From contig OX485805.1 in assembly GCA_950295325.1 (NCBI GenBank), forward strand, positions 20,323,501-20,387,500: a stretch of 64,000 nucleotides of DNA. The letters are read 5' to 3'. Positions 1-64,000 of the stretch are shown piece after piece (within the stretch, counting starts at the first letter, position 1; each line of letters begins with the position of its first letter). Source of the DNA: Polytrichum commune (taxonomy: Eukaryota; Streptophyta; Polytrichopsida; Polytrichales; Polytrichaceae). A program made the position numbers and the translations under genes. A model generated the notes under the pieces. That model worked only from the letters and a program-made list of their open reading frames with translations, did no database searches and was not told where the DNA came from.

Positions 1-2145
1 ACTAGATTGAGGGTAGGGAGCAAGTGTCGCACACGGGCTTCATCAGCAGAGGAACGATCGACACAGTGGCAGGGTCGGGACGGTGACGCTCGATTCTGGT
101 CGTGGGGAGGGGATTGAGCGCCGGGAAGCAATTCGCGGAGGCTGTTGGCCACCCTCCAAAGTTTAGAGCTTGAGCCAACCCCACCTGGAAAAGGCGGCAG
201 CCCTGACCGGCTGCTCTAGTCGCAACTCCATTCCTTGTACCACATATTATAACTCTAACTTGCATTTCTTTCTCGGTACTGGTACTCCGAATTTCTCTCC
301 ACACTAGGCAGAAGATCCATTCCCTCTACCTCGAGCCACCAGCCTCCACCTCAACCGCGTGAGACGCTAGATCGACAAAGGAGGTTACCTTGGAGGAGGA
401 GAAGGTGGTGCTCCTCCGGGGAAGTGTCCAGGGACGAGCGGGGTGGTGATTGAAGCTACGGCGAGGTCCGATTTCATGAGGAGTACGGGGAATGAGTCTG
501 GCAGTAGCGCATATTGACTCGGGTGGTGTGAGTGCAGTAGGCACTACTCCTCGCAGTCCCACGGTAACCCATGATCACGATGCACTTTGTCTTTGTGCAC
601 TGCGAAGGAGACAAGGGGGGGGGGGGTTCAGTCTTAATGAAGTGGCGAAGGAAGTGACCTGGGAGTACCAACGGGCTTCGGCAAGTTGGTGGTGATAGCA
701 CTGCAGTCGAGAGGGCGTTCCTTGCATTGGGGTGAGGAACCGGTGTTTTTGAGCGTGGCTGCAGGAAAAAATCGGGGCTGTTTGCAGAACAAGGACGACG
801 AGGGAGGATTCTATGGGGGTGTTAGTAATGACCACCTAAGGGAAAGATTGGGGGTGCAGTGGTGGACGAAGGTGGCTCTGGACGGGAAGCGGGGAATCAT
901 GCTTGGGGGAAGTTGCGAGAGTAGAGGAGAGTTGCAACAGTCATCCAAGCAAGGTTGTCTTGAGTCGGCGATGGAAGGTGCAATCGCGGAAATGGTTAGG
1001 ACAATGCTGCATGAAATGGAGCTGCAATGGTGGAGCTGCAGCTACTAGGCTCGGTCGACCTTGGGGGACGACTGATACGGAAGGGAGAACAGGTCCCTCG
1101 AGCACAGTACCTTCGTCATTGACAATGGCAGCCTTGTAGATGATTGTGTGCCCTGGTAAAACCCACTTGGTGAAGTAGGAGGCAATAAAGGTATGCCCAG
1201 TGATTGGTGAGGTTCAACGGAAGTAGTGAGGTAGACTGTAAGCCGAATCCTTCGCATGTGAAGGAACCGCGCATTTCGACTAGGTTGTGAGAGGAATTCA
1301 ATGGATTCATAAGGGTAGGTGTTGTTTGGAGGTCAAGTATTTGTGAATGCTAATGTGATGCAATAAAGAAAGAAAAAGGTGTTATATACACCACTTCTCT
1401 CAATCTTTTCTTTGCTTGCACTTGTGATTGCGTAATGGAATGTAGCTCATGATCCCTCACCCGGACTAGGACGCAATCGAAGGGTGAGGGGGATTGATGC
1501 TCACAGTATGCTGGATCCAGAGGCTTTCCGCCTCAAGGATTCGAGGTGACAAAGGGGTGAGGGCAAGGAGTTCGGTTGCTAGGAGTCTGGTGGTTTGGAA
1601 TGGCGCAAAGCAGCCTGCCAAGGTGACTGGGAGGCACCTGGTTGTTGCTGTTGTGTAGCAGGAGCTTACAAACGGAAACATGGAGCTTCGACGGCCAAGA
1701 GTTAATACTGTTGGGGCCCGACGGTAGATTGTTGGACCCAGGAAGGTCTTAGGGATTTGATTAGCATTAGGATCTTAATAGGCTAAGGTAGGATGTTAAA
1801 CAAAAGCTTAAGTGGGTAGCCTTTTAGTTAGGAAGTTGGGTTGAAATAATGAGGCTTGGGCAAGTTATTTGTGTATTTGGCCGTGCTTAAATGCTTTAGT
1901 AAATGGTTAGGATAGTTAGTAACTCATTGTTGTAGAATTGAATATTGTGGGTGGAGTTAGTAACAGAGCAAGGAGTATTCCTAAATATTGGAGCCTGTGT
2001 TATTTGAATAAATGTGGTGTGTTCAATATTTACATTGTGAGAGTATTGAGAGCGAAAATTCAAGGCTAAGAGGAGCAAGCAAGTACATGTGAGCCATGGG
2101 TTTCCACCCGGATTACGACACTTAAGGGTGGGGGTTTGTGGCTGA
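1..2145. other. No gene recognised
   Basis: I see no reading frame here with recognisable protein motifs and no convincing exon chain. The short open frames are overlapping and compositionally unremarkable. A 12-base G run lies at about 615-626. A short perfect palindromic stretch (GGTGT TATAT ACACC) lies near 1378-1392. The stretch joins directly onto the 5'-truncated retrotransposon that becomes readable at 2146. Confidence 0.5.
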
Positions 2146-4204
2146 CAACTCACAGACCATGATATCTACATACTATATATAGATTTCAAAAATGCCTTTG
2201 GCTCAATTGACCATGCCAAACTCCTTGTTATCATGAAAGACTTTGGATACCCGCAGGATGCCGTAACCCTAGCAGGCAATATTTACTCACAATCCACCAG
2301 CACACTCGTAGGAGAATACTTTGGTAAAACCCAACCAATCCCCATACAAAGGGGAACCATCCAAGGAGACACACTGAGCCCCTACCTCTTTCGTATTTTT
2401 CTTGAACCGCTCCTCAGATGGCTACAACAAGGGAACAATGAATACTCCTTTAAAACCTCCAATACGAAAATAAGCTCAGCAGCTTATGCAGATGACCTAG
2501 CAATTCTGACTAATAAACTAACATCTCTCCAATCTCAATTGAATAAACTTGATCAATATTGCACATTGGCGGGAATGGGCCTAGGCATACCAAAATGTGC
2601 AGTCATTGGTTGCCCCAACAAATCAAAACTAAACCCACTAACCTTCAAAGCAAAACTACGAGAAACAAACATCAACTTTAGAAACCAATCAATACCCATA
2701 CTTAGCCAACATGAGCCATATGTCTACCTTGGAATTAGCCTAGTCCCATCATTACAATGAAATACACAAATACACATAACAACGATCAAACTAATAAAAC
2801 AATGTAAACTACTAATTACATGCCCAACTATCATGAAACAAAAAATACATATGGTAGATACAGTAATACGAGCATGTATCGCATATAGCTTTTACGCTGT
2901 CCCATACTCACTCCCAGCCATAAAGAAACTCGACAGAAAAGTAACTGCCCTACACAAAGCTATATGCGGCCTACCAAAGTGTATGTTGAACGCCGTTACA
3001 CAATTACCATACGATATGTTCGGCATGGAAGCATTCTCACTAAAAAATGCATACATCACATGCATAGGTGAACAACTCATTAAGGCCCTCGATGACAAAG
3101 GCAGATTAGGAAATATATATAACGGACTAGTAAAACACATACTTGCCAAATATGGAGGGGCACAAAATATAACGCGCATATCACACTACGACTGTATACG
3201 ATCCCCAATCACAAGGACTCTATTCCTACTTAAAACTAGTAGTGGAATTCACCTCAAGAGCACAATGGACAAATTCCCCCTCCTCCCCACACCACTAGAA
3301 ACACAATGGATGCGGCAAGCAAGAAACATACCAACAATAATTCCAGCACTATCCTTAAAATACCTACATAAACTAATATTACATAATATAACAAAAGTTA
3401 AACACATAACGCATCCCAACGGTACACCTAATGATGAATGATGAATTTAAACACTACTATAACCCACCCACAAAAATAGAAAAACTCGCATTAGACCAAG
3501 CTAGAACACTCTTTTGTAAAACCCCATGTCAAAGACAATGCCCAAATATGTGCTCAACACACATTACACCAAACACCTTAAAAAATGAATACTACATACA
3601 AAACCATAGCATACACACAAGATCGCGAGAACACAATAGACACCCTCTTCCCCTACCACCACTAGAATACCCAAAACCACACCCACACATCTTAAAAGAC
3701 CCCACACACTTCCCAATACACAACATACTTAATAACCGCCCAAGAACATACAAAGATAAATACAAAATCACAAAAAAATCACATCCTACTTATGCCAATG
3801 GACTTTCCCAAGCGAAGTAACTTACAACAAATGGCTCCCTCAAAGAGACATGTTTCCTTGGAACAACCAAAACGCCATAAATCATAATATCCTCTTATTA
3901 ACACAATACTATACTAGGAAACAACACCAACACTTTGTTGCCATACTACAATCAAACTTCAATAAAAAACAAATAAGAGACACCTGTTACATACCCCCAC
4001 CACAAACCATACCTCTTTGCCACATCCGCATTAATGAATGTAACCTAGAAAATGATATCGCCTACACACAAAACACTATTCAAACTCAATACGGAGTATA
4101 TCACATATATGATAACACTGGCAACCACTTGATCACCATTCCTGAACAAAGGCTAATATGACTACGGGAACAATACCAAAAAGCCGGTTGGACTTGGAAA
4201 CACT
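2146..4204 (+). pseudogene. 5'-truncated, broken non-LTR retrotransposon (LINE-type) ORF2
   Basis: The conceptual product is a reverse transcriptase that would copy element RNA at the insertion site. The frame opens at 2146. Motif A is visible as YIDFKNAFGSIDH (2176-2214), the template-switch region as IQRGTIQGDTLSPYLF, and the catalytic box as YADD (2485-2496). Downstream lies a thumb or connection region with a LPYDMFGMEAFSL stretch, then a Pro/His/Asn-rich C-terminus. Breaks are a TGA at 2758 where Trp fits, a frameshift near 3431-3441, another near 3793, and a TGA at 4159, again where Trp fits. The endonuclease part is absent and no poly-A tail is seen. The plus strand is strikingly rich in A and C. 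The last codons run into the 3' half of a hAT-like MITE. The family is non-LTR; the exact clade is not determined. Confidence 0.85.
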
Positions 4205-4245
4205 AGGATCTTGACCGATTATACCAAAAATCTTCCCGGACAGTG
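4182..4245 (+). mobile_element. hAT-like MITE, 3' fragment
   Basis: This 64-bp stretch matches the right end of the dispersed MITE family described at 12095-12320 (CCGGTTGGACTTGG, then CACTAGGATCTT, then an eroded CCCGGACAGTG end). The left half is missing. It abuts the final codons of the non-LTR pseudogene, so one of the two was truncated against the other. Confidence 0.7.
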
Positions 4246-4365
4246 ATGTTTTCTTTAAACAATATATCCATAGAATAATTTTGTCTCAAAACAATAACGA
4301 CTCAGGATCCGTTGCTGACATTCATCCAAACGGACGGTAATCATCTATCCACCCTGCGGCCCTCC

Positions 4366-4374
4366 AAACCCTAA
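4366..4374 (+). promoter_or_regulatory. Telo-box (AAACCCTAA)
   Basis: An exact AAACCCTAA lies about 190 bp upstream of the ATG at 4556. In plants this motif is enriched in promoters of ribosomal-protein, ribosome-biogenesis and snoRNA genes. That fits the snoRNA copies found in the same transcription unit. A single 9-mer is weak alone; the context raises its value. Confidence 0.55.
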
Positions 4375-4555
4375 TCGGCTCCTCAAGACCTAAACCCAGA
4401 CCTCTTCCTTATTAAACCCTGCCTCCAAGCGCCTGTAATGTCGCAGAGAGTTTTACATCGATCTGCCATCTTTCTTCCTCCTTTTCGAGTTGGTGTTGTG
4501 TTACGACGTGTCTGCACTCGTGGAATTTGAAGTCTTTGGATTGATTGATTTTGCG

Positions 4556-5044
4556 ATGGCTCCGGCCATGGTGAAGAAGAAGAAGATTTCCAAGGACGGT
4601 GCAAGCCAAAAGTCGAAGGTGAAGGTAAAGGTGAAGGTGGCGAAGAAGATGAAGGTGTCATCACAGCGTGATGAGGTTGAGAAGTCTCTGAAGATCATGG
4701 AAAAGATTGTGCACGAGGAGATGGAGCAGTTGCAGTCCGCTGTGTCGAAGGGGGTGCGTAGAAAGGAACGGGCTTATGGCCATGTCCTCGTTGCTGAGAA
4801 AGGAGGAAGTGAAGACGTGGGGTTTGAGGTTGCGCGAGCTGAAGATGACTCTGCAGTGATGATGAAGGTTGCGAAGGTGCAGCAGGATGATGTTGTGGAT
4901 CATCGTCCGAAGCGGCCTAAGGTTGCGAACAGCTTACGGTCGCTTCGCCTTGCTCTGAAGGCGAAGACAAAGCAGATGCAAGAGAAGCAAGTGTCGCAAA
5001 TGCTAATGAGCAAGGGTTTGGTTGCAGATGAGGACGATGACTGA
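4556..5044 (+). CDS. Lysine-rich basic protein of unknown function (probable nuclear/nucleolar; snoRNA host gene)
   Basis: This is an intronless coding exon of 162 residues. I chose the ATG at 4556 (MAPAMVKKKKISK) because the frame upstream is leader-like. Residues 1-35 are strongly basic with a KVKVKVKV run. Residues 40-70 look helical, possibly a short coiled coil (KSLKIMEKIVHEEMEQLQ). Two further basic patches follow (around RPKRPKVANSLRSLRLALKAK), and the C-terminus is acidic (VADEDDD). The patches resemble nuclear or nucleolar localisation signals. I do not recognise a family. A telo-box lies upstream. A good splice donor lies 225 bases past the stop (exon end 5268), and three C/D snoRNA-like copies follow downstream. 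I infer a ribosome-biogenesis context from that. The coding bias differs from the AT-rich surroundings, which supports a real gene. Confidence 0.7.
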   Translation: MAPAMVKKKKISKDGASQKSKVKVKVKVAKKMKVSSQRDEVEKSLKIMEKIVHEEMEQLQSAVSKGVRRKERAYGHVLVAEKGGSEDVGFEVARAEDDSAVMMKVAKVQQDDVVDHRPKRPKVANSLRSLRLALKAKTKQMQEKQVSQMLMSKGLVADEDDD

Positions 5045-5901
5045 ACTACGTGGAAATAGTTCTGCATGAATTTCTATCTACTAGAGCTATTGTTACCTGC
5101 GAAGTGGCAAGATTCTCCTAGCAACTCAGGGTATGCTTTTCATGCGCGACCTTTGACACATTCCGTCTACGCAAGCGGACATCGCGGCAGTATTTGAATT
5201 TGTATATGTTGGCGGCCTTGACAGGAAGCTGTAGGCATTAACAGGCGGCCCGTCCGACAATATCCATCGTAAGTTTCTCTTGTGCCCTCATTGTATGCTC
5301 TGTATGTGCCTAGGTCTTGAGGATAAACGGAGTAATGCAGGTCCATATTAAGTTGGATGGTGCCGAAATAGCGCTGAGTTCATTGTTTAATATTGTTTAA
5401 TTATAAATTGTAAGGGGGTTTCAATGTATGCCTTATTTGAATTCAGTATGCAAAATCTCCCGTTTATTGATTATCTGGTTTAAGGGATAAGTTGTACTGG
5501 TAGATTACCCAAAAGCAACACGTATGCATGATGTTAATGTGGCGGACATTCTCAAAATCAATGTATACCAAGATGTGGGTTTTGGACGGGGTGTTAGTTT
5601 AGCATGCTTTACCTTAGGGGTCTCCTGTACCTGTCTTAGTAGGCAACCTGTATCATCAATGCTGTACCCTTCCGTTTCCTTGTGGTTGCAGCCCTCAAAG
5701 TGTTGCTCCGTATGTGTTTGTGGATCCTTTTCAGGTAAGGAGATGTAGCGTGAACCTAATGTTGCCAGAGCTCTGAGGGCGGGTATGTTTCTTTTCAGGG
5801 TATTGCCTAGTTTTCATGAGCTTGTATTGGTAGTTTGTTGTTTTCTCGCTATCGAAGACTACATTGAAGGTGGACACGAATTGGGAATACCTCTTCGGAG
5901 T

Positions 5902-6002
5902 GGATCCAGATGATGAAGATACTTTTCCCAGATCGAGACTCTTGGTTCACAAGAGGTCTTGCAATGTGATGGGCATTATGTCATAGTTACACTGATGGTT
6001 CC
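5902..6002 (+). ncRNA. C/D-box snoRNA, copy 1 of 3
   Basis: Box C is ATGATGA (5910-5916) and box D is CTGA (5992-5995). The flanks can form a terminal stem (GGATCCA before box C, TGGTTCC after box D, one mismatch). A C'-like GTGATGG lies at 5966-5972. An internal hairpin CTCTTG/CAAGAG lies at 5939-5955. The sequence just before box D, GTCATAGTTAC, is exactly complementary to GUAACUAUGAC, part of the near-universal large-subunit rRNA core. Counting five bases from box D, the predicted 2'-O-methylated residue is the second A of GUAAC; the count could be off by one. It probably acts in the nucleolus and is processed from an intron. Confidence 0.75.
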
Positions 6003-6103
6003 TCTTCCATAAGCATCTGGAGTTGATTGAACTGATTTTGAGAAAACTAAGATATTCCTGAATGATATTTGTGTTAGAGGCTTTTGAAGTAAGCAGTTCG
6101 AGT

Positions 6104-6204
6104 TGATCCAGTTGATGAAGACAAATTTCCCAAAATAAGTCTCTTGGTTCACAAGAGTTTTTGTCAAATGATGGGCATTATGTCATAGTTACACTGATGG
6201 TTCC
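6104..6204 (+). ncRNA. C/D-box snoRNA, copy 2 of 3
   Basis: This copy has the same architecture as copy 1: box C TTGATGA (6112-6118), C' ATGATGG, the same guide GTCATAGTTAC, and box D CTGA (6194-6197). The internal hairpin CTCTTG/CAAGAG is unchanged. The first base of box C departs from the R consensus, and the terminal stem is weaker than in copy 1. It starts 202 bases after copy 1, with unrelated sequence between them. Confidence 0.7.
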
Positions 6205-6259
6205 TCAATGCTTTGTGTAGCTATTCTCGTAGGGTAGAAATCACTCTTGCTGTTGGAGT

Positions 6260-6360
6260 TGATCCAGTTGATGAAGACAATCTTCCCAGAATAAGGCTCT
6301 TGTTTCCCAAGGGTTCTTGTCAAATGATGGGCATTATGTCATAGTTACACTGATGGCTCC
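6260..6360 (+). ncRNA. C/D-box snoRNA, copy 3 of 3
   Basis: Box C is TTGATGA (6268-6274), C' is ATGATGG, the guide is GTCATAGTTAC, and box D is CTGA (6350-6353). The internal hairpin here reads CTCTTG/CAAGGG. The changes relative to copies 1 and 2 keep every pair by using G-U, which argues for selection on RNA structure rather than a chance repeat. The copy lies about 90 bases upstream of the last acceptor, a usual distance for intronic snoRNAs. Confidence 0.7.
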
Positions 6361-6664
6361 TCCACGGTTTGTTTATTCTATTTACCTAGAATAGCAAGTA
6401 CTCTTGGTATTGTAGTCACTCATTCTATGGTCCATTCTTACTCTGTTTCAGGTGCAGAGACGTGATCCCTGGACAGTATTTTTGGCTGGGAGGGAAGAGC
6501 TCAGTTGCTTCTTCGAGAGCTGTAGTAGTCATGCAGATTATAAAATTTTAAGTAGCTCTCTACAGAACTATACTTGTGGTGTACCAATGCTAACTGCAAG
6601 ATAAATGCTCATTATTCATCAGCTGTAAAGCTACTGCATCGTATCATTTGCACGCGAATTTCTG

Positions 6665-6670
6665 AATAAA
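6665..6670 (+). terminator. Poly(A) signal AATAAA
   Basis: AATAAA lies in the last inferred exon, followed by a T-rich stretch. It would end the 4.3-6.7 kb transcription unit. Confidence 0.45.
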
Positions 6671-6699
6671 GTTTTTACACGATTGAACCTCTCTGTATC

Positions 6700-8329
6700 C
6701 ACCATATGTTTGAATTGTGGCTTCTCCTAGTCTTCCCTGTTCTCAGTTAGTATAAATCTTTTGAATGCATTTTTGATTGATGGTGTGAGAATCGCCTGCG
6801 CTGCTAGGTTTGCTTACCTTCTCGTCCACGTGGATCGGATAAGTTGTACGTTTGATATGCTACACTATTGAACATACTACATTGCTACACATGACGTAAA
6901 ATAAGTTTATTCAACGACTATACCTAAATCAAATAGAAATATGTCATCGTCACTTGAGCTATCCGTGTATAGAACCATGAAGTACGGTTCCCAGCAGTTG
7001 GAAAAATGCGATACATGCACCGTTAATATCATACTAGACTCACCGGCTATGGAAAATTGTACAAAATGACAGTCATGCGCTGTAATCGGGACGTTGCTAC
7101 CAACTACTGCTGGACATGAATTGTTCGTATCTGGCGCTAGACCTTACCCCAAACTTACATTCGAGCAGTACATTCTTCCCCACATCTGAATTGGGGGCGC
7201 CAACAAATTGCCTTTACTTCTATGTGATGAAAGATAAAACATATTGCCGACATTAAGTATCCACAAAATGCCCAACGACAAAAAGCATACTGTGAGCAAA
7301 CTAAGATCACTTCTCTATACACTCCTTTGAACAAACTTTTGCAAACTTGGGATGGTCTAAACGAAGTCACTGCAAGTTACTGTCACCAACAGAGATCACT
7401 TCAACCGAATTAAATTTACTGTCATGCCAAGGAGTTCTACAGTAATGTGAGCCTGCTCGAATCTGCCAGTGAGATGGGCTACTGGGCCCCCAAAGGCCTT
7501 GTTTGTCGCTGAAGTGTTGGATGCGCACTTCCTTCCGATTTCCCTCCCCACCGAGCCGATGTGGCGGGCCTGCCTGCTTGGCACTCGGTGCGTGGCACTC
7601 CCTTTGCCCGCCAAGTGGCAAGGATCTTCTTCCTCGGAGCCCTTAATCCACTGCCCACCCTCTCTTAATCTTGTGTAGACGCAGCCTTCAATTCCAACAA
7701 TCCACTCCCACCTTGTCTTCATCTCTAGCATCATTCTCGTCGGTGAGTAAACCCTCATTGCAGATCTCAAACCCCTACAACATCACATTGCTTGAATTTT
7801 TGTTCTCCCTTGGCCGGTTGTGGTCGATGTCCATGATGTTCTGACCACTTCGCTGATCATCCATGCCACCAGCCGGGGTACTTTAGGAGTAGGTTTCGGT
7901 GATTTTGGGTATGTCAAGTGGTTGAGCTTCGTGTGCACTTGGACTTCTTAGCTTGTTTGGCGCTTATTGTAGGGAGGGGGTTAAGTCACTCTTTAGTTCG
8001 TCGGTGTTGCTGCAGGTAAGTTGGGTGCTCTAGTCTGATGGTCTTCTAAGTGGACCTTTCTGTCATCTAAGTGGACCAATCTGCTTGGGAATCAATTGTG
8101 CACCTCTCTGTCATATTTTGTTTTGCTTTGTTTTGTGTTTCTCTCTTGTTGGAGAAACCCTGAAAGGTGTGTTTGTAGTTTAGGTTGCAGTTATGGGCAT
8201 CCGAAGGAACTCTTGTTTGTTGGATCACATCGATCGATGTATGCCATTTTATTTGAAGTCTCATTATGGCCGGTTCTGTGAGTAGGTTCATATCAGGTTG
8301 AAGGTGTAAGGTTGTCGAGAATAGACATA
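6700..8329 (+). other. Intergenic region and probable 5' leader with intron of the PARP-finger gene
   Basis: No protein motif is found. From about 7480 the composition turns GC-richer and CT-rich (7600-7740), like a plant 5' leader. A donor GTGAGT follows TCTCGTCG near 7740, and acceptor-like GCAG sites occur up to about 8016. A leader intron is therefore likely, but the first exon cannot be fixed. The ATG at 8330 is the first start in the zinc-finger frame. Confidence 0.35.
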
Positions 8330-10743
8330 ATGACAACAGAAGAAGCAGTACCGGCGCATAAGCCATGGAAGGCTGAGTACGCCAAGAGTGGCCGCTCTTC
8401 CTGCCGGACATGCAAAGAGTCCATCGGAAAAGATGCGTTCCGCTTCGCCAAGATTCAACCTGCCCACCATTTTGAGGGTTTGATGTCTGTAAGTTCACAT
8501 AACAATTCATTTGCACAACGCCGCTTAACCTCTATGCCATGAACTAACAAAAAAATCTTATTTATAAGTTTAATGTGTGAGGAAAATGAAACCACTGCAA
8601 AAGGTCACGATCAGTTTGATTATTTCCATGGCCATGTTGTCTCTTGCTCTGCTCATTGTGGCTCTGTATCCTTACACACTGACAGATTCATGTTTTGGAA
8701 TGTGAACAGCAATGGCACCACGCGAGTTGCGTCTTTAAGAAAGAAGATCAAATCAACTCGTACGTTCTTCCAAATACTGCCGATGGTTACTGTATACTTG
8801 TGTGTCGTTATGGCCAAAATCATGTTAATTATCTTGGTAAAATCAACTACCAGAATTAGGTCATTCTTACATTAGGTCACCGTAGTTCCCAAGACATGAC
8901 TAGCATCTTTGACGTAGATGTGCTGACTAACCAGGAGATGCAACAGTCACCGATACGTGTTTGGGTATCTGTAGGTTGGACGAAGTGGAAGGCTTAGAAG
9001 ACTTGCGAGCAGCTGACCTACAGAACCTTCGGAAGTACATTGAAGGTTGGCATCAAATTTCTCAAGGAATGGCATCAAGAGTAGCCTACTGTCATTTTGA
9101 GAGGGTGTAATTGATCAACTTGTATTCTGGGTTTGAGATGATGCGTCATTCATGGTACATGAAATTACTAATAAGAGGTCTGATGGCAAAGGATGTTATT
9201 GGGTTGATGATACTTTCCTCATGTTCAGGTTATTACTGATGGCGAATCCCATAATAAGTACATAAACGATCTCTAGTGCAGTTGCAGAGCAATAAAATAT
9301 AGACATATTTGCACTTTGTATACACTTAACATGAATTGGACGCTGGGCAGGTTCCCTGAAAGTGGTGGATGATGAGGTTGACAAGGGAAAGTCAGTTGTT
9401 CCGACACCTGCAGCGGGAGGTGTTGAAGACAACAGTGGAGAATACGAAATTGAAACTGCGAAGAGCTCCCGATCTGTTTGCAAAAGCTGCAATGAGAAGA
9501 TTGAGAAGGGACATGTAAGTACATATAGTTTTTCTTACATGGAAGAACATATCTTTCTGTTCATGTATGTTAACATATCCCTGTTTCTCACCATAGCAAT
9601 CCTTCAAATCAGAGTTTGCAGCGACTCATTTAATTAACCGCAGCATGACATGAAGTAATCAACGTAGCATTCTGCTACAGATACTGGTTTTATTTTCCTC
9701 CGTGGCTATTAATTGTCATCCTTTTTGCTTGAAAAGACACCATACAATTAAGCCGTACTACAGTATACCTCAGAATGTCAGAATCATGCGTTGATGTGAA
9801 TGTCAATGTACTGTGCATGCAGGTTCGTGTTGCAACCATGGTTGACAATCCTCGGTTTCGTGGAAAGCAGCCTGCATGGCGTCATGTGCAGTGCTTCCTG
9901 GAGACAGGATGGTGGTCAAGCCCCATGGGGGCAATGGCAGGCTGGGATAATCTCTCGGTGAAGGACCAGGGTGAAGTTGCAGCTCTTGCTAAAGCTTCTC
10001 CAGGTACTTCTCAACCACTATTTGCTCAAGATGCTCCATGCTTGATCTGGATCATATGCAAGTTTGATTAAGTATGTACTAAATATCTGATTTAAGGTGG
10101 CATTAGAGTTGGCGTGCCATGTAATTTTACAGTGGTCTTCGTGGCTTGTCATGTAGCACCAAGTGTCATCATTGTCATGTCATGCCACCCAGTGATTGCA
10201 AGACGATCAATGATGAATAGTGTGGGCCACACTTAATTGTTTTTCTAGCGTAGCCCTCTTAACCTCCAGAAGTTCTTGAAATCTGTGGTTTCTTATCTAA
10301 GATCTGGTAATCGATCTGAACTAGAGGTGAATTCAGCAGATGCAAATTGCCATCTGCATTTGCCCTTTCTACTTCTGGTAGATCCTTGTTGTAGTAGATC
10401 CTGGTTCGCTTTGGATATCAATACGAAATCTTAGCATACCATGATCAACAAATCAAAGAAACATGTGAATGAGGTTCTTTGACACAGCAAAGAACTTATA
10501 TTGTTTCTGGAATGATTTTCAGGAGAATGCAGATGCTGATCATCTGTGATAAATCTTACAGGGGTCAAAGAGGGGAAGGTTGTGGAGAAACTTGGAAGTC
10601 CCAGAAAAAGTCCCACAAAGGAGAGCAAGAGAAAGCATGATACCATGGCGACCACAAGCCCAGTCAAGTCCCCTCGTCTTTCAAAAGCAGCCGAGAAGGT
10701 GGTTGATGCTGTAAAGAAGAAAACAACAAAGAAATCTAAGTGA
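8330..10743 (+). CDS. Protein with two PARP-type zinc fingers and a lysine-rich tail (268 aa)
   Basis: Six exons join in frame: 8330-8488, 8710-8759, 8975-9045, 9351-9514, 9823-10003 and 10562-10743. All introns are GT-AG and every junction phase agrees. Finger 1 has Cys25, Cys28, His57 and Cys60 (C-x2-C-x28-H-x2-C), followed by the family-typical VEGLEDLR stretch. Finger 2 has Cys137, Cys140, His169 and Cys172 with the same spacing, then WWSSPMG. The tail from about 209 is Lys/Ser/Pro-rich with SPRKSPTK and SPVKSPR repeats and no catalytic domain. Such fingers bind DNA nicks and breaks in PARP1, DNA ligase III and plant 3'-phosphatase (ZDP). There is no room for an ADP-ribosyltransferase, WGR or phosphatase domain before the stop. 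The product is probably a nuclear DNA-damage-sensing or chromatin adaptor; its partner is unknown. It looks intact and expressed. Confidence 0.88.
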
Positions 10744-12094
10744 TCTATTTCAACAAATCTGAGTGACTTTCATCACCAGACCATCAGAAGTACAAAGTCA
10801 AGGAGGTTAGAAATGTGGTGAATTGTGAATTGAAGTTAGTGTGCAGTATCAGATGCGAGCCCTAGTTTTTGTTTCGGGAGGATTAATAGTAAACCTTTGA
10901 GTAGGATTTACAGAAGGTACAACTTTGGTTCAGGTTGTACAGTAGATAAGACTTTGGTTCAGGTATGACTTTGTTTAAGCTTGTCTTGGTCTGCAATCTG
11001 AGAGGGTTGGCCGCTTGGCAAACTAGAACATTTATGGGCACTCATGACCATCTTGACGCGTTCGCAAAATCTGCTGGATGAGTTGCAGTTGCACATGTTT
11101 TAGTTCCGAAACTTGCTTTTCAAACTAATTAGATATCTTCCCAATGTTCTCATGGCAACATGTTTGTGCTTCTATAAATTTCACAACCAACAGATAACCC
11201 AATAAGGCAATCATATAGTGCAAAGAATGATGGCATCAAGAATTGAGGTAGGGAGATTTGACAGTGGAGCAAACAAATGGACCAATCAACACAGCAACTT
11301 GGATGTTTTCATTGATTCTGTACGAAGATTTACTGTACTGTATGCCCCAATAACTTCAAATCACACTATTGTTGGGAATGTAGATTTTGCACCTCGGATT
11401 AATTATTCCAGGCAATTAAATATCACTGTGCATTACACTAGTTTTTTACTCACGAAACTATTACATATCTTTCCCTCCACTAATACATGGCAAAACACTT
11501 TATTGAGGATGACTGGTGCATAGACCAAACTTTGAACAAATATAATTAAATTATCTACAGCTACAAATGTGATTGATTTGATGCATTACAGAAACTTCTT
11601 AACACCCAATCCTAGAATGTGTATAATATCCTTATGAGTACTGTACTTGAGTCCGTACCAATAACTTATCTGTGTGGAATATTGAAAGTCCTTTTGGAAT
11701 ATCGGTTTCTGTTTGAAAAAGTGTTCCCAGATTACATGGTTTACAGATGCCAAAACAAGTGATTGGGAGAACATTTGTGCAGTTTACAGATAACATTGAT
11801 AAAATCTTTTTACAAAACGTAAAGTACAGATCAGTCATCAATCTCTGGACTCAGACTCGGGTCAGTATGTATTATACTTGATGAAACTATTACAATGATT
11901 TTACACGACATCTGCAAGCTTTATAATCTAGTGTATATGTGCATATATGCCACAATGAAAAAACATAAGTGCAAAGTTTCATTTCAAGCATTGTCCGAAG
12001 AGGGATTTCTGGCATGGAATCGTACTCAGATTTTATATATTTTTAGGTTGGAAGTAGTCAGGCTTGTGGTGCAGGTACTCTCAGAATTGCAAAC
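10744..12094. other. 3' flank of the PARP-finger gene; no further gene
   Basis: The 3' untranslated region presumably occupies the first few hundred bases, with tandem-like TACAGAAGGTACAACTTTGG and CAGGTTGTACAGTAGATAAG phrases near 10910-10960. No clear AATAAA is seen close to the stop. The rest is AT-rich with no recognisable coding signal. Confidence 0.4.
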
Positions 12095-12320
12095 CAAGGA
12101 TCGGGGAGAACCGGCAGTTGGGTACAGATGAACCGGTTGAGTTTGAGAAATAACCGGTTGAAGTTCAAGACTGTAGGAAAATCACCAATCATTTTAGAGG
12201 AATTTATAGAATATACCCCAATTTAATAAAGGAAAACCGGAGGATGTCAACATGTAACCGGTTGGACTTGCAAACACTAGGATCTTAACCAACTATGCCC
12301 AAAAATCTCCCCGATCATTG
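12095..12320 (+). mobile_element. hAT-like MITE, full-length reference copy (226 bp, TSD TTGCAAAC)
   Basis: This copy is flanked by a perfect 8-bp duplication TTGCAAAC (12087-12094 and 12321-12328). The ends are CAAGGATCGGGGAGA and, inverted, CAATGATCGGGGAGA, a 15-bp terminal inverted repeat with one mismatch. An 8-bp target duplication plus CA-starting ends fit the hAT superfamily. The interior has three or four AACCGGTT-type palindromes and no transposase. It gives the coordinates used to recognise the other copies in the window. Confidence 0.88.
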
Positions 12321-14485
12321 TTGCAAACTGGATCTTTAGACAACTTGTAAATGTTTGGCCAGTGGCTTGATGTTGTGTGGCGTGTGCATAACATTATTCA
12401 GCTCCTATCAACCATTCCATTCTAATAATAATAGTATATTGTTTCACCCGAGTTTTTCATCCTCATTCTCCAGTGCAATGCTTTGTTGTGAGAATAAATA
12501 AAGTATATTTCTGAATGGAATCTGGCTTATTCTTGGCCCCACCCAACATACAAACTCAGTTGAATAATGTTATGAGTTGTAGTTGCAACATCTTTACACT
12601 TTTACATCTAATCCACCTGATTCCAATTCTATGATGTGCATGGCATTGTCGTGCGCACTTCCAACTCCAGAGACAATTTTGGCCCTTGGACCAAATCAAG
12701 AATTCTCTCGAGTCTCACCAACCAACAATTGTGAATCATTTTATTTCAAGTTTTAGTATCGGAGTTAATGCAAATGTGACAAGAGGTCAAAGTTAGGATT
12801 TTCTCATTCTTTCTTAACAATGACATAGTAGTAACTCCCAATCTGTTAACCATTTCTTATTTCTTAAATCATATTTGACGTTGGCTTAATGGTCTTCTAT
12901 CCCAAAAACCAATAAATTGTGTTAACCATTAGAGTTATCCGTAAAGTCCCTCAAAGAGGGACAAAACCGTGGGTTTCATCCTTCGTTAAGAAACCTTTCT
13001 ATTAAAAGCTTGTTAGCCCCCCGTGCGCACGGGGGGGGGGGGGGGGGCACTCATAGTAAATTTTTGGAGACACCTGCGACAACCACTTATTTTCAAGAGG
13101 GGGTATTATCTTTAAGAATTAAAATATTAGGAGTCCTTAAAGTAGAATTTTTTTTACCAAGCTTAAAATTTTAATACCCTATTGGTAATTGGAAATCTAG
13201 AATGCATTCAATATTAATTTCCCTATTTTTAAAAAAACTTTTGGATAGCCTTTAATTTTTAGCCAAAGCAGGGACGGCGTTTGCATTGTGAATTGGCATT
13301 TTAACAATGGGATTGCAATGTTGTGGTATGGCAAGAAGAAAACACAATAGAAATTAATTACACCAACAAGATTGTAATGGAGACTGCAAGTAGAGTACAA
13401 CCTTTAGTGTGCTAAGAAATTGTCCAACATTTGCAAGATAGCAAGAGTTCGTACAACATTAGCAAATGAATTTCAAACATCAAATATTGTCTCAAATATA
13501 CCCCTTCGTGTCGACATTTGAACATAATGGAGTTCAAAGTATCCTTAATGAAGAGAAACCTCCATGGAATAAAATCGAGCCCTCCATCTTCTTTGATGAA
13601 GCAAAATGTGGTCCCTTACACATGTTATATTGCATGATATATTTTTTATAATTGGTTTCCAACATTATTTCGCCCCTATAGTTAATATAGAATTCTTCAA
13701 AATTTTACCTCGAATGAATATTAAATACCCTATATTTCATTGCATATCGTTTCTAAAGTACCGCTAGTGCCCCTCCCCCCCCCTGGGTTGTTAGCTTGTC
13801 GTGTCTTGAAGTCTACTTTGAAAATTGGGTGAAACTTTTTGGACCTCGTATTGTCATCCCAAAATTTTGAAACAACCTTGGAATCTAAAATAGGGTATGC
13901 CCATGGGACCTGTCATCCTAAATCCAGGATCCACTGATGCAAGGGTGGATTGGCCTACCCATCCTAGTAGGACAAGCTAAGAAGCCAATTTTTAATACTC
14001 CAACACCACTCTTTGATTATGGCAATTTAAGCATCAAAAAAACATGGGTGACCTTATGCATAGGCTCTCAAACTCACGTTTTAGCCAACTCAACATGGTT
14101 TTGATGTTGAGACTTTACAAATAACTCCATTGCATCTACGTTTTGAGCACATAGTGCTATCTCAATGTAACAGGTGACTTTTCATTTCATTTTCAATTAA
14201 GAAGAATGACACATTAGGCCCACATACCTCATACAAAGCTCAAGAGCATTCATGGACGCCGATTGTCACCCTACATTTCATAAATCCATCTGCCAAAAGT
14301 TCATCAACATTCTATTACATACACTACACAACATTGTTTGTAACTATCTCCTAGACTTAGGTCCCACACACAACTGAACCGTGTCATGACATTGAGTTCT
14401 TGCCTAAATACTATGTTACCAGGCTAAAATGGGTTGAGTTCACACTGGGAAGCACTTTACACTTCTACTTGAACTACATTGATAT
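12321..14485. other. AT-rich DNA, no gene
   Basis: No coding signal was found. The stretch includes a 17-base G run at 13031-13047, directly after GTGCGCAC, and a C run near 13770. Both could be assembly-sensitive. Confidence 0.4.
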
Positions 14486-14675
14486 GTGCAATTAGGTTGC
14501 CTCTTGACCCATGCAGATTACCTTGGATCAATATTAGATCACAAAAAACCAATTTATTTATTCATCTGAATACCAACCTCAGAAAAAAAAAATTGGTGTT
14601 TATTTCTTATTGTGGTAATAATAGTTGAATTAGTGTGGAATGTCAACAAATCAAGGATGGGGAACCTAATTGCAC
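14486..14675. mobile_element. MITE with ends GTGCAATTAGGTT (190 bp)
   Basis: The left end GTGCAATTAGGTTGCC and right end GGAACCTAATTGCAC are inverted repeats of each other with one mismatch. Two related copies lie at 52969-53164 and 56797-56998. No coding capacity is present. The target duplication is not clear, so the superfamily is left open. Confidence 0.6.
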
Positions 14676-14908
14676 GTATCCGTGTAAGTATATGGACAAG
14701 GATTTGTCCAATCTTCACACTCATACTCTACAATTACCTTCATTGCCACGTACAAGCAACGGAATCTTCTTCCCTATTGCAAGTTTTGGCAGCGTTCATG
14801 ATCATGAAGACTTTCTAGATAGAATCTGTGACAAACATGACCATTTCCGGAGTCCACCACCTTCTTCATCTTCATAGTCAAGGAGTCCATTAACTTAGAC
14901 ATCTCAAA

Positions 14909-15189
14909 TACACCCTAAACTTTATAATATCTACCTCCATAATGTCTCACACTCTAATATCCCGAAACCCTAGGGAACGGATGTTTGTAGTTCAAATCTC
15001 ACTCCTTACTGTCACCTTTCTCTCCCTTATATCACGAAAATTTTCATTAATGCAACCACTTAAGAAGTGAACCCCCACATCCTCGCATTACGTCATGTGT
15101 CAATATGTGGAGTGTCTTCTTCTTCTTCTTATGTTACTTGTTGAATGTTGGTGCATGCGTCCGCCACATCGCCTGGGAAGGCCAAGTGG
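14909..15189 (+). mobile_element. TIR element (ends TACACCC), first part, split by the Mutator-like insertion
   Basis: Together with 17856-18046 this forms one element of about 472 bp. It matches, in inverted orientation, the uninterrupted 471-bp copy at 50407-50877. The ends are TACACCCTAAAC and TACACTATGAAC, and TA occurs at both outer edges, suggesting a TA-duplicating (Tc1/mariner-like) MITE. The break falls after GCCAAGTGG, which is duplicated across the insertion. Confidence 0.7.
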
Positions 15190-17846
15190 CACGGGGTGAT
15201 CACACCCCCATTACATTCTGTAACCACGTGCGATAATGGGGTATTTAATGGGGGGGGGGGTATTTATGCACCTTTCAATATTTTTTCCCTCCCTATTTGT
15301 AGATATAAAGCTACTTTGACTTATTTTGTAGCACCCTATATTTATTTGTAATTGTTTAGAGAGGTTAATTTTTGGCACCATATTTTTTTTTAATCGTACA
15401 AGTACCAAATAATGAACGGAATACTATAGCATTGCAAAATCGACTATGTGAGCAACAAACATTCCATATCATCCATCTTGTCATTCAATCGGTCTCAATT
15501 AGGTATACCAATGCTAAACCATTCAATGTGCCATTTACGAGACAACCAATAGCACTTGGATTATGGTTAAAAGATTACCAATCAACATGGAGATAACAAA
15601 ATGTACAAGCTAATATAGACAAGTTGTAAACGCGGATAGAAAAAAACAAGAAATACAATCAATTGTCACAAGACAAGACATTTTGCACAACTATCTACTC
15701 CCAAAAATAAAAGATTGCATTCAAATGAAAGAAAGCTAAATACAAAATTACAAATATTTACATTTAATTGTGTTCACAAACATATTCAACCTTGTACCAA
15801 ATATTTACAATGTGAAGGGTTAGGATATAACTATGTACCCTCCAATACATGTCAAGGTACATGTCAATATCCTTTACAATATCATGATTAGACTAAAAAA
15901 ATCAAGAGGTTTAAATCCAATGATGATGAATGGTTTAAACTAATTGTTGGTATGAGGCGGACAACTTTCAAAGTCTCCAACTGCTCCATTATGTCTTCCT
16001 CCAAGGCAAAGCGCAATCCTCTGAGTCTACCACAGTGAGGTTGCTAAATGTTATAGCGCACCATTGATCATCTACAAAAGGTAGTTGTAACAAAAAGACA
16101 ATCAATAGAATGTTGGCATATTGGACACTACTAGGAAGACAAGTAAGAGAACAACAAAAATTGATGAAGAATGAACCACAAGCCAACCTTAATTCTCATA
16201 ATTTCATGGCTTAAAAACTAGGTTTTTAGGTTTAGAAATTTGAACATACTCATTCAAAAATCTATACAAGACCAAACAACAAGCAAAGGTGCAAATTCAA
16301 GGTTTAGGAAAACATAATACCTAGCTTCCTCCGAATTTGGATTGTTAGTTAATTCATCATCTTCATGCATTTGAAAAGTCTAATACATGCTTATCACTTC
16401 AACCATCCAATGCTCATTAATAAACGACATCTTTGAATGAAGCAAGAGAACTTCATAGATTAAATAACACCTACTAACTTAGAAAACATTTTCTACACCA
16501 ATTATTCATAATTTGTACATTAGAGAACAATTAGTCATTTTGTGATATGGGTATGGGGTCATAACTAATATCCTACATCGCTATTAATTTCATGTAGATT
16601 TTTTAACAAACTCATTGAAGGAATTTTCATCAACCGGATCAAGCTCAAACACATCCCTCTCTATGTCAAATGATAGTCATTGTGCAAATTACGGTATTTA
16701 CATCAATCCAAATAGAATATGAGTGGTCATATTTGAATTTAAAGTGTCCAAGGACTTTTCTAAAATAATTAAAATAAATCATAAAACCAAATATGAGAAT
16801 ACTTTTTTTTTTGTCATTGTTCACCTTCCGATTAAGAAGGTCAATGAGATGCCTGCAACTTCCCCACCTTATACTACCTTCCGTCTCATTTTCTAAACTC
16901 GTTATATACACCACGTATCATGGTCAACTCCATTGAGCACACATGTAGTTTGTAAAATTTTGGAAGGTCTTCCCCTAGTCCTCCTAACAGTTGATTTAAT
17001 TGTAGATGAGATAGTTGTCGTACTTCTCTGCATAAAATACACTCCACAATCTATCCCAAGACCCAACAACGTTAGTTTTTTAGAAAATGAAGCATTGATG
17101 TAATCATCAACATCTCATCTTTCTACACTCACATTCAGGTCTTGTAACTCTTCATCTTTCTATATCTCAAATTTAGGAGGGTGTCGGAAATCAATAGCAT
17201 GTCGTTGAAAAACGATCAGTGAAAGGGGAAAATCAGGAAGTTGGAGTTTGAAATCGACTCTTACCGCACGAGAGCGGAGCAAGCCAAATCTTTGGCTCTC
17301 GTGAAACACCCTCTATGAATGCTATAGAGCAAAGAAGAAAGCTCCAAAAAATGTGTCTTACCTACCGCCTTTGTACCGCTTCATTGTTTCACGCTTTACC
17401 AACGCAAGACCTCCTACCTGAACGCTTCACCGCCTTCACGCTACTATGCTTGCCCAAACCCTAAGCAAGCCCAAAGGCTATTGAGAAGTCACAACATTTA
17501 TTCTCCCAATAAAATCCACAACATTTCCTACCATACTAACACATTTCATTCAAATTTGGATAGAATTTACACGATATTCATTTAGATAGTCAAACCCATA
17601 ATTGTTCTATTGATCTTACTACACACATTTTGGGGGATCCAATATCTATGACCCTATTTTTTTTTTCTACTGATTACTAAAATGGAGGAATTATTCACCA
17701 TCCTATTTTACATATAATCATGTAGGGGACATATTTCCAATGCTATGGCAGATCTAACGAATTTATAAAATTTACCCTCAACGAATTAAATTGACCTTAT
17801 TTTTTATCTCACGTGGTTTCTAAAATTCCGATAGTCACCTCCCCGA
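15190..17846. mobile_element. Mutator-like non-autonomous element (2,657 bp, 9-bp TSD GCCAAGTGG)
   Basis: GCCAAGTGG occurs at 15181-15189 and again at 17847-17855. When one copy and the insert are removed, the flanks rebuild the 471-bp TIR element seen intact at 50407-50877. The ends share CGGGG at the tips and AACCACGTG-GATAA about 27-30 bases inside, in inverted orientation, with divergent sequence between. A 9-bp duplication is the Mutator (MULE) hallmark. The inside is AT-rich. I found no MULE transposase or SWIM motif and no clearly captured gene, though I could not search. CACCCC-rich palindromic sequence and a G run (15249-15258) lie near the left end. Confidence 0.72.
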
Positions 17847-17855
17847 GCCAAGTGG

Positions 17856-18046
17856 AGTGGACCACACTAACGTAGGTGACGGAAGAACGAATTCAAATTG
17901 TCCTCACATCTCCTTTATGTTATTTCATAATATCACATGCTACACTAATTCTATAGTATCATACATCCATGTTAACACTACAAACCCCTATAATATCACG
18001 TGCACTTTGGTTGCCACGGGTGTGATACTACGGAGTTCATAGTGTA
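17856..18046 (+). mobile_element. TIR element (ends TACACCC), second part
   Basis: This is the right part of the element begun at 14909. It ends in GTGATACTACGGAGTTC...AGTGTA, the inverted partner of the left end. It carries spaced degenerate repeats of the type TGATATTATGGAG on one strand. Confidence 0.7.
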
Positions 18047-18991
18047 ATTCACAGTGAAAGTTGAGTTAGAAGTTAGTCAACAAGTGTTAAATATTCTTTA
18101 GAAGACAACATACATAGTACATCCACTCCTCCTTTATTTGCTTTTGCTTCCAAGTGTTGGTGTGCAAGATGCAAGACTAACTTAAGTGCTAGGTGCGAAT
18201 ATTGTACCACTCGACTGCATGCAAAATACTTGAAGAAAATAGTTGTTTCTATTAAGTTACACATAGATATATTCATATCATCCTACGAGACCTAGTAACA
18301 TACACATTTGGTATCTTTAAAATCTCTCAATGTGTTTGGCCATTGTCACGATTCGCAATCACTTCCATCTATTAAGTTCACAAGTCATGCTTTCAAAAGT
18401 AGACACATATTTAGGGATATGTGCCCAACAATAATGATGATTAAATATACAAGCTATTTGTATATAGATATGTATCTATAAGAACATCATCGCATCTTTG
18501 TTCAAGTTGTACTCCAAATCGACAATGAAGGGGCTTGTGGAGTACTTTATGGAGAGGCCTCAACATTATAGTGGGGAAGATACCACCATTACAGAATACC
18601 CATGATTGCTACTTCATATGTAATATCATAATCCAAAATATGTGATATATTAGTAGTCATGTGTAAATTTCAATAAAAAAATAATAGTGTAAAGTTTAAT
18701 ACAAATCTTGAAGTATTATAAAGAGAACTCTTTCTAATATTGAAAGATAATTGACTAGGGTAGAGAAGTCACCATGTTGTCCCAATAAGATAGAGTCGCC
18801 TCTTAATTTTGGTGCTTCTATATCTCACCTATACCTATGTTGATTGGTGTAGAGGGAGATATGCTGGGATGCGGTGGTATCGTTATAGCTCTCAAAAATA
18901 ATGTATAAATAGAAAGAGGTGTGATGTTATCAATGGAGATGCTCTTAGGAACAAGGTCAGTTAGACATTTCTTCCTATGCCACTCAAACTT

Positions 18992-19023
<32 letters not shown>

Positions 19024-19094
19024 CTTAGGGTTTGCTGCAGATTTGTCTATGGTACTTTTGTAAATGACACATGAATTGTTTGGGTGGTGGTAGA
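18047..19094. other. No gene; (GA)n microsatellite at about 18995-19022
   Basis: AT-rich DNA without recognisable coding sequence. A pure GA/AG tract of roughly 28 bases lies just before the next MITE. Confidence 0.4.
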
Positions 19095-19325
19095 CTATGA
19101 TCAAAGAGAACCAACAGTTAGTTACAAATGAACCGGTTGAGTTTGAAAAATAACCGGTTGAAATTCAAGACTGTAGGAGAATTACCGATCATGTTAGAGG
19201 AATCTATAGAAGAATATACCCCAATTTAATAAAGGAAAACCGAAGGATGTCAACGTGTAACTGGTGGACTTGCAAACACTAGGATCTCAACCGATTCTTA
19301 TGCCCAAAAATCTCCCCAGTCACTG
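19095..19325 (+). mobile_element. hAT-like MITE copy
   Basis: It aligns end to end with the 12095-12320 copy (ATGATCAAAGAGAACC at the left, AAATCTCCCCAGTCACTG at the right). The left repeat has decayed (GGGG to AAAG), and no clear 8-bp duplication remains, so this is an older copy. Confidence 0.75.
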
Positions 19326-19513
19326 ATGCTAAGTTAGATGCTGATTCAACAAGTGAGGTAACTTGGACAAAGTGTAGGAACTTACACCAGATCCAGAGTC
19401 CAGATATGGATTTGTAAAGTGGTGCAGTACTTCACTTGTGGGAAGGCGTGCTAGTAAACTATGTAACTTACATAGCACATTTTATCCTGATCCCACAGGA
19501 CCCACGGAGGGAG

Positions 19514-19843
19514 CAGTACACAAAATGTGATATTTAGTGTTTGATACACTAAATACGAACGCATACACTAAATATCAATAACCCTATGAAAGTAAGTAAC
19601 ATTAAATGTAAACTCAAACACTAAATATCAACAATGGTAATATGTGGAAGTTACATGTTTGAATTTAGTGTTAGTAAGGATACGGGAAAAAAAGGATATA
19701 CTAAGGGAGGTGGTAGTAGGGAAGGTAGCGGCACATTTATGTCCAACACTAATTGTCAAAGAATTGAAAGTTAGTGTTGAGCATGGTAGGGTGGTAACAA
19801 CACTAAATATAATCAAACACTAAATATCATATTCTGTGTAGTG
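19514..19843. mobile_element. TIR element with ends CA(G/C)TACACA (330 bp)
   Basis: The two ends share about 32 positions in inverted orientation (CAGTACACAAAATGTG left; CACTACACAGAATATG from the right), continuing through GATATTTAGTGTTTGAT in both. CACTAAATAT-like subterminal motifs recur inside. The flanks CGGAGGGAG and TCTAGGGAG agree at 6 of 9 positions, so the duplication is uncertain. The tips could suggest hAT or CACTA. Confidence 0.55.
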
Positions 19844-20419
19844 TCTAGGGAGATCTTCTTTCATTTTGTAACTACAAATTCAAAACCATCTCTTCCATTA
19901 GTTTTGTTGACGCATGCAATATGCTCATCTCTCTTGGTTGTAATGAGCGCTATGACTTCATTGTGCTCCTAGTTGGGTTGCCGCGGTTTCTTTGCACGAA
20001 TCTCACAAAGAGCTCATGCCAATCTATGCTTTCCCTTTGCCATTTCCCTTTGATTCGGTGCTCGCAACAAGGTGCTCTGCAAAATACGATCCAATTGCCA
20101 AAACTGGAAGCCAACAACACTTGTAATAAGCAACTGCCACCACCTGCCACCATTGTGAAAGAAACACAACCTTTCACCCAAACCAGCAAAATGCAATGGT
20201 GCTCTCTGACACGATGCTCTGGAATGGTGCTTGGTGGTAAGTTATTTGTTCCAAATGTGAGGTGGTGGGATAACCCCCCTTTTCTGCAGTATCCCCGCCA
20301 ATTTTAGGCCACGAGTGATGAGCACCATTGCACCTTACCATTGCACTATCATCAATATTAAGTCATTGTCATGTTGGCATCCACATCTTATCTCCAAAGT
20401 GGGTGTGAAATCTAGTTAA

Positions 20420-20972
20420 GGGCCACTTCACATACAAGATTGAAGGTCTATGACCATTGCAATCTAAGAGCTCACATTGGTCGAAAGGGCGGAGACCGTC
20501 CAAGTTCACTTCACACACAAAGGTGAAGGCCTAAAGGTCCACATAAGACTTCATGGATGAAAAGTCTACATGGAGTCCTACATGTCAGACTATGGATAAG
20601 GTTTCATGGTCTTCCGGAATTTTCGTTAGGCCCACCTCCACACAAATTCCAGGAGACCATGATTTTTTTGAATATTTTTTCCAACATGACAAATTGCAGA
20701 GCAGATTCCAGAACAGACTAACACCCCCAAGTAATTCTCTCAAATTGATAGAGTTTGAGACACATTATATTAAACCAAATCCTCCCCTCTTTTTCCGCCA
20801 ACAAAATATGCAATGATCCCGCAACATGATCCATTCTCACTTCACACTATGCTTGAGAACCTGTGACTACATAAAACGGCTTCCCCAACACCCATGGTAC
20901 GGCCTTTGGATGAGAGCCAAGGATCCTCACCATTACAAGGTCGCGGCTCTTGGCTCATGTGTGCAGTGGCCC
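20420..20972 (+). mobile_element. PIF/Harbinger-like MITE, GGGCCACTTCACA family (553 bp, TSD TAA)
   Basis: The left end is GGGCCACTTCACAT and the right end TGTGCAGTGGCCC. TAA lies at 20417-20419 and 20973-20975. A TNA-type 3-bp duplication with GGGC-type tips fits PIF/Harbinger. Relatives lie at 38270-38771, 57773-59371 and 59423-59917, with shared internal phrases such as CCAAGTTCACTTCACAC and CTACATGGAGTCCTACATG. No transposase frame is present. Confidence 0.72.
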
Positions 20973-20975
20973 TAA

Positions 20976-23279
20976 GTTACCACCGCTCCACTATCAACCT
21001 ACCATTGCTTTTAGCACTAGGTGTAAAAGGTGCTTAAAATAAGTATGCCCACAGTATTTACCATAAATAGTGTTGTTGTCTTCGGATTGAAGATTGGTTG
21101 CTCTGCATGTCGATTGCTAAAGTGCTGTGAGAGCACAATCATGGTGCTTGTCACTCATGGCTCCAGTCTGCAGAAGCTAGTCTAACAAAGAAAAATATTT
21201 CTAGGATATTCTTCTGTGAGGTTAATGCAAAGCTGCAGGCAGGATGCCTCTTGGCCGCTCATCAAACCTCCAAGTGTCGCTGCATCCAATCTCCTAGGGC
21301 ATGCAGGGCATGCGTGTAAGGACAGCCTCCCGCAATTAATGGTGTTGAAATACTATAATACAGAAGCACACTGCACTTATGATCACCACTACAAGTTAAA
21401 CTTATTAACTTTAACCTGGCCGGTGTGTGTGAGTCCTCTCCTCGATCAACTCCTGGCAATCAGGGATTGAGTATGTTCTCTTTTGAATGCGTGGCAATTG
21501 CAAGCTTTATGGAAGTCCAGTGCAGCGGCTACATTTTAGTTCATGGTATCCTGGCCTATTACCGATATGTGACCTCAAACCGAGCTCTAGGAGGCGGATG
21601 ATGTATGACAATGGATAATGCTTTCATCTGACGGTATTAGGTAGAAGTGACTATGCAAATGGATAAAATGTAACACAACATAAACAGTTTGGATGACAGT
21701 TTAATTAAATTCCAGCGACGATTGTAAACATGAATGATAAAGATGCTGTATTTATGCAGATGATACTCTCGATTAATGAACCCATTAAAAATTTTAATTA
21801 GCTCAATCAGCATAATGCATCTACTCACTCTAACTTGAATTAAGCTCCATAATGTTCTCAACCTTGAATTGGGCGGGATGTTGACTTAAAGAGCCTCCTT
21901 CTTACAACCATGCATTCATACACTTACTACACTTTTATGTGGTGTATTTCATGAGTGCAACACCTCTTGCACGTATTGAAGCCAACATCTAATTGTCATT
22001 TGTGAGTCTTCAATCTCTTCTTTGAGAATCATTGTTTTGCATTGCTTGTAATATTTCTAAACTAGACTACTCATTGTTATATTGTGCAAGAGTATAACCA
22101 GCATACAAATAAGGATGTAATCTAGAAGAATTGCAATTACAAATGCTTGCTCTCTATCTACTTTGTTTCTAGGGAGCTGACAAGGCTCGACAAGAATGTG
22201 GTGTGACATTGACTCCAAAAGAATATATTTAACATCCAAAGTTGTGAATCTGCATGCACAAAATATGCATGAATCTGAGTCAGACAAATATTTCGATTCG
22301 AAGCAATATCAATCTTTTACACAAATACAAAACCCTGAGGGCATAACAAGGTCGACTGATGTTTCTTGGGCAGATATATATTGTGCCTTAATAACAAAAA
22401 AATCATTAGATAATCAGGTCAAACTCAGGATCACCTTTCCCATGCAAGATCAATGGCTGACATAAATGTGTACAGGTTCATAGGAAGGAATTGGTGGTGT
22501 GGGTGAAACCTGCATGTCCATACAATCAGCAAATGCAACAACAACATTTAGTGCCAACTTGGGCTGTTTTGTCAAGGTAATTCTTCAAAACAATAATCGA
22601 GCAGCTTTACAGTACAAGAATTGTAAGAACTGTATAACCGCATCTATTCCTCCATAAGACTATTATATAAGCATAGGGCTGGACTTAATAGTCACAAAAA
22701 CAATACACACCTCCGAAGTGCTAGGCGCAGCTCTAGAACGAAGATTGCCTTCGAGATGTAGCCAAGGTTTTGTGTCCGTGGGTACAGCTGTATGATAGCA
22801 CCTAACACATAATCAGCGAAAATATAGAAGCACGATTCTCATAGTTTGCAGGAGAAGTATAGCCCACTGGGCCAAAACAGGTCTGGCAAGAAGAGCCTAC
22901 TGCACCTATTGAACATAAATTTGAGCAGGGGTGCATCAACATTTTAAGATACAAAAACATGCCTCAACTAACATGTCAGTAATCAAAGTCAAAAATTCCC
23001 CTCCAACCAGAGCTTCTTCAGAATCCACATCAACAGAGAGCTCCACACTCATGCAGGAAAAGCTGCCCGATTTCCTTGGCAACTGTATTCAAGCCCGCAC
23101 ACAACATCACATGACTACCCATCGGACAAATGGAAGTAGCATTGATCCTCGATGTAGACTTATGAAACCCTTGTATAGAGTTGTGCTCAACAATCTTTTA
23201 TCACATGACTCTGCAAATCTAGGATACTGACAACTCTCATGAGGACCAATTTCTGAATCCCACACCTTGTCTTTCATGC
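20976..23279. other. No gene recognised
   Basis: No protein motif or terminal-repeat pair was found. Short open frames on both strands lack recognisable similarity. Confidence 0.35.
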
Positions 23280-23786
23280 TGGATGGCAAAGAATCAGCTC
23301 CACAAGGAGAACACACTTTGGATCTGAGAATCGCATCCAGGTACATTCGAAAAGCTACCCAATCATCTGAGCTGCACGCACAAATCCAATGTCCTCCTCA
23401 AAATTCTTCCCACTAATTTCCTAAATATTGGCATGTTTTTATAAAAAAGAAACAAAGAGTACCCAGGAGAAGGGCTCTTTGCACTTGTATGTTCCCAGTA
23501 CCCACATTCAATGTCCACCAACTATAAAGGAAGCAAGACCTCTAAACCTTCAAGACTTCTGTACAAACATGATAGAACCCTCGCAATGTGATAGGCTGCA
23601 ACAACATGTAAGAATCATAACAACCTCAACAGGCAAATCTTGCAAGGAACTCCAAAGCAATATGGCCCTCCACGTACAAAGCAAACTGCATGCACACCTA
23701 GATTTAAGAAATTTTCGAACACAATGGCCGCCTCCTCATAACGATGCAGATGCACAAGCTTTGGAATATGGTGGCATCTTTTCCAT
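23280..23786 (-). pseudogene. Possible decayed NAA25-like (NatB auxiliary TPR subunit) gene fragment
   Basis: On the minus strand an acceptor-bounded segment 23786-23698 reads HRYEEAAIVFENFLNL. It joins in phase, across a GT-AG intron, to 23366 and onward, reading DDWVAFRMYLDAIL and then SKVCSPCGADSLP. The joined sense resembles the TPR region of plant NAA25, where a similar EAA-V-F--L-L-DDW---YLD-L pattern occurs. NAA25 is the auxiliary subunit of the NatB N-terminal acetyltransferase. The match is short and from memory. Upstream (24062-23950) a frame ELLKMFCAMEGCVLDREG could be another exon, but no complete gene can be built. It may be a relic, or part of a poorly resolved live gene. Confidence 0.3.
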
Positions 23787-24521
23787 CTGCAACAACAAGA
23801 AAATAAATCAGACCTAACTGAAAAAAAAATCCTAAACCAATCTGCATGTACTTCTGCAAAGAAATGACAAATGCCTCACATGAAATGTACTTGATCGACT
23901 TGTGGAAGTGAACACCGCGAACATGGCCATCATGCTCAGATCTGCTTGCGGGATCCAAATTAAAGGCAAGGAAAATGAAACCCCTTCACGATCCAAAACG
24001 CATCCTTCCATGGCACAAAACATCTTCAAAAGCTCACGACGAAACTCTTGCGTTGCAAGCAAGGGGGGGATCTATTGGGGGCACGAGCAATCAGAGCATG
24101 GGTAGTGAAGAAGAGGAGTTGGCAACTAGACGGAGGAAGAGGGGTGTCGGTTCAAGTCACATTCTCCCTCACAATGTCGACGATAGATCAAGCGGAAAGG
24201 GAGGGACTTGTTGTGTCCAAGAGCAACCATAGCATTATGGGCAAGCAGGAAGAGGAGTCACGGTTCAAGGCCAATTCACTCACTATCTTTAATAATATGA
24301 AACATGTATCAATGACCTGGTTAAAACAATTACATGATTGACAGGAGACTTATTTGAAGCATTTTTTGAACTATACATTATCTTTTCGTACATGCATTCC
24401 TGGATGGTCGATGTTTATGAAATTTTTGTTCCTTAGTAGTTGTTTATTCACATGGTTTTAGGAGCATTGTTGTCTCCCACAAGATATATGTGTGGGTGTG
24501 CATGCACATTGTACACACACA

Positions 24522-24618
24522 AATATATCTATATAGATATATAGATATATAGATATATAGATATATAGATATATAGATATATATAAATATATAAATATAT
24601 AGATATATATAGATATGT
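24522..24618. repeat. AT-rich microsatellite (TATAGA)n
   Basis: About 95 bases of repeated ATATAGAT/TATAGATA units. It has no coding meaning. Confidence 0.85.
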
Positions 24619-24827
24619 TGTTGCCACATCATTCCTCCAATCCCACTACAGTAGCAACAGTTGGAGGCTTTTTTGGAAAAGAGTTAATAAAAACAATAAA
24701 AAATGAAATCCTTCCCCTACCCTCCTTATGATTTTGTCAACTCCCACATGTACCGTATTTGATATAACCATGTGTGGTTAACCACCATGGGGATGTTTGG
24801 TTGTGCTTGTATGGCAGTATTAGAGAG

Positions 24828-25068
24828 CAGTGATTGGGGAGATTTTTGAACATAATCGGTCGAGATCTTAGTGTTTGCAAGTCCAACCGGTTACATGTTG
24901 ACATCCTCCGCCTTTCCTTTATTAAATTGGGGTATATTCTCCTATAAATTCCTCTAAAATGATCACTAATTTTCCTGCAGTCTCGAGCTTCAACCATTTA
25001 TTTCTCAAACTCAACCAGTTCATTTGTACTCCAGTAACTAACTGCCGGTTCTCCCCGATCATTCATTG
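24828..25068 (-). mobile_element. hAT-like MITE copy (241 bp, TSD TTAGAGAG)
   Basis: A perfect 8-bp duplication TTAGAGAG flanks it (24820-24827 and 25069-25076). In plus-strand reading it starts CAGTGATTGGGGAGA and ends CTCCCCGATCATTCATTG, an end carrying four extra bases. Its orientation is opposite to the 12095 copy. Confidence 0.85.
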
Positions 25069-25108
25069 TTAGAGAGATTTAAGGCCAAGGTCTAGGGAAG
25101 GAACAAAT

Positions 25109-25158
25109 TCAACCGGTTCATTTGTAACTAACTGTTGGTTCTCCCCGAGCATTCATTG
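25109..25158 (-). repeat. Tandem partial duplication of the MITE end plus flank
   Basis: The end of the preceding MITE (AACCGGTTCATTTGTAACTA to CCCCGAGCATTCATTG) is repeated, and so is its downstream flank TTAGAGAGATTTAAGGCCAAGG. The duplicated unit of about 90 bp therefore arose after insertion, probably by slippage or unequal exchange. Confidence 0.75.
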
Positions 25159-25285
25159 TTAGAGAGATTTAAGGCCAAGGTCTAGGGGAGGAATTAGTCG
25201 TTGTACAAAAAACTACGAGAGTTACAAATTACCCATCATACAGTAACATGAGTGCACGACTTGGGTGTGCACCCCTCCCCATTTC

Positions 25286-25531
25286 GGCTGGGGATTCGTG
25301 GCACTCAAGTAAAATCATCCATCCAAGATATCGTGGATGAAGTGGCTCCAATAAAAAAAGCCCCCCTATGGGGTTGAGGGCCGATTCATTTGAATGTGAC
25401 GTCACTAGACTAATTCGGGGCCTTTGACTCTATTTCCGGAATCAAATTTCCCAAAAATAGCCATTTAGATGATTCCTGTGTTTTTTTCATCCGCACGGAT
25501 GATTTTACTTGAGTGCCACGAATCCCCGGCC
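25286..25531. mobile_element. Fold-back TIR element (246 bp)
   Basis: About 35 bases at each end are inverted repeats (GGCTGGGGATTCGTGGCACT inward, and its complement ending CCCCGGCC), with one or two mismatches. The flanks CCCATTTC and CCCTATTTC look like an 8-9 bp duplication with one indel. The middle is unique. The class could be hAT or Mutator. Confidence 0.65.
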
Positions 25532-25540
25532 CCCTATTTC

Positions 25541-26278
25541 AAGCTGCTACATGTACGTATGAGTTAACCATTAGAAAGGGCTTTATATAGCTGGTGCTTC
25601 TGAGTCGTTTGGGCCTTATGATTGATTGCACACTTTACCGCACGCAACAAAAGCCAACCCAACGTTTTTTTCCTTCTTATTGGGTTTAACACATGACGAA
25701 ATATCACGACTGACACAAGGATTTTCAGTCCTTTGCTCTAACCAGCTCTTGATCTGCTTTGCGCTCCAAGAAAGCGAAAAAAACTATTTGAGCCGATGTC
25801 TTGTCATACAATTTTTCAAACTCCTAGTCTTATGAATTCAAGACGAATATATTCCCGAAGTGATCCTTTTGTCAAAGCTGTCAGTACGGAAGGCAGCTGC
25901 TTGGAATAAAGCCTTAACAAAATTGTCGTGTAGCACAACGCAAGGTTGACCTCAAAATAAGGCTAAAAAAATAAGAGTGGAAATCAAAAGCTTCCGTGTG
26001 GTCTAGAGCTAAATGTAGATATCCCATAACACATTCAAGTAGCGAATGATTCAACTTCCTATAAAAGCCCCTGGAATATACCCATAGGGCCGCTATGGCT
26101 GGAAAGCCAGGAAGAAATATGGACCTGCGTCCTCGGGATCTTTTGGAAAAAGAGTAAACATTTATGTTACAATTTTTAGCTCCATTGTATTCCAATCTCA
26201 GTGGTCTTATTCTATGTCCTTTGTTAGGAAACATTATTCTTTTTGTTATCCCTGATTTCAGAATACGACTGATACGAA
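25541..26278. other. No gene recognised
   Basis: A gap between two mobile elements without supported coding sequence. Confidence 0.35.
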
Positions 26279-26387
26279 CAGTGTTCGGGGAGGACCGGTG
26301 CTTAGTTGCAGATGAACCGGTTGAGTTTGAGAAAGAACCACCGGTTGAAGTTCAAGACTTCAAGAGAATTACCGATCACTTTAGAGG
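26279..26387 (+). mobile_element. hAT-like MITE, left half (split by the Gypsy element)
   Basis: It begins CAGTGTTCGGGGAGGACC and follows the family consensus to TTTAGAGG, where the LTR retrotransposon starts. The right half resumes with AAGGAATCTATAG at 37177. The left 8-bp flank is GATACGAA; its partner is not recognisable. Confidence 0.82.
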
Positions 26388-26930
26388 TGTCGTGTAAACT
26401 AAGATCGTTAAATACAACAGATCAAGTGTCGTCATCAACATCAATTAGCAAAATAAACATAGCAAACTAATATGCTAAACAACCACCTCTTCAAGATGAG
26501 GGTTTCTCTCTCCAAGCTCAAGAAACTAAGAAGTCTCCTTACAAGCTTAAGAAACTATGAAATTCACACACAAGAGTCAAGCTATCTCTCACTCCACAAA
26601 GGGAGAATCCAAGAGTGCAAGTGATGGAGAAAGAATGCAAAGGCTTTACTCATGATCTACTACACCATAGCCATAAGATAGCAACAACAAGCTCTCTCTC
26701 TCTCTCTCAAAACACACTCACAAGACTTGACTTGACAACAATGGCAAGTCAAAATGCCTTCCTCTCCACATAACCCCAATCCTATGTGAATTTCATTCAT
26801 GGAGTGGATGAACAACTAACTAGGACTCCCAATGGAGTCCATAATCCATCCAAACACACATGGACTCCTAATGGAGTCCATTTACTCCTAATTTGACGTG
26901 ACTTAGCCCCCGATGTCGCCTCACGTGACA
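26388..26930 (-). repeat. 3' LTR of the Gypsy element
   Basis: In plus-strand reading it starts TGTCGTGTAAAC and ends CACGTGACA, giving TG...CA tips. Positions 26496-26930 match the other LTR (36741-37176) almost base for base. The only difference I could see is the length of a CT tract near 26696-26711. The first 108 bases (26388-26495) have no counterpart in the other LTR. Confidence 0.8.
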
Positions 26931-26932
26931 GC

Positions 26933-27040
26933 TGTTGTGTAAACTAAGATCGTTAAACACAACAGATCGAATGTCGTCATCAACATCAATTAGCAAAATA
27001 AACATAGCAAACTAATATGCTAAACAACCACCTCTTCAAG
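26933..27040 (-). repeat. Extra copy of the LTR edge (108 bp direct repeat)
   Basis: This repeats 26388-26495 with only four transitions and lies between the LTR body and the polypurine tract. In element orientation it is an LTR-end segment placed upstream of the LTR, as if a partial second LTR had been added during reverse transcription or by recombination. Confidence 0.75.
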
Positions 27041-27050
27041 TGCCCCCCTA
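27041..27050 (-). promoter_or_regulatory. Polypurine tract (AGGGGGGCA on the minus strand)
   Basis: A G-rich tract directly inside the 3' LTR complex, at the position where Ty3/Gypsy elements prime plus-strand DNA synthesis. Confidence 0.55.
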
Positions 27051-27364
27051 GCAGATAAGGAGCCACTCCAATCGGCTAGGAACAAACACACTCATCGGTA
27101 GAGGTGTTGAACATGATGAAGTTGTTGCTACATCTGTACATATCCAATTGGGTAGTGGTAATCTAAGGAATTAAATTCATGGTTGAGAAAGTAACCCAAG
27201 AACTGTAGGCTGGGTGCAATGTGAGCCCCATTCTTAATCGCCTTCAACAACTTATGTTGAATTCTTTGATAACTCTCCCAATGTGATTTTCAATCCCATA
27301 AAACTTCCGACCAACTAGATAACAACTTCACCACAAAGACATGTGGCAAACATCCACAAAGTCC

Positions 27365-28720
27365 CTAATCATGACCATTAACGGACATGTAGTGAGAGGC
27401 TTTCCGACAACGAGGACAAACCCAATTGCCAGAAGGAAGAGTCAAAAGGGGAGGTGTCAAACATGCCATGTGCCATCCACGTTGACAATGATCGCACAAT
27501 AACATCGTTGCAGCTCCTTTCTTCTCTCCATACACATAACAAGGCAGACCCTGTGGTACAACCGCCAACTCGGGATGCACAGAGCCGTCGATGGGAAGGT
27601 GATATGGAGCACAATTCTTTGAATGCTCATGACATTCCCGTCCATCCTTGCCTTCAAGCAATAATATACCACTTGGTAAAACATCTTTTATCCGCAAAAT
27701 TGTGCGCCCAGCCTTGACATGCAATGTCGTAGGCGCCTCCCGTTGCAAGTAAACATAATCCCCCTTGGAAAATCTACAAACCTGAGGTCGATAAGCTTCA
27801 CTGCGGATCTGGACATACCGTAATGCATCACGATGTTGAGTTATGTTTAAGTTCTCCATGGCCAAAGGTATGGCCTTTTGAAAGAATTCTGCTCGGTCAT
27901 GAAGACATTGAGCCCAAACATCTGGATCATCCAAGTCTACCACAGGAGCCAATTTCTCTCGCACAGAGCTAGGTAAAATTGGTTCCCGTCCATACAAGAG
28001 TTGGTAAAGACTATAGGATGCCAAAGAGGCTTGCCTGCTGAAACGGTAACCCATTGCTATCCATGGTAACATTAAGTCCCAATCGCGATGGTTGCCATGA
28101 AACAACCCATACTTCCGCAAACCGCGCTTGACAGTCTGAACAACTCGTTCAGCTAAGCCATCTGTCTCAGGGTGATCTCTGGAAGTTGTTCGATGATCAA
28201 TCAAAGCCTTAATACACAAAGCCTCGAAAGATCCAAGAAATTCTCTCCCTTGATCCGTCAATAACTCTGCAGGTGCTCCAAACCGTGCCAAAACTCGATC
28301 AAGAAATGCCATAGCCACCAATTCTGAGGAATTTTGGGAAGAGCCACGAGTTCAATCCACTTACTAAAATGCTCCACCATCACAAGTACATACTTTGCCC
28401 CACGTGGAGTGATAGTAAGCGGTCCGGCAAAATCCAAAGACCAACGATATCCCAAGCCCATAATAGGTAAAGGCTGAAATTGAGGTGATAAAGTATTAAA
28501 ACTTGACCTGACCCGGTCACATACTTCACACCTAGAAACATAAGTGGCAACCTGTTGATACATCCCAGTCCACCAATATTGGTTGCGCAACATAGAGTGT
28601 GTCTTGCGCACTCCAAAATGTCCAAACTCCTCGTGCACTTGCCGCACTAAAGAAGCTCTTTGACCTGGCCTTGGAACGATGCGCCTCGTTCCGTTTGGCC
28701 ACACACGAAATAACAAGCCG
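27365..28720 (-). pseudogene. Gypsy integrase with C-terminal PHD finger
   Basis: The N-terminal zinc module is HEEFGHFG...CEVCDRV. The catalytic core shows SLDFAGPL, LLTDQGREF and GLAERVVQTVKRG, the DDE residues. A frameshift near 28320 separates the first Asp from the rest. After the core comes a KGDYVYLQREAP strand typical of the integrase C-terminal domain. The last 50 residues form a PHD-like zinc finger: PCYVYG, CDHC, HMAC, CPRC. The second ligand is Tyr (TAT) where the pattern wants Cys (TGT), one G-to-A change. PHD fingers commonly read the histone H3 tail, so it could steer integration the way chromodomains do; that is inference. A stop (TAG) at about 28725 separates this from the RNase H part. 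Confidence 0.85.
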
Positions 28721-28725
28721 TTTGC

Positions 28726-29460
28726 CTAACGAAACCTTGTTATTCGATGGCTAACTCTATCTCGCTCCATAGCAGATAGTCCAAGAAGAAATATCCCTTG
28801 TTGAAGTTTGTGCAAGACCGCCTGGTCTTCCCACACATCACTAACAATGACAGATTTATCAACCTCCTCATTTTGTTCTTCCATAAGGATCTCAGCAGCC
28901 CATCCCGACATCATTGTGAGATATGTGGCAGCATGCCAACCTGACACTGACTCACGATCATAATCTCCATGCCACCTGGCTCCAGTTAAATCCTCATCTG
29001 AAGGACTTGGATTGTGAGACAATCCGTCTGCATCCAAGTTGGCAATTCATGTTCGGTGAACAACTTCAAAGTCATATTCTTGAAGTAACAATGCCCACCT
29101 AGCAAGTTTCCCGGTGAGTTTATCTGATTCCATAAGTCATTTTAAAGACTGATGATCAGTCACCAAAGTAAATTTTTGCCCATACAAATAAGGTCGAAAA
29201 TGTGCAATGGCCCAAACGCCCCTAAGGCCTCGCCTTCATAAGAAGAATAATTAGATTCAGCATTATAATTGCTTCTAGATGCATAAGACACCACATATTC
29301 TTTTCCCTCTTCATCTTTCTGTGTCAATACCGCTACCAACCCCACTGCACTCCAATCCGTGTGCAATTGAAAAACTCTAGACACATCTGGGCGTCGAAGC
29401 ACTGGCGCTGAACCGAGCCTCTGCTTCAATGTATCAAATGCTTGTTGTTATTCCCGACTC
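28726..29460 (-). pseudogene. Gypsy RNase H and connection region
   Basis: LRRPDVSRVFQLHTDWSAVG carries the first catalytic Asp, YEGEALG the Glu, and VTDHQSLK a further Asp in a second frame. A one-base shift lies near 29215, and further stops follow SLK and VVHRT. The sense resumes at LDADGLSHNPS, the typical ADALSR-like end of the domain, and then a linker to the integrase. It would degrade the RNA strand during reverse transcription. The start is fused to the RT end in intact relatives; here a foreign LTR intervenes. Confidence 0.8.
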
Positions 29461-29566
29461 CAAATCCATGGTTGGTCTTTCCCCGTGAGAATGGTGAGAG
29501 GTTTGGCAATCAAACTAAAATTTTTGACAAACCTTATATAATAATTTGCCAATCCTAGAAATGCCC

Positions 29567-30512
29567 TGTCGCAACCCTTGCTAGGTCCCTTAACAATCTT
29601 GCCAATTTTCATTTCTAGCAAAGATTACGAGCGCTAACCCTTCGCATTCCGCCATGCTAATGGATAGCTCCTCTTACCCCAAACCAATAGTTCATAGGAG
29701 GGAACCAACCCTCCTACTTTGCTTTCGGGACTCACCCCTTAATCGGTAACCCATTTCCCCAATGTGGACTTCCATCCATGGAAGTCCAATCCTATGTTGA
29801 TCATCGCGTTGCCGGAGCAACACTACAACAACCCGAACCATACTAGGCAACTATGGCCTCACAATAGGCCAAAGCCCATGGAGGCCTTGCCATTCGGCCT
29901 CGGGTGGGTGAGGCCACACCACCTCACCCATATAAGCCTCTAGGACTTTACACAGGGCCCCTACCCCACCGTGAACCAACCTCTTGTCTCTCTACCAAGA
30001 GTTGGGGCCAAGTGGACATTCTCCCTTAGCCGCTGGGCTAAGAAGCCTCTAGCAGCTTCAGACCATCATAACTTCCTTGTATGATGTCTTCATCTACGTT
30101 TCACGTAGATGCCGATGGACTCCTCACTTGCCCCATTTGGGCAAGTTATGAGGACGTTATGCCTCTTTGAACCTTGGCAGTCCCGGGAGTCACTCCCAGG
30201 CACTGCTGCACCAGGGCGCTGTCCTGGGACAGCGCCCCACTCAAATGGCCATAACTCCTAGCTCACACCTCCGATTGAGGTGTTCTTGAGCATTCTAGAA
30301 TCACCACGCCATGAGCTACGCATAGCTCATGGCCTTACCCTCATGCTTCCTAGTCTCAGTGGGTGGGAGGCGTTCCCAACGCCCGGGGCCCTCACCCACA
30401 CTAGGATCACTTGGGCCCTCTCACCAATGGCGCCACAAGTCCCGGGTGTCACTCCGGGATCCCCCTTGTGCCCATGGTGTTTCGGGCATTCCTTATGGAG
30501 AGGTGCGCGACA
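29567..30512 (+). mobile_element. Solo LTR of a second retrotransposon family (946 bp, TSD TGCCC)
   Basis: The tips are TGTCGCAACC and GTGCGCGACA, so TG...CA with a short inverted repeat. TGCCC at 29562-29566 and 30513-30517 is a perfect 5-bp duplication. It interrupts the Gypsy element between RT and RNase H. A second copy of the same LTR lies at 45253-46232. It is GC-richer than its surroundings and contains no protein domain. Confidence 0.85.
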
Positions 30513-31444
30513 TGCCCGAAGTCGTGGTACATCACTAGGTGCGGGAATTTTATGCAAAACATCCACCTTCGCCTGTTGCACACCAAGATCGTCAGGAACA
30601 ATCATGTGGCCTAAATAAGGCAATTGATCATAGAAAACTTACATTTGCCATGATGTAAATGGAGTCCCCACCATTGTAATCGTTCAAATACCGCTTGCAA
30701 ATGTCTCACATGATCATATGGACTATTACTAAAGATGATACCATCATCAATGTAACATGTAGCAAACGGTAAACCAGCCAATAATTGGTCCATCACCCGC
30801 TGAAATTCAGTTGGTGCATTTTTGATACCAAATTGCAAAAATTTCCAATGATAAAGTTCATCCTTGCCATCTTTATCAATTTCCCAAAATGCGGTCTTCA
30901 CCCGATCACCCAACAACAAAGGTAATTGATAATAACCAGACCTCAAATCCACAGTGCTGAAGATTCTAGCAAATCCCAGTGCATCAAATAACTCCTCTGG
31001 TATCGGTATTGGATATCGATCCGACTTGGTCTTGCTGTTGACTGAACGATAATCACCACACATCCGTTTTTCTGTCCAGTTGCCAAAGATATATTTCTTT
31101 GAAGGCATAACCGTGGCACAAGCATACTCTCCATTGAAGAGTTCAATCAATTCCGCTGCCAATAATTCTTGACATCGAGTTTGAACACCCAACCTTTCAG
31201 ATGTACTAAGTCTGTACGGCCGTCTGAAAATAAGATGGTCGTCCTCGAGTTGAATACGAACATGTTTATCTTTATATGCTTCAAGATCATGAAGACTAAA
31301 GGCAAAACAATTATGGTAAGAGCGAATAAATGCCCGTACCTTTCGTGTTTCGACACCAGTAAGTTTTGGCCCCACTTCAATTGGCCAATCGTCAAACTCC
31401 GTGATTTCCTTCTTCATAGAAGGATTGCCACTTGGTGCCAGCAC
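30513..31444 (-). pseudogene. Gypsy reverse transcriptase
   Basis: An open stretch of about 277 residues (31444-30611) reads through RT fingers and palm: CGDYRSVNSKTKSDRYPIP, FSTVDLRSGYYQLPL with the first catalytic Asp, FGIKNAPTEFQRVMD, and CYIDDGIIFS with the YIDD active site near 30745. This is the best-preserved part of the polyprotein. A frameshift and TAG near 30611 precede YLGHMIVPDDLGVQQAK, the family's thumb, before the LTR insertion. It is in a different frame from the methyltransferase upstream. Confidence 0.88.
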
Positions 31445-31789
31445 AGCTTGTGATTGCTAGTCCGTGAAGAGGGCAACACCTTTGCCCCCATCATCTGCAC
31501 TTGAATCCAAATGCTTATCTTCTCCACTACAATCAGTTTGTGTAGTTACATAGCTACCCACATATGAAGTGTCACCAAGAAATAGAAGTGGAAACATTTT
31601 ATGTGCCTCTAACTTCCTAAAATCTTAGGACAAAACCGTAAAAACACGTTGGGCTCGAAGCTCTTCCGCAACATGTTGTTTCAAAGAAAATAATCACTTG
31701 GTGTCATTGACCTCCATGTGATCCTTGGATTGCAGCTCCATTGCCCCCTGACCATTGTTCTCTGCCCTCAGATGAAGCAATTGGTCATT

Positions 31790-32800
31790 CATACGTTATT
31801 GAGCAGCAAGACAAATTCCAATTATCCACACAATGCTATTGAGATCCATAGCTTGTCCCAATAGGAAACGTCTCTGACCAACCTGAAGCCCATGAACAGC
31901 CGTGGTGCCTGTAGGAAAACCCATGGCTCATTCCCGCTCATTTGCCGTAGGCTCATCATGAGTTTGGGATTTTTGAATTCCAAACCATGTCTGGTCCACG
32001 AGATCGAAATGCAAAAGACAGTGAATATGTCACAAAAGTAGGTAGTGCACCTCTCGGAATTCCCACCTTGTAAATTAATGCAAATGGCAAGGTGTCATCC
32101 TTGGTAACTGCCAAAGAAATACGATGAGCATCTAAAATGTCATCCACCTTGCGATTCATAAGGCGGGGAATGCGGGCGATCGCCGCTGAAAGCACCTGAG
32201 GTGATACCAAATTGGTCTAAAACCAACGAGGCCGATGAGCAAAGAATCCCAAGGATGCAGCATCCAGAAATGTTGGGGTACCCAAAATTTGGTTAATGTA
32301 CTCACCATCCTTCACCACTTTGTGCCGTGTATCACCCAATAATGGCACATTTTCAAAAATGTACCCTGGCGGATTTGATTGGTGGGTAAACCACCATTGT
32401 GTCAATCGCATCAAATCCGCGAACAAACTAAACCTATGATCATCCAAACCCTGGCCAGTTCCTGCCCGTGAATGGCCTTGACAAGGTCATCCTGCAATAA
32501 TTAAATCCACGTGGCCCAATCTTCTCAAATCCTCATCACTAATCATAGTGACATCTGGAGGAAGTTGACCACAACATCCAAGAATCGCAGAGGCTGACAA
32601 TTGTGCAGGGTACCTCAACAACAATTGTTGAATGTGGTGTCGGACGGCTCTGTTGGCTGCATATCCAATATCCACATGAATATATCGCATAACTGTAATC
32701 CTAGCCTCCAACACTGCCGCCAAACCTGTGCCAATGCCCCAAAGATTTCTACAAGGACAATAGCTTCAGGTGGTGGTTGCCAACGAATGGATTGAGCAAA
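31790..32800 (-). pseudogene. Cytosine-5 DNA methyltransferase domain (DNMT3-like) inside the Gypsy polyprotein
   Basis: This would transfer a methyl group from S-adenosylmethionine to cytosine. Motifs occur in canonical order. Motif I is VEIFG then GTGLAAVLEAR, with one G missing from a run at 32737-32740. Next comes RYIHVDIGYAANRAV. Motif IV is DLIIAG, stop, PCQGHSRAGTGQG, with the catalytic Cys intact at 32478-32486. Motif VI is YIFENVP (Glu-Asn-Val at 32346-32354), and motif VIII is AHRPRWF. After a short target-recognition region come motif IX, MGFPTGTTAV, and motif X, LLGQAMDLN. The ENV...AHR-R-F and ER---GFP layout resembles DNMT3/DRM more than MET1 or CMT. Breaks are the motif-I frameshift, TGA at 32487, TAG at 32217, a frameshift near 31960, and TGA before motif IX. 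It lies between protease and RT, uninterrupted by any host-gene intron. Confidence 0.88.
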
Positions 32801-33819
32801 AGAAAATGAGGATGACGTTGGAGGTGTCTCTCCAAGCCCAAATCCGCTATAATATGTCGACAATGGTCGGATAACTCCTTAGGAGTACGCCATGGTGGAG
32901 GTGGATCCTTGAAATGTTGAGCAAAAATTTGTAAAGATGGCAAAATTTGTTGTTCTACTGCATTACAAGCGTAGTCCAATGTTTCCTCCAACAAAACTGG
33001 AGCACAAGGTAAATCCGCAACTGAACCGCTGCAACCAAACATTGCCTCCGCAACCATAGTCATAGAAGTAGCTGCAAATGCTACAGGAATAAATACCTTC
33101 ATGCCATCTCCAGAAGACCATCCCGGTCTAATCCATGCCTCTTCAGTCCAATTATCCAAACCAAAGCCAAGTGGATAAAGAGCTTGCTGACCAACAAGTA
33201 TATCATAGTTGGTAGCATTAGTAACAACACACTTCATTGACAAATGAGTGTAGGTAGGTCATGCCCCCACATTAAAAATCAAATGTAGAGGTGTCTTGGT
33301 GTAACCTGTTGCACGTTCAGTGCCCCCTACTGAAGTCACAATTGTGAATGGACAAGGATTTAAGTTTGCTGGCGTCAATCCAAGACTGTCAGCAAGTCCT
33401 TTGCCAATCATAACCAGTTGAGCACCGGAATCCATCATAACTCTCAGTGGTGTAGCACGAATAGTAGGTATATCCGCGCGTGAAACGACAAACAAAGATT
33501 TATCGTTCATCAGCCGTAGAACTCCAGGTTGCAAATTATGCCGCTCGCGAGCAGGCCTTGCAGAAATATCTGCAAGATATGCCGCTCCCGCTGCATAATT
33601 CGAAAAGGACGTGTCCACTGCTGAAATTGTTGATGGAGGAATATTAGTGTGCTTACCAAAAGCAATGATCGCCGCATCCGCAAGGCTCGCTCGCAAATTG
33701 GCTAAGTCCTCCACCTCCTCAGCCACAGGTACGTCAACAACAGCTTGGGATACTTGAAGGGATGGCAAATCCGCCTTTCCTTCTAACATTTTCCCAACTA
33801 AATGGAAAACTTCAGCAGG
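32801..33819 (-). pseudogene. Gypsy aspartic protease and linker to the methyltransferase
   Basis: The protease carries VMMDSGAQLVMIG, with the DSG active site of retropepsins, and ends in YDILVGQQALYPLGFGLD, typical of Gypsy proteases. A TGA at 33259-33261 interrupts it. After the protease, about 100 residues (FIPVAFAATSM to PKELSDHC) have no family I know, and then the methyltransferase starts after a frameshift near 32860. Its role would be cleavage of the polyprotein. Confidence 0.78.
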
Positions 33820-35553
33820 CTAGAAATCCGGAGCCATCAACTCCGAACCTGAGAAAATTGGCATATGGAGAATCTTATATGCCAATGCCTGCGTAACATC
33901 CCTCAAGATGGAATTCCCATCTCTCAAAGTTACAGGGTCTTTAGCCCCAACAACAGTGGTGTCTACCAATCCAAATGAGAGAGGTAAACGTGCTTGACCA
34001 ATTTGATCCGCTGGTCCGGCATGGCGAGGATGTGACACCTTGTTGCTACCACCACTTGTAGAAGCCACCGCATTTGCCAATGTTTGTGATCGAGTAGAAG
34101 CCGCAGCCACCACCTCTCCAGATGCCCCAAACATATACATGTCCGAACCCGTGGTGCCACCACCCGCATGCGGCTCAGAAATTTGAGCAAAAGATGCAGA
34201 AAATTTGAGCTTTTGCTCAAGCTCTGCCACCTTAGCCTCAAGACTCTGCTCCCTTGGAGATTTGCCAGTGACATATCTGGCAGGCCGCATCTCATGATGA
34301 AGTTGGAAACAATGATCCACATCGTGATTAGTGTCACTACAATGGTTACATTTCAATTGTCTCTTCTTAGAATTGTCCCCTGTCTTTACTGGTTCTATCT
34401 TTTGTTTTAATTTTCCCAAAGGCTGGATTTTCTTCTTCTTAGGACAATTGGGATCATTCTTCGAATGACCAACTTCTCCACAACCCCAACAATGCAAAAT
34501 CTTTTGCTCCTTAACGGTTTGAGTCTCAGCTAAACTACTAGTAGCTGTGACAATTCTTCTTGATTTCGTACTCTCTGTCATCCAAGATACCATGTCTATG
34601 GCATCGTGTTGACAGAGAGCCCGATCACATCTCTCAACCACGGCAAACGCTTGTGCAAGCGTAGCTCTGCCTTCGTAGTCGAGGATAATCCGAGGGGATG
34701 CCAACTCAAGTAGCCGCTTGTCAATCTTAGACAAAAAAATTTTGACAAGCTGACTCTCAGCAAAAACACCTCCCGACTCAACAGCAAAGCGTGCAAGTCG
34801 CGTATACATGGTCCGTGGAGTGTCATCCTTCTCTCGGCGGAAATCTTGAATGTGCTGCATCTGGTCTCGCCGAAATCCACCATACTCCAACTCTAAATGT
34901 ACGACAAATTCAGCAAGGGGATTAAATGGAGGTGGTGGACCAACAGCCGTCAATGCTGCCTGTGTAGCACGTGCCATCTGTGAAAGGGTAGCCGTGCTAC
35001 TGCCAGCCACTATTGGCCCAAGTGCCAGTTCTTGGTCCTTAGACTCCTCTGGTGGATCCTCCTCCTTTAAGGTGGGTGGAGCTAAGGTGGCAATCGCCCC
35101 ATCCTTAAGGGCTGAAATAAGCTCAACCCGGGCCTCCCAATACTGCTCCACCCCCCGAAGTTGTCGCTGATGACCCTCTGTCCAGCGTTTGTAAGTTTGG
35201 AATGCCTCATGCTCCAAATGCTAAGGCAGAAGTTCAAAGGCATACCAATCATTGAAATTGGAAGACCTTTGGCGTTTCTCCTTAATCCAGGTACGAAACT
35301 GGAGTTTCCAATTGGGCAAGGAAATGCCCCCAGCTCGACCTGAGAACCGATCACGCACTGAACCGTGGTGATCGTCGTCCATTTCGTCGAACGTGCCAAC
35401 ACTCCAAATCCGAAGCCTACTAGTAGTGTCCAACGCCGAAATAGGCTCAAAAGCCTCGTTGGTATCTACCTCTGGCTCAAGATTTGTGGTATGCACGTCC
35501 TCCAAGTAATCTGGTGATGGAGATCGATAATATCGGCTCCTAGTTTGCACCAT
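33820..35553 (-). pseudogene. Gypsy Gag with two zinc knuckles
   Basis: The start is MVQTRSRYYRSP at 35553. A TAG at 35221 and a TAG at 33820 interrupt one continuous frame; both fit a CAG-to-TAG change. The middle contains the retrotransposon capsid-like region (FVVHLELEYGG, TMYTRLARFAV, LVKIFLSKIDKRLLELA). Two knuckles follow: CWGCGEVGH (C-x2-C-x4-H-x6-C) and CNHCSDTNHDVDHC (C-x2-C-x4-H-x4-C). It would coat the element RNA. Gag and protease share a frame, so the parent element probably encoded one polyprotein. Confidence 0.85.
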
Positions 35554-35718
35554 AAAATAATCACTTGAGTACCGGCAACTATCTACAAGGTAATGGTAAC
35601 CTGCACCTGTTGCGGGCTATCTAAATAGCAATCCCTTGCCAAATGCCAAGTGTTTATTTAGGCCCCCATAATTCCAAAATTGTGCAAAGGTTTGAGATTG
35701 GTAATTAAAATTAAAAAA

Positions 35719-36120
35719 ATCAGCGTTGAAAATGTTAATTTCTAAGGTGATTATGGACTCCAATCAACAAACTAGTTGCACCAATGGACTCCTAGGAAGA
35801 TTTCACACAAATTAGGCTCAAATTTTACTCCGTTCGGAGTTAATTTGCTCCCAAAAACAAAAATCAGCGTTGAAAATGTTAATTTCCAAGGTGATTATGG
35901 ACTCCAATCAACAAACTAATTGCACCAATGGACTCCTAGGAAGATTTCACACAAATTAGGCTCAAATTTCACTCCGTTCGGAGTTAATTTGCTCCCAAAA
36001 ACAAAAATCAGCGTTGAAATTAATAATTTCAGCAATGATTTTGAATTCCAATCAACAATCCAATTACACCATTGGATTCCTTGGCAAATTTCACTCCAAT
36101 CGGAGCTAGTATGCCCCCAA
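35719..36120 (-). repeat. 144-bp tandem repeat in the Gypsy 5' leader (about 2.8 copies)
   Basis: Units starting ATCAGCGTTGAAAATG begin at 35719, 35863 and 36007, so the period is exactly 144 bp. Units 1 and 2 are nearly identical; unit 3 is more diverged. The repeat lies between the 5' LTR and gag, where packaging or promoter repeats are found in other retroelements. Confidence 0.85.
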
Positions 36121-36735
36121 ATTTGAACCTCAAAGTTTGTGAGAATTAAATGCCAAGTTTGAAAGGTGAAAGTAAAAATGTAAAAATTTTAAAAAAATGT
36201 AAAAAAAAAGTGAAAAGTAATTGTAAAACAAAGTTGGTAAAAGTAATGTTGGAAAACAAAAACAAAAACAAAAAATAAAAATTTTAAAAAACAAAACCTT
36301 ACCTGCCTCTGCCAGGGCCTGGCTGGCACCCGCCCGCCCATGGGGCCCGGCTGACGCCCGGCCTGCCAAGAGCTTCAGAGCTCTAGGAGGGTCCGGTGAG
36401 CTCCGGATCCGTCCGGAGCTCAATAAAAAATTAAAAACAAGTCGGATATTTTTTTTTTGTTTGTTTTAAAAAAGAATTAAACTTTGCTTCCACAATTTGC
36501 AAGCAAGAAAGATGTGACTTGAGATTCCATTTGGTCTCAAGATTCAACCATCAACAATTGAAGAAAACACAAAGAGACACCAAAAGAGAAATGCGGAGAT
36601 TTCTCTCAAAATCTTCTTGAGGGTTGCAAGGAATTGCAAACTAAGCTTTTATACACTTGTATCACTCATTTGCTCTTACTACTGGGCTATTCTAGCTCCG
36701 AAATACAACCAAAAATGCAAAAATAAGCCAATTGT
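36121..36735 (-). other. Rest of the Gypsy leader
   Basis: An A-rich stretch is followed by a GC-rich island (about 36305-36420) with GCCCGGC and CTCCGGA palindromes, then AT-rich sequence up to the LTR. I could not identify a tRNA primer-binding site next to the LTR. Confidence 0.45.
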
Positions 36736-37176
36736 TGTCAAGTATGAGGGTTTCTCTCTCCAAGCTCAAGAAACTAAGAAGTCTCCTTACAAGCTTAAGA
36801 AACTATGAAATTCACACACAAGAGTCAAGCTATCTCTCACTCCACAAAGGGAGAATCCAAGAGTGCAAGTGATGGAGAAAGAATGCAAAGGCTTTACTCA
36901 TGATCTACTACACCATAGCCATAAGATAGCAACAACAAGCTCTCTCTCTCTCTCAAAACACACTCACAAGACTTGACTTGACAACAATGGCAAGTCAAAA
37001 TGCCTTCCTCTCCACATAACCCCAATCCTATGTGAATTTCATTCATGGAGTGGATGAACAACTAACTAGGACTCCCAATGGAGTCCATAATCCATCCAAA
37101 CACACATGGACTCCTAATGGAGTCCATTTACTCCTAATTTGACGTGACTTAGCCCCCGATGTCGCCTCACGTGACA
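36736..37176 (-). repeat. 5' LTR of the Gypsy element
   Basis: In plus-strand reading it starts TGTCAAGTATGAGGG and ends CACGTGACA, with TGTCA/TGACA inverted tips. It matches 26496-26930 except for one dinucleotide unit in a CT tract, and it lacks the 108-bp edge segment found twice at the other end. Confidence 0.82.
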
Positions 37177-37308
37177 AAGGAATCTATAGTAGAATATACC
37201 TCAAATGAATAAAGCAACATTGGAAGAGGCCAACATGTAACCGGTTGGTTCTAGAATCACTAGGATCTTGACCAACTATGTCCAAAAAATTCTTGGGCAC
37301 CGGTTACA
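37177..37308 (+). mobile_element. hAT-like MITE, right half
   Basis: It continues the MITE interrupted at 26387: AAGGAATCTATAG, then ACATGTAACCGGTTGG, then CACTAGGATCTTGACC. The terminal repeat itself is eroded. Confidence 0.78.
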
Positions 37309-38269
37309 ATGGCGAGTCTTGAAGGTTGTCACTACCTCGCCTTAAGCTCGAGGCATTCATTGTCGACTAGGTTCATTGAGCTATACACTACGGTCATGTA
37401 ATGCTGACACAGATGAGATCTATATATTTTTAGGTGAATAAACTTAAAGTTTAGAGTGGAGGCACCCATAACTAATCACTTGAGAGACTTTACACCATAT
37501 CTAGAGAAGTATGAGGCGGTACAAATTTTTCATGTAAAAAGGTAGAAATTAGGAGGACTTGAATGTTTTGGGTAATTTTATTCCCTATATTGAAATTACT
37601 AGGAATTTTTCAAGCCAATAGTTACCCTGAACATATTACCAATGTCTACGGTTCGCCATAACCACTCATTCCTCCTCACTGTAGCACTCAAAACCAAGAC
37701 ATGTGTCATGGCACTATCGCTTCCAACCTGATCAAAATTTAGTCATAGCATGATGAAAATTCCGGTACCCTATAGATTGCCGATGGGGTGTTGATTGGGA
37801 ATTGGCACCTCTAATATATGTGGTGCCGGCCGGCTTGTGATTGATTACGCTCATAAGAGTTTTGACAAATGATCGTAGACAATAAGTAGCATTACGATGA
37901 GCAGTTATAAGTCGACCTATAAATCAACTATGTGTCACCCTAGGTAAAATTTAAACTTTAAAACTTGCAGCAATATCTATATTCAAGATTTTTCTGACCA
38001 ATTGCATTTTCCTTAAAACAAAATATTTATCTTCACAAGAAAAATAATTCCCCGCTATTACTCCTCCTAAACAGATGCAAATTTCGCTTATTTTATCGGT
38101 TCTAGATGCCTCAACCTTACCCTGACCTCAAAAAAGAGCCACAGTAGCATATTCGGCAAGCCATTGCAAAGATGTCCAACCTGTGAACTCCACCCTCACA
38201 TGGGGACTCCACCCTCATAACAGTTATTGCAAGCCCTTCCCCATAAACTCATATTCACTTCGAATCTAA
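37309..38269. other. No gene recognised
   Basis: AT-rich DNA with no supported feature. Confidence 0.35.
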
Positions 38270-38771
38270 GGGCCACTTCACACATGAGACTGAGAGCCCG
38301 GGACCATTACACTTCAAGCACTCTCATTGGTGGGAAAGGTGGGGCCGGTCCAAGTTCGCTACTTCACACTAAGCTTGAGGGACCGACGGAGTATGCGAAT
38401 GCAAGATGGATGTAACGTCTACATGGACTCCTACATGGCATCGAATGGATCATGTTTCATGGTCACTTAGATTATTTTGAAAAACCACCTCTTGGAGAGA
38501 GGCTTAACACAAAATTGGGAGACAATGGCACTCCGAACGCTCACAACCGTTGGTTTGTTCTATTCTATCATGCGTGAGGACATGCTTGAACAAACATTCA
38601 TTAAAATAGCATTTGGTTGAGGGCCCGGTCACATATGACTTCACACTACACTTGAGGGTTTGTGACCACACTACATGATTTTGGAGGTGTGTTGGGACGG
38701 CCTTTGGACACTTTCTTTTGGGCTCTCACAATTTCATGGTCACGGCTCCTGGCTAGTGTGTGAAGTGGCCC
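38270..38771 (+). mobile_element. PIF/Harbinger-like MITE, GGGCCACTTCACA family (502 bp)
   Basis: The ends are GGGCCACTTCACACATGAG and GTGTGTGAAGTGGCCC. The left flank is TAA and the right flank TCA, a near match to the 3-bp duplication. Internal sequence is shared with 59423-59917 over most of its length. Confidence 0.72.
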
Positions 38772-38816
38772 TCATGTTCACTCCGAATCTTAGTGGGAGG
38801 CAGATCTAGGGAATAT

Positions 38817-39821
38817 TGTTGGGGAATAATTGATTTAGATGCTTGAACCCACAGTACCAACCATGAGAGTTCATTGGTGTTATGATACCCTAATCTAGTT
38901 ACAAGTTAGGGGAAAGATTGTATTAGCTAATAGCCAAGATTGTACACAAAAGACTCAAAGTGGATAAAAGATCCAAGGAGAAAATAATAGTTTGTACCAA
39001 CAAGGTCACTAAGGTAAAGAATTACCCACATCCAAATCCACTTACTTACAAGCTGGAGAAAAGGCTATAGTACACTGCATATTGTATCTAGTGCCACTTA
39101 CTATTTGGAATTATGCAATGCTATATATTTTTTATACTGCTTATTTCATATTTTGTCAACAAATGTCAAATTGATTGTTTGAAGATTATAAAACATTAAC
39201 AACTTTACTTGATAGAGAATTGCATCAATAATATAAAAAAACCACATTGTGTAATTCCAAATAGTATGTGACATGAAATGTCATATTCAATGTAGCTAGT
39301 AGGCAAGACTTATTGTCCATACCTTAAAGAAATTTCGGCCAATGGCAATGTTAACTAGGTGGTGGGAGAGAGACTAAAGGGTTGGGCACATGGCCCAGCT
39401 TTGCTACCACGCAATTACTTTTAGTTGTTGGGGAGGTCGGGCAACCGGGCAAGCGGTAGTACAACACAACAAGAAATTGGTTGCAGACAATGCAAGCCAC
39501 CGCACAAGCTACAAAATGCAATAAGGACAAAGCTTACATTACACTGCCAACGCAATAATCCCACTGCGTATGTTTTACCCCAAGGTAAAAACATGTGTTT
39601 TGCTTCAAAGTTTGATTATCATTTTGAGGTTTTGAAACTTTTTTGAATGTTGCGGCCCATGTCTTCCAAGGGCTGTCCAGGCTATGGAAGTCCTAGCCAT
39701 GTGCCTAGCCTCTGAGGGGTCGACCACACTGGCCACTTTTGACACCATCCGTCGGCACCTCTGGCTGTAATAGTGTGAAAAGTGGTGGGCCAATATCTAT
39801 TCCTCAACATAATCCCCAACA
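38817..39821. mobile_element. Possible solo LTR or TIR element (TGTTGGGGA ends, 1.0 kb)
   Basis: The tips TGTTGGGGAATAAT and ATAATCCCCAACA are inverted repeats with TG...CA edges. The 5-bp flanks AATAT and ATTAC do not match well. The inside has no protein motif. A degraded solo LTR is the simplest reading. Confidence 0.35.
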
Positions 39822-40660
39822 ATTACATGGCCGGAACCGGACAAAAATGTTATTTGATGGGGGCACGAGAGAGAGAGAGAGAACTTGGTGGAGCCAACCA
39901 CGACACCCGCATGATGTCTGTCATTAATTCAACATTCCTGATTTCTGTTGCTTTTGGGTGAATGAAGTCGATGATTCTCAATGATAGGCTCGCTTTAAAG
40001 GTGCCCACATGGGTTAATGCTCCACTTGAACAACACAAGTAACCTTGCCATTCGCCATTTTCATTCTCAACCTTGAGAAAGTTCACAACAAAAGAACTTA
40101 TTACATAAGTATGTATGTTGCCTAATAATAAGTACTTCCAGGAAGATTCTCGTAACTCTTTTATATCTTGAATATCAAACATGTAGAGTAAATCCTCATC
40201 CTGCTTTTAGCATGCTCATATTGATTATGTACTCTCTCTTTTTACTGAACGATACGATCTTCACTAAATTTGTCTCGTGTGAATTTATGTTCTTGTATTG
40301 AGAAGAACAACCTTGTTACAAGACAACAAGCTATCATTGTGTTATCAAAAAGACACTTTACAATCAAGTTATACGATTTTCAAAATATCGTAATTATGTG
40401 AGATTCCAATCGGATTCTCAAATCACATTAAGAGTTCGGTTTAGAGCAATCACCTTAAACCCGTTTGGGTGATTACACACAACAATGTTAAGCTTCAAAC
40501 CTAACTGCGGTGGGGCGAGAATAAGTTGGATATGTGTGGGACTAACTCCTAAGAGACCACATACTATTGTAAGATTCAAGCTTTCTAGTGGCATGAATAT
40601 ACTAGCAGTGGTGGATGTCTCGGTACCAAACAGGACACAACACCTTTTGAAGTTGGTTTC
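39822..40660. other. No gene recognised
   Basis: Contains a short (GA)n tract near 39868-39881. No coding motif seen. Confidence 0.35.
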
Positions 40661-41320
40661 ATGCCCGCCTCATGCGAACGGGCCTCCAAAAGGATATTCT
40701 CAGAGCTTGTTCAATGCTCACCTGGCTCAGTTTCGGTGAACGAGTTTTGTGTGCATTGTTTGTGTCGTTTAGACAGCTTTTTGGGGGAGTTTGGGGTTTC
40801 TCTTGGATCATTTGTTGTGAAAATCTACACCTTGTGCAGCCCCAAAGGTGGGCTTGAGAGGTTGCCTAATAAGCGAATGGAGTTGCAAGCAACATACACT
40901 TGGATTCAGGAAAGTGAATTGTTCTATGGATTTCATTACAATCTCCTTCGACCTAACTTAGACACGGCCAAGCAGAGAGGCACATTGAATGGTCCCTGGA
41001 AAGAAGGGGAAATGAAATGAACTGGACCCACATTCCCAGATGGCGACGAGGTGATTGGAAAAATCCAAGGAAAGGTGTGTTGGAAAATCAACAGAATTGA
41101 GCTGGAAATCGTGCACTTGCAGGGCTGTAATGATGCTAATAAGGTTGGAGGAGGTACCTTACTTGATCCTGCACAGAAAGCTCAAGAAGAGATAGAAACT
41201 GAAAGAGACAGAAGTTGCAGCACTGAACTTGCGACACTTTTCGAGATTTTTTTTGTTGTTGTTGTTGTTTTTCCTTCTTCTTTTGACACAAGGCCAACAC
41301 GCCAGCGCCAAATACATTAA
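40661..41320 (+). pseudogene. Unrecognised decayed reading frame
   Basis: One frame stays open from 40661 to 41320 except for a single TGA at 41018, where Trp would fit. It includes FCVHCLCRLDSFLGEFG and ELQATYTWIQESELFYGF. The composition looks protein-like, but I recognise no family. It could be a captured or decayed exon, or chance. Confidence 0.25.
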
Positions 41321-41408
41321 CACTTTTTGAGATTCGCAACTTGCCTAATAACTAATGCTAGTGACCTACCTTCAACTGCCTACCTGGCAGTTCAGGGCGT
41401 CTGCAATG

Positions 41409-41478
41409 CAGTGTCTGGGGAGATTTTTTGGGCATAATCGGTCAAGATCCTCGTGTTTCTAAGTCCAACCAGTTGAGG
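41409..41478 (-). mobile_element. hAT-like MITE fragment
   Basis: CAGTGTCTGGGGAGATTTTT to CCAACCAGTTGAGG is the terminal 70 bp of the family in reverse orientation. The rest is missing. Confidence 0.7.
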
Positions 41479-42433
41479 TATGCTGCCCTATTTTCGTGGG
41501 TTACATCTTGAGCAATTTGTTCTATTTATGTGCATTGGCGTTTGGTGTGAAATTTATTTCCCATGCAGAGGAAGTACACGAAAATTCGTCCTATTTTTTT
41601 GTATTTAATTTCTCCTTTTTTTGAATTAGTTGTGAGTTTTCAAGTATTTTGCTAGAGTGTACTCTGATACATTTTCAAAGGTCTCATTTTAGAAGTGAAC
41701 AACTCCTATGATAGAAGCAAATCTTGTCTACTTATTACATCTAAGTTTGTCTTTACACACTCATCATGTGTCTTGGAACCCAACACTTATTTGGCTTTAA
41801 ATACTCTCACCAAGTGTCCTATATCCGACACCCTAGCTAGCCCATCATAGCAAAAGGATAGGAAGGAATTTTCTTGTCCTTGGATCATGCTTACCTTGTC
41901 ATATTTAGAGAGATTGCTTCTTTATTTTTGGTACTTGCCTCTCCCATGCAAGTGCTTCTAAATTTTCTTCATGGACCTATTTCCGACACACTCCCTCCCT
42001 CATTAGCTCACCACAACCCTTAGACCTCCTCATCAGTGTGTATGTTTGACAAATTTCATGTGACGTTCAACCTCAAATCCAAAGTGTCACATGACGTTTT
42101 CAAAAACAAAAATGAATGTCAATTGACATCTACATTTTATTCCAAAATGTCACCTCAATTTTTGGCTTACACAATATTTTAGAAAACTAATATTTTGAAT
42201 AATAAAAAACAAACTTGATTTGTAACCAAAAAAAAAACTATCAATCGAGCGTAAGTATCCTTCGGTCTCGCATGTTTCTCCACTTATGCAATGTGATTAG
42301 AGAGAAATGCACGACATACAGAAAAGAAGTCAAGAGCCTTGAATTTAGGCGTCTTTCTCCACTTTTTGCTTCTGAATCTGCAGCCAGACTCTGCTATCTC
42401 TCCGCCAAAAGCAACGGACAAAAATTCTCAAAG
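41479..42433. other. No gene recognised
   Basis: AT-rich. Contains repeated TGTCAATTGACAT-like palindromic phrases around 42050-42160, which recur near 43300-43410. Confidence 0.35.
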
Positions 42434-42820
42434 GTGATCAACATGGGTGACTCTCTTGCACTTCAGTACGGAGGCTCTGAGGCTCACAATTACGTATGCT
42501 CCTCCCTTTGCTTGATTCTAGTTGAATGTATCTATTTATCTATCTACCTATCTGCTGAACAATCAATATCAACCGATATCCTTTTGAAGCATATTATATC
42601 CTTTAGTGGTAAAGAAAAAGAATAAAAAGTTGTTCAATTGGTGAGGTCTGATCTAGGTCTCTGAACTGGAATTGTGAAATATAGAAACACTTCTAGTGCG
42701 CTGGCCAACAAAAGGTTGTTACAAGAAGGAATATTGATTATCGTTGGGAATTAATTGGTTCCAGGTGTTTCCAGAGAGGCAGGGGAAGTGGAAAGCAACC
42801 ACACAATCACAACTTCATGA
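42434..42820 (+). pseudogene. Two-exon fragment of a plant SAC-domain phosphoinositide phosphatase
   Basis: Exon 42434-42493 (acceptor AAAG before, donor GTATGC after) reads VINMGDSLALQYGGSEAHNY. The next exon from 42765 (acceptor TTCCAG) reads VFPERQGKWKATTQSQ. The join is in phase. The pair matches the conserved MGD-LA-QYGGS-AHN-VF-ER-G-W-A-TQSQ stretch of plant SAC1-5-type phosphatases, which remove phosphates from membrane phosphoinositides. The catalytic CX5R exon and the downstream FFRTLQRYY sequence are absent, and the frame becomes unrelated after QSQ. So this is a gene fragment, either captured by a transposon or left by a deletion. The intron is kept, so it came through DNA and not RNA. 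Confidence 0.7.
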
Positions 42821-43559
42821 TTACAAGTTAATTATCCCAACAGAACAATTCACTCTAGAACAAAGTGCGCTACAATCAATCCTAACCGAAAGCAGGTGAT
42901 GATCTTCGTGCCACTTCTGCGTCATTTTTGCAGTAAGAAGCCTCTCCTGCTCCAAGAAAGCTCAAAGGGATTCAAATGCTTTCAACAAGGGAGCTTTGCG
43001 ATTCAAAGGGAATTGCTCAAAACAACTTTGGTTGAAAGCAAGAAAAACTCACATTGGTTGGAAGCAAGAAAAAACTCATATGGAGTGGAGGATGTGCAAG
43101 CACCACGGTGATACAAACATTTGCCTCGTCATGTTCCTAGTTAGTCTCGCTCTCCGATCACCATCTTAGCTCCCGGTTACAAAGGAAATTGCAAGAGCAA
43201 AGTTGAACTTAAGTATGTGAGTGACTGTAGGAAGTTCTCCTACTGTTATGGGTTATGTTTTCCGGATACTTGAGCTACACTTTATAGTACTCAAGTAATA
43301 CGTGTCATTTCAATTTCTAGTGTGTCAATTGACGTGTGGTTTTTTTCTTCACAAGTCACAGTACATGTCAATTTCTAGATTGTGCGTGTCAATTGACGTG
43401 CATTTTTTTTTTGTGCAAGTTTTTGCGTGTCAAAAGAGAAAAACTTGCAAAAACTTTGTCAAACATATACACTGCTCCTCATGGTTGTAACAACACAAGC
43501 AATGTTGTTTGATGACCATAAATGTATCATTGGCCAATAATTGAAATGTGTTGAACTCC
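42821..43559. other. No gene recognised
   Basis: Includes two GTGTCAATTGACGTG palindromic phrases at about 43320-43405. Confidence 0.35.
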
Positions 43560-44400
43560 TCTCCATGGAAAGCAAAGGTTAGGTCTCTGTAGAGTCTACA
43601 TAGATCACCTCACATATCTTCATCGCGGAAAGAAAATCAACAATGTAACATGTTGGACTTTGTGCAAACTTTATGAGGGAGATCACAAAGTGGAGCATAG
43701 GCATCAAACAAGGTAGGATAAGCATGTTTTGCCAGTCTAGGAGCATAGAAAGATTCTTCTTTGTTGCATGCGCTTTGGGTGCATTCATGGCCATCTTCGT
43801 CACCAAGGAGTTATACTCCTCAAGCACTCTCCTTGCAAGTCCTAGGATGGAGATCCAACAAGTCTTCACATTTCTAAGGATCTTGTTAAATTATTTATTC
43901 CAAGCAAGCTACTAGTTTTTGAAACTCCAAAGTTCGCTTGGAAGGTGCGTTAAAGTAAGAGTACAACGATGCCAAGAGTCCCTCTACATGTTTCACGACC
44001 TCTACCTTGGAATGGGTTTGGATAGCCAAGTTAGTGTGGTATGCCATGCAATGGGCACCCATTGTGAACATATTGTGTTTGTTGATGAGTTACACTGTCA
44101 CACTCGACTTAGCACCTTGAAATATGGACACTCCATCTACCCCAAATGTGATTAAGTTTTATTTCATCTTGTGCTATGATAAAACCCCATCACAACAAAC
44201 GACGTTCGCAAACATACAAGTGAGGTTATCTAATGTCCCTCCCTCTACAACTCTTTCCAAGGTGAGGAGTATAGGAATACACTTCCAATCTACCAAAACA
44301 TAACTATGGACACTTATCCAGGATTGGCAATCTATCAATGTACTGTAACTTCATCACACAAAAACATTAGATGAAGGCATAGATTACTAATTGTACCAAT
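43560..44400 (-). pseudogene. hAT-superfamily transposase fossil (ZNF862/ZMYM-like group)
   Basis: Reading from 44400 down: LCDEVTVH, SWISVHSYVLVDW, PILLTLERVVEGGTLDNL, FGVDGVSIFQGAKSSV, MGAHCMAYHTNLAIQTHSKV, ARRVLEEYNSLVTKMAMNAP, PCLMPMLHFVISLIKFAQSP. This order is that of plant hAT-like transposases related to zinc-finger 862 proteins. The DGVS..F and H--AH-T-L--Q blocks belong to the RNase H-like core. Several stops and shifts break it. Neither terminal repeats nor the BED finger were found. It may descend from a source able to move the hAT-like MITEs in this window, but nothing here links them directly. Confidence 0.75.
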
Positions 44401-45252
44401 GGGGTCGGGCCTAGAGAATTTTTTCCTAAACTTGAAACCTTTTGGAGAGGCAAGTGGTGGAGCCATGGCTATGGCTACAACACAAACCAAAATGAATGAA
44501 ATGAAACACACACACACATACACACACCTAAAACTTCAAACTTCAAACACAAACACATAAATAACAACATTCTCCACGATTTAAAGCACCTAAGGCATGA
44601 ACCGGCAAGACATGCGCCCAAGGATGCATCAACTAGCAATGCATATGTCTTAACAAACTTGAGAGACCACTTCAACAAGGAAACTTGTCAAAAAGACCTT
44701 ACCAAAACAATACAAAGGGGTGAGAGGGTTGAACACCACAAAGAGGAGGGGTGTCCATGACAGGAGTGCCCAAAAATGGCTACATCCTATACATGTGCAA
44801 TATTCTTTATCAAATGCAAAGAGAGGACCCCAAAAACATGGCCAACAATTTTGAAGATACACGATATATATATAGAATTTAAAAATGTAAACATGACTGA
44901 GGATGGAAACTAAGCTAGATATGACCAAAATGGTCCCTTCCAAGCAAAGACTAGCATTTTTCACCTAAATGCACATGAGAGAATGGCCATTAGAACATAA
45001 AATGAAAGACATGAAGTTGAAGATACAAAATGAGCCTTGTGGATTTGAAATGGTCATAGAAGTTTGAAGCAATAAACTATGGATCTTGCAAATGCAACTG
45101 CCACCACACAATTGCCAACCAAACTCAACATCCATAACATCAACGAAGAGATGTAATGAGTTCAAAAATCAAATAAAAGTGAAGATGTTGTTGCCTAGGA
45201 GAGGCCAACATGCCTGACTAGCATACAAGGCAATTGCACCAGCAAAGGCGGT
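44401..45252. other. No gene recognised
   Basis: Contains a short (AC)n stretch near 44508-44526. No supported feature. Confidence 0.35.
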
Positions 45253-46232
45253 TGTCGCAACCCTTGCTAGCACCCCTTAACAATCTTGACCATTTTCAAA
45301 TTCTAGCAAGGGTCACAAGCGCTAACCCTTCGCAATCTGCCATGCAAATGGTTAACTCCTCATAGCGCGGACCTCTTTAGCTCATAGGTGGGGGACCAAC
45401 CCTCCTTTACATTCAGGACTCTCCCCTTAATCGGTAGCCCATGATTAGATGTGGATTTTTATTCATGGAAGTCCAATCTTAAGTTGATCATCGCGTTGCC
45501 GGAGCAACAATACAACAACTGGAACTATACTAGGCAGGCTATGCCCCTTCATTGGGCCAACATCCGTGGAGGCCGTATTGTTCAGCTTTGAGTGGGTTCG
45601 GTCGGCCACGCCGCCTCACCCATATAAGTCTATAGGATTTTTGGCAAGACCCCTATTCCACCATAAAAAAAAACATTTTGTCTCTCTCCTAAGAGTTGGG
45701 GCCAAGTAGACATTTTCCCAAAGACGTTGGGCATGGAAGCCCCCAGCAAATTCAGACCACCATAACTTTGTCATGTGATCTTTGCTTCTATTAGGCAACA
45801 ACTTCATCGTCATCTATTCTTCATGTAGATGCCAAATGACTCCTCACTTGCTCATTCAAGCAAGTATTGAGGAAGTTATGCTGTTTCTAACCTCGGCAGT
45901 CTCAGGAGCCACTCCTAGGCCATTGTTGTCCGAGGACGCTATCCCGGGACAACGCCCCACTCAAATTGCCATATCTCCTAGCTCACACCTCCGATTGAGG
46001 CATTCTTGAGCATTTTACAATCCGGACATCATAAGCTACTCATAGCTCATGGCCTTACTCTTGTGACTCCTAGTCTCTGTGGGTGGGAGGCGTTCCCATT
46101 GCCCGAAGCCCTCACCCACATTAGGATCCCTTGGGCCCTCTCACCAATGATGCCACAAGTCCCGGGTGTCACTCCAGGGTCCCCCTTGTGCCCATGGTGT
46201 TTCGGGCACTCCTCATGGAGAGGTGTGCGACA
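45253..46232 (+). mobile_element. Second copy of the TGTCGC LTR (980 bp)
   Basis: It matches 29567-30512 along its length with many substitutions and small insertions, from TGTCGCAACCCTTGCTAG to GGTGTGCGACA. The flanks GCGGT and TCGAC do not match, and no primer-binding site or polypurine tract is seen beside it. It is older than the copy inside the Gypsy element. Confidence 0.78.
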
Positions 46233-47040
46233 TCGACAAAGGAAAACCGGGGTGTGGCGGAGTGGTAGGTGGGATGCCAGGTGGTAGTAGATCAAAGCAC
46301 GTAATGGAGCACGTGAATGAAGGAGCAATGGAACATGTAACTAGAGCAACAGTGGAGTAGCTAATTGGTTACCAACAAAGTGGAGATGGAGAGCACAAGA
46401 GCGATGCAACTAATACAACAAAGTCGGGGATGAAACGTGAGACAATACGTTCAAGAGCAAAGCAATCATAGTGACAGGGTGCAAGTGGGTGTGACAATGA
46501 AGATTGCTAGCAGGAGCAACAATGGAGTTGGTAATCGGACAATGGGTAGCAACATAAGAGGAGGGACGAAGCACACAAAAGTGGGGATGATGCATGAAGG
46601 GGCCAACAACAACTACAACAAAGTTGGGATGAACCGCAAGGCGTCATGTACAATGATAGAGCAAGGTGGCAAGGAGGGAAAGACAATGATTGAAATGAAG
46701 GAAACGATGGGGTGCAATTAAAGGTTAGGATTTGTGTAGAGTCACCAAGCAAGCATTCTCAGATTCGGCAAGAGCATGTGAAGAGCGTGAGGAAGCCAAA
46801 GACAAAGAAGCAGCTGAAGCCGAGGGAGGAAGATGGAGCTCCCATCCCCTCAAGAACACACTATGGCTATGAGAACGAGGAGCAAGACTTGGGAACATTG
46901 GTTAGGTTGCAAGAACAAAGAACAAGACTTGAGAACATCAGTAAAGTACAGGAATGAGGAGTGAGACTCAGGATCGCTAGTAGGGCCATGAGAACAAAAG
47001 CTCATGATCGGGAACACACCAAGGCTTGGGAACAAGGGTA
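46233..47040 (+). repeat. Purine-rich degenerate repeats, no gene
   Basis: GGAGCAATGG-, GGAACATTGG- and AACAAGACTTGGGAAC-type phrases recur irregularly, giving long open frames by composition. I do not regard them as coding. Confidence 0.4.
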
Positions 47041-49260
47041 GAGAGCCCTTATTTACACAAACATGTGATTAGATGAATCGGTGAATGGATGAGCCTTAAA
47101 TGGAAATCCAACCACCAGATGAATTTTGATACTAAAAGGTATGTAGATAGGAAAAACATTTTAAGTAATTTAGTTTTGGGATTAGTAATTGAGTAATTTA
47201 ATATTGTGATGAATTTGATTAATCTTTTAATTTCATTTTATACTTAGATAAATTTATAATTTTAGCCACCATGAATATTTCTAAAAATAAGAAAATTACC
47301 CAAATGTCAAATACTATATAAGCATACCAAGATAAGGGCCTTATTACACTTCATTTGGCCCCATGCATCTTACATGAGTGTTACTTTGTTGCCTTGGGAA
47401 TGTTACCTTACTACCTCGCAAATATTACCTTGCTACCCTAGAAATTGGCACCCACGTGCGTTAACATTTAATCGGCACTCATGATGTACTAATTTTATTG
47501 GCACCCGGGGTGTATAAAGTTGGTATTGACAAAGGAATTGAATGCCCATGCTCATCAAGGACAAGGAGCACGCATTCGAATTCACCTAAGATTTAAAATC
47601 AATTGATTTGATATCTATATGGAAATTTTGCTCAAGCCGTAGTGATACAAAATAAGATTTTTTTTAAAAAGAAAAAGAAATTGCATGAATTTAAGGACAA
47701 GGGACTATGGTAAGCCACTACCCAAAGGCGTGCCTCGAGAAGATATTGGGTGTTCTTATGTCTCTCATTAACAAAACGTACTTGGAGAATGACATAAGAG
47801 ATCTAATCGAGGCAAAGTGAAAACCATCGTTAGAAATGATATTCAAGGGTGGAAGACAATTCATACAAGGCCATTGAGTAGGCCAAATCTATCATCACCT
47901 CATCCTCAAGTTTTAAATTAAAATTTCACATTATAAGGGTCCTCAATCAAAACAGATAGGGTTAAACACTAATAAATAAAGGAATAAAAGATTCTTGAAT
48001 TTAAAGATCGTTTTAACTCCAACACATGTCTTGACAATCATAGATCATTTGAAGGAAGGTATTGATTCATGTATTGATATTAATATTCTAGCTTCCACCA
48101 ATTATATTTAGTAGCTTTTGAAAGAATTTAAATGAGATCTTTGACCAACGAACTTGAAATCAAGATGGGAGGATTTTTTTCCACTTAGTATATGCATGTT
48201 TTAAAGGGGGTGATGAATCAATTACACTTGGTAATGACAGTGGAAGGTATAATCCTAGTTCTATCCTAAAGACACCTAACCTTTATATAAGGACCTTGGG
48301 AGAACATAAGCTTGTAAGAACTATGAGCATCCAATTTTAGGAGAACTCCTTTGAGTCTTGGAGAAACCTTTCTTAAAAAGGGAAACATACGTTTGAAAAT
48401 GCAATCAAGATATCAAAAAGGTTTAAGGAATTCATTTGATTGATCAAGTGTTAGGAATGGTGCCGGAAGATTAAGTGTTATAATAAGATAATACTTTGAA
48501 CCTTTGAGGAGTAGAAAACACACCTAGAAGATGATACTTCTCTTCACCTCTAGATTATTAGAGGGAGCCTAAGTTCAAGACTTACATGCAAATCATCACC
48601 TTATCAATATTTGATTTTTAGGATTGTTTCAAAGTCTAATTCTTATGGGAGTGATGCTCTTATAACCAGTTAACATCGGATTACATCGTCTAAGGCTGAG
48701 AGTTGAAGGTCACCTCAACAATTTGGACCCCCTATCCCCTCGGCCATTAGACTACCACCTACATGCGCGGTAATGATCAAGTGTGTTGATGGCTTCTTTG
48801 ACCAAGGCTACATGGCCGGATTAGCTAACCTGAATCGCACCCGGCTCGATTTCATGCTAGTTTGCTTGTTACTTTCTAAATTAACAATGAATAAACATAG
48901 CACAACCACATTTAGTGTAGGAAAAACAATCTATATAACCAAATTTTAAAACACTACACATGTACATACATGTGTTCAATTATTTATTCATTAACATATG
49001 TACCGAGGGAAATTGTATCCCCCAACATTTGAAAATTAACTCGAGTTGCGAGCTAAACGTGGGCATGATAGCTTTTTATTGGTTCCAAAATGACACTTGG
49101 CTAAAAGGATAGAAACACGTATGATGGAAATGATGAAGTTGGACATGGTTGGTGATGGGACATGACTCCAGCCTTATACAAAATTTGTCAGTTGAGGAAC
49201 GGGCATGTGACAATGAGCTTGCATGTACTTGTAGATGTGAATCATTTCAAGATAACTATG
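47041..49260. other. AT-rich DNA, no gene
   Basis: No protein motif, terminal-repeat pair or RNA gene was recognised. Confidence 0.4.
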
Positions 49261-49412
49261 CAATGAATAGGGAAGAACCAACCGCTAGTTATGGATGAAT
49301 TGGTTGAAGTTCAAGACTTCAGGAGAATTTAAACAATCATTTTAAAGAAATTTAGAGAATATACTTCAAATTAATAAAGAAAAAATTGAAAGATGTCAAC
49401 ATGTAACTGGTC
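49261..49412 (+). mobile_element. hAT-like MITE, degenerate left two-thirds
   Basis: It starts CAATGAATAGGGAAGAACC and follows the consensus to GATGTCAACATGTAACTGG, then stops. It carries many substitutions, so it is an old copy. Confidence 0.65.
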
Positions 49413-49786
49413 ATTAAGGCTCATTTATGCACCCGTCACAAAAAGGAAGGCATATAAAGTTTGAAATTCATCCTGTCCATTGAAAGAAATCGAAAATGAA
49501 AAAAAAAAAAAAAATGCTCATCACATGGGAAGGGGAAAAAAATCAACCCCGTCAAAAGAAAGGTTCCCTCAACCATACCCATCAACCATATCCCAAAACT
49601 ATGGGCATACAATGTTGTATCATGTAATATATAAGCCACCCTCAATTTCAGAGCGACTTAGGAGATACGAGTGAGCTTGTGCACTTGTAAGTGACACCTA
49701 ACTCAACTCAATTTGAGTTTAAGTTGAGTTCTCCATCAATACATTGTTACTAATGCTTTGTACTTAGTAGCTTACGAGACCTACCG

Positions 49787-49860
49787 CAATGGACGGGGAG
49801 AACCAATAGCTAGTTATAGACGAACTGGTCAAGTTTGAAGATTAACCAATTGAAGTTCAT
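49787..49860 (+). mobile_element. hAT-like MITE, left-end fragment
   Basis: CAATGGACGGGGAGAACC to AACCAATTGAAGTTCA matches the first 74 bp of the family; the rest is absent. Confidence 0.65.
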
Positions 49861-50406
49861 TACGCACATGATTGAAGCTCTTCAAATTCAGTTTGCATTT
49901 TGAACACTCGAGTTCCAATTTTCTTAACAATGTAGAATCTACAATTAAATCTTTTGCTCAACCCCAACAATCAAAAAATGCATCGTACCTAACTTTAACC
50001 ATCTTATGAAAGGAGGATCTTTAGCAAAGGTTTGAAAATTGATGTTTTGGTCCTTTGACCAGAAATCGACCATTTTGTGGTTGCCTAGACTGTTGAGGGT
50101 TACCCATGGTAGCTTTTGGATTAGGGTTTGGCTAGATAAGCCAAGGCAAAGGAGTTTTAAGGAGAGAGTTCAATTGATTGTTGGTTCTTTTAGTTGATTA
50201 AGTTAGTGGAGACTTGGTGGAGTCAGAAAAAAAAGTAGTGGACATATGGAGCCACATAGTAGGGATAAAGAGAAAGGAGTTGTTGGACTCCCTTGTGAGA
50301 TTTTCTTGAGTACTTGAGTAAAAGGGTTATGTAGTCTGATTTGAGGTCGATCACATAAGTCCTCTTGTGGGTGCATTCACGCAAGGGTTGTTAATTATAT
50401 TAGATA

Positions 50407-50877
50407 TACACTCTAAACTTCGTAGTATCACATCTGTGGCAACTAAAGTGCATGTGATATTATGGAGTTTTGTAGTGTTAACATGGATGCGTGATACTAA
50501 AAAATTAGTGTAGCATGTGACATTATGGAATAACATAAAGGAGATGTGAGGACAATTTGAATTCATTCTCCCATCACCTACGCTAGTGTGGTCCACTCCA
50601 CTTGGCCTTCCCGGGCGATGTGGCGGATGCATGCACCAACATTTAACAAGTGGCAAAAGAAGAAGAAGACACTCCGTATGTTGACACATGGCGCAATGCG
50701 AGGGTGTGGGTTGACTTCTTGGGTGCTTTGCATGAAAGACAAATTTTTGTGATATAAGGGAGAGAAATGTGACTATAAGGAGTGAGATTTGAACTATGCA
50801 CATCCGTTCCCTAGGGTTTCGGGATATTAGAGAGTGTGTGGCATTATGGAGGTTGATATTACGGAGTTTTGGGTGTA
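50407..50877 (-). mobile_element. TIR element, intact copy (471 bp, TA at both edges)
   Basis: The ends are TACACTCTAAACTTCGTAGT and, inverted, TACACCCAAAACTCCGTAAT. It is the same family as the split copy at 14909-15189 plus 17856-18046 and proves that element's original continuity. No transposase frame is present. Confidence 0.75.
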
Positions 50878-52968
50878 GTACACCTCCCTCTCATAACCTG
50901 ATGGTTAATGTGCGTTTGGAAAGGTTAGGTTGTGTTGCATGCAGTTCGATTAGGAGAATAAGAGTTTAGTTGCAAATCATGGTATTCAAGACTAGATCTA
51001 GGACAAAGGGCATGGTTTGAGGCCATGAGCTTAGAAAGAGAGGAAGATCATGAGATATTTGGTTAGTTAAAAACATGTAATTAAAACCGACTGGTAAGGC
51101 CGGAAAACTCCGAGTGCGGTAGAACATGGAACTAGGCAATAGACACAAATACCGATATATTAGGACGTGATCTACAAGGCTAGTGAAACTACAAGTTGGT
51201 TACGGATAGAAACCAAAATAATGCCAAGTTGAGAAGGTTGGTTGATTGAAACCAATTGCATGAAGCTTGATCAAGAGGAGCATGGAACTCTACATCAAGG
51301 GGCACGAAATGTTCATTGAGCACATGGTTGTTGTAATGATAATTATAAACATGAACGTTTCTTGTGTTAACTACATTGTTTATGGTATTCAATGTCATGT
51401 ATACTATTCATGAAGGGCCTAACATAGATGCCTATAGGTTTCAAAGTGTCACATCCATTACTTGTCAATATGATATTCTTTGTCAACATAAATAAATTTT
51501 TAAAGGGAAAAAATTATGTACATGATGACATTTAGCATAACATGTTGGCGTACTTAAAATGATAGTATGTAGGAGGAAGATTTTCTTGAGCATACTAATG
51601 CCAAGTGTCAATTGTTTACATTCTAGTATGCAAGAGGAAGATATTCTTGAGCATCCTAATGACAAGTGTCATTTGTATACACTTTATTCAACTTGTAAAC
51701 CATTATATAACATAACATACACCTCTAATAATATTGAACATACTCATGTCAAGATAATTGTTAACCAATTTGAGGAGACACTAATGATGCAGCTGTTGAT
51801 CACTGGTGTAACCTAGCATATGCCTCAAAGTAGGGTAAGTGACACTAAATACCATACACAGTGTAGTACTTGCATGTACTTTATGTTCCTTGGTTAATGC
51901 ATTGCTTCTTGCATGCCTCTATGTATTCTTACATTACATTGTCATAATCTTGCGCTTTACAAGATCTTTAATAAAAAAAACAATGTACGCATATGAGGAC
52001 ATAAGTTAAGACCCAATGAAAACCATAACATAGGAAGGAAGGAGAAGCGGAGGAGAGAATCAGGAGGCAGAGAGGGGGAAGTAAAATATATTTCGCTTTG
52101 TTAGCGTACATGTAGTTATATTTCAAATGATGCAACATCCCCATAAATATATAGTTTTCTTTAAGTATTCATGGGCTAGTTAAAAGTGGTGGGGGGTCTT
52201 TAGTCTGTTGGAAGTAGAGGTGAACTATATTATGAAAGCCATTTCAAAGTGAAAACCTTTCAAATCTGCATCTATCATTGTTATATGAAGTTTGGCAGTT
52301 GCTTGATGCTTTGAGTCATGTCTTGTGTCAAAGAGTAGTTTAAGTTTATATAACTCAATAGATAACTTAAGCACAACATAACCAACTTTCAACACCACTC
52401 AGAGGAGTTGGAGTGTCTCCCACACACACATGGCCTATTGTTGGGACTTGGGTAAATAGTGAAATGTGGGTCAAGTGGGTTGCATATAAATTACATTTAA
52501 GGCTTCAATTTTTCTGAACTTTTGTCAACCTTTGGAAGGTTGGGGCAAAACAATCCATACATTGGTTTTGTGGAGGCACGGTTGCAATCATCCAACAAAT
52601 AACCAATGTATGCATTGGTTCGCCGTCCCCCTTTGAAAGGGGCTTTCAATACATCTCACACTCTTTGAGAATGGACCCACCAAGCAATGCAAACTGTCTT
52701 TCCTCGTGGAGGCTTCTCCATTTCACGTGTCCCCATTAGCACCCGTGATATTGATCAAGCTCGTAACCTCCTAATGAGCTTTAAGAACATTACTCCATCA
52801 TAGTAAGGGTCTTCCTACATCATCAAGCTGACATTGTAGCATGGAGTATAAAATTTTGCAAGATGTTGCAATTTTACTCCTATAATTTCATTGCCCACCC
52901 AATTGAAAGTATGTGCTAACTAATCTTACATTCTCTCCTTTTTCAAAGTTGGTCTAACTTACATTCAT
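50878..52968. other. No gene; short tandem repeat at 51563-51684
   Basis: Two 61-bp units starting TAGTATGTAGGAGGAAGAT and TAGTATGCAAGAGGAAGAT lie head to tail. Otherwise no supported feature. Confidence 0.45.
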
Positions 52969-53164
52969 ATGTGTAATTAGGTTGCCCCACGTTAATTTAT
53001 CGACATTCTACACTATTTTGAATACTTGTTACCACAAAAACAAATTATAACAACTAATTTTTATTATGGTTCCTATATGGATCCATAAAAAAAAGTTATA
53101 AGTTTTTGTGATATGATTTTGACCCAAGATAACTTGCATGAGTAAAGAGGCAACCTATTTGCAT
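52969..53164. mobile_element. MITE with ends GTGYAATTAGGTTGCC, second copy
   Basis: Left ATGTGTAATTAGGTTGCC and right GGCAACCTATTTGCAT are inverted partners. The internal phrases TTGTTACCACAAAAAC and AGTTATAAGTTTTTGTG are shared with 56797-56998. Confidence 0.6.
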
Positions 53165-54532
53165 AGGCGATGTAATTGCACATAACAATGTAGCTCTTTT
53201 TCTCCCTTGTGTTTGTAAGCTAGAAAGCTCTTGCTTAGGGTGTGTGGGTTTACATGGTCATTCTCCTTAATCATATACCTATAGTTGAGTGGAGTGTGGT
53301 AAGGCTCAAAGTAAAAAAAAAACAAACACCAAAAGACGTGTGTTTTCATGAGATTGAACTATGTGTTTAAAATACATATTACGTATTAGGGTCAATACTT
53401 AAGACAATTGAGAGGTCAATGTGGTTGTGTAAACACAAAGCATTGATTTCACTTTGATCTCTAATAGTGTTTGTGCCACAACTACCAATTTTGCAACTTG
53501 AAAATGCCAATACTTGTGATTTGCATTTGGTAATGGGATGTGAAACTTCCCAAATCAATCTTATGGTCAAAAGCGGTTGTGCAGTTGCAAATGCCCACAA
53601 TAAGGACACATAATTTGGATCATTTTGTGGGTGAAGGATGTGGTCACATATGGACCACATTTCTCTTCATGTGATCACATATTAGGCCCATCCAATCGTG
53701 TGAACTTTCGAACCTAGATCTAGTAATAGGTGTATTTTGAGTCCCCCGGCCCCTCCTTCCCCATGTGACTCTATTAAACAATGCAATGCCTAGGTGGCAA
53801 CATGGATTCCAATTCTTTCTTTCTTCTTTCTTTCGTTTTTGAGATAGAAGATCAACAAAGCCAACGCCAATGCATGGAATCCTTTTTCTCAACACCTACC
53901 ATGGGGGGTATGGTAAGAATCCATGTATGCCAAGCTTGTTGTCAATCTATTGTAATTGGATCCCATAAGCCCAAATTAAGATATGTGAACCAAATGCTAA
54001 TGAGGTCGTTTAAAAATAAAAACTCAAAACTATATATATTGATGTTTTTGCCCTCCCTTGTAATAGGTGTCACAAAACTTTACATGTGGCTATGGAGGAT
54101 GGGGACACCAAACTACTGTTCGAAGACCCTCACCTTTACCAAAAAAAAAGACTAGGCACTTCGGTGGAACTCCTCTCTCCTTTAATTTCCTTTAAAATAA
54201 GACTATGACATGGGGAGTACTTTGATTTGTTATATACGTGAGGCTCTAGGTCATTTCTTAGTCACTCAAAGCGAAAAAGTTGTGGGCATGAGAGTGAGGT
54301 CTTGGCAACATATGCAAGTTAAAAAGCTTAAAAGTTTCCCCAAAGTTCATTGTCCTCTTTTGAACACGGGCCCAAATTGTACTGTACACTTTAGACATGA
54401 GGGAGAGGATATTTTAGGAGGGCATCCAAACTTACAACACAAAGTAATCCCTAATAACTAATTGAGGAACCTCTGGATAAAATTTGCGCCACTTCACTTG
54501 GTTCATTCATTATTTTAGGAGCACATTCCAAA
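53165..54532. other. No gene recognised
   Basis: Short open frames only, with no recognisable motif. Confidence 0.35.
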
Positions 54533-54778
54533 CAGTGCCCGGCCGGGAAGCTTTTGGCTTTGGGCATAGTCACTCAAGATCCATGTCATTCTAAATCCAA
54601 CCGATTACATGTTGACATTATCTTCCGGTTTTGCTTTCATTGAATTGAGGTATGTTCTTCCATAGATTCCTCTAAAACGATCGATAATTCTCCTGAACTC
54701 TCTGACTTCAACTAGTTATTTCTCAAACTCAACCAGTTCATCTGTAACTATATAACTGTCAGTTTCCCCCGGACACTG
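54533..54778 (-). mobile_element. hAT-like MITE copy (246 bp, TSD ATTCCAAA)
   Basis: A perfect 8-bp duplication ATTCCAAA lies at 54525-54532 and 54779-54786. The tips are CAGTGCCCGGCCGGGAAG and CCCCGGACACTG. The clean duplication confirms the family boundaries independently of the 12095 copy. Confidence 0.87.
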
Positions 54779-54829
54779 ATTCCAAAGCTCAAGTGTTCAT
54801 CAAATCTACTACACTTTCGATGCCACTTA

Positions 54830-56260
54830 GAGCATCCCCACTAGCCCGGGCATAATGGCCTCGGTGGCAGCCCCGACACAGTGTGGGATGCCCGGCACAT
54901 CCCCTGAGGCCCACTAGCCCCGGTACATACCGGCTTGCAGACCCGCTCCGAGGCCAACCCCCGCCCAGGATAAGCAGGCCCCGAAGCCCTGCCCGAGAAT
55001 ATATTTTTTGCCCGGTTTCACTGCACGAATTTTATTGCCCCGCCCGGGAATGAAATAAAACACTACACTAATACGAGATAATTAGCAAATCCAATTCATG
55101 TGGGGGCAATAATGAACGTAATATTGTTGTTTTGTATGAACAATCAATTCTACCCTAGATGTTGCTTCCATAAATATTTTATGGAAATAATGACACTCTA
55201 GGGTTTTTTGTACACGGAATAACATACAAACGATCATACAACTTTTGAGTGTGTCCAGGAGTTTTACAACCTTTTGTATTTGAATCATAAACTAACTCTA
55301 AAATCTTTGTAGATTCTATGAAGTTAAGAGCAATGACTTGTGCAATTCTGGGTATTTTTGCCTCATGTATCTCAAGCTCAACCATCTCTGCAATAAAATG
55401 AATGGTTATAGACTAATAGAATGTAAGGTAGTACAATGTAAGGCACTAAATACTTTGGATATATTTTAATAAATAAAAAATCCTCATTATATAGTTACTT
55501 GTAAAAGCTTTTACTTTACTTTTCAATTTAAAAGTATTAAAAGTAAATGTAAAAATGTCAATTTAAAAAGTAAAAATGTGTATTAAATTAAGTAGAAAGT
55601 AAAAAATAAAGACCCTAGGTAGTGCAATTGGGGTCCATAGTTCATGCTAGTAATTAAAGTTCATAGTTCATTGATTCTCATGGTGGTGATGATTGTTTGC
55701 ATTGTTATTGATTTGTGGTGATGCTTGTTCATGCTAGTTCTCATTGCATGTCAAATGAATTTTGTAATGAACATAGGCAGTCCTTAAACACAAAATAGGG
55801 TGAGCTAATTTTTTATAATGAACATAGGGTTGAAAAAAAAAATCTTATGTGAGTGATAACTATAGTAAGACATCATAATAATACACCATATTAGGGAATT
55901 ATATAATTAAACGGTGTGTTCAAATCTAACATCTAGACATAATACCCCTACATTAAATACTTCTTCCTCCTCCGGGCAGAAGTTCCTGCCCTTCTTTGTC
56001 CTCCCAACCGTTGCAGCCACATCTTCTCCCCTTGCTGACATATTAGAATAAATCCAAAAAAAGGAAATATGGGCGATGGCGTTGGCGTGGGAAGCTCGGT
56101 AACTGAGGCGAAAATACCCAGCAAACTCCTCTAAAATGCCCGCCCCGGGACCCTTTTACCAGATAGCGGTGATTGATGGACGTTGGGACTTGGCAGCCCT
56201 GGCAGCGATATACCCGGAGTGCCGTTCACCTGCCAGGTACCCAGCCTGGTGGGGACGCTC
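54830..56260. mobile_element. PIF/Harbinger-like element (1,431 bp, TSD TTA)
   Basis: The tips are GAGCATCCCCACTAGCC and, inverted, GAGCGTCCCCACCAGGC. TTA lies at 54827-54829 and 56261-56263. GAGCATC tips with TTA duplications are typical of plant PIF/Harbinger. The first 200 bp are GC-rich; the inside is AT-rich. A minus-strand frame at 55385-55179 is not a recognisable transposase, so I call it non-autonomous. Confidence 0.7.
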
Positions 56261-56499
56261 TTAGGATGTATGAATCAAGTCTGTGCATATATGTATAGAC
56301 ATAGTTGCGATTTTCAAGTGGGGGTTACATGTCAACCTTACTTTGATATAGAGAGCACCCCTTCACTAATAGTGTTGAGTGGTCTTCGAGGAACTGAGTT
56401 TGCTCTCTTCAAAACAGGTGAGCTGCGCTTTTTGCTTTTGCAAGAACACTCAAATAAATTAAAGTATACTGGATTTTACCGCACATCTATACAATGAAT

Positions 56500-56709
56500 C
56501 GATGAACGAGGAGAACCGACCAATAGTTACAGATGAACTGGTTGGGTTGAAGTTCAAGACTTGAGGAAAATTACCTATCATTCTACAGGAATCTATAGAA
56601 CATACCTCGAATTAGTAAAGAACAACTGAAAGATCACAGCATGTAACCGGTTGGACTTGGAAACGCTATGATTTTGACCAAGTATGCCCAAAAATCTTCA
56701 CGGCCACTG
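56500..56709 (+). mobile_element. hAT-like MITE copy (210 bp, TSD CAATGAAT)
   Basis: A perfect 8-bp duplication CAATGAAT lies at 56492-56499 and 56710-56717. The tips are CGATGAACGAGGAGAACC and TCTTCACGGCCACTG. An internal deletion removes one AACCGGTTGA unit compared with the reference copy. Confidence 0.85.
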
Positions 56710-56796
56710 CAATGAATAGCTTAACATAGTGACCGACTTGAGTCATTCATCTTGGGTAGCTTTGATCATTGGGTTCATTTAGTGCAGAAACTACAC

Positions 56797-56998
56797 TGCT
56801 AAATGCAATTAGCTTGCCCTCACTAATTTACTGACGTTCCACACTATTTGAACTGTTGAATGTCCATTTACCAAAGTACACGAATCGTTTTGTTACTGTA
56901 GTTGCTCTACGGATGAACAATAAAACTTATAAGTTGTTGTAATGTGGTTTTGACCAAAGGTAATTTTCATGGGTAAAAAAGATAACCTATTCGCGGAG
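56797..56998. mobile_element. MITE with ends RTGCAATTAG, third copy
   Basis: Left AAATGCAATTAGCTTGCC and right GATAACCTATTCGC are degraded inverted partners. The internal sequence aligns with 52969-53164. Confidence 0.5.
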
Positions 56999-57528
56999 GC
57001 AGTTTTGATTGCACATGTCAGTGTAAACTTTCCTAGTGAAATGAGAAGTTTGAATTTCAAATGACTTTTATTGGAAACGGCACGAAACCAAATATTTTGA
57101 AGTTATGTGGATTTTAGATGGATCCGTGATGGATAATGACGTGAATGAATGAGAGGGCAACTTGTAGTCAGGGGGGTGGGATTTGAAACAACTGCCTAAG
57201 GAAACTTTAGGTAGCCGAACCCATGGGCGTGGATCCAATCAAGTGTTGATTGGGATAAAGGGACATGGGTATGAGATACATGGTACATGCAATAAAAACA
57301 AACAAACAAATTGGACTACTTTGAGTTTATGTACGTACATTTCACCTTTGACTCTTTCAAGGGCCACACACTACCCTCAAATTTCAACAACAATTTCTCT
57401 CAATATTAATAAAGAAAAAAAAAGACAAGAAAGCCAATCGGACAAAGTGGCTTGGCATGTCACGACCAACTCCTCATCAAACGTCATGTATATGACCTAT
57501 CCCGTTGCCAACACATTTGCCATATTGT

Positions 57529-57754
57529 CTATGATCGGGGAGAACTGGCAGTTAGTTATAGATCAACCATTTGAGTTTGAGAAATAGCCGGTTGAAGTTC
57601 AAGATTGTAGGAAAATTACCGATCATTTTAGAGGAATCTATCAAATATACCCCAATTTAATAAAGGAAAACCGAAGGATGTCAACATGTAACCGGTTGGA
57701 CTTGCAAACACTAGGATCTCCACCGATTATGCCCAAAAATCTCCCCGGTCACTG
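57529..57754 (+). mobile_element. hAT-like MITE copy (226 bp)
   Basis: Full-length and close to consensus (CTATGATCGGGGAGAACTGG left; ATCTCCCCGGTCACTG right). The 8-bp flanks do not match, although the ends are well preserved. Confidence 0.8.
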
Positions 57755-58392
57755 GTCCCCTTTGTGATCTAAGGGTCACTTCACAGACAAGCCAAGAGCT
57801 GTGACCATGAAATTGTGAGAGCCCAAAAGAAAGTGTGTAAAGGCCGTCCCAACACACCTCCAAAATCATGTAGTTTGGTCACGGACTCTCAAGTGTAATG
57901 TGAAGTCATATGTGACCGGACCCTCAATCAAATGTCATTTTAATGAATTTCTATTCATGTGGGTCTTCACACACGATGAAATGGAATAAATCAACGGTTG
58001 TGAACGTTCGGTTGGGCCATGATCTCCCGGTTTTGTGTTAAGCCTACCTCCAAGAGGTGGTTTTTGAAAATAATCCAAGTGACCATGAAACATGATTCAT
58101 TCGATGCCATTAGGAATCCATGTAGACTTTACATCCATCATGCATTCACATACTCCGTCGGTCCCTCAAGCGTAGTGTGAAGCGAACTTAGGGCCTGCCC
58201 ACACCTGCTGGTGGGCGAGGCAGTGGAAGGCCCCCACCAGCAGGGAGGGACTTTTCGTCCAAAAAGTTGACCCACCAGCGACTGGGCGCAAGGCCCTTAA
58301 TATTTGGCCGTTCGCAGGTAGCCCGGGTAAGTTTTCGGGTTTAGGACCAGAAACTTACTAAAGTGCGCCAGAGTGACAACGGCCGTTTGAGT

Positions 58393-58727
58393 TCATTGGC
58401 CCGTGTTCGGGGAAATTTTTGGGCATATTGGTTGAAATCCTACCGTAGGTTACTAGAAGCTTAGGCTTAAAATAATTATTACCAAGTGTGCCTTAACACC
58501 TAGGCAGTTCTTGACTTTGTTTGCTCAAAAAATTAAAAATTAAAAATGGGTTAGCTAGCCACACAAGTAATTTAAAGTCTAAAGCCTAGAACTCGATGAT
58601 ATTCTATAGATTCTATAGATTCCTCTTAAATGATCGGTAATTTTCTTGTAGTCTTCAACTTCAACCGTTTATTTCTCAAACTCAACCGGTTCATTTGTAA
58701 CTAACTGCCGGTTCTCCCCGATCATTG
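58393..58727 (-). mobile_element. hAT-like MITE, longer subfamily (335 bp, TSD GTTTGAGT)
   Basis: GTTTGAGT lies at 58385-58392 and 58728-58735. The right end is the usual CCCCGATCATTG; the left end reads CCCGTGTTCGGGGA. About 110 bp of extra sequence with an (AAAAATT)n stretch replaces part of the consensus interior. Confidence 0.7.
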
Positions 58728-58735
58728 GTTTGAGT

Positions 58736-58891
58736 TTAGTGGCCCGTGTTCGGGGAGATTTTTGGGCATAATTGGTTGAAGTCCTACCATAGGTTAATAG
58801 CATCTTAGGCAGAAAATAATTATTTACAAATCTACCTAAACTTTTTGGAAATTCTTGACTTTGTTTGCCTAAAAAATTAAAAATTAAAAAT
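58736..58891 (-). mobile_element. Truncated second copy of the longer MITE subfamily
   Basis: It repeats 58393-58560 (CCCGTGTTCGGGGAGATTT to AATTAAAAATGG) directly after the shared GTTTGAGT. The two copies sit head to tail like a partial tandem duplication. Confidence 0.65.
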
Positions 58892-59422
58892 GGTAAGTTA
58901 CGGGTTCAATTCCTGCCAAGGATATTAACTCTTCAAATTTAAAATTTCGAACATGCCTTTCATTTCACTTATTCAAGATTTTGTACTAAGAAATGATTTC
59001 TAATAACTTTTCATACATTTTTAAAACAATTAGTGCCGATATGAATTCCATTTAATCGGATATTGGCCAATGAAAATATGAAAATATAGGCAATTGGCCG
59101 ATTGATTTTACAGAAGACCGGCTCTCACCGATGTAAATTGGAAAAAATCCGACCCTTCGTAGCAACTACCGGCAATTAGCCACTGAGGCTTCAAAAACTT
59201 CCCGAACTCTGGCCCACACATGCTGGTGGCGGCGAACGGACTTCGTCCGTTCACTGCCCCCCGCCACCAGTATGTGTGGGGAGGGTATTAGACCAGCTCT
59301 GCCTTTTCCACCAATGAGAGTGCTTGAAGTGTATTGGTCACGGGCTCTCAGTCTCGTGTGTAAAGTGGCCCTAACTGCAATCAAAGCTTGCAGCCTATCT
59401 AACCAAGGGCCTATCTAACTAA

Positions 59423-59917
59423 GGGCTACTTCACACACGAGACAGAGAGCCCGTGACAATTACTCTTCAAGCACTCTCACTGGTGGAAAAGGAGGAGCCG
59501 GTCCAAGTCCACTTCACACTACACTTGAGGGACCAACGGAGTATGTGAATGCAAGATGGATGTAAAGTCTATATAGATTCCTACCATTGAATGGAACATG
59601 TTTCACGGTCACTTGGACTATTTTCAAAAACCACTACTTGGAGGTAGGCCTAACACAAAACTAGGAGACCATGACACTCCGAATGCTCAAAACTGTTGAT
59701 TTATTCTATTTCATCATGTGTGAAGACCCGCATGAATAAGAAAGCATTGAAATAGCATCCGGTTGAGGGCCCGGTCACATACGACTTCACACTACACTTG
59801 AGGGCCTGGGACCACACTACATGAGTTCGGAGGCGTGTTGGGACGGCCTTGGGACACTTTCTTTGGGGCTCTCACAAGTTCATGGTCACGACTCTTGGCT
59901 TGTGTGTGAAGTTGCCC
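59423..59917 (+). mobile_element. PIF/Harbinger-like MITE, GGGCCACTTCACA family (495 bp)
   Basis: The ends are GGGCTACTTCACACACGAG and TGTGTGTGAAGTTGCCC, with flanks TAA and GAA. It is highly similar to 38270-38771 throughout. Confidence 0.68.
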
Positions 59918-59933
59918 GAAGTTGTTGATCTAA

Positions 59934-60306
59934 GGGCCGGTTTACACTACGGTGGAGAAGTCCACCAGTCATGAAAAAAGGGCGTTTCTCAATTGTGATT
60001 GGTCGAAAATGCAACTCTTGACCGGTGGGTGTTTACATTAGGTGAAGAAAACAATGGTGGTGAACTTTTCTCATGGATGATAAAATGACATGGCCGCCTA
60101 CATGGCGGCACTTTTTGGAGTTGGGCTTCTCCGGAGAACGAGTTTCTTGTCCGGCCTCAAGAGGCCGGAGAAGCCCAACTCAATAAAAATATTTTATTGC
60201 CTTTAATTCTTCTCCGGCACATCCACCATTTGCCTCATATAACCATGTCTTGGCCAAGCATTCTTGACCGACCGGAGGCCTTCTCCACCGTAGTGTAAAC
60301 CGGCCC
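59934..60306. mobile_element. PIF/Harbinger-like fold-back MITE (373 bp, TSD TAA)
   Basis: About 28 bases at each end are perfect or near-perfect inverted repeats (GGGCCGGTTTACACTACGG...). TAA lies on both sides (59931-59933, 60307-60309). Inside, GAGTTGGGCTTCTCCGG and its complement form a second hairpin (about 60118-60181). Confidence 0.78.
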
Positions 60307-60356
60307 TAAGTGTAATTTCCAATTCCAGATTTTGGGTGCAAGCCAGTTCCAAGGAA

Positions 60357-61010
60357 CAGGGAGACGAATCGACTGCTTATTAATTAACTACAAATGGATC
60401 CGGTTGAGTTATAACCGGTTTCACATCGCATTCAAGGCTTCCAGAGCATCGTGGATCGATTTAGAGCATCCTCAGTCGGTCTAGGTAAAGCTCACTGCAA
60501 ACCAAGACCTATCTTGCTTAAAATTGCTCAAAATTTAGAGGGAGTGCACCAAATCTTGCTTAAAATGGACAGATCCTCCCACACTCCCTCTAAATGTCAA
60601 AAATTTGGAGGGAGTGTGGGAGGATCTTTCCATTTTTAAGCAAGATTTGGTGCACTCCCTCTAAATTTTGAAAATGTGGTGTTTTCAATGAGGGATTTCA
60701 CCTACGTCAAATTTTTACAATTCTTTTTTCTTGAGAAATATCTCACGTTTATTTAGGTGTGCTTCTAATGATGGTAATTTCAGTTTCTAATTTTAGGTCA
60801 GTCAGAAGATAGGTTTTGGTTTGCAGTGAGCTTTACCTAGACCGACTGAGGATGCTCTTAGAGGCATTCACAGAATGTTCCTCATCGAAGTCAACAAAAG
60901 ACGAGCTAAAAGATGTCAACATGGAACTGGTTGGGCTTGGAACGAAGGAAAGAAATTAAACACTTGGATCTATCTCTGACTGATTATTATGCTCAAAAAT
61001 CTGCCTGCCG
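60357..61010 (+). mobile_element. hAT-like MITE, degenerate, split by a Harbinger-like MITE
   Basis: The left part 60357-60463 (CAGGGAGACGAATCGAC, CCGGTTGAGTTATAACCGG) and the right part from 60861 (AAAGATGTCAACATGGAACT, CAAAAATCTGCC) follow the family order. The interruption lies in the same TTTAGAGG spot where the Gypsy element entered another copy. Confidence 0.65.
60464..60857. mobile_element. PIF/Harbinger-like MITE with a long internal hairpin (394 bp, TSD TTA)
   Basis: The tips GAGCATCCTCAGTCGGTCTA and inverted partner extend for about 50 bp. TTA lies at 60461-60463 and 60858-60860. Inside, 60530-60597 and 60603-60669 are near-perfect inverted arms of about 67 bp separated by about 5 bases. 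The transcript would form a very long hairpin, a possible small-RNA precursor. Confidence 0.8.
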
Positions 61011-61248
61011 ACTTGGAATCTATTCACAGTTTACAAGTTTCTTCACAGGCTAGCTAGGGCAGGCAGCTGGGAAGAAGCTTCGATCGATGATACTATATCT
61101 AATTTCTCGCACTGCCATTGATGGTGGCATGGCCGTACACACACCACCAAAAAGGTGGTGCCCAAGATGCCTTCGCATCATCCAATCACAAGTGGACTCT
61201 TTAGTATCCAGTGTGTGTATAGTTTCTCTCTCCAAACGGACTCATTCA

Positions 61249-61273
61249 TATATATATATATATATATATATAT
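61249..61273. repeat. (TA)n microsatellite
   Basis: An uninterrupted TA tract of about 25 bases. Confidence 0.85.
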
Positions 61274-63449
61274 GTGACAATGGATCGGAAAGCTTCTTGA
61301 CACCAACTAGTATAGGCACTTCATAGAGTGTAGGGCTTAAGCTACTTATTAGGGTTTCAAACATGGACCTTATCGTCACGAGAAGAGGCCTCCCCCTATT
61401 GGCCGTCCAAGATTCTTGCCATATGGGAAAGGTCGCGGGGTGGTCACGTGACCCTCGAAAAGAACGGCATGGTACGGGACGCCCAACTTTCTCATCAAAA
61501 GACCTAGGAATACCAAACCCTAAGAGTGTTGGGGGAGGGGAACAAATGGGAAAGGAAAAGGAAATCTAGCACTCCAAGTGGGATGTGCTCTGATGATGTC
61601 GATGCGCCTTCGAAGAACAACAAACATTACTATAGTTTTGGAGCCTGGCACAAGTGACCAAATTTGCATTGCTCGTAACTTATGCAACTTATAACGACGA
61701 ATGCAGTGAGATAGAGCCTTTTATACAAAAACACTCCAAGAACTGAGCACTCACTACTAGCATTCGAGTCCTAGGCAATCGCCTTGCATCGGTGAAAGAA
61801 ATATGCAAATCTACCACTACGGTAGATTTTATGTGTATATTTTCAGCAACAAAGGGCAAATTGTCAATGTGGCAAGACAATTGCGCATGATTCATATGCT
61901 TGTAGGGACTCAAGACCTTTCAAATGTTCATAATGTTTCAGGATAACTCTCAAGTTGTATCATAACATGACATGCGTACAATCAAGTCACGTCATCGTAC
62001 ACCTGCATTGCCCAACCAATGAAATTTTCGGATCATTAGCCCGTTCGTGCAAATTTGTCCACATGTCTCGACACCACAACTATGTAAATGAGATTAAGAT
62101 TGAAAGTGAGTTGGGAATCACTACACCATTTATGGTGTTTGTGTCGCATATAATATTTATGAAGGGCCTAAACCAGATGTTATGTTAAAGGTAACAATAA
62201 TTTTACGAGTACATGGGTAAAACAGTAGGGAAGTGAGTAGATAAGGATAGGATAGAAGGTTCCATTGAAAGGGGACCACGATTTTATGGATTGTGTGGAT
62301 AGAAAGGAGGATTAGATTGAGACTGAGGAAGATTATAGACAAGGAGGAACAATATGGTGTGGGACCAATTTTTGTATAGTGAACCCTTGTTAGGTTATCT
62401 TCCTTGAATTATTATGTATGGAGGTGAATTTGGGGACTTGTGTGGTGTAAACGGTGGAATGTTACAATGTAGTCAATTTGGATTGAGGGGTCACAATCAA
62501 CAATTGAGTTTCTTGTTGGATTGTGAAGTAGAGTTAGAAGCTGTGCTAAGGAGATGTAAGATGTGGTAGCTAGGAAACACCCTCAAATATTAGAAGGGGT
62601 CTGGAAGGTAGGGATAAACCTCAAGTATGCATCAAGTGACGCAAAAACTAGCACTAATCCACTCAAGGAGTCAACTCATGTAGAGTGGTGAGGAAGACCC
62701 GAGGATGTTGTGGAGTAGTGGTTAAAGATATGTAGGGCTAGTAGAAATATTGGTGGTGATTTACATATGGTGGAATAATTGGTATTCAAATCATACTCAG
62801 GGTGTTGAGTGCGCAAACATCCTAAGGATAAGGGTAGTGAAGGGTTCCGCTACTAGTAGTTGATAGAAACCTTAAGCGAGTGAGCTAGGGAGTCACAAAC
62901 CGGTAGTTGAGGTGCTACCGGGAAAGCGTCCACATGCAATACGATCAATAGTATTCTCATGAGTCAAATAAGTAAATGGACATATGGGGTAGTGTCGGAA
63001 TGATGTCACCTACCGAACATGTTGGATAGCTAACATTATCTACCAGTAGTATGAACCCAACCAATACTACGGTTCACTGTAGTGGATGAGTAATTAGTTG
63101 ACGCCATACTAGAAGCCATCAAGATAAAATTTGGTAGTACTAGGGGAAGGTAACTAAATAGGAAATTTTACCTAGTAGTAGACACGGTAGGAGTGGCACC
63201 ACCTAGTAATATTGTAGAATTGGTAGTACCGTAAAGTAACATGAACACGGATTGGCGAGGGGGCAAGTAAGAATACCTAATTCTACGTGGGGTAGAACAA
63301 ACTATTCTTTAACATGCCCAAAGGTCTCAAAGCATCACCACATCCTATTGCCAATATGACATTACTAGCATTGTGGCCCATCGCTTTGCAACTTTGAAAC
63401 TTGTACATACGTTTTACTTTCCCAACCTCATCAACTTGCCTCATTCACC
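61274..63449. other. No gene recognised
   Basis: AT-rich with GTAGTA/TACTA-rich phrases around 62800-63240. No motif is supported until the Gypsy fragment. Confidence 0.35.
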
Positions 63450-64000
63450 CCCTTTTGTCCCATGTTGATTCCGGATTATGCAAAGATTGCAGTACCTATC
63501 ATGCAACTGCTTAAGAAGGATTGTAAGTTTGAGTGGACACAGGCATGCCAACATGCATTCGAAGAGTTGAGGTCAAAGCTTAGCACCTATCCGGTATTGA
63601 GGCCACCAGATTGGGGAAAGCCATCTCATATGTTTTGTGATGCTAGTGCGGTGGCTGTCGGTAGTGCATTGTGTAAGTCGACAGGAGACAAAGGGAAGGA
63701 ATAACATGTGGCTTATGCGAGCCGACAGTTAACCTCTGCAGAGAAAAATTATTCTACCACTGAAAGGGAGTACTTGGCCATGGTCTTCTCAGTTAAGAAA
63801 TTCCGCCATCATCTCACGTGTAATCCAGTGGTTTTCTTCGTCGATCACATGACAATTAAATTTTTAGTCAACAAGGTGGAGTTAAGTGGAAGGTTGGCTA
63901 GGTGGATCCTACTCTTAGAAGAGTTCGACTACACCGTGGAGTATAAGCCCGGGCGTATGCACTTGCAAGCGGACCACTTATCAAGGTTGTCCGATGAGGT
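63450..64000 (+). pseudogene. Ty3/Gypsy RT-thumb and RNase H fragment (runs off the window)
   Basis: The frame reads IPDYAKIAVPIMQLLKKD (RT thumb or connection), then MFCDASAVAVGSALC with the first RNase H Asp, YASRQLTSAEKNYSTTERE with the Glu, VVFFVDHMTIKFLVNK with the next Asp, and PGRMHLQADHLSRLS at the end. One in-frame TAA lies at 63702. The upstream RT palm is missing. It belongs to a different Gypsy lineage from the methyltransferase-bearing element (the RNase H sequences differ clearly). An integrase may follow beyond 64000. Confidence 0.85.

What the first reader, a model, noticed from the sequence alone, without database searches (positions are those of the whole stretch)
31790..32800. 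A DNMT3-like cytosine methyltransferase embedded in a Ty3/Gypsy polyprotein
Motifs I, IV (catalytic PCQ), VI (ENV), VIII, IX and X occur in order between protease and reverse transcriptase, on the same strand and in near-continuous reading. Retrotransposon-borne DNMTs have, as I recall, been reported in dinoflagellates and charophyte algae (de Mendoza and colleagues). This looks like a further case in a streptophyte, with the domain placed between PR and RT. The element could methylate its own cDNA or host targets, to hide or to tune silencing. The DNMT3-like ENV...AHR-R-F layout suggests an origin from a host de novo enzyme.
Basis: partly seen in the sequence, partly recalled or inferred. Interest (0 to 1): 0.95.

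Follow-up and report, generated by a model that had tools for sequence, protein, structure and literature searches.

The report
Methylase-carrying retrotransposon in a land plant
A jumping element present in well over a hundred copies in this plant genome carries its own DNA-methylating enzyme, a rarely reported arrangement that could show how mobile DNA uses the host's own silencing mark.

Summary
A broken Ty3/Gypsy-type element (26388-37176, minus strand) carries a cytosine-5 methyltransferase between protease and reverse transcriptase (about 31775-32836). The window copy has stops and frame breaks, but the domain belongs to the element: 123 places score in this 408-Mb genome, 18 in open frames of at least 1356 aa, and relatives occur in Sphagnum, Calypogeia, Marchantia paleacea and a desert-crust contig. 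By profile and fold the enzyme is DNMT3-class, yet motif IV is PCQ, not PCN; a host-DNMT3 origin is unresolved. The kind is known: KnitGypsy-Dnmt3 of Klebsormidium (2018), also with DIRS-like repeats. New here: (1) DNMT ends ORF1, before a UAG stop followed by CAR YYA, the tobacco-mosaic-virus leaky context, in 30 of 31 sequences examined, so the enzyme should be made in Gag amounts; (2) the integrase ends in a PHD finger; (3) copies are A-body-B-GC-A-B or A-body-B with perfect 4-bp target duplications in the 10 of 10 copies fetched whole, as if a DDE integrase opened cDNA circles at a palindrome inside the LTR. That the enzyme methylates the element's own cDNA is inferred.

The parts
26388..37176 (-). 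Whole integrated element (TGTCAC...ACGACA ends), 5' end at 37176
   Evidence: copies of the host repeat in the window span the joined flanks: 7 places with 4 bp taken out, each scoring best at 4 (8 places with none taken out)
37177..37180 (.). Target duplication AAGG at the 5' end; the partner GAGG is at 26384-26387 (one mismatch)
   Evidence: perfect 4-bp duplications in 10 of 10 other copies
36744..37176 (-). Repeat A1 (U5-side part of the LTR), followed by PBS-like ACTTGACAA at 36735-36743
   Evidence: 0 substitutions against A2 over 438 aligned columns that reach a few bases past both copies, with small indels; boundaries
35715..36094 (.). 144-bp tandem repeat, 2.6 copies, in the leader
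31460..35616 (-). ORF1 Gag-PR-DNMT, broken in this copy (stops at 35223, 33822, 33261, 32489, 32219, 31930, 31798, 31696, 31627; frame breaks near 32835, 32735, 31971)
   Evidence: tblastn with the open ORF1 of L018; open, 1386 aa in nine and 1366 aa in one of the 10 copies chosen for a long ORF1
34309..34494 (-). Gag zinc knuckles
   Evidence: zinc-finger matches below their cut-offs and the C-x2-C...H...C pattern in the translation
33313..33453 (-). Aspartic protease, DSGA motif
   Evidence: PF13650 E 4.2e-5
31775..32836 (-). Cytosine-5 methyltransferase domain, DNMT3 class, motif IV PCQ
31457..31459 (-). Conserved in-frame UAG between DNMT and RT, context UAG CAA UCA
   Evidence: UAG in 29 of 29 other genome copies covering the place, CAR YYA after it in 28 of 29, and in L001
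27368..31456 (-). ORF2 RT-RNaseH-IN-PHD, broken in this copy (stops at 29450, 29139, 29049, 28728; frame breaks near 30638, 29229, 28336)
30611..31456 (-). Reverse transcriptase piece
   Evidence: PF00078 E 2.4e-25
29565..30513 (.). Nested insertion in ORF2 with TGTCGC...GCGACA ends and TGCCC duplication, probably a solo LTR of another element
   Evidence: alignment gap against L001, 78% identity to 45253-46233, ends read by eye
27700..28725 (-). Integrase (zinc domain and rve core); low end approximate
   Evidence: PF17921, PF00665
27407..27523 (-). PHD finger at the end of the integrase frame
   Evidence: PF00628 E 3.1e-9; the best solved relatives (60 shown of 127) match in this stretch and are chromatin proteins by name
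27043..27049 (-). Polypurine tract AGGGGGG
   Evidence: same place in other copies
26933..27040 (-). Repeat B1 (start of U3)
   Evidence: 104 of 108 identical to B2
26931..26932 (-). GC between B1 and A2; in many other copies the centre of the palindrome GACAGCTGTC (here with one change)
   Evidence: 218 junction-like sites in the genome with up to one mismatch, against 15 for the reversed pattern
26496..26930 (-). Repeat A2
26388..26495 (-). Repeat B2, 3' end of the element

Best explanation
This is one decayed copy of an abundant, recently active Ty3/Gypsy-type element whose Gag-protease precursor ends in a DNMT3-class cytosine methyltransferase. Shown: the domain order, its presence in both subfamilies of this genome and in relatives from other hosts, selection on its sequence, the conserved UAG-CAR-YYA stop after it, the PHD-tailed integrase, the split repeats and the 4-bp target duplications. 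Inferred: most ribosomes stop at the UAG and make Gag-PR-DNMT; a minority read through and add RT-RNaseH-IN-PHD, so the methyltransferase enters the particle in Gag rather than Pol amounts. There it methylates the newly made cDNA before or while it forms circles. The integrase then opens the circle at the palindrome GACA-GC-TGTC inside the LTR and inserts it with a 4-bp stagger, the PHD finger reading histone H3 at the target. A copy that arrives already methylated would look like host heterochromatic DNA, avoid sensing of foreign cDNA and start out quiet, which lowers its cost to the host.
For: Domain in 123 scored places, at least one of them a host DRM exon, and in 9 of 10 RT copies looked at separately. 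Between subfamilies dN 0.31 against dS 2.2 in DNMT (omega 0.14). PCQ and ENV kept in the 7 retro rows compared. DNMT3A is the best solved relative of the family profile (E 2.4e-14); the 50 Foldseek hits printed, of 161 with E up to 0.001, are all DNMT3 entries. UAG in 29 of 29 genome copies covering the place and CAR YYA in 28 of 29 (L059 has CAGTTG; L054 does not cover it), plus the window and L001. The 9-nt block is 89-100% identical between three lineages whose adjacent 30 nt are 47-60% identical, and in L032 and L001 ORF2 has no Met before residue 117. CAR YYA after UAG is reported essential for readthrough in TMV (PMC2754532, passages). 4-bp target duplications in 10 of 10. Exact U5|U3-type join in 19 of 24 long-form copies.
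Against: No methylation, expression or protein data. The KnitGypsy-Dnmt3 DNMT gave no methylation in yeast, a result its authors call inconclusive (PMC5890265 section 10). Within subfamily I the DNMT is under weaker constraint (pN/pS 0.69, 9 copies) than RT (0.08, 6 copies). C-to-T changes in the window copy are only mildly raised at CG (7.8%, against 4.6% CHG and 5.6% CHH), so a methylation footprint is weak. With a single sequence as query the bacterial HaeIII enzyme (E 0.0019) ranks before DNMT3A (0.014). In L018 ORF2 has a Met at residue 14, so re-initiation is not excluded there. A-body-B copies could also come from B1 x B2 recombination.
Confidence: 0.5

Rival explanations
1. The enzyme acts mainly on host chromatin or on RNA, not on the element's cDNA: Gag-level DNMT released from particles de novo methylates host loci or competing elements, or binds and modifies the element RNA.
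For: The domain evolves faster than RT, RNaseH and IN (60-66% against 88-92% protein identity between three lineages), as a host-facing factor might. RNA methylation was floated for the LINE type by de Mendoza et al..
Against: The class is DNA-type DNMT3; DNMT2-like tRNA enzymes score far lower (best 1.5e-4 against 2.4e-14). Position inside the particle precursor favours acting on packaged nucleic acid.
Confidence: 0.25
2. The DNMT is a passenger or structural domain with little catalytic role (for example nucleic-acid binding next to Gag), kept for folding.
For: pN/pS 0.69 within subfamily I; 13 of the 123 scored places have a stop inside.
Against: Catalytic motifs kept across lineages with near-saturated synonymous sites.
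Confidence: 0.15
3. The split repeats arise by a DIRS-like reverse-transcription route using the B1-GC-A2 stretch as an internal complementary region, not by opening of a 2-LTR circle; A-body-B copies are later recombinants.
For: The A-body-B-A-B order is that of DIRS elements; de Mendoza et al. describe SymbioDIRS repeats as A-coding region-B-A... and liken the KnitGypsy repeats to DIRS.
Against: A DDE integrase with clean 4-bp duplications and repeat edges exactly next to the PPT and the PBS-like motif fit standard LTR replication plus circle opening. Pfam shows no tyrosine recombinase in the two open frames of L001.
Confidence: 0.3
4. A bacterial or phage methylase gene inserted here secondarily.
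For: PCQ motif as in four phage enzymes; phage methylases reach 28% identity over about half the query (98 records) and phage models match the fold (best E 5.2e-13); trees do not exclude a phage-like source.
Against: The domain is in both subfamilies and has relatives in several bryophyte genera; DNMT next to RT is the norm. As a local event it is excluded; as an ancient source it remains open.
Confidence: 0.05

Closest known systems
KnitGypsy-Dnmt3 of Klebsormidium nitens (de Mendoza et al. 2018, PMC5890265; passages and sections 10-11 seen)
   Same: LTR Gypsy domains, DNMT3-class domain in the Pol polyprotein ORF, DIRS-like repeat order, purifying selection. A K. nitens integrase with the same PHD tail exists (P0136, 54% identity), though not shown to be from that element.
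   Different: Here a land-plant host with more than 100 copies; DNMT upstream of a conserved leaky-type UAG; integration ends and target duplications defined. I did not obtain the K. nitens DNMT sequence, so clade membership is untested, and its stop context and integrase tail are unknown to me.
SymbioDIRS-Dnmt3 (Symbiodinium, same paper)
   Same: DNMT3-class domain in a retroelement with A-body-B-A-type repeats; its DNMT methylates CG in yeast.
   Different: Tyrosine recombinase instead of DDE integrase; dinoflagellate host.
DNMT3A/DNMT3B
   Same: Best profile and fold match.
   Different: About 20% identity in the structural alignment; PCQ instead of PCN.
Chromodomain-bearing Gypsy elements (chromoviruses; recalled)
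   Same: Histone-reader module after the integrase.
   Different: PHD finger instead of chromodomain.

Membership tests
Ty3/Gypsy-type LTR elements | PR-RT-RNaseH-IN order | tested here: met
Ty3/Gypsy-type LTR elements | Placement in an RT tree | not tested
Ty3/Gypsy-type LTR elements | Two complete LTRs as outermost units | tested here: not met
   order is A-body-B-GC-A-B or A-body-B
DIRS-type elements | Split direct repeats A-body-B-A-B | tested here: met
   8 of 10 long-ORF copies (2 are A-body-B); of 20 further 3' ends 16 show B-A-B, 2 B alone, one is the host DRM locus and one shows no repeat
DIRS-type elements | Tyrosine recombinase, no target duplication (recalled) | tested here: not met
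   DDE integrase; perfect 4-bp duplications in 10 of 10
C5 DNA methyltransferase superfamily (PF00145) | Pfam gathering score and PC / ENV motifs | tested here: met
DNMT3 class | Best profile and fold match among solved families | tested here: met
   family profile: DNMT3A 2.4e-14, DRM 1.9e-6, HaeIII 1.3e-5, HhaI 6.7e-5; no chain named DNMT1 or CMT up to E 10. A single sequence ranks HaeIII first
DNMT3 class | Motif IV PCN (recalled; seen in the DNMT3A/B/C and host DRM rows) | tested here: not met
   PCQ in the 7 retro rows compared
DNMT3 class | Nests within eukaryotic DNMT3 in a tree | tested here: inconclusive
   retro+eukaryote clade not rejected (p-AU 0.38), retro+phage side support 48/78
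KnitGypsy-Dnmt3 | DNMT clade shared with the K. nitens element | not testable with these tools
   no K. nitens DNMT is named among the rows shown (one search lists 120 of 286)
Type I leaky stops | UAG followed by CAR YYA | tested here: met
   30 of 31 sequences: 28 of 29 genome copies, window, L001; definition from PMC2754532 passages
Type I leaky stops | Readthrough measured | not testable with these tools
   needs a reporter assay

The most novel reading that the evidence does not exclude
A Gypsy-type element that has converged on the DIRS way of life with a DDE integrase: its cDNA is closed into 1- and 2-LTR circles, methylated by a Gag-stoichiometric DNMT, and opened by integrase at a palindrome inside the LTR, so that element copies arrive premethylated from circles rather than linear ends.
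Probability: 0.35. Interest if true: 0.85.

Novelty: new variant of a known kind. Interest (0 to 1): 0.64.

Why it matters
Retroelement-borne DNMTs were reported for one charophyte and for dinoflagellates. An abundant, recently active family in a land plant, with relatives in three bryophyte genera, gives a system in which to ask what a mobile element gains by methylating DNA. The Gag-side position makes a concrete prediction (enzyme packaged at high copy). The 4-bp target duplications at TGTCAC...ACGACA with two repeat arrangements offer a simple test of whether a DDE integrase can use circles, a question raised long ago for retroviruses (recalled). The leaky-stop block can be assayed with existing plant reporters.

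Tried and rejected
Ordinary LTRs: rejected, because B2 lies outside A2 and the empty-site comparison puts the ends at TGTCAC and ACGACA. Local insertion of a methylase: rejected. Bacterial residence of L001 and P0040 (filed as bacterial MAGs): rejected for L001, which carries a whole LTR-type element; P0040 is judged only by its 68% identity to P0001. Three scans of IMG/VR contigs found no relative. Defective master lineage as explanation of the window copy's lesions: of the 7 window stops covered in L065 and in L066, none and one are shared, so they are mostly private; both do share the end of the RT frame. Host DNMT3 gene: human DNMT3A as query returned 147 matches of 299 candidates, the best being retro copies, plus a DRM exon; a PCN pattern search did not complete, so presence or absence of a host DNMT3 is not known. 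NCBIfam gave only a Dcm superfamily match below its cut-off (3 of 4 proteins). RT phylogeny, expression and methylation: not done. Nearest-copy DNA search with the DNMT stretch did not complete. Host name: not given; seven large contigs and 408 Mb suggest a moss, which is recalled and weak.

Papers: PMC5890265 passages plus sections 10 and 11; PMC12344493, PMC2754532, PMC9033089 passages; all others only in search listings. Nine literature searches listed no title or start of abstract reporting bryophyte DNMT retroelements, a leaky stop in such elements or PHD-tailed Gypsy integrases in plants; subscription papers are mostly missing from that library.

Full report
What is in the window. Pfam finds a protease (PF13650), RT (PF00078), integrase (PF17921, PF00665) and a PHD finger (PF00628) around a PF00145 match of 29.3 bits in a single 89-aa open piece. 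Searched as one broken protein with its stops read as residues, the DNMT piece finds 39 proteins; P0001 is 88% identical and open through most of the domain.

Boundaries. Two repeats without a substitution in 438 aligned columns and a 108-bp repeat at 104 of 108 are arranged A1-body-B1-GC-A2-B2. The element sits in a copy of a repeat that recurs in the window. Joined flanks align across the join to 7 other places of that repeat when 4 bp are taken out, each scoring better than with 0, 3 or 5 (8 places span with none taken out). This fixes the ends at 26388 and 37176, with a duplication GAGG/AAGG that has one mismatch.

The genome. The window lies in a 408-Mb assembly. PF00145 gives 123 scored places out of 353 first-look candidates; 18 lie in open frames of at least 1356 aa and 13 have a stop inside (counted from the rows). 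At least one place is not the element: C2:4703606 is an exon of a host DRM gene with permuted motifs. The B-GC-A junction pattern occurs 218 times with up to one mismatch, against 15 for the reversed pattern.

Copies. I fetched 10 of the 18 copies with the longest frames. ORF1 is 1386 aa in nine and 1366 aa in L032; ORF2 is open over its whole length in 7 of 10. All 10 have perfect 4-bp target duplications at TGTCAC and ACGACA. Eight are A-body-B-GC-A-B; L014 and L016 are A-body-B. Of 20 further 3' ends that I picked down the ranking, 16 show the B-A-B form, some with extra, shortened or interrupted repeats (L048, L051, L052); L034 and L039 show B alone; L047 is the DRM locus and L043 shows no repeat. 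In the eight long-form copies A1 and A2 differ by 0 positions in six, 1 in L020 and 2 in L024, and B1 and B2 by 0 in seven and 2 in L024.

Two subfamilies. L018 and L032 share 91-92% of RT and IN residues but 60% in DNMT, and the A and B repeats of their groups are only partly alignable. Both keep the same layout. A third relative, L001, is a 9285-bp contig whose ends overlap by 127 bp, filed under a cyanobacterial MAG; it carries both ORFs open (ORF1 split by the contig ends), the purine tract and the same ACGACA-GC-TGTCAC junction. I read it as a eukaryotic contaminant; that its sample is desert crust is my reading of its isolate label.

The stop between DNMT and RT. In L001 the two ORFs are in the same frame, separated by one TAG. 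TAG stands there in the window, in L001 and in 29 of 29 genome copies that cover the place (18 of them already; L054 does not cover it). CAR YYA follows in the window, in L001 and in 28 of the 29; L059 has CAGTTG. CAATCA, CAATTA, CAGTTA and CAACCA are all seen. Between L018, L032 and L001 the 9-nt block is 89-100% identical while the adjacent 30 nt are 47-60%; the first Met of ORF2 is residue 14 in L018 but 117 in L032 and L001. PMC2754532 states that CAR YYA after UAG was identified as essential for readthrough in TMV (passages). So the stop in the window at 31457-31459 is not decay, and the DNMT belongs to the Gag side.

Is the domain part of the family? RT of the window returns 138 scored places of 1464 candidates. 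I took eight RT places with no DNMT row beside them, compared by eye, plus two whose RT match ends like the window's: 9 of 10 (7 of the 8 and both others) have the DNMT directly upstream; L067 shows only part of the following linker in its 1.2 kb. All scored RT places are at least 78% identical, so a more distant DNMT-less sister is not excluded. Related DNMT proteins come from named records of Sphagnum troendelagicum, S. tenellum, Calypogeia fissa and Marchantia paleacea; of these only P0101 of S. tenellum was seen to join the post-protease region to the DNMT. Integrases ending in PHD occur also in K. nitens, Calypogeia, Marchantia polymorpha, Sphagnum fallax and Tetrabaena.

What class of enzyme. 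A profile of 25 family members against solved structures gives DNMT3A 2.4e-14, DNMT3B 5.8e-13, DRM-type 1.9e-6, HaeIII 1.3e-5, HhaI 6.7e-5, DNMT2-type 1.5e-4 and no chain named DNMT1 or CMT up to E 10. With a single sequence the order is reversed (HaeIII 0.0019, DNMT3A 0.014), a result against a confident class call. An AlphaFold model of P0040 (mean pLDDT 69) finds DNMT3 entries in all 50 printed places of 161 with E up to 0.001; TM by target is 0.72-0.79 for catalytic-domain chains. Among viral models the best is a phage methylase, E 5.2e-13. Motif IV is PCQ in all seven retro rows, as in four phage enzymes, against PCN in DNMT3A/B/C and host DRM. Trees hold the retro clade together (100/100 and 98/99) but do not place it: a eukaryotic clade with 83/82 in the first tree falls to 48/78 in the second, and retro with eukaryotes, with DNMT3 alone or with phages are all allowed. 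Phage methylases reach 28% identity over about half the query.

Selection and age. Between L018 and L032 DNMT has dN 0.31 and dS 2.2 (near saturation; omega 0.14), RT omega 0.05, IN 0.03. Within subfamily I, mean pN/pS is 0.69 for DNMT over nine copies and 0.08 for RT over six, so constraint on the DNMT is weaker or more variable. The window copy is 93.4-93.9% identical to the nine subfamily I copies over 7.5-7.6 kb; at 7216 positions where the copies agree it has 192 C-to-T, 69 T-to-C and 106 other differences, C-to-T mildly enriched at CG. Its A repeats are identical although its ORFs carry 13 stops, about six frame breaks and a nested insertion. Gene conversion between A1 and A2, or mobilisation in trans of an already broken copy, would do; only one of seven stops is shared with L066 and none with L065.

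How it may work. B starts directly after the polypurine tract and A ends directly before a conserved ACTTGRCAA, as U3 and U5 do. The A2|B2 join is exact in 11 of 13 subfamily I and 8 of 11 subfamily II long-form copies; two more join at the same place with a substitution (L050, L053) and three differ (L029, L048, L052). That is the join of a 2-LTR circle. The integrated ends lie at the palindrome inside the LTR. Opening a 2-LTR circle there gives A-body-B-GC-A-B; opening a 1-LTR circle gives A-body-B; both occur. This is inference: B1 x B2 recombination can also yield the short form, and a DIRS-type copying route can yield the long one. The function of the DNMT is likewise inferred; methylation of the element's own cDNA is the authors' suggestion for the Symbiodinium DIRS elements (PMC5890265 section 11), strengthened here by the Gag-side position.

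What is known. KnitGypsy-Dnmt3 is the same kind of thing: Gypsy domains, DIRS-like repeats, DNMT3. PMC12344493 restates retrotransposon DNMT3s in streptophytes and dinoflagellates (passages). I therefore file this as a new variant of a known kind. New, as far as the nine searches listed under Tried and rejected show, are the presence in bryophytes, the leaky-type stop, the PHD tail in these elements and the defined integration ends.

Noticed in passing
29565-30513: Insertion in the element with TGTCGC...GCGACA ends and TGCCC duplication; 78% identical to 45253-46233; probably a solo LTR.
   Followed up: partly
24828-25063, 12096-12320, 19097-19325, 54559-54771, 57531-57757: Dispersed repeat of about 230 bp, many copies in the window; one copy is the target of the element.
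   Followed up: partly
26391-26426 and 26936-26971: B1 and B2 of the window copy differ at 4 of 108 positions, all transitions, while A1 and A2 have no substitution in 438 columns.
   Followed up: partly
2146-3441: Two consecutive plus-strand open frames with non-LTR reverse transcriptase look (YADD, GTIQGD), judged by eye.
   Followed up: no
63465-63986: Plus-strand piece 40% identical to the RT-RNaseH of the element, another Gypsy remnant.
   Followed up: no
L051: 3' end with extra repeat copies (B-A'-A-B-GC-B), possibly a trace of multimeric intermediates.
   Followed up: no
L001: Plant or algal retroelement contig filed in a cyanobacterial MAG; P0040 is likewise filed under an Obscuribacterales MAG.
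   Followed up: partly
L064: Host DRM gene with permuted methylase motifs and PCN.
   Followed up: yes
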